Part shown: in pieces, positions 1 through 33,002 of the stretch
Position numbering within the stretch: the first letter of the stretch is position 1
How the letters are laid out: each line of letters starts with the position of its first letter
Assembly (NCBI GenBank): GCA_029266495.1
Contig: JAQSWS010000059.1
Location: 1 to 33,002 of the forward strand
Reading direction: 5' to 3'
From: Rariglobus sp.
GTDB taxonomy: Bacteria > Verrucomicrobiota > Verrucomicrobiia > Opitutales > Opitutaceae
Length of the DNA: 33,002 bases
Made by a program: the position numbers and the translations under genes
Notes under the pieces: generated by a model
What the model was told of the DNA's origin: nothing
Databases searched by the model: none
Seen by the model: only the letters and a program-made list of their open reading frames with translations

Positions 1-1646
1 CTTTCCTCCGCTAGCATGTCATTTGCCGATGCAATTTCGGAACGACGCCGAAAGTAATGGGTGGAAAATGCCGGCCGATCTAGCAGCTCGAGAACGAGCT
101 CCAATTCGTGAAGCGGAAGCGTGGCAGTCAGCACGGTGTCGGCGGCAACCAGAGAAGCCGAATGCAACAATCGCTGCTGCACCGCCAGGTGCCCAAGGTA
201 ATCGAGAGTGACATTTACCGTCGTGGCGCGGAGAAGCTGCTTGAGATCTAGGTCCTGCATCTTGCCGGTCACATCGGGCAGTCGCACCATACCCTTCTGT
301 GCCAGTAGATAATCCGCGAAACGACGTCCCTGCCGGGATGGATCGCCGACGATCTTTTCGATTTCGGTTTTCATTGCTTCACCGTGCCCGCGTTGCGCGA
401 GCGCCCGGACTCGACCCGATTTGCATTCGAAGATCAAAGCGTGGGTGTCGATGAGGACGAGCACGTCATTCTCGTAATCTTTACCATCGGCTCCCGGCCA
501 TTTGAGCCCCCGGTATACCTTGGACTGTGGATAGGCCGCTCTTACCGCCGCTTCCGTTCGATCTTCGAGATAGGTGCCACGAATCGAATGCCCGTAAGTA
601 TCCCAGAGGTCCTGATGCGCTCGGAGCAAGCCTTCTACGATTTCCAAGCCGAAGGACTGCACCAAACCAATAACGGGACAATAAAAACGACCGCCTCCAA
701 CGGCGAAAAACGGCCGAGTCCACACAGGGTTGTCCAATATCAGTTTTTCAGAATCCGTGCCGGCAAGCTCGCCCCATTTGATACTAAGTTGGTCCAGAAT
801 TTTGCGGACCGTTTCTCGGGCCACACCGGTAGAAAAAAGACCCGCAAGATCATCTTCACTAAAATAGAATAAGCGGAAATTTCTAAAATCCAGCCAGTTC
901 ATCACTGCGGAGCGGACTTTTTCAATGTCGTGCGCAAACTCCGCCATGTCATTCCGAACTTGTTCAGAATTCTGCCCCACCAGCGCTGCGAATTCGGTGA
1001 TAACGCCCTTCACCATGCGTTGGCCAATGATCTTTCTGCGCTGATTAAAATCCTCATTAATTCGCCGCTGAACGGACTCTACCACCGCCCACAAGAACGC
1101 GGCAGCTTCAGACAGCGACACCCCTTCCCGCTTTCGGAATTCTGCATCCAGCGGCCGGAAGATTTCTCGATGCAGGCGTTGCAGTTGCCAACCGTAGCCT
1201 TCGTTGCGGACAAATGCGGTATGCTGGCGAATCAGTTCTGCGGCCATACCGGCAGGATCGGGCCCCCGCGTATGCGCCAGTCGCATCAGTCCAAAGCACT
1301 CCTGCGCGGTGTTTAGGGCCTTGTTTACCTCATGCAATTGGTTGCCGGCGGGACATTCATCCAACACTGCCTGCACTTCAGTTTCGGGAACCTGAAGAAC
1401 GAGGGACTGAAGCCATTCCACCAAACTTTGCGCCGTCGGGCTGTAGCCATACTTTCCCCTCGAATGGTGAAGATGGATTTGATCGTAGTAGGCAAAATGC
1501 GCCAGCAGTTGCAGCGGATTGAATCCACGCACCGCCGTCGTCAACCGGACTACGCTATCCTTGAAATCATTCCGTGCCTTTTCAGCCACGGTCGCGAGCG
1601 CCTGTTGCCGCTCAACTCCGCATAATCCTACCAAAGGGTCGGGCAT
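1..1646 (-). CDS. Large protein with PD-(D/E)XK nuclease-like motif (3' end outside window)
   Basis: Reading the minus strand from an ATG at 1646 gives one uninterrupted frame of about 548 codons that leaves the window without a stop, so the gene is partial at its C-terminus. The start follows a GGAG about 11 bases upstream. The product has a helical N-terminal part. Around residues 392-409 it carries END, then twelve residues, then ECK in the segment VLVLIDTHALIFECKSG. This spacing of acidic residue, hydrophobic strand and E-x-K is the signature of PD-(D/E)XK nuclease folds, with D394, E407 and K409 as likely metal and catalytic residues. No specific family could be named. It could be a defence or DNA-repair nuclease, but that is inference. 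All other frames here give short arginine- and serine-rich shadows. Confidence 0.8.
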   Translation of the reverse strand, partial: MPDPLVGLCGVERQQALATVAEKARNDFKDSVVRLTTAVRGFNPLQLLAHFAYYDQIHLHHSRGKYGYSPTAQSLVEWLQSLVLQVPETEVQAVLDECPAGNQLHEVNKALNTAQECFGLMRLAHTRGPDPAGMAAELIRQHTAFVRNEGYGWQLQRLHREIFRPLDAEFRKREGVSLSEAAAFLWAVVESVQRRINEDFNQRRKIIGQRMVKGVITEFAALVGQNSEQVRNDMAEFAHDIEKVRSAVMNWLDFRNFRLFYFSEDDLAGLFSTGVARETVRKILDQLSIKWGELAGTDSEKLILDNPVWTRPFFAVGGGRFYCPVIGLVQSFGLEIVEGLLRAHQDLWDTYGHSIRGTYLEDRTEAAVRAAYPQSKVYRGLKWPGADGKDYENDVLVLIDTHALIFECKSGRVRALAQRGHGEAMKTEIEKIVGDPSRQGRRFADYLLAQKGMVRLPDVTGKMQDLDLKQLLRATTVNVTLDYLGHLAVQQRLLHSASLVAADTVLTATLPLHELELVLELLDRPAFSTHYFRRRSEIASANDMLAEE

Positions 1647-1928
1647 TGCACGGAAATCTCCGCGGAGATGAGTCCGTTGCGAACCACCCGTCGGATGCGA
1701 CTTTCGCCTGCGGTTGACCATTCTTAGTCGTCTAGCGATGTCGCCGGGAAAATCAAACTGCAGGACGCCCGAGCCAAGAAAGGCACAGGAAAAAGGTGCG
1801 GAATGAAACCTAGGCCCTCTTATACGACTTGAGACGGTTCTTGCTCGTCTTGCCGTGAAAGATGGTTCGTTCTGCTTTCGTTTTAGTTCCTTGAAAGGTA
1901 AAGCCCTCCGCGGTTTTCGCTCGCAGGT
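1647..1928. other. Intergenic stretch, nothing recognised
   Basis: This stretch lies upstream of the nuclease-like gene. No credible ORF, RNA or repeat was seen in it. It probably includes the promoter of the minus-strand gene that starts at 1646, but no convincing -35/-10 pair was found. Confidence 0.5.
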
Positions 1929-2069
1929 TTAAAACCGCAGTTCCCGGGCTTCCACACTGCAATATCTGGCTGTAGATACTACCAGACTAATTGCGGCAAA
2001 GACGGCCCCCATGCAGCCGCAGATGGAGGCGGAAATGGCGAATCCAGAATGTTTAGTCTCAGTGGTCAT
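1929..2069 (-). CDS. Possible 46-residue small membrane protein
   Basis: An ATG at 2069 opens a 46-codon frame ending at TAA. Its middle (about residues 9-34) is a hydrophobic run rich in Ala, Ile, Val and Gly, which fits a single membrane helix, with a polar MTTETKHS start and a charged tail. Its start lies inside the end of the upstream mini-ORF (11-base overlap), the arrangement of a coupled pair. No homologue is recognised. It is short enough to be chance, so this is tentative. Confidence 0.3.
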   Translation of the reverse strand: MTTETKHSGFAISASICGCMGAVFAAISLVVSTARYCSVEARELRF

Positions 2070-2172
2070 CGGTATAAACTTGAGAGGTGTCTGTAGCGCT
2101 CACAGGGAACCCGTCTCGGTCGGTAATCACGGCTAAGCGCTGGTGTCTCCGCTCCGCGATTATTTTTTCCAT
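2059..2172 (-). CDS. Possible 37-residue ORF, or remnant of a larger gene
   Basis: The frame starts at an ATG at 2172 and reads MEKIIAERRHQRLAVITDRD, then continues to a TGA overlapping the next small ORF. The composition is protein-like (charged helix, then LAVITDRDG), unlike most spurious frames nearby. It may be a genuine small protein or a fragment of something larger. No function can be assigned. Confidence 0.25.
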   Translation of the reverse strand: MEKIIAERRHQRLAVITDRDGFPVSATDTSQVYTDDH

Positions 2173-2183
2173 CCCCTTCGAGA

Positions 2184-2747
2184 TCATGGCGTGCTGGCTG
2201 CGACTGGCGTAAGGCTATCGAAGTAGAACGTCATCTGCTTGGCGGTCTCGACCCACGCCTGGCTGCTGGTGCCGGCAATCGCTTCCTTCAGCATCTTGAC
2301 GGCGGGGTCCAAGGCGAAGGCCTTGAACTTGCGGCTGCGCTCGGTCGGCTCGACGCGGTCCCACTTCAGCTGGTGGGCTTCGAGAACGGCGAGTTGTTTT
2401 TGGAGGACCACGAGGTTTTCTTTGCGCGCATAGATGACAAGGCCGCTCCCGTCTGCAGCCTTCGACATAGTGATTCGGAAGGCTCGAGCCCGACTCGCTT
2501 CGTCACCGGTCAGCGATTTCATGAATCCCTCGAAGGGCACTCTAAAAGTGGTGGGTTTGCCGGCTTTGCTGGCTGCCCGCATCGCCTCCAAGGAAGCGTG
2601 CAGCAAGACAACGGTGCCGGCCTTGTTGACCTCGGTGCGGAGTTCGGAGACCGCGATTTTGAACGTGACAGTATCGACTTGGGCGAAACTCACGGAGGCG
2701 AAAAAGGTCAGAACTAGGGAAGTGATCAGGCAATGGAGGGATGGCAT
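2184..2747 (-). CDS. Secreted hypothetical protein, 187 residues
   Basis: The product starts with a clear Sec signal peptide (MPSLHCLITSLVLTFFASVS), with probable cleavage after FA before QVD. The mature part is about 165 residues, soluble and mixed alpha/beta, with no recognised domain. The ATG at 2747 is chosen over an in-frame TTG at 2762 for two reasons. A good -10 box (TATAAA on the minus strand, bases 2763-2768) places transcription start near 2756, downstream of the TTG, and the signal peptide begins naturally at this Met. The gene is divergent from the XRE regulator at 2865, and the two share a roughly 117-base control region. The protein probably acts in the periplasm. No partner is evident. 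Confidence 0.75.
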   Translation of the reverse strand: MPSLHCLITSLVLTFFASVSFAQVDTVTFKIAVSELRTEVNKAGTVVLLHASLEAMRAASKAGKPTTFRVPFEGFMKSLTGDEASRARAFRITMSKAADGSGLVIYARKENLVVLQKQLAVLEAHQLKWDRVEPTERSRKFKAFALDPAVKMLKEAIAGTSSQAWVETAKQMTFYFDSLTPVAASTP

Positions 2748-2762
2748 AGAACTTCGGCGCAA

Positions 2763-2768
2763 TTTATA
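2763..2768 (-). promoter_or_regulatory. Candidate -10 box for the secreted protein gene
   Basis: The minus strand reads TATAAA here, 15 bases before the ATG at 2747. The -35 is weak. The position implies a very short 5' leader. Confidence 0.4.
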
Positions 2769-2802
2769 AGCCTTACGCCCCGAGCGGCTTCAGTGGATGG
2801 CA

Positions 2803-2851
2803 TTTGCAGGATTTACGCCATGAAGTGGCGTGTTTTGCAAGATGTAAATCC
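2803..2851. promoter_or_regulatory. Paired operator-like repeats upstream of the XRE gene
   Basis: TTTGCAGGATTTAC (2803-2816) and TTTGCAAGATGTAA (2834-2847) match at 11 of 14 positions and are 31 bases apart, about three DNA turns. The same stretch has an inverted pair GGATTTAC (2809-2816) and GTAAATCC (2844-2851). Between them sits a hairpin ACGCCA-TGAAG-TGGCGT. This sits between divergent genes and fits an autoregulatory binding site for the XRE protein. Confidence 0.45.
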
Positions 2852-2864
2852 GGCATAGTGTGGC

Positions 2865-3107
2865 GTGCCCCCCAGCCATAAGAGGAAAGATCCTGATGCC
2901 GCCAAATGGTTGGTCGCTTTGGGAAGTCGTGTCAGGGCTATGCGCCGGGAGAGAGGTTTGACCCAAGAACTTTTGGCCGAAAAAGCCGATATCGCCGCAC
3001 GCACCTTACAAAAGCTGGAAGCAGGTGAATTTACCCCCTTGGTGACGACGATCGCGAGAATCCGAACCGCGTTGAACTGCAGCTTTGACGAGTTGCTCCC
3101 TTTTTGA
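2865..3107 (+). CDS. XRE-family helix-turn-helix regulator, 80 residues
   Basis: This is a compact single-domain Cro/C1-type DNA-binding protein. Residues about 14-70 form the five-helix HTH: LGSRVRAMRRERGLTQELLA, then EKADIAARTLQKLEAGEFTP, then a third part ending CSFDELL. The GLTQ..LA and LQKLEAGE..P positions are diagnostic. The start is GTG at 2865. There is no Shine-Dalgarno sequence, so translation may be near-leaderless. It is divergent from the secreted protein gene, with tandem operator-like repeats between them, so it probably controls itself and perhaps that neighbour. Such regulators are common in mobile elements and toxin-antitoxin loci, but no toxin gene is adjacent. Confidence 0.85.
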   Translation: MPPSHKRKDPDAAKWLVALGSRVRAMRRERGLTQELLAEKADIAARTLQKLEAGEFTPLVTTIARIRTALNCSFDELLPF

Positions 3108-3768
3108 ACAGCTTCCCGAAGAGGGGATGTGAAGCGGCTCAAAGGGGATCGCGCTGGTCTGAACTTCTCAGGGCTAATTTGGAAGGACTGCCGCGTCCTA
3201 TGCAGGCTCGATCACGCTCCTATTAGGCCACGAACAGAGAAGCCGGTCAGGAAAGTTTGAAAACGCTGCATGAGGGCAATCGGCTGATTGGTCTTTTATC
3301 GCGTCGTCGGGCGGTGTGACAGGCCTTCCAGCAACGAGAAGGTGAACGCCAGCGCCTGAAGCCTTAATCAACACACCCTAATAATTTGTTATGAACAAGC
3401 GGTTCAAAACTTGACGCAAATGATTCATTAACTGATTCTCATGTTCTCGAATACCGCTATTGCGGGCATAATGAGGATGAGTTGTGAGATTTGCTGATCC
3501 CGAATTCGCCGAATTATTGGCACCATAGGGGAAAAGAATTGTAATTCGTCTAAGTGGCTATCCGCCAAAGTGCCACCTTGGACTTTGCACTGACAATCTG
3601 GTCCAGCGAGCCGTTTCGCCGGTTTCCTTTCACAAACATCAGGCGGTTAGCGCGCAGCCGCGTCAACAAGGTTCAAATCATGTCTAGTTTTCCCAAGCAC
3701 TCTCAAATTCGCACGGCTTCCCGGCCAGTATATCTCCGTCTTCCTAGTTCATTGGAGCGATCACTCCC
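3108..3768. other. 661-base AT-richer intergenic region
   Basis: No credible gene was found. A 72-residue frame (3554-3772) overlapping the next start is rejected because of its Arg/Ser-rich composition. Possible promoter pieces for the downstream gene are CATAAT at 3467-3472 and TTGACG at 3411-3416, but neither has a good partner. No iteron-like repeat array was seen, which matters because the next gene resembles a replication initiator. Confidence 0.4.
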
Positions 3769-5130
3769 ATGACCACCACATTCGAATCAGCTCAGTTTCG
3801 GAATTACACTCAGGGTGACATAAACGCGCTCGATGGTATTCTCAACAACAACGAGATCCGGGTCCTACACGCCATCCAGATGCATGACCGCCACGGGAAG
3901 GGCAGCTTGGGATGCTTCGCCAAGGTCGAGACCATCGCTCACGACGCCGGCCTCACCCTCGGACAAACTCGGAACCTCATCTCGCGGCTGCACAAGAAAG
4001 GGTTCATCGCCTTCCTTGGAATATACGGGAAACGAATGGTGCGGCGCCGGGTCGTCATCCTTGCGGGGCTGAACACCAAGCCCAAGCAGTTCGAGATCGT
4101 CGACGCCGAGGACATGTTGAACGGAGGGACACCAAAGTTGCCGGGACACGTCAAGGTCACCACGGTCCGCCGTGTAGCGGTTCCTAATGTCGAAGAAATC
4201 CGGGCTGAGCATTCTATTTTTGTGTCTCAGGTTGAGACGGTAGTGACTCACGCTGCTAGGGAAGATGAGTCACGTAGCGGATTGTATCGAAATAAGGAAG
4301 GCAACCCCCCTGCGGCGGGTTGCTCTTCTTTTTCTTCTCCGAACCAATCCCCAGAAATAAATTGTCCGGAATCAACCGACGACCTCCCGGCAAAATCTTC
4401 TCACAAGAGAAAGGACTGGAGGGGAATGGTCGAAGCCCAGCCATTCGCCAACGTCCTCAAGAAACGGTTCGCCGGCTACAGCGACATTGAGGCCCGGTTA
4501 TTAGTGAACCTCGTCAACAACAAGGGCGTGTTGCCCGCCACCGTCGGGTTCGTCTTGGAGAACTTGGGTTACGTTCCTCGGGAAGGCGGGTTTCAACAAC
4601 CTCCCCGGGCGGTAACCTTGCATGGGTTTTGCAAAAACTTCTTTGAGTTTCAGGCGATCGAGTTACGGGAGATACAGGAACGCGGAGAACACGATAATGA
4701 GTGCGAACTCAACGAATACAAAGAGACACCGGAAACCGTCGTGACAAATTCCCTGAGGCACTTGAAGTCTTTCAAAAATCTAGATGCGCTTGTTTGGACC
4801 CAAGAGCTTTCTATGCGCTCTTTCGCCCTCTGGCCTGATTTGGTTTATTTCTCAAAGACCTTTGGGATTATAGGGCGGGCATTGCAGGAACTGTTGTCTG
4901 AAGGCGCGCAGTCTCAGCTCCTTTGCCGGTTGGGCTGCCACGCCGACGGCGCCCACGAAATGTGCCGGCAAGTCGGGTTGGATTTTGAGGAGACGTTTGG
5001 CTGGTCCTACGCTCACGTTGTTGCCGAGGGAGAAAAACGGAAAGCCCTGCTCATGGCCGAACGCGATCACCACACAAACCCGGCAAGCTGGACGCCCAAC
5101 CCCATCTACAAGAATCAGCTGGCGGCATGA
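3769..5130 (+). CDS. Winged-helix, replication-initiator-like DNA-binding protein, 453 residues
   Basis: The N-terminal region (about residues 25-110) reads as a winged helix. A helical stretch (NNEIRVLHAIQMHDRHGKGS) is followed by an HTH (ETIAHDAGLTLGQTRNLISR, then LHKKGF) and a basic wing (GKRMVRRRVVI). Plasmid and phage replication initiators and replisome organisers often have this layout, but no exact family is recognised. A polar, low-complexity linker (about residues 165-220) leads to a helical C-terminal domain containing RLGCHADGAHEMC. The start is the first ATG after several stops. The gene is followed by a 69-residue ORF. Base composition is lower in GC than the sugar genes to the right, consistent with an acquired element. 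An unusual terminator-like hairpin lies inside the linker-coding part. The replication role is inference. Confidence 0.65.
   Translation: MTTTFESAQFRNYTQGDINALDGILNNNEIRVLHAIQMHDRHGKGSLGCFAKVETIAHDAGLTLGQTRNLISRLHKKGFIAFLGIYGKRMVRRRVVILAGLNTKPKQFEIVDAEDMLNGGTPKLPGHVKVTTVRRVAVPNVEEIRAEHSIFVSQVETVVTHAAREDESRSGLYRNKEGNPPAAGCSSFSSPNQSPEINCPESTDDLPAKSSHKRKDWRGMVEAQPFANVLKKRFAGYSDIEARLLVNLVNNKGVLPATVGFVLENLGYVPREGGFQQPPRAVTLHGFCKNFFEFQAIELREIQERGEHDNECELNEYKETPETVVTNSLRHLKSFKNLDALVWTQELSMRSFALWPDLVYFSKTFGIIGRALQELLSEGAQSQLLCRLGCHADGAHEMCRQVGLDFEETFGWSYAHVVAEGEKRKALLMAERDHHTNPASWTPNPIYKNQLAA
4301..4337 (+). terminator. Terminator-like hairpin inside a coding region
   Basis: GCAACCC (4301-4307) and GGGTTGC (4317-4323) form a perfect 7-bp stem with a 9-base loop, followed directly by TCTTCTTTTTCTTC. 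This is the form of an intrinsic terminator, yet it lies in frame in the linker of the winged-helix protein. Confidence 0.5.
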
Positions 5131-5149
5131 CCCGTCGACGGTGTCCCAA

Positions 5150-5359
5150 ATGTCTAAAAAATGTCCCTTAGCTTTACAGCAAAAACTCAAAGTTCCATAC
5201 GCCTCCCCTGGTGATGGTCTTCTCAGCGAAGGGCTGCGATTCACGGTGCGGGAAGAAAACGGCTGTCTGGAGCGCCACGAAGGTGTCGAGCTAACCCGGC
5301 CGACTTTGGCTAAATGCCAAATTGGACGATTGTTCTCAGAACTAGAGGCTCTGGCATAA
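5150..5359 (+). CDS. Small hypothetical protein, 69 residues
   Basis: The frame opens with ATG at 5150, 19 bases after the stop of the winged-helix gene, and ends at TAA. The sequence (MSKKCPLALQQKLKVPYASP, later GLRFTVREENGCLERHEGVE) has normal protein composition with three Cys residues, unlike the shadow frames. The same frame extends upstream inside the preceding gene, but 5150 is the first plausible start outside it. No Shine-Dalgarno sequence is obvious, and co-transcription with the preceding gene is likely. No family is recognised. Confidence 0.45.
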   Translation: MSKKCPLALQQKLKVPYASPGDGLLSEGLRFTVREENGCLERHEGVELTRPTLAKCQIGRLFSELEALA

Positions 5360-5373
5360 GATTAGCCACCGGG

Positions 5374-5391
5374 AACTGGCTGCAGGCAGTT
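5374..5391. other. 18-base dyad AACTGGCTGCAGGCAGTT
   Basis: The two 9-base arms are complementary at 8 of 9 positions with no loop, 14 bases after the 69-residue ORF. It could be a protein-binding site. With no loop or U-tract it is not a normal terminator. Confidence 0.3.
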
Positions 5392-5537
5392 TCATGCCCT
5401 TGAATCCATTTGTTTGCGTCAATACACGGATGTGACTTAAACAAGTCAGCTACAGAGACACCGGACCATTTAATGGATTTTAGAGTTTTTAGTTATGGCG
5501 GAATGATTGGAAACAGTGAGCTGGTGCGCCCTTAAGG

Positions 5538-5747
5538 TTGCTCGGACATAGCCTCGATCACTGGAGCTGTTCGAGACGGGCTTTGATCGCTCGTCAGTTG
5601 GGGACGGTTCGGCACCGGCAGACGTCGCCAGCGCAAGCCGTCGCCGCTCTGCACGCGTTGACCTCGCACAATGTCGCGGATTTCCGGCCTACGCCGGAGA
5701 ACGCGGAGCAGATCGCCTTCGTCGAACAGTGGCAGCCTGAGCAGTAA
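5538..5747 (+). pseudogene. Possible C-terminal remnant of an unknown gene
   Basis: Only the last 40 or so codons of this frame look real: they encode AVAALHALTSHNVADFRPTP followed by an ENAEQIAFVEQWQPEQ tail and a stop. The earlier part is Arg/Ser/Cys-rich and has no good start. The lipoprotein fragment starts 19 bases later, so these may be the end and the beginning of two genes of one former operon. No homologue is recognised. Confidence 0.3.
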
Positions 5748-5766
5748 ACTTCTCCCTCAACCAATC

Positions 5767-5957
5767 ATGAAATACACCTACGGTATCATCCTACTCTCGA
5801 TCAGTCTGGCGCTCACGGGTTGCGGACAATCTCCCGGTGAAAAAGCACTGGAAGCTCTTCGTGCACGGGAATCCAATCCAAGCTATACGGAAGATGATCT
5901 TTCCGCGGTCGCCGTTGCCTACACCGAAGCAGTGGCAAAATACTGTGAGGGGTGTTC
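5767..5957 (+). pseudogene. Truncated lipoprotein gene (5' fragment)
   Basis: ATG at 5767 begins a textbook lipoprotein signal: MKYTYGIILLSISLALTGCG, with lipobox LTGC and Cys at residue 19. About 45 residues of helical mature sequence follow, to TEAVAKYCEGC. Beyond about 5957 the frame becomes Gly/Ala/Arg-rich and runs antisense through the GH4 gene to a chance stop at 6123, so the real coding sequence appears cut off there. The fragment would have encoded an outer- or inner-membrane-anchored lipoprotein of unknown role. The breakpoint coincides with the change to GC-rich sugar genes. Confidence 0.6.
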
Positions 5958-5967
5958 GCCAGATCGA

Positions 5968-7437
5968 TCAGTGGCCGGCGCGGGGGTTGATCTTTTCGCG
6001 GTGGAGTTCGGCCAGCGAGCGGGTTTTCAGGCGGGCGGCGCCGGCGGACGCGCGGGCGGGAATGCGCGGTCCCTTGGCCAGTCGCGCCTTGGCGGCCTTG
6101 ATGGCGGCGCGGTATTGGGGTAGCCACTTCGCGCCTGCCACCAGCATCTCGTCCACCAATTGCCAGATCTCGGGCGGGTTGCAGACCGCGCCGGTGAGCG
6201 GGTCCATCATGAAGGCCTGGCGCAGGAGCTTGTCGTCGCCGGTGGCGGCGGCTTCCACGGCGAGACGCTGCACGCTCACCGAGACGTTGCACACGGCGGC
6301 GCAACCGAGGGGAAGTTCGCCGACGCGCGGCAGGTTGATGCCGTTGCGGTCCACGTAGCCGGGGGCCTCGATCACGCAGTCGTCGGGCAGGTTGGTGATC
6401 GTGCCGCGGTTGACGACATTGAAGTGGCCGCGATAGAGGCGGCCGGTTTCGAGTCCCTCGATGATGCGCGAGCCGTGCTCCTCGGAGCGGTTTTCCGGCG
6501 TGTAGGCGAAGGGCTTGATCTCGCGGCCGGCGCTGAATTCGTCCTCGAACCAGTTGCGGCCCTCGGTGGAGACGCGCAGGTAGCCGCCGGTTTCGCCGTG
6601 TATCCAAAATCCCATGTCTATCCAGTTTTTGATCTCGGCCGGGCGCTTGCGATACCACGGCAGGTATTCGCTGAGGTGGCCGTTGGACTCGGTGCTGTAA
6701 GCGCCGAAGCGGAGGAGCATGTCGATGCGCACCTTTTCTTCGCGGGAATATTGCGGGTGGCGCTCGAAGGCGGCGAGCAGCTCTTCGCCGCCGATCCGGC
6801 GACCCTGGTATTGCACGGAAACATACCACGTCTGGTGGTTGATGCCGGCGCAGACGATGTCTACCTCGGCCTTGGACTTGGCACCGAGCACCTCGACGAG
6901 CTGTTGATGGCCGTGTTGCACGCCGTGGCAAAGACCCACGCAGCGCACGCCGCCGTGGGTGTTGGCCGCCCAGGTGAGCATGGCCATGGGGTTGGCATAG
7001 TTGAACAGGATGCAGCCGGGTGCGGCGACTTCGCGGATGTCGCGGCAGAAGTCGAGTATGGCGGCGATGCCGCGCTGGCCATACATGATGCCGCCGGCGC
7101 AGAGCGTATCGCCGACGCATTGGTCGATGCCGTATTTGAGGGGGATGTCGATGTCGGTGGCGAAGGCTTCGATGCCGCCGATGCGCACGACGACGAAGAC
7201 GTATCGGGCGCCTTTAAGTGCCTCGCGGCGGTCCGTGGTGGCGGTGATGGTCGCTTTCAATCCGTTGGCGGCGATGTCGGTGCGGCAGATGCGCGTGACC
7301 ATGTCGAGGTTGCATTTGTTGATGTCGGTGAAGGCGAATTCGACGTCGGCGAACTCCGGCACGGTCAGGAGGTCGGAAACCAGTTTGCGGGTGAAGCCGC
7401 CGGAACCGGCTCCGATGAATGCGATGCGGAAGGACAT
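5968..7437 (-). CDS. GH4 alpha-glycosidase (alpha-glucuronidase/alpha-galactosidase type), 489 residues
   Basis: Glycoside hydrolase family 4 enzymes use NAD+ and Mn2+ in an oxidation-elimination mechanism and act in the cytoplasm. Seen here: an N-terminal Rossmann motif FIGAGSGGFTRKLVSDLL (residues 7-24), GDTLCAGGI (109-117), NYANPMAML (146-154), the metal-binding CHGVQ (C170, H171) and GINHQTW (N200, H201). Length is normal for the family. The CHG signature is, to my knowledge, associated with alpha-glucuronidases, while galactosidases usually have CHS, so a uronic-acid substrate is possible. ATG 7437 is preferred over ATG 7491, because a TATACT box at 7477-7482 puts transcription start near 7470. 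The gene is divergent from an AraC regulator that probably controls it. Its 3' end abuts a truncated lipoprotein gene. Confidence 0.9.
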   Translation of the reverse strand: MSFRIAFIGAGSGGFTRKLVSDLLTVPEFADVEFAFTDINKCNLDMVTRICRTDIAANGLKATITATTDRREALKGARYVFVVVRIGGIEAFATDIDIPLKYGIDQCVGDTLCAGGIMYGQRGIAAILDFCRDIREVAAPGCILFNYANPMAMLTWAANTHGGVRCVGLCHGVQHGHQQLVEVLGAKSKAEVDIVCAGINHQTWYVSVQYQGRRIGGEELLAAFERHPQYSREEKVRIDMLLRFGAYSTESNGHLSEYLPWYRKRPAEIKNWIDMGFWIHGETGGYLRVSTEGRNWFEDEFSAGREIKPFAYTPENRSEEHGSRIIEGLETGRLYRGHFNVVNRGTITNLPDDCVIEAPGYVDRNGINLPRVGELPLGCAAVCNVSVSVQRLAVEAAATGDDKLLRQAFMMDPLTGAVCNPPEIWQLVDEMLVAGAKWLPQYRAAIKAAKARLAKGPRIPARASAGAARLKTRSLAELHREKINPRAGH

Positions 7438-7453
7438 GAGGGGGAACGAGGTT

Positions 7454-7499
7454 TTGATTATCGTCGGATCGTGCTCAGTATAACGCAGCATTTACGTTA
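7454..7499. promoter_or_regulatory. Shared divergent promoter and operator, GH4 gene / AraC gene
   Basis: The two -10 boxes overlap: TATACT on the minus strand (7477-7482) for the GH4 gene and TATAAC on the plus strand (7479-7484), with TTGATT (7454-7459) as plus -35. The minus promoter has no good -35, as expected for activator dependence. An inverted repeat TAACG-N9-CGTTA lies at 7481-7499, in the position of an AraC-protein site. Confidence 0.5.
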
Positions 7500-7535
7500 T
7501 TGCTATGGGAAGAACGTGCCATACTTGGTGGTTTT

Positions 7536-8396
7536 GTGCTCAATCGACTTACCAGGCTCCCGATCGGGGAGCGCATCACTTATTTCGACGAACGGGTGCC
7601 ACTGTTGCACGCGATGCTCGGCAGCGTGGGGCATGCGCGGGAGACGAGTCCGCGTTACGATTGGGACGGGCTGAGGCGGGGACGGCAGGAGTTCGCGTTG
7701 TTTCAATACACGCTTTCGGGCGAAGGACGCCTGAGGGTCGGCGGGCGGGAGCACGCGGTGACGCCTGGCGCGGCGATGATGCTGCATTTCCCGGCGGAGA
7801 ACCGTTATTGGCTGCCGGCGACGGGCGGACACTGGGAGTTCATCTACCTGTGCCTGCATGGGCGCGAGATCATGCGACTGTGGCCACGGGTGGAGGGCGG
7901 ACACGGTGCGCTGACGACATTGCCGGCGGACGCGAAGCCCGTGGTGCAGGCGGGGGAGATCGTGCGGCGGGCTATGAGCGGGGAGATCGCGTCGGCCTTT
8001 GACGGCTCGGCCCTGGCCTACGCGTGGGTGATGCGGATGCTGGAGACGGTGCCGATGGGCGACCGGGCGAGTCCGCACGCCGAGGCGATGGAGCGGGCTA
8101 GGCGGCATGCGGAGTCGCACTTAGCGGAACCGCTCGGGGTGGATGATCTGGCGAAGATCGCGGGATTTTCGCGATTCCACTTCACGCGGCTGTTCACGGT
8201 GCACACCGGCGCTTCGCCGACGGCGTGGCTGATGGATCTACGCGTGAAGGAAGCGGCGCGACTGCTGCGTGAGTCGCGACTCTCGCTCAAGGAGGTCGCG
8301 GTGCGCTGCGGTTTTGGCGACGCGGGGTATTTCGGGAAAGTATTCGCCGGGCGCATGGGGCAGCCGCCGGCAAGCTACCGTCGCAGCGGGGTGTAG
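7536..8396 (+). CDS. AraC-family transcriptional regulator, 286 residues
   Basis: The N-terminal half is a cupin-like sugar-sensing region (about residues 40-120, including TLSGEGRLRVGGREHAVTPG). The C-terminal 100 residues are the double HTH of AraC proteins: EPLGVDDLAKIAGFSRFHFT, then RLFTVHTGASPTAWLMDLRV, then SLKEVAVRCGFGDAGYFGKV, ending QPPASYRR. The closing GFGDAGYFGKVFAGRMGQPP segment is diagnostic. The start is taken as GTG 7536, preceded by GGTGG. An in-frame TTG at 7500 is the alternative and lies barely downstream of the predicted transcription start. It probably activates the divergent GH4 gene in response to a sugar or uronate. Confidence 0.88.
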   Translation: MLNRLTRLPIGERITYFDERVPLLHAMLGSVGHARETSPRYDWDGLRRGRQEFALFQYTLSGEGRLRVGGREHAVTPGAAMMLHFPAENRYWLPATGGHWEFIYLCLHGREIMRLWPRVEGGHGALTTLPADAKPVVQAGEIVRRAMSGEIASAFDGSALAYAWVMRMLETVPMGDRASPHAEAMERARRHAESHLAEPLGVDDLAKIAGFSRFHFTRLFTVHTGASPTAWLMDLRVKEAARLLRESRLSLKEVAVRCGFGDAGYFGKVFAGRMGQPPASYRRSGV

Positions 8397-8418
8397 CGCC
8401 GGTTCGCTTCATCCGCGG

Positions 8419-8953
8419 TTACTTGGTGACCTTGCTCAACTCTTCGAGTCGTTTGGTGGTGAGCAGGCTGAATTTGCCGCCGTTTTTGGAGGCTAGGGAT
8501 GCGAGGTTCTTTTCGGCCTCATCGATTTTTTCGTCGGGGCCGACGAAGAGGAAGATGTTTACGGAGGCGCGTTCGCGGAGGAGTCCGTATTGGAGTCTGG
8601 ATACGTGGCTGGTCACGTCGGAGAACTCCGCGCCGACGCGGTCGCCGGCCTCGACCTTCAGGGTTATCCACATGGGGTTGCCCTCCTTGTCCAGCCGGTC
8701 GTGTCCAATTTGAAGGAGTAACCGGCTTTCTTCAGCGCGGATTGGAAATCGGTGTCGAGCACACGGCGGATGTTTCGGACGATATAAGCGGGTCCATTTT
8801 CTGCGCGACGAGCTTCTGGTTGATGGCGTCGAGGTCGGCGCGGAGTTTGTTCATTGCCTTGGTGCGGTCGGTCTCGATGGCGGCGAGGTCGTAGCCCTCG
8901 CGCTTGAGGTCGGCGATGCGTTTTTCGATTTCGTGGCGGCGGTCTCGCCGCAT
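8419..8953 (-). pseudogene. Coiled-coil protein gene broken by two frameshifts
   Basis: Three minus-strand frames join into one sensible protein. From ATG 8953, after a GAGGCGGG Shine-Dalgarno, the first reads MRRDRRHEIEKRIADLKREG to KLVAQKMDP. Near 8793 the sense moves to a second frame, AYIVRNIRRVLDTDFQSALK to SFKLDT. Near 8700 it moves to a third frame, DRLDKEGNPMWITLKVEAGD through EELSKVTK and a stop at 8419. Both shifts are in the same direction. The result would be about 177 residues: a charged coiled coil followed by an alpha/beta domain. No family is recognised. Decay or sequencing error would both explain it. Confidence 0.7.
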
Positions 8954-9123
8954 TCAATGCCCGCCTCTGCGTCTATGACACCGACGATCAGGAGTCGCAG
9001 GTGAATCTGACGTGGATTATCTGACGGGGCTACCATCACCGGTGCGACTCTGTCTCCCCGTGACCGAGCACCGCTCGCGAGTGGCCATGCTGCCGGCTAA
9101 TGAGGCAGCGCAGGGGATTGGGC
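8954..9123. other. Short gap with a possible gene-end remnant
   Basis: On the plus strand a short frame ending at TGA 9022-9024 reads LAAFNARLCVYDTDDQESQV, then NLTWII. It looks like a natural protein C-terminus with no start and could be a relic. Nothing else is seen. Confidence 0.2.
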
Positions 9124-10040
9124 TTAGGCCAGTGATGCCAACAATGCTTGAATAGAAAAAACCGCCCCACAAATCACCTCGTCAGAGGCACCGTAATATA
9201 TCGTGAGCTTGTCGCCCTCGACGACATGGCCATTGGTGAAGACGACGTTGCCCAAGAAGCCGGTGAGCTCGTAGGAGGCGGAGGGCGGATAGGGGCGGCG
9301 CCGGCGCCAAGCTTGAGGCCGTCCCAAGCGCCCGGGCGCGGGCGGGCGACGCAGTGATGATCGCCCCAGTGAAGCAGATCCGGCGAACGTGAAATCCAGA
9401 TGTAGGGGCCGCCGAGACTATGATGCGTGGGGCGGTGCAACGCGTAAAAATTGCCGTCGATTTTCCCGGGAAAGAGCGCGAAGTCTTTGTTCGGAGGCGG
9501 GAGAATCACACCATGGCGTTCGAAGGTTTTCCAATCGTGAGTGCTGATATAGCCGATACCGAAACCGGCGTCGGAAACTGCGGTGAAATGAAGATGGTAG
9601 GTGTCGCCGATCTGGGTGACGCGACAGTCCTCGATGCCGAAGGATTCCCATGGGCCTTCGCCGGTGAGCGTGGGTTTTGCATCCACCGTGAAGGAGACTC
9701 CGTCGTCGCTCCAAGCAAGGCGCAGGTGTGAAAGTGTGGTGAGGTAACTGCGACCGGCATGGGCAAAAATCCGGGCAGCCTCAATCCAGGTGCACTCGGC
9801 TTCGGGAAAACGCACGAGGTCGATGCCTCCTTCCTTGTCCGGAGCGAGCACGGGGGTAGATATCCATCCGGGCTCTTGCACCGGCCGTTCCGCGATGCGC
9901 AGGAGAAGGCCGGTGCGGCCTTGATAGCGGAATGCTCCGGGATTGAGGACGCAGGCGACCTCCATCCCGGTGCGGCTGGGCGGGATGTCGGAGGGGCGCA
10001 GAAGCGGATTGGCGGAAAAGCGCCGGGCCAGGTCGGACAT
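9124..10040 (-). pseudogene. GH130 glycosidase/phosphorylase gene with internal deletion and frameshift
   Basis: From ATG 10040 the first 250 codons read as a GH130 five-bladed beta-propeller enzyme (mannoside phosphorylase/hydrolase family): NPLLRPSDIPPSR, NPGAFRYQGRTGLLLRIAER, ESFGIEDCRVTQIGDTYHLH, FPGKIDGNFYALHRP, WISRSPDLLHW, KLGAGAAPI. Near 9285 the frame becomes nonsense. Sense resumes in another frame with SASYELTGFLGNVVFTNGHV, then EGDKLTIYYGASDEVI, to a stop at 9124. Normal family members have about 50 more residues between GAG.PPIR and the YE..G..PNVVF motif (the GWL..YHG and LLDL..P segments). The gene therefore lost a block not divisible by three. Activity is unlikely. It lies 13 bases after the prepilin-like gene. 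Confidence 0.8.
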
Positions 10041-10052
10041 GACAAGTAGCCG

Positions 10053-10799
10053 CTAAAATCCGGGACACCAGCGGGCAGGCAGCTCCGTCCGGTTGACGGA
10101 GGCGACATGTCCGTCGAAGTAAGCGATACTGGTGCTCTCCCCGCCGTGGTATTCGAATCGTTCAGGAAAGGCGTCCCAGAGGTAAACGCCGGTGGTGCCT
10201 TTCTCCAGGAGGAAGGTGCGATCGACCACTCCGAGCATCGGGGCTCGTGTGGGCTCCAGGGTCCCGGCGGAGACCTGGCCATCGAGGCTCTTGGTTCTGA
10301 TATCGTTGTTGAAAAGCGTGCCGTTCCACACGTGGGGATTGGGCCAATAGGAAGTTGTTCGATAATGCCCCGGGTAGGCGGTGAGTTTAAACAGGGTCGT
10401 GAACTCGGCGCCGAGCGCCGCCGGGCTGATCTCGACGGAGGCATGGGCGTTTTTGGCGGAGGCGCCGAGATGCAGGGAGTGGCCCAGGTCGATGTAGCCG
10501 ACGTTGTAGTTGGGGCGTGGGTTCGCACCACTCCAGGTGTTGTTCGGAAGCCGGTTTTTATTTTCCGACATATATGCGAGGTAGGCCAGGCCCACCTGGC
10601 GCAGATTGGACGTGCACTGGCTCTTGCGCGCATTTTGACGGATGGCGCCGATGGTCGGAATAAGGATGGCCGCGAGAATTCCGACAATGGCGATGACCGT
10701 GAGGAGTTCGACCAACGTGAAGGCGTGGACGCGGGTTGAAAGGCCGTGATGATCATGCCGTGTGGGACGCGTCGAAAATGAAGTGGGCGGGGTGTTCAT
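10053..10799 (-). CDS. Prepilin-type (type II secretion pseudopilin-like) protein, 248 residues
   Basis: A short basic leader is followed by the class III signal HAFTLVELLTVIAIVGILAA (residues 25-44), with Glu at +5 of the mature protein (E31). A prepilin peptidase would cut before F27. The residue before the cut is Ala (A26) rather than the usual Gly. The C-terminal part has a conserved-looking HGGESTSIAYFDGHV segment, close to the H-X9-DG signature of the abundant prepilin-like proteins of Planctomycetes, Lentisphaerae and Verrucomicrobia. In those groups such genes often sit by carbohydrate genes, as here beside GH130, and their function is unknown. The start is ATG 10799. The gene is divergent from the SGNH esterase gene across 120 bases. 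Confidence 0.85.
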   Translation of the reverse strand: MNTPPTSFSTRPTRHDHHGLSTRVHAFTLVELLTVIAIVGILAAILIPTIGAIRQNARKSQCTSNLRQVGLAYLAYMSENKNRLPNNTWSGANPRPNYNVGYIDLGHSLHLGASAKNAHASVEISPAALGAEFTTLFKLTAYPGHYRTTSYWPNPHVWNGTLFNNDIRTKSLDGQVSAGTLEPTRAPMLGVVDRTFLLEKGTTGVYLWDAFPERFEYHGGESTSIAYFDGHVASVNRTELPARWCPGF

Positions 10800-10859
10800 G
10801 GACTGGCGGGGTTGGGGCTGAACGAAGGAGGCCTGCGCACGCGGTCACCGGCAACGGAT

Positions 10860-10879
10860 ACAGAAACGATACATATACT
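10860..10879 (+). promoter_or_regulatory. Candidate promoter and upstream motif for the SGNH operon
   Basis: A TATACT -10 box lies at 10874-10879. Just before it, ACAGAAACGATAC (10860-10872) matches at 11 of 13 positions the element ACAGAATCCATAC found upstream of two secreted-enzyme genes on the minus strand (24088-24100 and 26310-26322). Confidence 0.4.
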
Positions 10880-10919
10880 GTGCGCTTCCAGCAGGAGGAT
10901 TGCATGATACGACCGCCTC

Positions 10920-12194
10920 ATGCTCCTGCTTCGTCTTGTAAACCATCCGGCCTCATTTTTGGTGCCGGTGCTGTTTTTGACCTCTGCCGCTTTCCCTGGC
11001 GTGGCGCGCGCGTCCGCTTTGAAGGCGGGCGATGTGGTTGCGATCGGCGGCGACTCGATCACCCAGCAACGCATCTACTCGGTATTCGTGGAAAGCTATC
11101 TGCTGGCGTGCCAGCCGGCGGCCGATTTGCAGGCGCTGCAGCTGGGCTGGGGTGGTGAAAAGGCCGGAGGGTTTAATGGTCGGATCGAGACTGACGTGCT
11201 GCCTTTCGCCCCCTCGGTCGTGACCACGTGTTACGGCATGAACGACGGCCGTTACGAAGCGGTCACTGACGCCGTGATCGCGGAGTATCGTTCAGCCACC
11301 CAGGCGACGGTGAGAAAACTGAAGCGCGCCGGCGTGCGTTTGATTGTGGTTGGTTCGCCCGGTGCGGTGGATCCGGGCGGGTTTAAGCGGCCGAAGATCG
11401 ACGCGGCGACCTATAATCAAACGCTGTCGGCGCTTGCCGGCGCAGCGCGCGAAGTTGCCGCCGCGGAGGAGGTGGGCTTCGCCGATGTGCACGCGGAGAT
11501 GATGGCTGCGATGACGAAGGCCCACGCTAAATTCGGACCGAGCTACATACTCGCGCGGGACGGCGTGCATCCGCAGGCAAACGGGCACCTGCCCATGGCG
11601 GCGGCGTTTCTCAAGGCGCTGGGGTGCGACGGTGAAATCGGCCGGATCACGTGTGATTTCACCGGCGGCCAGGTCGAGGCCGACACCGGGCAGCAGGTGA
11701 TCAATACGAAGCGCGGTCGTATCGAGATCGAGTCGAGACGTTATCCGTTTTGTTTTGTCGGCGCGGCGGGCGATCCGGCGACGGTGGCGATGCTGGACTG
11801 CCTGCCGTTCAACGCGCAGTTGAATCGTTACCTGCTCGTGGTGAAAAATGCGCCTTCCCGGACGCGGGTGACCTGGGGCGGGGCCAGCCGGATCTACAGC
11901 GCGGCAGAACTGGCGGCGGGTGTGAATCTGGCGGCGGATTTCCTGAAAAACCCCTTTTGCGAGCGCTTCGCGGAGGTGCTTGCGGCGGTGCAGGTGCAGC
12001 AGGATTTCGAGGTGCCGGGCATCAAGGGGATCTTGCATTCGATGCCGGAGTGGCGGAAGGCCCTGCCTGAAAAACCCGAGCTGATCACGGCGCTGCAGGA
12101 TGCGGTGATGGAGAAGGATGCGGCGTTGCGCGCCGCCGCCCGCGCGGCGGTGACGCCGCTGCGGCATGAACTGATTCTCGAGGCGGCGCGATGA
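10920..12194 (+). CDS. Secreted SGNH/GDSL hydrolase (carbohydrate esterase-like), 424 residues
   Basis: A signal peptide (residues 1-31, ending GVARA) precedes an SGNH esterase domain. Block I is AIGGDSITQQ with nucleophile S46, a Gly-rich strand LGWGGEKAGG follows (block II), block III is YGMNDG with N108, and block V is ARDGVHPQANGH with D214 and H217. SGNH enzymes of this type remove acetyl or other acyl groups from polysaccharides or oligosaccharides. A second region (about 235-424) carries no recognised motif. ATG 10920 is chosen because it gives the signal peptide. However, the strong AGGAGG at 10893-10898 is better placed for an out-of-frame ATG at 10904. The stop overlaps the next start (ATGA), so the two genes are coupled. 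Confidence 0.85.
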   Translation: MLLLRLVNHPASFLVPVLFLTSAAFPGVARASALKAGDVVAIGGDSITQQRIYSVFVESYLLACQPAADLQALQLGWGGEKAGGFNGRIETDVLPFAPSVVTTCYGMNDGRYEAVTDAVIAEYRSATQATVRKLKRAGVRLIVVGSPGAVDPGGFKRPKIDAATYNQTLSALAGAAREVAAAEEVGFADVHAEMMAAMTKAHAKFGPSYILARDGVHPQANGHLPMAAAFLKALGCDGEIGRITCDFTGGQVEADTGQQVINTKRGRIEIESRRYPFCFVGAAGDPATVAMLDCLPFNAQLNRYLLVVKNAPSRTRVTWGGASRIYSAAELAAGVNLAADFLKNPFCERFAEVLAAVQVQQDFEVPGIKGILHSMPEWRKALPEKPELITALQDAVMEKDAALRAAARAAVTPLRHELILEAAR

Positions 12195-14077
12195 AGGAGT
12201 GGGGGGCAGTGGGCTGGTTTTTACTGGCCGGTGCCGCGCGGGCGGCCTTGCCTTGGTCGGAGCCGGGGGCGCCGGCCTTGATGGATGACGCGCCGGTGAT
12301 GCGGATCACCGCAGAGACGCTGGGGAAAACACTTCCCCGGAACGGAGGGCGGCTGGTGCGCAGGGAGTCGTTTACCATTCTGGCGATTGGCGATTCGGTG
12401 ACCGCAACCGGCCCGTATCCGGAAATCCTTACGCAATTGCTGGAGCGGGCGACGGGCAATAAAAGCATCACGGTCGTGCGGGCGGCATATCCCGGGAAGG
12501 GCACGGACGCAGCGGTCCGGCGTTGGTGGCGCGATATTGAACCGGTCGATCCGCAGCTGGCATTGATTATGTTTGGGTTGAACGACCAGGCGGCGGGGGT
12601 GCCGGTGGCGGCCTATCAAGAACAGATGCGCTGGCTGGTGGACCGGTTGCGAAGCGAGGATGATGCGGACGTGGTGCTGTTGGAGCCGACGCCGCATATC
12701 GGTATCACGCCGCTGGTGGACGCGAAGGCGCCGCCTCCGCCGGAGGCGTCTGTTTTTCGCACGGTGGGTTTTGGCGCGGCGTTGCGTGAGACGGGTGCGG
12801 AGCTCGGCGTGCCGGTGGCGCCGACCTTCGATGCTTTATGGGGTAACGGGGGAGTGAATTTGCAGGAGGCGGCGCGGCGGATGTGGCCGTTGTTTCCCCG
12901 GAGTTACAAGGAGCCGTTTACGACGCTGGTGGAGACCGGAGGGCGTGGAGACACGATCCATCCGAATGCACGCGGGCACCTGGCGTTGGCGCGGGCGGTG
13001 TTTACAACGCTCGCCGGACGGCCCCGGGTGCCTCCCCTGCATTTGTCGGGAGAGACGCGCATGGAGAACGACGGCTGGTCGGGCAGGCTTACGGTGAAGA
13101 ACCTCACGGAGGAATCCCGGTCGGGGCGACTGGCCCTGTATCCCTTTGCGGGGGAGGATCTGCATGAAAACCACGATTATTTGTTGAAGGCCGGTGAATC
13201 GATCGACCTCGAGTTCACCTGGCCCGCGAACCGGGTGGAGTCGTGTTTGCAGGTGGTGGATTATCATGACGGAGGGAGCCGGGTGGAGGCGGTCCGGCTG
13301 ACATCGGGCGAGGGGTGGGAGCGTGAGCACCTCGTGGTTGCAGACGGGCTCGTGGTGCTGCGGAAAAAGGCGGGCGGGTTGGTGAAGGTGGAATTACCCA
13401 AGGCTGCGGCGGTCGGACGGATTCCGCTGACCGGGGGTGGCGAGCTGGCGTTTGTTCGCCACGCGCGGGCGACGGAGGGTGAGGCAGTGCTGGATGGTGT
13501 GCTCAACGACTGGGGGGACGCAGAGTGGGTGCCGGTCGGCGAGGAAGTCCAGGCGCGGTCGGTGCGAGGTGTCATCCGTGATCTGCGAGCGACTTCGGGG
13601 GAGTGTTATTTGCGATGGAGTTTTCGGGCGGGGCGCGAGGGCGTTTATTTTGCCTTTCGTGGCAGTGGCGATTTGTCGAATGACCGGTTTACGGTCCTGC
13701 TCGATCCGCGCGGTCCGGAGGAATTGGGTTCGGCCGGGCCTTATTATTGGGTGGACGGAGCGATGAAGCCGGGCGGTGCGATTGCGTTGAAGGCCGGGGA
13801 TTCGTCACGGACCAGCGAAGGGCTGTATGCAGCGTGGCGGGACGCAGGCAGGGAGATAACCGAGGCGGAGTTGTTTGTGCCTTACGAAGTGATGCACACG
13901 ATGGCCTGGCCGGCATCGGGGGACTTGGGGCTTTCGATCGTGTGGATGCACCGTCATCCCGGGGGGCAGACAACCCGGTTGGTCTGGTCGGAGGATGGCT
14001 ATGCGTGGACACCACGCTGGTTCGGCGTGGTGCGCCGCGGTGGTGGCGAGCTGCCGTGGAGAGTGCGCATCAAGTGA
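12191..14077 (+). CDS. Secreted SGNH hydrolase with C-terminal CBM9-like domain, 628 residues
   Basis: The N-terminus (MKEWGAVGWFLLAGAARAAL) is a short signal peptide. The SGNH domain (about 60-280) shows AIGDSVTATG with S69, FGLNDQAAG with the block III Asn near 118, and GDTIHPNARGH with the catalytic Asp/His near 255. After a beta-rich middle, residues about 430-628 resemble a family 9 carbohydrate-binding or DOMON-like beta sandwich: EAVLDGVLNDWGDAEWVPVG, then GVYFAFRGSGDLSNDRFTVL, then the tail. The protein probably deacylates a polysaccharide outside the cytoplasm while bound to it. It is translationally coupled to the preceding esterase. Its last 8 bases overlap the 3' end of the convergent Gfo/Idh gene. 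Confidence 0.85.
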   Translation: MKEWGAVGWFLLAGAARAALPWSEPGAPALMDDAPVMRITAETLGKTLPRNGGRLVRRESFTILAIGDSVTATGPYPEILTQLLERATGNKSITVVRAAYPGKGTDAAVRRWWRDIEPVDPQLALIMFGLNDQAAGVPVAAYQEQMRWLVDRLRSEDDADVVLLEPTPHIGITPLVDAKAPPPPEASVFRTVGFGAALRETGAELGVPVAPTFDALWGNGGVNLQEAARRMWPLFPRSYKEPFTTLVETGGRGDTIHPNARGHLALARAVFTTLAGRPRVPPLHLSGETRMENDGWSGRLTVKNLTEESRSGRLALYPFAGEDLHENHDYLLKAGESIDLEFTWPANRVESCLQVVDYHDGGSRVEAVRLTSGEGWEREHLVVADGLVVLRKKAGGLVKVELPKAAAVGRIPLTGGGELAFVRHARATEGEAVLDGVLNDWGDAEWVPVGEEVQARSVRGVIRDLRATSGECYLRWSFRAGREGVYFAFRGSGDLSNDRFTVLLDPRGPEELGSAGPYYWVDGAMKPGGAIALKAGDSSRTSEGLYAAWRDAGREITEAELFVPYEVMHTMAWPASGDLGLSIVWMHRHPGGQTTRLVWSEDGYAWTPRWFGVVRRGGGELPWRVRIK

Positions 14078-15038
14078 CGCGCGAGGCCGCATCGCGCCTG
14101 GCGCGAAGGGCCCAGCGGGTCGGGGAGAGTTCCTCATCGGGTGTCAGCGGCATCGCGACACGACCGAGGAGCGAACCGAAAAAGAGATCAAGCCAGCTGC
14201 TATGCGGCACGGAGACATCGAGCGGGCCATGGTCGGTGTCGCCGACGACCAGACGGGTGAAGGCTCCGCCGGCGCGTGATTCGACGATGCCGAGGGTGCC
14301 AAGAACCTTAAGGCATTCATCACCCCAGACGCCGGTACCGCGGGGATTGAGGTAGTTGGCCGCAAGGGAGGCGACGCCGCCATTTTTCAAGGTGAGGAGA
14401 AGCGATGCGGCGATGCGCAGGCCGCCGCCGGGCACGGGATTGCCGAGTGTGGTTTCGACCGCGCGGATGGAGGCGATGGGAGTGCCGGCGACGTGTTCGA
14501 CGAAGCGGAGGGCGTGAATGGCGTTCTGGGCGATGAGGCCTCCGTCGAGTGCCTCGTCCTGGGGGCGCCCGTCGAAGCAGGGGTAGGATTTTTCCGAGAT
14601 GATCTGAACGACTTCGCCGATGCGACCGGCGAGAATGATTTCACGCATCGCGAGGTAGGGCTGGGCGAAGGCGGTGCCGGCCATCTCGCGGAAGACGCGG
14701 CCGGTGTCGTGCGCGGCGGCGAGGAGAGCGTCCAGATCGGACTCGACGAGGGCGCTGGGTTTTTCGGCGAGGACGTGTTTTCCTGCGCGGAGGGCGCGGA
14801 GGGCGTCACCGGCCTGGTCGGCGCGACGGGCGGAACAGAGGACGACGAGGTCGACGTTCGGGTCGGCGAGGAGCGCGTCGAACGTGGCGTGGTGCCGGAT
14901 GGAGGCGTCGGCGCGGAGCGCGGGCGGGAGTTTGTCCGCGGGAAAATCGGAGAGCGCGACGAGCTTCGCGAGCGGGTGCGCAACGAGGGCGTTGTGGATC
15001 TGGTGGCCGTTGGTGCCGTGGAGGCCGACGCGGAGCAT
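14070..15038 (-). CDS. Gfo/Idh/MocA-family oxidoreductase, 322 residues
   Basis: The protein is an NAD(P)-dependent sugar dehydrogenase-type enzyme. The N-terminal Rossmann fold starts MLRVGLHGTNGHQIHNALVA and reaches AGKHVLAEKPSALVESD, with the canonical EKP at 92-94. The C-terminal alpha/beta domain includes GGLIAQNAIHALRFVEHVAG, with the likely catalytic His. The start at ATG 15038 puts the dinucleotide motif at the very N-terminus as is normal. An in-frame Met at 15089 would add 17 unlike residues and overlap the preceding gene by 41 bases. It is the last gene of the transporter/fucosidase/galactosidase operon and probably oxidises or epimerises a sugar released by it. Its substrate cannot be told. 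Confidence 0.88.
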   Translation of the reverse strand: MLRVGLHGTNGHQIHNALVAHPLAKLVALSDFPADKLPPALRADASIRHHATFDALLADPNVDLVVLCSARRADQAGDALRALRAGKHVLAEKPSALVESDLDALLAAAHDTGRVFREMAGTAFAQPYLAMREIILAGRIGEVVQIISEKSYPCFDGRPQDEALDGGLIAQNAIHALRFVEHVAGTPIASIRAVETTLGNPVPGGGLRIAASLLLTLKNGGVASLAANYLNPRGTGVWGDECLKVLGTLGIVESRAGGAFTRLVVGDTDHGPLDVSVPHSSWLDLFFGSLLGRVAMPLTPDEELSPTRWALRARRDAASRVT

Positions 15039-15048
15039 GGCGGTGTTT

Positions 15049-16095
15049 TTAAGTGGAAACGGATTCGGTGGCGCTGCTTTTTTCGGCACGGGTCATGGCT
15101 TGGATAATGGCGATGCCTTGCATGATTTCGTCGATGGGCATGGAGGCGACATCACGGACGTGGATGGCGCGGTGAAGCTCTTCCCACTGGTAGGCGCCGG
15201 AGCTGCCGGGGCAGGACCAGTCCTCGGTGACGACCTGTTGATCTCGTTGGGAGATGAGACGGAGACGCGAGGTCGCACTGGCCTTGCCGTAGGGAGCGGG
15301 GTCGAGGTTGAGCTGGATCGTGCCGCGTTCGTAGTGGAGCAGGAGGGCGTTGGCGTAGTGCTGGCCGTTGTCGACGCAGAAGGAGGCGAAGATGCTGCCG
15401 AGGGCGCCGTTGGCGAAGGTCAGGCCGAGCTGGGCATTGTCGGGGGTGGGGCGCCTGGTGAAAAGACGGGTGTGTTGGACCTGCACGGAGGCGACAGGGC
15501 CGAAGAGCCGGACGAGGTCCTGAATCAGATAGATGCCGAGGCGGAAAATGGGTGCGACGGGACAGCGGACCGGATCGTCATACCAGGAGCCGTCGGCTTG
15601 TTCGCGATAGGCAGCGGTGATTTCGCCGCGGGCAAAGACGGGGCGGCCGAGATCGTGGACGGAGACCCATTCACGGATTTTTTCGAAAGCGGGAGTGAGG
15701 GCGGGCGCGGGGGCATTCAGGTGGATGACGCGACCGAGGAAGCGGGCCTCGTCGAGGACCGCACGGGCCGCGTCGGGTTTCACCTCGAAGGGTTTGGTGG
15801 TCATCACATCTTTTCCGGCGCGGATGATCTGACGGAGCAGTCCGGCGCGGCCGGCGGGGCCGGTGAAGAGACCGACAACGGGGATGTCGGGATCGGCGAG
15901 CAAGGCTTCGAGCGACGTATGGCCGGTGACACCATACCGGGAGGAAAACTCGGCGACCTTTGCGGCATCGAGGTCGCAGACGGCGGCGAGCTTGAAGAAA
16001 CGGGCGGCAGGCTCGCGCTGGAGATATTCCAGCACACAGCGGCCGAAGTTGAGCCCGACGATGCCAATAGGGAGTGGTGAGGAAGGGGAGGTCAC
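15049..16095 (-). CDS. Gfo/Idh/MocA-family oxidoreductase with altered active-site motif, 348 residues
   Basis: The Rossmann domain begins PIGIVGLNFGRCVLEYLQRE and continues to AGKDVMTTKPFEVKPD, where TKP (K101) replaces the usual EKP. The C-terminal domain contains PIFRLGIYLIQDLVRLFG (183-199). Most family members have D-x-G-x-H at this point, but here it reads R-L-G-I-Y (185-189), so the usual catalytic Asp and His are absent. It may use another residue, or have a different or partner role beside the second oxidoreductase, whose start is 10 bases downstream. It lies 21 bases after the GH36 gene in the same operon and is probably cytoplasmic. Confidence 0.85.
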   Translation of the reverse strand: MTSPSSPLPIGIVGLNFGRCVLEYLQREPAARFFKLAAVCDLDAAKVAEFSSRYGVTGHTSLEALLADPDIPVVGLFTGPAGRAGLLRQIIRAGKDVMTTKPFEVKPDAARAVLDEARFLGRVIHLNAPAPALTPAFEKIREWVSVHDLGRPVFARGEITAAYREQADGSWYDDPVRCPVAPIFRLGIYLIQDLVRLFGPVASVQVQHTRLFTRRPTPDNAQLGLTFANGALGSIFASFCVDNGQHYANALLLHYERGTIQLNLDPAPYGKASATSRLRLISQRDQQVVTEDWSCPGSSGAYQWEELHRAIHVRDVASMPIDEIMQGIAIIQAMTRAEKSSATESVST

Positions 16096-16116
16096 GGTTG
16101 CGCGGGTTCAGTCATA

Positions 16117-18327
16117 TCAGAAGGCTCGTCGGAGGTGCCAGACCGTGCTTTCAAAATCGCGTTCGAGCTTCACGGGCAGGCCGACATGGTGAAGGAAGTC
16201 GCCGCGCCATTCGCCGGAGGGGCCATGACAGCTGCGATAGAGGGCCGCCGGGTCCAAACCGCGCAAGCGCAGGCGCCCATCAAACCAGTTGGGTGACGCA
16301 AGGATGGTCACATGTGTCACCAGCGCTTCGGTGGCATCGGGTAAAACGAGCATCCAGGCGGCGGCGTCCTCGGTGAACGGATTGGCGAGCCGATGCAGAT
16401 CACCGTGGCGAAGCAGGTGCCGGGTGGTTTTGGCCAGACGGGTCAGGGCGATGGCCTCGGCGTGATCGGCTTCGTCGAGGCTCGTGAGATCGAGTTCGAA
16501 GCCGAAGACTCCGGCGAGGGCGACGTGACCGCGGGTGCGCATCGAAGGGCTGCGGTGCATCTGGTGGTTGGGCACGGCGGAAACGTGGGCGCCCATGGTG
16601 CACGGCGGATAAATCAATGACGTGCCGTGCTGGATGCGGAGGCGGGCGATGGCATCGGAGTTGTCGCTGCACCAGATTTGCGGCGTGTAGAATAACATGC
16701 CCGGGTCGTAACGGCCTCCTCCTCCTGAGCAGCCTTCGATCAGGAGATCCGGAAATCGCTGGAGGATTCGTTCGAGAAGGGCGTAGACGCCGAGCAGGTG
16801 GCGATGGGCGGTTTCGCCCTGGCGTTCCGCGGGAAGGACAGCCGACGCGACTTCGGTGAGATGGCGGTTCATGTCCCACTTGAGGTAGCGGATCGGGGCG
16901 GAGGAAAGCACGGCTTCCATCTGGCGGTAGACAGTGTCGACGACTTCGGCCCGGGAGAAATCGAGCACCAGTTGAAAGCGGCTTTCAGTGCGCGGCCGGC
17001 CCGGCAGGTGAAGACACCAATCCGGATGTTCAGTGTGGAGACGGCTGCGAACGGAGACCATTTCAGGTTCAAACCATAGCCCGAACATGAGTCCCTGTTC
17101 GCCGATGCGGCGGGCGAGGCCGTCGAGGCCGGAGGGTAGCTTAGAAAGATTTACGATCCAGTCTCCCAAGGAGGTTTCAGGTCCGTTGCGCTCGCCGAAC
17201 CACCCATCGTCGAGAACGAAAAGCTCGCAGCCCAGGCCGGCGGCCGCGGTGGCGATGGCAACGAGTTTGTCCTCGGTGAACTTAAAATAAGTTCCCTCCC
17301 AGTTGTTGATCAGAACAGGGCGCTCGCGGTCACGCCAGAGGCCGCGGACGAGGCGTTCTCGATAGAGGCGATGGTAGGTGCCTGACAGTCCGCCCAAGCC
17401 GGAACGGGAATGGACGAGGATGGCTTCGGGGGTCTGAAAGGCTTCGCCGGTTTCCAGGCGCCAGGCGAAGCCTTCGGGGTGAAGGCCGGTGAGCGCGCGC
17501 GAACGATGGTATTGGTCAACATCCACTCCTCCCAGATGGTTTCCACTATATACCAAGCTGAAGCCATAGGCCTCGCCGTGTTCCTCACCGGTTCCCGGAG
17601 TGACGAGCGCAAAGAACGGGTGGTGTTGATGTCCACTGGCTCCTCGTCGGCTGCCGACCCATTGCTCGCCTGAGTGAAGGGGCTGGCGTTCGAGCCAGCG
17701 TTCACGGGCCCAGGAGCCGGGCAGATGAATCATCTCGAACGGCCGGGCGGCGAAGTCGATGGCAGCACTCAGGGCACGGCGCAAGGTGAGGGGGCGGGGA
17801 CCGGTGTTGGTGATGCGCGCGGAACGGGCGATCGCATTGCGCCCGGCGAAAACGGTGTAGCTGAGCGTGACGATCAGGCCGCTGGGTTCGTCACGCAGGT
17901 CAACTTCCAGGGTTTCGGCCTCGTCATCGGATTCCACGTAGGTGGCAGGCAGGCCGGATAACGAGGGTTTCCCGCGGAAAAGGCGGTGGCCTGCATAGGC
18001 CAGACGGAGACCACGGGTGCCGTCGGCATGCTCGGCGTCGATGGCGGGAGATCCGAAATCGCCGGTGTTGGCAGTTGGATATTCCGTCGGCAGGATATCG
18101 AGTGGAACGGGCTCTCCGTTTTCATGGCGCACGACCGTGCTGAAGGCGCGTCGGGGAATGTTGAGCAGAGATGCCATGCCTTGGTCCGGTGCAACCGGGG
18201 CGCCCCAGTGCAGATGACAGAGCGTGCCTTGCGGATGCACGCCCATGACATAGCTCGATCCCGGACTTTGTAGAAAAAAGAGCGGGGGTTCTCCAATGAC
18301 GTGGATGAGGGAATCGTTGGCGGGCAT
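16117..18327 (-). CDS. GH36 alpha-galactosidase, 736 residues
   Basis: This is a full-length bacterial GH36 enzyme. The N-terminal beta-supersandwich (about 1-330) includes the conserved WVGSRRGASGHQHHPFFALV region. The TIM barrel (about 335-660) shows LINNWEGTYFKF (339-350), FVLDDGWFGERNG (370-382), GLWFEPEMV, YLKWDMNR with nucleophile D485, GCSGGGGRYDPGM and WCSDNSDAI with acid/base D555. A small C-terminal beta domain ends the protein. It has no signal peptide, so it cleaves alpha-galactosides inside the cell after import. ATG 18327 overlaps the stop of the fucosidase gene (TGATG). An in-frame Met five codons upstream is less likely. Placement after a GPH transporter and GH29 indicates a fucose- and galactose-containing oligosaccharide. 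Confidence 0.95.
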   Translation of the reverse strand: MPANDSLIHVIGEPPLFFLQSPGSSYVMGVHPQGTLCHLHWGAPVAPDQGMASLLNIPRRAFSTVVRHENGEPVPLDILPTEYPTANTGDFGSPAIDAEHADGTRGLRLAYAGHRLFRGKPSLSGLPATYVESDDEAETLEVDLRDEPSGLIVTLSYTVFAGRNAIARSARITNTGPRPLTLRRALSAAIDFAARPFEMIHLPGSWARERWLERQPLHSGEQWVGSRRGASGHQHHPFFALVTPGTGEEHGEAYGFSLVYSGNHLGGVDVDQYHRSRALTGLHPEGFAWRLETGEAFQTPEAILVHSRSGLGGLSGTYHRLYRERLVRGLWRDRERPVLINNWEGTYFKFTEDKLVAIATAAAGLGCELFVLDDGWFGERNGPETSLGDWIVNLSKLPSGLDGLARRIGEQGLMFGLWFEPEMVSVRSRLHTEHPDWCLHLPGRPRTESRFQLVLDFSRAEVVDTVYRQMEAVLSSAPIRYLKWDMNRHLTEVASAVLPAERQGETAHRHLLGVYALLERILQRFPDLLIEGCSGGGGRYDPGMLFYTPQIWCSDNSDAIARLRIQHGTSLIYPPCTMGAHVSAVPNHQMHRSPSMRTRGHVALAGVFGFELDLTSLDEADHAEAIALTRLAKTTRHLLRHGDLHRLANPFTEDAAAWMLVLPDATEALVTHVTILASPNWFDGRLRLRGLDPAALYRSCHGPSGEWRGDFLHHVGLPVKLERDFESTVWHLRRAF

Positions 18328-19529
18328 CAGCCGGGAATCCAAAAAGAGGTTTGGGCGCGCGTGGTGGCGGGCTGGCCTTCGACCTCGAGGACGAAGGTGG
18401 TGCAGATCGGGTCGGGAAGCGACGCGGGCAAATCGTGAAGAGTGACGAGGTCGCCTTGCTGGTCGAAACGCACGGGGGCGCTGCCATCGAGGCGGAATGC
18501 GCGGAGCACGCGGTTGGCGATATCGGAGACGCGGAGGCGGGGGCCGGTGCCGTTGATGACGTGGAGGTAGATGCGGTCGCCCTTGGTGGTGATGCGTCCC
18601 CAGTTGTTCCAGGTGAAGGGCGAGCGCCCGGAGTTTTCCAGGAACTCGCGGTTGCGGCGCAACCAGTCGCCGGACTCGCGGAGGATGCGGACGGATTCCT
18701 CGGGGATGGTGCCGTCGGGCTTGGGACCGACGTTGAGGAGTAGGTTGCCGGCGGAGCAGGAGGTCTCGAGGAGCATGCGGACGACCTGGCGCGGGGTTTT
18801 CCAGTTGGTGTCGCCGGCGTGGTAGCCCCAGTTTTCGTTGAGGGTCATGCAGGCTTCCCAGTCGTGGCCGGGAGCGGCGGGCTTGATCGCCTGCTCGCAG
18901 CTGTGAAAATCGTGCGGGTCGCCGTTGCGGTCGTTGATGAGGATGTGCGGCTGGAGCTGCTTGATGCGGGTGTTGATGACGGTGCCGTCGGTGGGCGAGG
19001 GGATGCAGCCGTCATACCAGAGGAGGTCGATCTTGCCGTAGCGGGTCATGAGCTCCTCGAGTTGCGCGTGGTAGAATTTCACGAAGCGCTGGCGGGCGGC
19101 CTCGTCGGGCCAGCGGTCGGGCCAGTCACGGCGGTGCGCGCCCGGGTAGTCGGGGTGGAACCAGTCGGCGACGGAGTAGTAGAGGCCGACCTTGAGACCG
19201 GCGGCGCGGAAGGCGGCGACGTAGTCGCGGACGAGGTCGCGTTTCGGACCGAGGGCGGTGGCCTTGAAATCGGTGGTATCGGTGTCCCAGAGGCAGAAAC
19301 CGTCGTGGTGGCGCGTGGTGAGAACGGCGTAGCCCATGCCGGCGTCCTTGGCGAGGCGGGCCCATTCGCGCGGGTCGTAGCGCCCGGCGGTGAAGGGGAC
19401 GACACAGTCGCGGATGTAGTCCTCTTTGGAATGCAACTCGCGGTTGGCGACCCATTCGCCGCGGCCGGCGACGGAGTAGGCGCCCCAGTGAATGAACAGG
19501 CCGTAGCGGGCTTGATTGAACCAGGTCAT
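18327..19529 (-). CDS. GH29 alpha-L-fucosidase, intracellular, 400 residues
   Basis: The family hallmarks are clear. WFNQARYGLFIHWGAYSVAG lies at the N-terminus, YAVLTTRHHDGFCLWDTDTT at 68-87, GLKVGLYYSVADWFHPDY at 111-128, IDLLWYDG with the likely nucleophile D173, and LNENWGYH and LLLNVGPKPDGTIPEE further on. A small C-terminal beta domain follows. No signal peptide is present, so it acts in the cytoplasm, releasing L-fucose (or possibly a related sugar) from imported oligosaccharides. ATG 19529 overlaps the transporter's stop (ATGA), indicating translational coupling. The longer frame upstream is out of register with the transporter gene and has arginine-rich nonsense, so it is not used. 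Confidence 0.95.
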   Translation of the reverse strand: MTWFNQARYGLFIHWGAYSVAGRGEWVANRELHSKEDYIRDCVVPFTAGRYDPREWARLAKDAGMGYAVLTTRHHDGFCLWDTDTTDFKATALGPKRDLVRDYVAAFRAAGLKVGLYYSVADWFHPDYPGAHRRDWPDRWPDEAARQRFVKFYHAQLEELMTRYGKIDLLWYDGCIPSPTDGTVINTRIKQLQPHILINDRNGDPHDFHSCEQAIKPAAPGHDWEACMTLNENWGYHAGDTNWKTPRQVVRMLLETSCSAGNLLLNVGPKPDGTIPEESVRILRESGDWLRRNREFLENSGRSPFTWNNWGRITTKGDRIYLHVINGTGPRLRVSDIANRVLRAFRLDGSAPVRFDQQGDLVTLHDLPASLPDPICTTFVLEVEGQPATTRAQTSFWIPG

Positions 19530-20968
19530 GAAGAGGTGATGGCGGGGATGGGGGTGAAAGAGGGGCCGGATGACGTTGCGGCTTCGGCGAGCTTCCGTCG
19601 GCGCCAGTTGAAATACACTTTTACGAAGAGGGCGGCGGCGACGAGCTGGCAGGTGGCGGACCAGAGGTAGGCGTAGGTGTAGTTGTTCACCCAGTCGAAG
19701 AACATCCCGACGAAGGGCGTGAGGACAAAGGTGATGATCGAGTGGACGATGTTGTTGGCGGAGGAGAACTGGCCGATTTTTTCGCGGGGGAATACCTCGA
19801 CCATGACGACGCCGACGCAGATGCCGTAGACGAACTGGGAGAGGGTGATGAGGCCCATGCAGACGAGCAGGCTGGTGGCGTCGCGGAGGAAAAAGAACGA
19901 GACGACGTTGGACGCGGCCCACATCAGAAGCCCGACCGCGACGAGCCGCACGGGCTGGAAGCGGTCGAGCAGGGCGCCGAGCGGGTAGCCCAGGAGCACG
20001 ATGCCGAGGGTGGGCCAAGCCTGCATCTTGCCGATGGTGTCGAGATCCAGGGCGATGGTCTCGCTCCAGTGGAAGAGGCGGTAGAGGTTGGGCAGATTGC
20101 CGAGCTGATAGGCGATGAAGGCGCCGAAAATCCACCAGTAGTAGCCGTGGCTGAAGCAGTCGGTGACGTAGCTTTTAAAGGGGGCGAAGAACGTTTTTTT
20201 TGGGCGCGGTTCGGGCGGCGGGTAGTCGCCCTCCTTCACCACGAAAAGGCTGACCATGTAGGCGGCGAGGCAGAGGCCGGCGAGGAGGCCGTAGACCCAC
20301 TTCATGTGGTTCTGGGCGTGGCCGAAGATCCAGTAGTTCCAGACAAAGGTCTGGATGGTCGTGACGATTTTCACCGTGGCGTTGAAGCGGCCGAGCACGG
20401 ATTTGGGCACGACGTCCCAGTAGAAATACTGGAAGACGCCCATGAGGACTGCGTTGAAAATGCCGAAGACGATGCCGCAGGCGGCGATGGCGACGACGGC
20501 GCCGTTGATCGAGCCGGGAGGGAAAAGTTCGGCGAACCAGGCGTGTCCCATGAGCCAGTTCCAGGCCTCCGGAGCCCAGGGGATGAGTCCGAGAAAAAGG
20601 GCGGCGGGGGGCGCGGCGATGAGGAGGAAAGGGCGGCGGCGGCCCCAGGAGGTGCGGGTGCGGTCGGACCAGGTGCTGACGACGGGATTTATCCAGATCG
20701 TGAATACGGTGGCGACGGTGCCGGTGAGGGCGATCTGGGTGTTGGTCGCGCCGTGGCTGCGCATGAGCAGGCCGGTGAGCGCGGGTTTCACCGCTTCCAG
20801 CAGCATGAGGAAAAAGTCGTTCCACATGAGCCAGAAGAAGAGCGTGATCAGGCCGGCCTTGGTGTAGCGGAGGGTGCCGATGGTCCAGAAGCGCCGGCCG
20901 GTGGCGGGGTCGGTGATGACGTCGGGGGCTTGCGGCGCGGAGAGCGGCGGGGAGGAGGAGAGAGACAT
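19526..20968 (-). CDS. GPH-family (MFS) sugar:cation symporter, 480 residues
   Basis: A polytopic inner-membrane protein with about twelve hydrophobic segments. Features of the glycoside-pentoside-hexuronide family include the early segment LFFWLMWNDFFLMLLEAVKP and the first cytoplasmic loop with PVVSTWSDRTRTSWGRRRPF. That loop's D-R-T-x-x-x-x-G-R-R-R-P-F motif is a family signature. Later loops include GRFNATVKIV and MVEVFPREKIGQFSSANN. It probably imports oligosaccharides with a cation (H+ or Na+). ATG 20968 gives a normal-length polar N-terminus. A possible GTG/TTG start upstream adds only MPARPTAARP-like sequence. It is the first gene of the operon with GH29, GH36 and two oxidoreductases, with overlaps downstream. 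Confidence 0.9.
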   Translation of the reverse strand: MSLSSSPPLSAPQAPDVITDPATGRRFWTIGTLRYTKAGLITLFFWLMWNDFFLMLLEAVKPALTGLLMRSHGATNTQIALTGTVATVFTIWINPVVSTWSDRTRTSWGRRRPFLLIAAPPAALFLGLIPWAPEAWNWLMGHAWFAELFPPGSINGAVVAIAACGIVFGIFNAVLMGVFQYFYWDVVPKSVLGRFNATVKIVTTIQTFVWNYWIFGHAQNHMKWVYGLLAGLCLAAYMVSLFVVKEGDYPPPEPRPKKTFFAPFKSYVTDCFSHGYYWWIFGAFIAYQLGNLPNLYRLFHWSETIALDLDTIGKMQAWPTLGIVLLGYPLGALLDRFQPVRLVAVGLLMWAASNVVSFFFLRDATSLLVCMGLITLSQFVYGICVGVVMVEVFPREKIGQFSSANNIVHSIITFVLTPFVGMFFDWVNNYTYAYLWSATCQLVAAALFVKVYFNWRRRKLAEAATSSGPSFTPIPAITSS

Positions 20969-21054
20969 GGGGCGGGCCGCGGTCGGGCGGGCGGGCAAAG
21001 CCGCCGCGGGGGTTCAGGAAGCCAGCGAACACGGCGGCGGAGCAAAGCATACAC

Positions 21055-21065
21055 TTGTTATACAA
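21055..21065. promoter_or_regulatory. Inverted repeat TTGTTATACAA upstream of the transporter operon
   Basis: The TTGT and ACAA arms flank a 3-base centre. The site lies 87 bases before the transporter ATG and directly beside a terminator. It resembles a GntR- or LacI-type operator in form. A weak -10-like TATGCT follows on the minus strand (21049-21044). Confidence 0.35.
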
Positions 21066-21123
21066 AAAGCCCCGCCGGGGGAGGCGGCGGGGGCGGGCGA
21101 ACCGGCTCCGCCGTTCCGCTACG
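21062..21123. repeat. REP-plus-terminator module, copy 1
   Basis: The unit contains a terminator stem, then a GGGCGA stretch, then the REP-like core CGGCTCCGCC followed by GTTCCGCTACG (core 21103-21123). The same order recurs in copy 2. The core has GGCTCCGCC, a small palindrome. Confidence 0.6.
21063..21093 (-). terminator. Intrinsic terminator 2 after the lyase operon
   Basis: On the minus strand CCCCGCC and GGCGGGG (21086-21092 and 21070-21076) form a GC stem, followed by CTTTTTGTAT. It insulates the next operon, whose promoter lies immediately after. Confidence 0.7.
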
Positions 21124-21129
21124 ACGATA

Positions 21130-21165
21130 CAAAAAAAAGAAAGTCCCGCGCCGGGAGACGCGGGG
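21130..21165 (-). terminator. Intrinsic terminator 1 after the lyase operon
   Basis: On the minus strand CCCGCG and CGCGGG (21159-21164 and 21145-21150) form a stem with an 8-base loop and are followed by ACTTTCTTTTTTTTG. It ends the transcript of the 21235-33002 operon. Confidence 0.8.
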
Positions 21166-21207
21166 CTGGGCGAGGTCAGCACGAAACGGCTTTGCCGTTC
21201 CGCTACG
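21131..21207. repeat. REP-plus-terminator module, copy 2
   Basis: The REP-like core at 21187-21207 reads CGGCTTTGCC then GTTCCGCTACG and matches copy 1 at 18 of 21 bases. The cores are exactly 84 bases apart, each paired with its own terminator stem on the same side. Confidence 0.6.
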
Positions 21208-21234
21208 GTTACGGGGGAGGGCGCTTTGTTTTCT

Positions 21235-23982
21235 CTACTGCTTCTCGAACTTGATGGCGTCGGCGACGACGTAGCCGCTGGTGCCGGTGGTGGAGACGAG
21301 AACGTTGCCCGCGGTGCCGGCGTTGAAGGCATAGGAGCCGAGCAGAACCCATTCGCCGCCGTTCACCTTTTGGTTCACCTGGGTGGAGGCGGTGCCGCCG
21401 GCGTGGGTGATGGTGACGGGGACGTTGTTGGCGCGGCTGGTGGAGGCGGTCCAGCGGAGGTAGACCTCGTAGGTGCCGGCGGTGGCGAGGGTGGGCGAGA
21501 AGCGGACGCTCTTCGTGCCTTTGCCGGCGTCGCCGTCATGGAGGTAATTGGTGCCGTGGTAGCCGGGATCGGCGGCGGAGCTGGTCCAGGCGCCGGTGAT
21601 GGTGACGCCGGTGGCGGCGGAGTTGTCCACGATGAGGGCGGTGGCGGGCGGGGCGACGTAGACGGTGTTGAGCGCGGCCTGGCTGGCGCCGGAGAGGGTG
21701 AGGTTCTGCCAGGCGGTGCCGACGTTGGAGAGTTCCGGTTTGAAAATCGCGGTCTGGTAGGCGCCGGAACCGAGGGTGAAGCCGAAGTCGAGATCGCGGG
21801 CGGCGTTGCGGTCGAAGAGCACGCCCTTGGCGCCCTCGGTGCCGCCGACCACGCCGGCGCCGAGACCGATGGAGAAGTAGCCTTCGCCGTTGAGGCCGTG
21901 GCCGTTGTTGTTGGTCAGGCTGGGCCGGATGGAATCGATGGAGTTGCCGCGGAAGGCGACGTCCCAGAAGCCGTTGCCGAGACGGGTCTCGCCGGCGATA
22001 GCGGCGACGGCGTGGGCGATGATCTGCGAGGGGTAGACGTGATCCGTATTCAACATTTCGTTACCCTGGACGAGGACGTTGCGGAAGAGGCTGAAACGGC
22101 CGTGGCCGTCGTTGAGGCGCTGATCGGAGCGGATATAGATGTCGCCGGAGTTGATGAAGGTGTTGTCGATGACGGCGACGTCGGCGTTGGAGGAGCTGTA
22201 GAACCAGACGGTGCGCGGGCAGTTTTGGAAGAGGTTGCCGGCGATCAGCCATTGCGAGCCGAGCCAGGTGACGGCGTAGGTCGAGGCGGTGGTGGGGGTG
22301 ATGCTCCAGGCGGCGTCGAGCGTGGCGGTGGTGGCGGTGTTGCTGACGATTTTGCGCACCTGGCCTTCGCCCGGGCCGTCGAGGATGAAGACGTGGGCGC
22401 CGGCGGCGGGAAGCTCGTTGGCGGCCCAGGCACGGGCGGAGTCGGTGAAGGTGGTCGCGGTCGCGCCGGTGACGTGCCCGCCGCCGAGTTTGGGCGGGGC
22501 CTGGTCGAGGATGGTCTCACCGTCGTTGGCCTGCGGGATGGGGCCGGAGCCGATTTTTTCAAAGATGTTGTCGATGAAGGCGACCTGGCTGCTGCGGTCG
22601 AGGGCCCAGCCTCCGTATTCGTAGGGCGCGCTGTCGTCGGTCGCGACGGTGCGGGCGAAGGTGTTGTCGTCGATCTGAAGATTGCGGCCGGCCCCGGCCC
22701 AGAGGCGTCCATCGGACCACTGAACGTAGCAGTTTTTCATCAGGAGGTTTTCGGTGCCGGCGGAGACGAAGACGTATTTGCCGGTGGTGGCGCGGGCGAT
22801 GATCTCGGAGTCCTTGACGAGGGTGCCGACTTTCACGCCGCCGACGTCGAGGCCGGCGCCGCCGGTGGTATCGATGCGGGCGCGGACGAAGACGACGGGG
22901 CCGCCGTCGGGGCTGCCGCTGTTGAAGCGGATCTGGCCGCCGGTGAGGGCGAGGTCGATGAAGCCCATGTGGTAGACGGTGCCGAGGGTGGAGTGGACGG
23001 TCTTGGGGTTGATGGTGCCGACGAGGGTGGAGGCGTTCATGCCGGCGCCCTTGAGCACGACCTTCTTTCCGGGACGAAGCACGGTGGCGCCGAGATTATA
23101 GGTGCCGGCGGGGAAGTAGACCTGGCCGCCGCCGGCGGCGGAGGCGGCGTCGCAGGCGGCCTGGATGGCGGCGGAGTCGTCGGCCACTCCATCGCCGACG
23201 GCGTGAAGGGCGAGGCGGGTGTCGGTCTTGACGTTGTAGACGTTGCTCGTGGCGAAGGCGTATTCGCCGGCCCAGGGCACGCCGAGGTTGAGGGGGTCGG
23301 CGGGCGTGGCGACGCAGGCGAGGACGGGACCGGTGGTTTCGCCGTAGGTGCCGCCGTGGCCGTTGTTCACGATGAGCCGGTAGGTCTGGCCGGCGGCGAG
23401 GGATGCGGGCGCGGTGAGCGTGAGGAAGTTGGCGCGGTCGAGATTGGTGACGGTGGCGGCGGTCCGCGCGAGGGTGGCGGTGTTTTCGAACCAGACCTGC
23501 GGAGTGGCGCCGGGGAGATCGAGGCTCCAGCCGTAGAGGCGGAAGGCGCGGCCGGGGTTTATCTTCGAGCCCGCGAGATCGAGCGTCTGCCAGGCTTCGG
23601 CGCGGTTCACCCAGACGTGGGCGCTGGTGAAGGCACCGCATTTGACGAAGACGGCGTAGAGACCCTTCGGCAAGGTGGCGGGGACGCGGGCGTGGAGGAG
23701 ATTTTCGGAAGCGGAGACGACCGTGGCGGCCTGAGTCTCGGCGTTCGGGGTGTCGGTGCTTCCGGTGATCTGATCGAACCAGACCTGGGGCTGGTTGGCG
23801 CCTTGGACGAAATAGGCGCCGTGCAAGGTGAGAGTGTCGCCCGGGAGGGCGGCCTTGGTGTGGGTGAAGATGAGCGGGGTCTGGGCTTGGGTGGCGGCGC
23901 CAAGGGCGAGGGAGCCAAGGATCAGGAGGGCGTGGCGGGCGGACGCGAGGACGCGCCGGCGCGAGCGGGAGCTCGGATTCAT
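21235..23982 (-). CDS. Secreted right-handed beta-helix protein (pectate-lyase superfamily), 915 residues
   Basis: A basic, hydrophobic signal peptide (residues 1-33, ending ATQAQ) is followed by two IPT/Ig-like beta domains (about 34-230, with FTHTKAALPGDTLTLHGAYF and INPGRAFRLYGWSLDLPGAT). The Pectate_lyase_3-type beta-helix (about 255-760) begins with the classic GDGVADDSAAIQAACDAASA, then GGGQVYFPAGTYNLG. A C-terminal golvesin/xanthan-lyase-type carbohydrate-binding domain (about 785-915) runs from VDNSAATGVTITGAWTSSAA to SGYVVADAIKFEK. The protein probably cuts or trims a polysaccharide outside the cytoplasm. The beta-helix could be lyase, glycosidase or epimerase, so substrate is not assigned. 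A shared upstream element lies at 24088-24100. It is followed by two terminators. Confidence 0.85.
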   Translation of the reverse strand: MNPSSRSRRRVLASARHALLILGSLALGAATQAQTPLIFTHTKAALPGDTLTLHGAYFVQGANQPQVWFDQITGSTDTPNAETQAATVVSASENLLHARVPATLPKGLYAVFVKCGAFTSAHVWVNRAEAWQTLDLAGSKINPGRAFRLYGWSLDLPGATPQVWFENTATLARTAATVTNLDRANFLTLTAPASLAAGQTYRLIVNNGHGGTYGETTGPVLACVATPADPLNLGVPWAGEYAFATSNVYNVKTDTRLALHAVGDGVADDSAAIQAACDAASAAGGGQVYFPAGTYNLGATVLRPGKKVVLKGAGMNASTLVGTINPKTVHSTLGTVYHMGFIDLALTGGQIRFNSGSPDGGPVVFVRARIDTTGGAGLDVGGVKVGTLVKDSEIIARATTGKYVFVSAGTENLLMKNCYVQWSDGRLWAGAGRNLQIDDNTFARTVATDDSAPYEYGGWALDRSSQVAFIDNIFEKIGSGPIPQANDGETILDQAPPKLGGGHVTGATATTFTDSARAWAANELPAAGAHVFILDGPGEGQVRKIVSNTATTATLDAAWSITPTTASTYAVTWLGSQWLIAGNLFQNCPRTVWFYSSSNADVAVIDNTFINSGDIYIRSDQRLNDGHGRFSLFRNVLVQGNEMLNTDHVYPSQIIAHAVAAIAGETRLGNGFWDVAFRGNSIDSIRPSLTNNNGHGLNGEGYFSIGLGAGVVGGTEGAKGVLFDRNAARDLDFGFTLGSGAYQTAIFKPELSNVGTAWQNLTLSGASQAALNTVYVAPPATALIVDNSAATGVTITGAWTSSAADPGYHGTNYLHDGDAGKGTKSVRFSPTLATAGTYEVYLRWTASTSRANNVPVTITHAGGTASTQVNQKVNGGEWVLLGSYAFNAGTAGNVLVSTTGTSGYVVADAIKFEKQ

Positions 23983-24087
23983 ATCGGGGTGGGGTTGGGG
24001 TTGAACCGGCCGCCCGGGGTGGGGGTGAGCGACAGCGGAAGCGGGCAGGATGACCGCCCCGGGCCGAGGCGGAAGCCGGCTTTCGCT

Positions 24088-24100
24088 GTATGGATTCTGT
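24088..24100 (-). promoter_or_regulatory. Upstream element ACAGAATCCATAC, copy A
   Basis: The 13-base element is identical to one at 26310-26322 and lies 106 bases before the beta-helix gene. It suggests co-regulation or a common promoter type. A shorter ACAGATAC lies 5' to it on the same strand. Confidence 0.45.
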
Positions 24101-24140
24101 CGGCGTATCTGTGTGGTGAATACGAGGGAGGGCGGGGACG

Positions 24141-26261
24141 TCAGGGCGCGGTGACGCGGACTCGCAGGAAACGGGCGGGAGCGGGCGTGATTGCGTCGGT
24201 GTAAGTGGCGCGTTCCCAGGCGGAGTCGATGGAGGCGATGGCGGGCTCGGTGGTGAGCGGACTCCAGGGGCCGGTGAGCGTGCTGTTCGCCTCCGGTGTG
24301 TAGAGCACACCGGGATTGGCGGAGGTTTTGAGGCGGACGAGGGTGAGCGTAAGACGTCCGTCCGGGAGGCGTTGAATCAAGGGAAGGCCGCTGGTGCCGC
24401 CGGGGGAGAGGATCCGCGCGGCCGGGCGGGAAAGATCTCCCTGTTCGGGTGCAAGGTTGAAGGCGAATTTGAGGAGGTTGGTCACGCCGTCGCCGGCGGG
24501 ATTGCGGAGGTCCTCGGCGCCATCGGTGGCGAGGCCGTGGCGGGCTCGCCAGCTTTGCAAGGCGGTGGGCGGGGGAGGACCGTCGGTGGCGATGGTCATG
24601 ACGCCGAGGTATCCGTAGGCGGCGCCGGCGTCCTTCGTGACAGCGAGGACAAGTTCGCCGGCGGAGTTCGGCGCGAGGTCTTCGAGGGTAGCGAGCTGGG
24701 AGACGTTGTCGGAGGCGTTGAGCGAGGCGGTGAGGCCGTTGATGGAGTAGCGGGTGATGCGGTTGCCGGCGGTGGAGCGCGAGGCGAAGAAGGTGAAGTC
24801 GTAGGTCTGGCCGGGGTTGAGCCCGCTGATGCGCAGCTGTGCGGCGTGATAGGCGGCGGAGATATAGAGCGAGTCGATCAACGCGGTGCCCGGGTAAAGC
24901 GACGAAGCGGTGAGGCCGTTGGTGTTGGGGCTGTCGAAGCGCTGCGTGATCTCGACGCGGACGCCGACGGGCGTGCCGGCGGAGCTGACGGCATTGTCGA
25001 CGACGCTGCCGGAGGCGCCGGGGAGCGGGTTTGTGAGGTTGTTCCAGCCGAGGTCGGTCGTCGGAAAGCCGGCGGCACCGGAACCGAGGTCGAAGCGGCA
25101 GAGGAAAGGGGCGGAGTGGGGAACGGTGACGGTGAGGCTCGCTCGCGCGCCGTGGTATTTATCGTCGGTGACCTGACAGGTGATGATGTGTTTGCCGGTG
25201 GCGAGGTTCGCGACGTCGAGAGTGGCGCCGGTGCCGAGTTCGCCGGCGAGGTGGCTGGACCAGCGGATGTTTTGGTTGGAGAGCGAGAGGCCGGCTTTGT
25301 CGCGGGCGGTGGCGGCGAGGCGGAGCGAGGTCCCGGGGGAGAGAATCGTGCCGGGGACGGGAGAGGTGATGGCGAGATCGGGCTTTTGGTGGCCGAGCAG
25401 CCAGTTCCACGTCTTGGCGTTCGTGTAGGTGCGTTGCCAGCTGTTGTGGAGATCGCCGGCGAAGACGGTGAGCTGGGGCTGCGCATCGGCGGCGGGATCG
25501 AGACCGACGCCCCAGACCCAGGCGCCGGCGGGGGTGAAGCGGCCGGTGTAGTTGGTGGTGGTGTTGGCAACGCCGGGAAAGTTTGCCATGCAGGTCGGCA
25601 AAGTGAGGCCGGAGCGGGCGGCGGCGACCAGATCCACGGCGGTGTCGGGATGGTTGCTCCAGTCGCCCCGGGCGGTGAGTATCCAGAACGGGACTACCTT
25701 GGAAATCCGGGTGGCGGCGGAGGCGGATACGGTGCCGCGGTAGGCGCAGACGAGAAAGGCGGCGGCCTCGTCGGCGTTGGCGTCCTTGTTCATGAAGTCG
25801 GTGACGCCCTCGCTGCCGGAGCTGAGGCCGGTGAGGTAGATGCGGCGCGGATCGATGCGGTAGCGCGTCCTGGCGTGGTCGATGAAGGCGCGGATCGGGC
25901 CGGCCGCCCACCAGGTGGTGTATTGCGGGCAGAGCACGATCGCGCCCTGCTGGTCGAGAAGCGCGCGGATGGGGTCGGCGGGGTTGTTGAGGTTGCGGGC
26001 GACCTCATTGACGAGGACCTTGTTGAGCGCGGTGCCGGCGGTGCCGTCGCCGATTTCGCCCAGGCCGTGGAAATAAAAGACGACGGGAAAGGACTGGCCG
26101 GGATTGGCCGCGTAGGCTGAAGGGAGGAACTCCCAGTAGCCGCGCGGCGAGCCGTTGGTGCCGATCGGAACGGCGGTCCAGGTCGGAGCGGCCTTGAGCG
26201 CGGCGGCGCTGAGAAGCAAGAGGGCAAGGCGGAAGAGCAGGGGCAGACGGGGTGGCTGCAT
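24141..26261 (-). CDS. Secreted CE1-like alpha/beta-hydrolase esterase, multidomain, 706 residues
   Basis: A signal peptide (1-24, ending LKAA) precedes an esterase domain (about 25-290) of the PHB-depolymerase/feruloyl-acetylxylan esterase type. VVFYFHGLGEIGDG (60-73) is the oxyanion-side motif, IYLTGLSSGSEG (141-152) holds nucleophile S147, and FAGDLHNSWQ near 267 carries the likely catalytic His. An Ig-like segment (about 297-385) and two further beta domains (about 390-560 and 590-706) follow. The late LQSWRARHGL...NPAGDGVTNLLKFAF stretch is typical of C-terminal regions in verrucomicrobial secreted proteins. It probably removes acyl or feruloyl groups from a polysaccharide. It lies 91 bases after the 1402-residue gene. 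Confidence 0.8.
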   Translation of the reverse strand: MQPPRLPLLFRLALLLLSAAALKAAPTWTAVPIGTNGSPRGYWEFLPSAYAANPGQSFPVVFYFHGLGEIGDGTAGTALNKVLVNEVARNLNNPADPIRALLDQQGAIVLCPQYTTWWAAGPIRAFIDHARTRYRIDPRRIYLTGLSSGSEGVTDFMNKDANADEAAAFLVCAYRGTVSASAATRISKVVPFWILTARGDWSNHPDTAVDLVAAARSGLTLPTCMANFPGVANTTTNYTGRFTPAGAWVWGVGLDPAADAQPQLTVFAGDLHNSWQRTYTNAKTWNWLLGHQKPDLAITSPVPGTILSPGTSLRLAATARDKAGLSLSNQNIRWSSHLAGELGTGATLDVANLATGKHIITCQVTDDKYHGARASLTVTVPHSAPFLCRFDLGSGAAGFPTTDLGWNNLTNPLPGASGSVVDNAVSSAGTPVGVRVEITQRFDSPNTNGLTASSLYPGTALIDSLYISAAYHAAQLRISGLNPGQTYDFTFFASRSTAGNRITRYSINGLTASLNASDNVSQLATLEDLAPNSAGELVLAVTKDAGAAYGYLGVMTIATDGPPPPTALQSWRARHGLATDGAEDLRNPAGDGVTNLLKFAFNLAPEQGDLSRPAARILSPGGTSGLPLIQRLPDGRLTLTLVRLKTSANPGVLYTPEANSTLTGPWSPLTTEPAIASIDSAWERATYTDAITPAPARFLRVRVTAP

Positions 26262-26309
26262 CCAGCGAGTTTATGCCGTCCTGCGGGCCGGCGAAAGCGA
26301 GGCGATGGC

Positions 26310-26322
26310 GTATGGATTCTGT
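26310..26322 (-). promoter_or_regulatory. Upstream element ACAGAATCCATAC, copy B
   Basis: It lies 49 bases before the esterase gene, in the only gap within this group large enough for a promoter. It is identical over 13 bases to the copy at 24088-24100. Confidence 0.45.
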
Positions 26323-26352
26323 TTTACCGCGTTGGAGCGGAGCGGATGCGGC

Positions 26353-29300
26353 TCAGGAGAGCGCGAGATTCACCGGGCCGGAGATATCGAAGGTTTGGTG
26401 ACGGCCCTGGTGGCGGAGGTGAACCTGGCCCGCGCCTTGGGCGACGAGACGCGCGCCTTGGGCGGCGACGGTGAGGGAGGCTTCCGGGCCGGTGCTCTCG
26501 AGCGACCAGCCGCCGTGTTCGAGGCGGCCGGGGCCGATGACGCAGAGCACGGTTTCCGCAGGGGAGCGCAGCAGCGCGCCCGAGCCACCGGCGAAGGTGT
26601 GATCGGCGTCGGCGGTGGAGACGGCGGAGCGGCTAAACCAGACGCGATGATCAGCGCCGGTGCCGGCGCCGCGAACGCGGGCGCCGATGATGCGGTCGCC
26701 GTCGCGCAGCGGTTCGGCGGACACGGGACCGGTGGAGTCGAGCGGATGGAGCACGGCCAGGTAGTGGCGCGCGCCGGGGGCTGTGACCTGGAGATGCTGC
26801 ATCGCGAACCAGTCGGCGGGAGTGCCGCGGTATTCGTGAATGGGAAGATTTTCCACGCGGGCGGCGGCGAAAACTTGCCCGGGAAAGAGGACCTGCAGAT
26901 CGGTGCCGAAGCGGCCGGGGAAAACGTAACCGCTCGCAGGGTCGCCGGCGGGGACGCCGCCGACGACCTGGAGGTGCCAATGCGAGGGGATGTTCGCGGG
27001 AAGGTGGATGGCGTCGTGCACGATGAGCGTGCGGCCGCCGAGCCAGGCGAGGGAGCGGACGACGCCGGGCGCGGACTGGTTCCAGCGACGGTAACATTCG
27101 CCGATGAGGGTGTGGCTGGCGTTGTCGCTCAGGAAGGCCGGCTCGCCGGGCGCGACCGCGCCGGCGTGCGTGCCCTGGGTGAACTGAATGGCGGGCGTGG
27201 CGAAGATGCGTTCGAGCCGGCCGGGCATGAGCGGCATATGCACGTCGTGAAAGGAGAGCGTGCTGTGGCGCCAGGTCTCGCCGGCCTCGCCGCCGTCGAA
27301 GATGAGGGGCTTGCCGTCGGCGAAGAAGATAAGGCTGCCTTCGGTGCGGTGATAACGGTAGCCGCCGGGGCCTTGTTTGAGGAGGACGTAGCCCTCGCGG
27401 TCGGTGTTGAAGCCCTGGCGGAGCACGGCGCCGAAGCCTTCGAGGCGGCGACTGGCGAGCGTGATCGCCGGCGCTTCGGGGATGTCGGGCTCTTCGATGA
27501 CGGTGAAGAAGAGCGGGAGGTTGCCGAAGGTGGCGCTGGAGTAGATGTCGTGAAAGAGCTGCTCGCCCTCCTGCTCGACGGGCCGGGCGTAGCGGGTGAC
27601 GAGGCGGGCGCCGTCGGCATTGGCCACGAAGTAGGAATTGAGTAGTTCTTCGGCGAATACGGGATCCGACGAACGAAAGAGCTTTCCGATGGTGGCGTAG
27701 TGCTCGGGGAGCCAGCGGCCGATGGTGGCGTGGTCGCCGACAGGGGCGATCTTGCGGACCTTTTCCACGCGGTCGAAGAGATCGGAACCCTGGCCGTCGC
27801 GCATGGTGGCGTAGGCGACGGGGTGGGGCGGCGTGAGGAGCAGGATGCCCCAGCGCAGGAAGTCCCTGAGGAGCGGAATCTCGTCGAGGGAAAGGCGGCC
27901 GTGCGCGACGAGATGATACACGAGGTTCATCCGGCACTTGGCGTTTTGCAGATAATAGCAGGCGGGGTTTTCGTGCCATTTTCCGCTGCCGGGCGTGCAA
28001 TAGGAGACGAGGGCGCGCTTCGTGAGCTCGATGACGTGGCGCTGGAATTTTTCCGCATCCGGATGGCCGTCGAACACGATGCCGATGGCGCCCACGATGT
28101 CGGCGCGGTCGGCCTCGAAGTTGGCGTTACGCCCGCCAAACTGCCAGTTCATGAAGTCGGTCTCCATGAACATGTGTCCCATCAGAATAAAGAAGGCGCG
28201 GACGGAGCGCTCCTCCTCGGGGCTGAAGACGCCGCTGGCGGCGATGAGGTCGTATTCCTCGACCCACTCGGTGATCGGGCGGCCGAGGACGGGCGAATAC
28301 ATGTCGCTCCAGTCGCGGCCGAGCAGGGTCATGCGGGAGCGGATCTCGGCGATGCAGAGGAAGTCGATGCGCTTGCGCCAGGCGATGAGCGGGTCGCCGT
28401 CGAGGGCGAACGCAAGGCCCAGGCCGGGCCCGCGGACCTTGGGCTTTTCACCGCGGATTTTTTGCCAGAGACGGGCGAAGCGCGGGTGCCGGGTTTTGGC
28501 GCGGAGCGGAATCAGTTGCCCGCGCGTGGCGACGACGTGGGGCCGGGCGTCGGTGTCGGCGACGTCGAAATGCCAGTCCTTGAAATCCTGCAGGCGCGGC
28601 GAGGAGTGCGCGTGCTGCACGGCGGACATTTCCTTCCAGGGGCCGTCGTTGGCCTCGAAGGCGCCGGCGTAGAGGCCCCAGCGGCGCTCGCCGTCGAAGA
28701 AGCCGAAGCGAAAGAACACGTCGCCATCGGCGGTGGTGTGCGCGGTGATCTGCGAGATCGAGGAACCGAGCATCTCGGGGTAGGGCCAGTCGAGCTCGTG
28801 GTTCGGCGAGCCGTCGGCGTCAACCGGACCCTGGGAGATGCGGGCGAAGGCGCGGTCGATCCACTCGCCGCGGCGCAGACTCATGACGGCGAGATAGTCG
28901 CGTTCGGCCAGGCTGTCGGGCGTGACGGCGGCGGCGAAGAACTGCGGCGGCACCCACCAGGGAACGGATTCGGGAAGGGCGGCGACGAGGGCGTCCTTCG
29001 CCTCGAGCGGATACCAGTGCCGCCCGCCGTCGGGCGATTCGCGGGTCCAGTGGCGGAAGGTTCGGCCACCGGAAAACTCCGCGAGGGAGAACTCGAATGC
29101 GGCACCTTCGAGCGCCGGTGCGATCTCGTGAACCTCAAGCACGGGCTCGCCGTCGAGAGCGGTGAGATGGACGAGGTAGCATGATCCATTGTTCAGCGTG
29201 TAAGCGACGCGGAGTTCGATGAGAATGGGGCCGAGCTGGAGCAGTTCGGTGGAGCGGTGCGTGATGGTGATGCCCGGGGGAAGCACGAATCGTCCGCGAC

Positions 29301-30561
29301 CACGCCAGCGCTGGTCCGCGCCGCGCACGGCGAGCAGGGGAGGCGCGTCCGTGGCAGCGGTGGGGCCGGGGATACGAAATTGAGCGGTGCCGGTGTCGAG
29401 CTGCCAGACTTCGGGCGATTCTTTGATCAGGCGCAGCCGGGTGTCGGTCGCGGGGGGCTCCGAGTCGGTGGCGTAGAATGCCACGCTGCGCCGGGAGCGC
29501 ATGGGGAGGGCGGCCATGAGCGCGACCTCATGTCCGACGATTTGGTGGGGTTCGGGTCGCCCGGGCTCGATCTCGACGCGAAGCGCCTGCGTGGCCGGAT
29601 CAAAACCGGCCGGCAGGGGAAGACGAAGGGGCTGGAGCCGGAAGTCGTAGTAAAACGGATTGTGCAGTCGGTGTTCGGCAAGGATGCCGGCGGAGGAGTG
29701 GGGGCTTTGCCAGGTTGCGGGCGGGGCGCTTTGCCATTCGGTGACGGTGAGGTTGCCGAGATCGGTTTCGCTATCGGCGACGATGGCGAGATCGCGGGCG
29801 ATAAACCGAGTGGGAATCGCGTGGACGGCGGGATCGAGTGTTACGGCGAGGAACTCGTGTCGGCCGGCGGGAACGGAAGGAAATTGGAACTCACCGCGGG
29901 CACTGGTGGTGGTGGTGAGTTTTCCGAGGGGCCCGACGACGGGTGCGTAGTCAGGCGCAGCCCCGAGATAGGTGCGCGGATCGGGATGTTTTACTTCGAC
30001 TGCGAGGCCGAGGGTGACGAGTGCGTGTGCGACAGGCGTATCGTCGGGAAAGATCAATGCGCCGCGGAGCTGTCCGCTGGCGGGAACCGGAGCGGTCGCA
30101 GGGGGAGGAGCTGGAGGTTCAGTGAGTTCAGGCGGAAGCGGGCGACGACAGCGGCGGAAGCTGGCGCGGAGCGCGTCGTATTGCGTGGGTGTTTCGGCGA
30201 GACGAAGCGCCGCACCGAAGCGGTCGTTGGCGGCGGCGTGGTATCGGGCGAGATATTCTTCGAGGGTGAAGCCGGCGCGGGCTTCGGCGGAGAGGCGATA
30301 GTGGGAATCGCGTGCGAGATTGTGGGTGTCTTCGGCGAGACGAAGGGCGACCGCGAAGGATTCGGCGCGCAGGAGGCCGGCGTAACTGGCGAGGAGGGCG
30401 GTGGCTTCGTGCAGTTCGGCGAGCGCGGCAAGGGCGTCGTGGGTGCCCAGGACGGCAGCGGGCGTGCACGTGACGGGTTCGGCCAGGAGAGCGAAGCCGA
30501 TGCGGCGGGCGGTTTCGAGGCGGTGATTGGCGAGGGCGGTGGCGAGAGTTTCCGGCGACAT
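26353..30561 (-). CDS. Giant heparinase II/III-like (polysaccharide lyase-type) protein, 1402 residues
   Basis: Domains, by composition and motif: a helical N-terminal region (1-150); a carboxypeptidase-regulatory-like Ig domain (about 165-290, AHALVTLGLAVEV to SARGEFQFPSVPAGRHEFLA); a beta-rich region (about 300-620); an alpha/alpha-toroid (about 690-1010, including WSDMYSPVLGRPITEWVEEY, DFMNWQFGGRNANFEADRAD, CYYLQNAKCRMNL); and a heparinase II/III-type beta-sandwich (about 1040-1400, including YRYHRTEGSLIFFADGKPLI, ASHTLIGECYRRWNQSAPGV, GGRTLIVHDAIHLP). The toroid-plus-sandwich layout is that of uronic-acid polysaccharide lyases, but length and N-terminus are unlike standard members, so the call is by fold. 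There is no signal peptide at this start. It lies 9 bases after the SGNH gene in an operon. Confidence 0.65.
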   Translation of the reverse strand: MSPETLATALANHRLETARRIGFALLAEPVTCTPAAVLGTHDALAALAELHEATALLASYAGLLRAESFAVALRLAEDTHNLARDSHYRLSAEARAGFTLEEYLARYHAAANDRFGAALRLAETPTQYDALRASFRRCRRPLPPELTEPPAPPPATAPVPASGQLRGALIFPDDTPVAHALVTLGLAVEVKHPDPRTYLGAAPDYAPVVGPLGKLTTTTSARGEFQFPSVPAGRHEFLAVTLDPAVHAIPTRFIARDLAIVADSETDLGNLTVTEWQSAPPATWQSPHSSAGILAEHRLHNPFYYDFRLQPLRLPLPAGFDPATQALRVEIEPGRPEPHQIVGHEVALMAALPMRSRRSVAFYATDSEPPATDTRLRLIKESPEVWQLDTGTAQFRIPGPTAATDAPPLLAVRGADQRWRGRGRFVLPPGITITHRSTELLQLGPILIELRVAYTLNNGSCYLVHLTALDGEPVLEVHEIAPALEGAAFEFSLAEFSGGRTFRHWTRESPDGGRHWYPLEAKDALVAALPESVPWWVPPQFFAAAVTPDSLAERDYLAVMSLRRGEWIDRAFARISQGPVDADGSPNHELDWPYPEMLGSSISQITAHTTADGDVFFRFGFFDGERRWGLYAGAFEANDGPWKEMSAVQHAHSSPRLQDFKDWHFDVADTDARPHVVATRGQLIPLRAKTRHPRFARLWQKIRGEKPKVRGPGLGLAFALDGDPLIAWRKRIDFLCIAEIRSRMTLLGRDWSDMYSPVLGRPITEWVEEYDLIAASGVFSPEEERSVRAFFILMGHMFMETDFMNWQFGGRNANFEADRADIVGAIGIVFDGHPDAEKFQRHVIELTKRALVSYCTPGSGKWHENPACYYLQNAKCRMNLVYHLVAHGRLSLDEIPLLRDFLRWGILLLTPPHPVAYATMRDGQGSDLFDRVEKVRKIAPVGDHATIGRWLPEHYATIGKLFRSSDPVFAEELLNSYFVANADGARLVTRYARPVEQEGEQLFHDIYSSATFGNLPLFFTVIEEPDIPEAPAITLASRRLEGFGAVLRQGFNTDREGYVLLKQGPGGYRYHRTEGSLIFFADGKPLIFDGGEAGETWRHSTLSFHDVHMPLMPGRLERIFATPAIQFTQGTHAGAVAPGEPAFLSDNASHTLIGECYRRWNQSAPGVVRSLAWLGGRTLIVHDAIHLPANIPSHWHLQVVGGVPAGDPASGYVFPGRFGTDLQVLFPGQVFAAARVENLPIHEYRGTPADWFAMQHLQVTAPGARHYLAVLHPLDSTGPVSAEPLRDGDRIIGARVRGAGTGADHRVWFSRSAVSTADADHTFAGGSGALLRSPAETVLCVIGPGRLEHGGWSLESTGPEASLTVAAQGARLVAQGAGQVHLRHQGRHQTFDISGPVNLALS

Positions 30562-30570
30562 GGGGAAGGC

Positions 30571-31782
30571 TTAGCGACCGGCTGAACAGAGACTCTCGAT
30601 GCGCAGTTCGGCGTTGGGTGCGGCGTCAGTGAAGACGGGCTCGATCCTCAATGTATGTCCGCCGTCGGCCAGGTTTTTGGCGAGCAACGTCCAGGCGAAG
30701 AGATTGCCCGCACCGGCTTCGGGCGAAGCAAAACGGGATGTATCGATGTTCCAGAGATGCGGATCGGGGGCCTTGGACGCGGGCTGGGGGATGGGACGAT
30801 CATCGATCCAGACGCGGAAAGGCGGAGTGGTGGGGGATCGCTCGCCGATGAGGGCAATGAAGGACCCGCGAAAAGTGGTCTCGAGCGGAGCGGCGCCGGC
30901 GGTCGCGCGGGCGACATCGCCCATCCAGCGACTGGAGAGTCCGTCGAACCACATCGAGGTGCGGCAGGTGTGTGTGCGGGTCCAGCCGGCGGGAAGAGGT
31001 GTATCCACAAGCACACGACGTTCGCGGAAGGGGTAGCGGTCTTCGGTCAGGAATTTTGCGGGGATGGGCGAGGGGGAGGGGGACACGGCGGCCTGGAGAT
31101 AGGCATCACGCACGGCTTCGAAGAAGAGGCCGTAGCCGGCGTCATCGGGGTGGGTGCGGTCGCGGCCGATGGGATAGAGTTGATCAGCCGTGTAGCGTCC
31201 GGCGGCGACGGCGGTGCGCGTGGTGCGGAGGGTATCGGCGGTGATCAGGCCGTAGGCGTCGGCCAGCTTTTGGTGGGCGGCGTAGCGGGCGGGGATTTTT
31301 TCCGCCGGATCGACGACCAGGCCGTGCACACTCATCAGCACGGGGATGACGGCGGCTTCGGAAGAGCGGAGCTCACGAAGGATGCGTTCGTAAGTGGCTA
31401 GGGAATGGGCGTCGGCGGTGCCGAGGTCGTCGTTGACCGTGAAGTCGAGGAAGACGAGGTCGGGTTGCTTCGAGAGCACGTCGCGATCGAGGCGGAAGAG
31501 GGCGAGGGCGGAGCCGGTGCCGCCGATGGCGGCGTCGTGGAAATGCAGCGGGGTGCGCGGATACTTTTCGCGCAGCCATCGCATCATGCGTCCGCGATAA
31601 CTGGTGGTGTTGGGATCGCTGGCGTTGGCGCCCCACGTGAGCGAACCGCCCAGAAAGACGATGGAGAGCGGTTCGTGTTTTTCGGCACGGGTGGCGAAGT
31701 TGGCGACGGTGGCGGCGGGCATGGGCGAGGCGACCAGCAGGAAGGCAAGGGTGGCGAGGAGGCGCAAGGGAGCGGAATGCAT
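30571..31782 (-). CDS. Secreted SGNH hydrolase, 403 residues
   Basis: The signal peptide is MHSAPLRLLATLAFLLVASP, with cleavage near PAAT. The SGNH core has SIVFLGGSLTWGANASDP with nucleophile S47 (GGS in place of GDS), the block II AIGGTGSALA, FLDFTVNDDLGTAD with N117, and IGRDRTHPDDAGYG with D208 and H211. The C-terminal half (about 270-403) is a beta-sandwich. ATG 31782 is used because the longer frame upstream is arginine- and serine-rich nonsense. The gene begins 7 bases after the preceding stop and ends 9 bases before the 1402-residue lyase-like gene, so it belongs to that operon. It is the third SGNH esterase in the window. Confidence 0.88.
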   Translation of the reverse strand: MHSAPLRLLATLAFLLVASPMPAATVANFATRAEKHEPLSIVFLGGSLTWGANASDPNTTSYRGRMMRWLREKYPRTPLHFHDAAIGGTGSALALFRLDRDVLSKQPDLVFLDFTVNDDLGTADAHSLATYERILRELRSSEAAVIPVLMSVHGLVVDPAEKIPARYAAHQKLADAYGLITADTLRTTRTAVAAGRYTADQLYPIGRDRTHPDDAGYGLFFEAVRDAYLQAAVSPSPSPIPAKFLTEDRYPFRERRVLVDTPLPAGWTRTHTCRTSMWFDGLSSRWMGDVARATAGAAPLETTFRGSFIALIGERSPTTPPFRVWIDDRPIPQPASKAPDPHLWNIDTSRFASPEAGAGNLFAWTLLAKNLADGGHTLRIEPVFTDAAPNAELRIESLCSAGR

Positions 31783-31789
31783 GGACGGG

Positions 31790-32533
31790 TCAAGAACGCG
31801 CTTTTTCGGGCGGGGCCGGTGCTTTTTCGCTGATGATGCGGACGATGGCGGGAGGCGGGGTCGGATCGAGGCCCAGTTCGGGGTCGGGTGCGTAGTTGAA
31901 GATGAAGCCGTAGCTGTGCAGTTCGGGTCGGGCGAGGCGCTCCTTGCGAAAGGCGAGGCTCCAGCCGCCGGTGTTTGCCACGGCGACTTGCACGAGGATG
32001 CCACCCGTGCCTTGGGGAACGATCATCGATGAGGCGGGGGCGGCTTCGTGGCGGGTTTCGTTGAGCGCGACCATCGCGGGCATATCGGAGAGATTTATGA
32101 TGCGCAGGGCGCCCGCCGGGTGTTTTTTTGAATCATCGGTCAGGACCTTGGCGGCGAGTTTTTCGTTGGGAAGAGGCGCGACCACGATGATCAGGGCGAC
32201 TTGTTCGGCGGGGAGCGGTATCTCGGCGGCAATATCCTTCACCGGTTTGGTGCCAGCGGGGGCGTCGGGAGGAACCGGCAGCAGGCGGTAGAGGACGAGT
32301 TTGTCGCCCGGGGGGCGCGAGTAACGCTTCGAGGGGGAGCGTGTGATCATGAGTGGCACGGGTTCGGTGCCCGGGCGGGGATCGAAGCGAAGATCGGTGG
32401 CGGAGCCGACGGTGGTCATGATGCGGAACGTGGTGGATTCATCCACTGCCGGGGCGACGGGGCCGGTTTGGGCGGCGAGCGTCGCCAGTGCGGCGAAAAA
32501 GGCGAACGTGAGGGATGAGCAAAAACGGATCAT
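31790..32533 (-). CDS. Secreted hypothetical protein coupled to Verru_Chthon protein A, 247 residues
   Basis: Starting at ATG 32533, which overlaps the stop of the preceding gene (ATGA), the protein has a signal peptide (MIRFCSSLTFAFFAALATLA, with cleavage before or after AQ). The mature beta-rich domain contains a PGDKLVLYRLLPVP strand and a Pro-rich tail. The longer frame upstream reads arginine-rich nonsense and is discarded. No domain is recognised. Translational coupling to the Verru_Chthon cassette protein suggests a shared envelope or pilus-like assembly, but this is inference. Confidence 0.75.
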   Translation of the reverse strand: MIRFCSSLTFAFFAALATLAAQTGPVAPAVDESTTFRIMTTVGSATDLRFDPRPGTEPVPLMITRSPSKRYSRPPGDKLVLYRLLPVPPDAPAGTKPVKDIAAEIPLPAEQVALIIVVAPLPNEKLAAKVLTDDSKKHPAGALRIINLSDMPAMVALNETRHEAAPASSMIVPQGTGGILVQVAVANTGGWSLAFRKERLARPELHSYGFIFNYAPDPELGLDPTPPPAIVRIISEKAPAPPEKARS

Positions 32534-33002
32534 ATTTCGGACGGAGTTAGCCAGCGGAAGGAGACGATCTTGAGGCGGCGACCGAAGGTGATGTTGGCGC
32601 CGCTGGCGGTGTCGGCCGGTTGGTTGATGGACGGCGCCACGTAGTCGGGCAGGCGTTGAACCACGGCTTCGCACCAGGCACGGCCCTCAATTTCCTGGGT
32701 GACGGGGTTGATGGTTTCGCCGTAGGTGCGGATCACAAACGTGTCGGAGCGAGCGGTGAGTTGGGGGCCGAGCGATGAAACGACATCGGCTTGGGTGAGA
32801 TATTTGGGGGAGAAGCTGTAGTTGAATCGAAAGGAGTCACGGTTCGTGCCGACTTCACTGGTGGGTCCTCCGATGTAGTGTTCGGAGTCCCAGGATGCAT
32901 AGAGCAAAGACGAAGTGACCATCGTGGCTCCCGCGGCCGAGTTCCATGCGGTGAAGGGATTCGCCTGGGCTGCGGCGGGCTCCATGGTATCGATCGCATT
33001 TT
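32530..33002 (-). CDS. Verru_Chthon cassette protein A, C-terminal part (5' end outside window)
   Basis: The minus-strand frame is open to the right edge, reading NAIDTMEP at the boundary, so the visible 157 codons are the C-terminus. The segment DVVSSLGPQLTARSDTFVIR, then TYGE, then EIEGRAWCEAVVQRLPDYV, is what I recognise from Verru_Chthon cassette protein A, a large verrucomicrobial protein that comes last in a cassette of prepilin-like proteins. The rest of that cassette (B, C and D) should lie to the right of the window. Function is undetermined. It is thought to involve secretion or surface assembly. Here it heads an operon of polysaccharide-acting enzymes. Confidence 0.75.
   Translation of the reverse strand, partial: NAIDTMEPAAAQANPFTAWNSAAGATMVTSSLLYASWDSEHYIGGPTSEVGTNRDSFRFNYSFSPKYLTQADVVSSLGPQLTARSDTFVIRTYGETINPVTQEIEGRAWCEAVVQRLPDYVAPSINQPADTASGANITFGRRLKIVSFRWLTPSEI

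Follow-up and report, generated by a model that had tools for sequence, protein, structure and literature searches.

The window analysed here, a stretch of 33,002 nucleotides from Rariglobus sp. (Opitutaceae, Verrucomicrobiota), extends as far as the end of contig C26; the genome comprises 4.9 Mb, divided among 172 contigs. Its edge probably holds the first genes of a polysaccharide-degradation operon. The features, with the evidence for each, are as follows:

32530..33002, minus strand: protein A, C-terminal 156 residues of a giant GspK-like pseudopilin (C26/C21 end overlap, open frame, GspK fold of a paralogue)
31790..32533, minus strand: protein U, 247 aa, a tandem beta-sandwich with a signal-like N-terminal helix (ATGA overlap, family behind A, model, PDB comparison)
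30571..31782, minus strand: SGNH/GDSL esterase, 403 aa, 7 bases after U (PF13472, 2e-17)
26353..30561, minus strand: 1402-aa protein, family unknown, starting 9 bases beyond the esterase gene (open frame)
24141..26261, minus strand: PHB-depolymerase-like esterase, 706 aa, 91 bases after the 1402-aa gene (NF050058, 6.5e-10, under its cutoff)
21235..23982, minus strand: pectate-lyase/rhamnogalacturonase-fold protein with Golvesin_C, 158 bases after the 706-aa esterase gene (PF12708, 4e-12; PF25275, 1.5e-36)
21164-21143 and 21092-21070, minus strand: terminator-like hairpins after the pectate-lyase-fold gene (consensus matches only)
18327..20135, minus strand: alpha-L-fucosidase, perhaps of a later unit (PF01120, 1.8e-82)
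16117..18342, minus strand: GH36 alpha-galactosidase (PF02065, 1.5e-146)

The gene order described in the initial annotation was confirmed. The stop codon of protein A (32530-32532) and the ATG of protein U (32531-32533) overlap as ATGA on the minus strand, and gaps of 7 and 9 bases lead on to the esterase and the 1402-aa gene. A and U were described there as fused; they are separate genes that overlap by 4 bases. The A-U pair does head the close-packed genes of a glycan-degradation cluster, which comprises the GDSL and PHB-depolymerase-like esterases, the pectate-lyase-fold protein, the alpha-L-fucosidase and the GH36 enzyme. The term lyase-like for the 1402-aa gene could not be kept, as this protein had no Pfam match at E 0.01, no NCBIfam support and no credible PDB sequence match. 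By eye alone, parts of its C-terminal half resemble heparinase II/III-type lyases. A consensus scan of the minus strand revealed no terminator-like sites between A and the 1402-aa gene, the whole scan being near chance (10 sites versus a shuffled mean of 7.2), and promoter matches in the window were at chance level.

Protein A continues beyond the window. The final 38 bases of C26 recur, reverse-complemented, at one end of contig C21, and the frame of protein A is open across this overlap. At full length, protein A comprises 1202 aa across C26 and C21, with a 1058-aa stretch on C21 and 3 unknown residues that derive from 9 N in that contig. A 378-aa regulator-like gene, with weak MocR/GntR-type helix-turn-helix matches only, lies 153 bases upstream of protein A on C21.

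We compared protein A with known families and structures. Its N-terminus is of the prepilin type. The curated GspK model NF037980 scored it at 22.5 bits against a cutoff of 130 and matched the N-terminus only, a Pfam scan of 18 A members gave nothing above noise, and PDB sequence searches with protein A or protein U returned nothing credible. We modelled a paralogue on contig C165 from 93 aligned A proteins (pLDDT 86.6, pTM 0.89). VIA-align matched this model to GspK of enterotoxigenic E. coli (3ci0_K; Z 11.2, 251/280 aligned, rmsd 3.7) and to XcpX of P. aeruginosa (5vtm_X; Z 10.9, 229/259 aligned, rmsd 3.3), with the next-best match at Z 4.9. Foldseek alone gave no match at E 0.001; 3ci0_K ranked third at E 0.24, among mostly spurious large chains. 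In the model, residues 371-653 fold into a beta-sandwich region, for which only weak sandwich matches were obtained. Across 18 paralogues from the own genome, mean pairwise identity was 0.85 in the helix (14-73), 0.17 in the insertion and 0.40 in the C-terminal part. The accessible text of PMC7541494 describes the absence of Glu5 as characteristic of GspK/PilX. In the A copies with a GFALL motif that lie detached from the pseudopilin operon of this genome, mature residue 5 was Ile in 19 of 20 and Val in one, never Glu. The operon-borne A on contig C27 also has Ile at this position.

The VIA-align fold match, the missing Glu5 and the gene position in relatives indicate that protein A is a GspK-like protein with a large variable beta-sandwich insertion, as predicted from the paralogue's model; it would act in the way a GspK does, and we do not claim strict membership of the curated family. 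Like GspK/XcpX (3ci0 chain K, 5vtm chain X), protein A combines a prepilin N-terminus lacking Glu5 with a GspK core fold, and in the operon of relatives it sits after I and J. Unlike them, it is three to four times longer and carries the insertion and a constant partner, U. It also differs in that nearly all copies here lie apart from H-I-J, in its score under the curated GspK cutoff, and in that an ordinary GspK is present as well. The window's own A is preceded by the regulator-like gene and not by gspI or gspJ, and so does not occupy the gene position expected of GspK.

Protein U lies directly behind A in 21/21 own-genome loci with downstream DNA, the profile having been made from 16 of these and then recovering the other 5. 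The U starts probably fall between a point 25 bases inside A and one about 20 bases beyond it, the start at L074 being less clear. A whole-genome profile search detected no further U except one fragment beside the C100 copy, and the genome holds 21 U in all. Outside the own genome, U accompanied 77 of 84 full-length A proteins (70 full, 7 partial); three of the remaining A were near a contig edge and four had no U match, all in fen or related Opitutia records. One A followed by two tandem U was seen at L171:12517-13993 in genome G041, and L241 also has two U.

The model of U (pLDDT 90.5) consists of two beta sandwiches behind a signal-like helix. Among its best PDB matches was PepT2 (7pmy_A; Z 13.2, rmsd 11.5), and the extracellular domain alone (5a9i) gave Z 11.8 with 176/194 aligned. 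Single U domains matched HGSNAT, cytolysins and AlgF, the last lower than PepT. PilY1 was not among the listed PDB matches of U, and NCBIfam gave no match of note. We rejected the PepT, AlgF, HGSNAT, cytolysin and transthyretin matches as a guide to function and read them as a common sandwich fold.

We then counted A and U across the own genome and the family, with genes called by a home-made codon script that missed some genes and starts. The own genome (G000) has 23 A-like loci, which represent 22 or 23 genes: contig ends truncate three of the loci, and two of the resulting fragments may derive from a single gene. With the best 22 candidates scored per genome, 42 of 120 Opitutaceae genomes had U at E 1e-5 and 78 had none. 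A single U match was found in 35 of the 42, while G000 had 20, G041 at least 18, G117 at least 22 and G035 at least 10, and G005, G050 and G118 had three each. At L077 (G000:C63), A seems to be frameshifted just past the prepilin start (~13657-13767, minus strand), through sequencing error or decay. HWSLVIGH-like stretches occur at several A and U N-termini (L063, L064, L065, L072, L073), as if a short DNA repeat had spread.

Relatives with few copies revealed where A belongs. We examined 20 loci from 18 genomes with one to three U matches, A being off the contig in one. At least 14 of the remaining 19 had A behind a J-like gene, and the typical order was G-G-H-I-J-A-U. By NCBIfam, the genes of one such operon matched GspG, GspH/Verru_Chthon D, GspI-PilV/Verru_Chthon B, Verru_Chthon C and GspK/Verru_Chthon A, all under the specific-family cutoffs. 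In G000, the corresponding set is divided between the end of C93 (G, I and the start of J) and the start of C27 (the rest of J, A and U), where A again follows J; we infer this join, as the two ends have no overlap. A J-like 128-aa frame lies on C118. C142 of the same genome carries an ordinary type II secretion operon, recognised by gene order and sequence, with a 382-aa GspK and a secretin over the Pfam cutoff, and a second secretin locus lies on C110. We assign protein A to a second pseudopilin set, G-G-H-I-J-A-U, beside the ordinary type II secretion operon.

The base subunits did not multiply with the A-U pairs. They were counted with a J profile from 12 genomes and an I profile from 9 genomes. 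One full J and one I were found in each of G041, G117 and G035, versus at least 18, at least 22 and at least 10 U, respectively. G000 had one I and one J (plus the J fragment) versus 21 U. G005 had two J, one I and three U, and G013, G075 and G044 had one of each. In G097, of the same genus, a single U match came with neither a full I nor a full J. Across the four expanded genomes, at least 10 to 22 A-U pairs stand against about one I and one J. In G041, neither A nor U was found in the fetched stretch behind J, where the next gene is unrelated, and an operon-type A lies on a contig other than that of J; since nothing of the pair was found behind J, a tip in this genome would have to act in trans.

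We next asked how the detached copies relate to the operon-borne one. An origin from the ordinary GspK was set aside, because the first 60 residues of detached A are on average 80% (least 73%) identical to the C27 operon copy versus 23% to ordinary GspK. In a FastTree tree of 124 A proteins with a midpoint root (operon labels assumed for L153, L155 and L160; L159 left unlabelled), two groups separated with support 100, one holding 26/27 operon-labelled rows and the other 49/55 detached rows. The detached group included 17/19 rows from other families, and six detached rows fell in the operon group. L080 (G000:C147), L184 (G041) and L139 form a separate A lineage that groups with operon-type A; it lies beside gcvP in G000 and G041 and perhaps has another function. 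About twenty copies of A and U have arisen as a unit of two genes, nearly all of them away from H-I-J and often in polysaccharide-degradation loci.

The pair also occurs beyond the family. A phylum scan with the U profile, in which the best 9 candidates were scored per genome, found U at E 1e-8 in 46 of 288 genomes, and several families had five or more copies. In four genomes of four other families, A lay directly before U in 19/19 fetched loci, and none of these had an I or J match within the fetched 18-20 kb (profiles from Opitutaceae-type operons). Some of these loci lie next to sulfatase genes; at L242, a sulfatase-like gene comes after U and further sulfatase-like genes follow, as read by sequence.

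The initial annotation had proposed that adjacency to CAZyme genes be sought at other loci. Similar placement does recur elsewhere, so that the refuting outcome named there, a lack of any recurrence, did not arise, although not every copy shows it, one of eight named glycan clusters lying near 10 of 18 own loci. Outside the operons, the neighbours that recurred beside A-U were LacI regulators, GH1, GH16, GH94, GH125, sialic-acid-esterase-like, heparinase-like and CBM9 proteins. For some own copies the neighbours are gcvP, corA genes or an AAA_3/VWA/DUF58 cluster. Of the eight named glycan clusters, one or more lay near 34 of the 80 loci in which no H, I or J was called (four or more neighbours each, the C27 operon copy included) versus 0 of 18 operon loci, a comparison that is biased because the eight were picked among families recurring near A and because pseudopilin genes fill the upstream places in operon loci. 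LacI regulators were found at 17 of the same 80 loci and at 0 of 18 operon loci. At L176:15876-17654 (plus strand), a GH1 beta-glucosidase domain is fused to an AraC-type DNA-binding domain in a protein of 592 aa.

Two further comparisons addressed the linkage. Glycosidase/lyase families made up 16 of 94 own neighbours, the window locus being left out, versus 3 of 94 among random own proteins, sampled from 230 (Fisher p 0.003 under one rule). Under this rule a family was counted if it had at least two members or if its single member reached E 7.9e-72 or better, with Polysacc_lyase summed over two lists; the rule was so chosen because the Pfam tallies gave 25 listed families. The least biased test concerned reciprocal-best A pairs from five genomes, which shared a neighbour family in 34 of 56 cases versus 278 of 1858 other cross-genome pairs (p 2e-14, the pairs not being independent).

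Our preferred reading, which we regard as somewhat probable, is that giant GspK-like proteins with their partner U are exchangeable tips on one pseudopilus and are tied to glycan operons. Its anatomy is strong, as the gene order, the pairing, the copy numbers, the GspK fold of the paralogue, the conserved helix and the variable insertion were all found directly; the tip function is our inference, as are the docking, the co-expression and the role given to the variable part. Each A would be made upon induction of its glycan operon, would dock via its nearly invariant helix on the single H-I-J complex and would cap the filament. The cell could then swap tips according to the glycan present, and the variable insertion together with U would select what the tip handles. 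The set may be moved by the type II secretion system of C142 or by the machine of the second secretin locus on C110. Counting against this reading are the own copies away from glycan genes, the weak Foldseek result, the low score with the curated GspK model, the 78 of 120 family genomes without U at E 1e-5, the four Opitutia A without U, and G097 without a full I or J.

Published work on related systems bears on this reading. GspK has been proposed to form the outermost tip and to contact substrates, according to the accessible text of PMC7541494, and a P. aeruginosa xcpX (GspK) transposon mutant still secretes, according to that of PMC6211770. The latter implies that GspK need not be essential and that a tip may tune secretion rather than enable it. 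Together with the multiple tip clusters of Myxococcus xanthus, these observations lead us to read A-U as an exchangeable tip. The secretion device suggested in the initial annotation fits the GspK-like fold of the A paralogue, although not in the form of a Verru_Chthon cassette. As to the task of such a tip, we lean slightly towards operon-specific export of secreted enzymes, itself a tentative proposal, over glycan binding by a surface tip, which appears a little less likely.

In the latter case, which we consider unlikely though not implausible, the filament would not serve mainly for export and A-U would be a glycan-specific adhesin or sensor tip, whose insertion and U bind polysaccharide at the surface and join cell and polymer, in the manner of PilY1 with minor pilins. 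M. xanthus offers a parallel, with three clusters of PilY1 and minor pilins for one major pilin (PMC7541494, accessible text). Here as there, several tip sets would serve one filament and the tip would have a secreted non-pilin partner; whole minor-pilin sets have been copied in M. xanthus, to three (same source), whereas here the tip and its partner alone have been copied, about twenty times and often beside glycan genes. Like PilY1, U would be an additional secreted protein that accompanies a tip pilin, A varies most in its insertion, and the second secretin locus on C110 appears pilus-like by reading of the neighbouring sequence. Against an adhesin or sensor, the best PDB matches of U are extracellular domains of peptide transporters, with AlgF domains lower, and not lectins, and no Pfam family was recognised in A. 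Moreover, U is predicted to be a double beta-sandwich, a fold that seems unlike that of PilY1.

It is also conceivable, but improbable, that A-U is simply a dispersed gene family whose proximity to glycan genes is incidental in genomes rich in such genes, the modules moving or duplicating without functional ties. Consistent with this, not all A-U copies adjoin glycan genes, and the random control of 94 proteins also holds glycan enzymes. Orthologous A proteins nevertheless have neighbour families in common at four times the rate of other pairs (again, pairs that are not independent), and both the excess of glycosidases and lyases among neighbours over random proteins and the biased contrast between detached and operon loci speak against it.

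Protein A had been named in the initial annotation as protein A of a Verru_Chthon cassette, and this identity did not hold. TIGR02600 gave 34.3 bits for the 1058-aa C21 part, versus a cutoff of 332.3, and matched its first 60 residues only. The cutoff was passed by 0 of 21 own-genome hits (best 37 bits, N-terminus only) and by 0 of 7 A genes scanned from other families, and these scores rule out membership of Verru_Chthon A at the curated cutoff. Extension to the right, where Verru_Chthon B, C and D had been expected, showed that A continues to its start on C21, upstream of which lies the regulator-like gene; with U on its downstream side, the window's A has none of the three adjacent to it. 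The 17 own U proteins scanned matched no Verru_Chthon family. The cassette (TIGR02600, TIGR02598, TIGR02599, TIGR02596) resembles the operon of the relatives in having four prepilin-type genes, and H, I, J and A of the single-copy operon weakly match D, B, C and A at their N-termini. It differs in that the operon members score under the curated cutoffs, the nearest being I with 30.9 versus 51.4, and in that A occurs in the window without the other three, accompanied by U. A set loosely similar to the Verru_Chthon cassette is the H-I-J-A pseudopilin operon, of which the genome carries about one copy at another place. That protein A is a true cassette protein A is very improbable; a remote common origin may nonetheless link the two.

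Among the papers listed in searches of open-licence PMC text, none described the A-U system, and a look for mentions of pilins, pili or secretion in the Verrucomicrobia genome papers PMC5615132 and PMC8857213 gave nothing. The closest parallel comes from Verruconatronum alginivorum (Opitutales), whose alginate operon contains a PulG-like pseudopilin gene that was seemingly upregulated on alginate, with one replicate per treatment; the genome has 67 homologues of it, and one more pseudopilin was over-expressed elsewhere (PMC13274419, accessible text). Both cases place a pseudopilin gene inside a glycan operon. The V. alginivorum protein, being PulG-like, is of the major type and not a GspK-like tip, and the accessible text of PMC13274419 describes no U partner. 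Those data, as far as that text gives them, support glycan-linked pseudopilins in this group, but for a major-type subunit. Near A-U, we observed 11 GspG-like short prepilins with a CASNLRQ-type motif in 10 loci, for example L176:10924-11640 (minus strand), L177:181-960 (plus strand) and L157:3768-4496 (minus strand). They are perhaps akin to the PulG-like expansion described in PMC13274419 and might provide the filament with alternative subunits.

GspK is a well-known protein, and what is new is its giant, multiplied, U-paired and glycan-linked form. The present analysis gives a structural identity to two unnamed families, the giant GspK-like A and its partner U. To our knowledge, how type II pseudopili choose their substrates and what GspK does at the tip are open questions. 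About twenty paralogous tips that share one docking partner, many of them beside different enzyme sets, would make tip specificity directly testable. It is possible, though we would not yet count on it, that many Verrucomicrobiota have one pseudopilus with about twenty giant GspK-like caps, each with a secreted partner, each made along with one glycan operon and mounted in trans on a single H-I-J complex. Bacteroidota have many SusC/SusD pairs. If our reading is true, A-U would be a substrate-specific secretion or capture device heading glycan operons, functionally comparable to those pairs, and would suggest what Verrucomicrobiota use at the head of their glycan operons.
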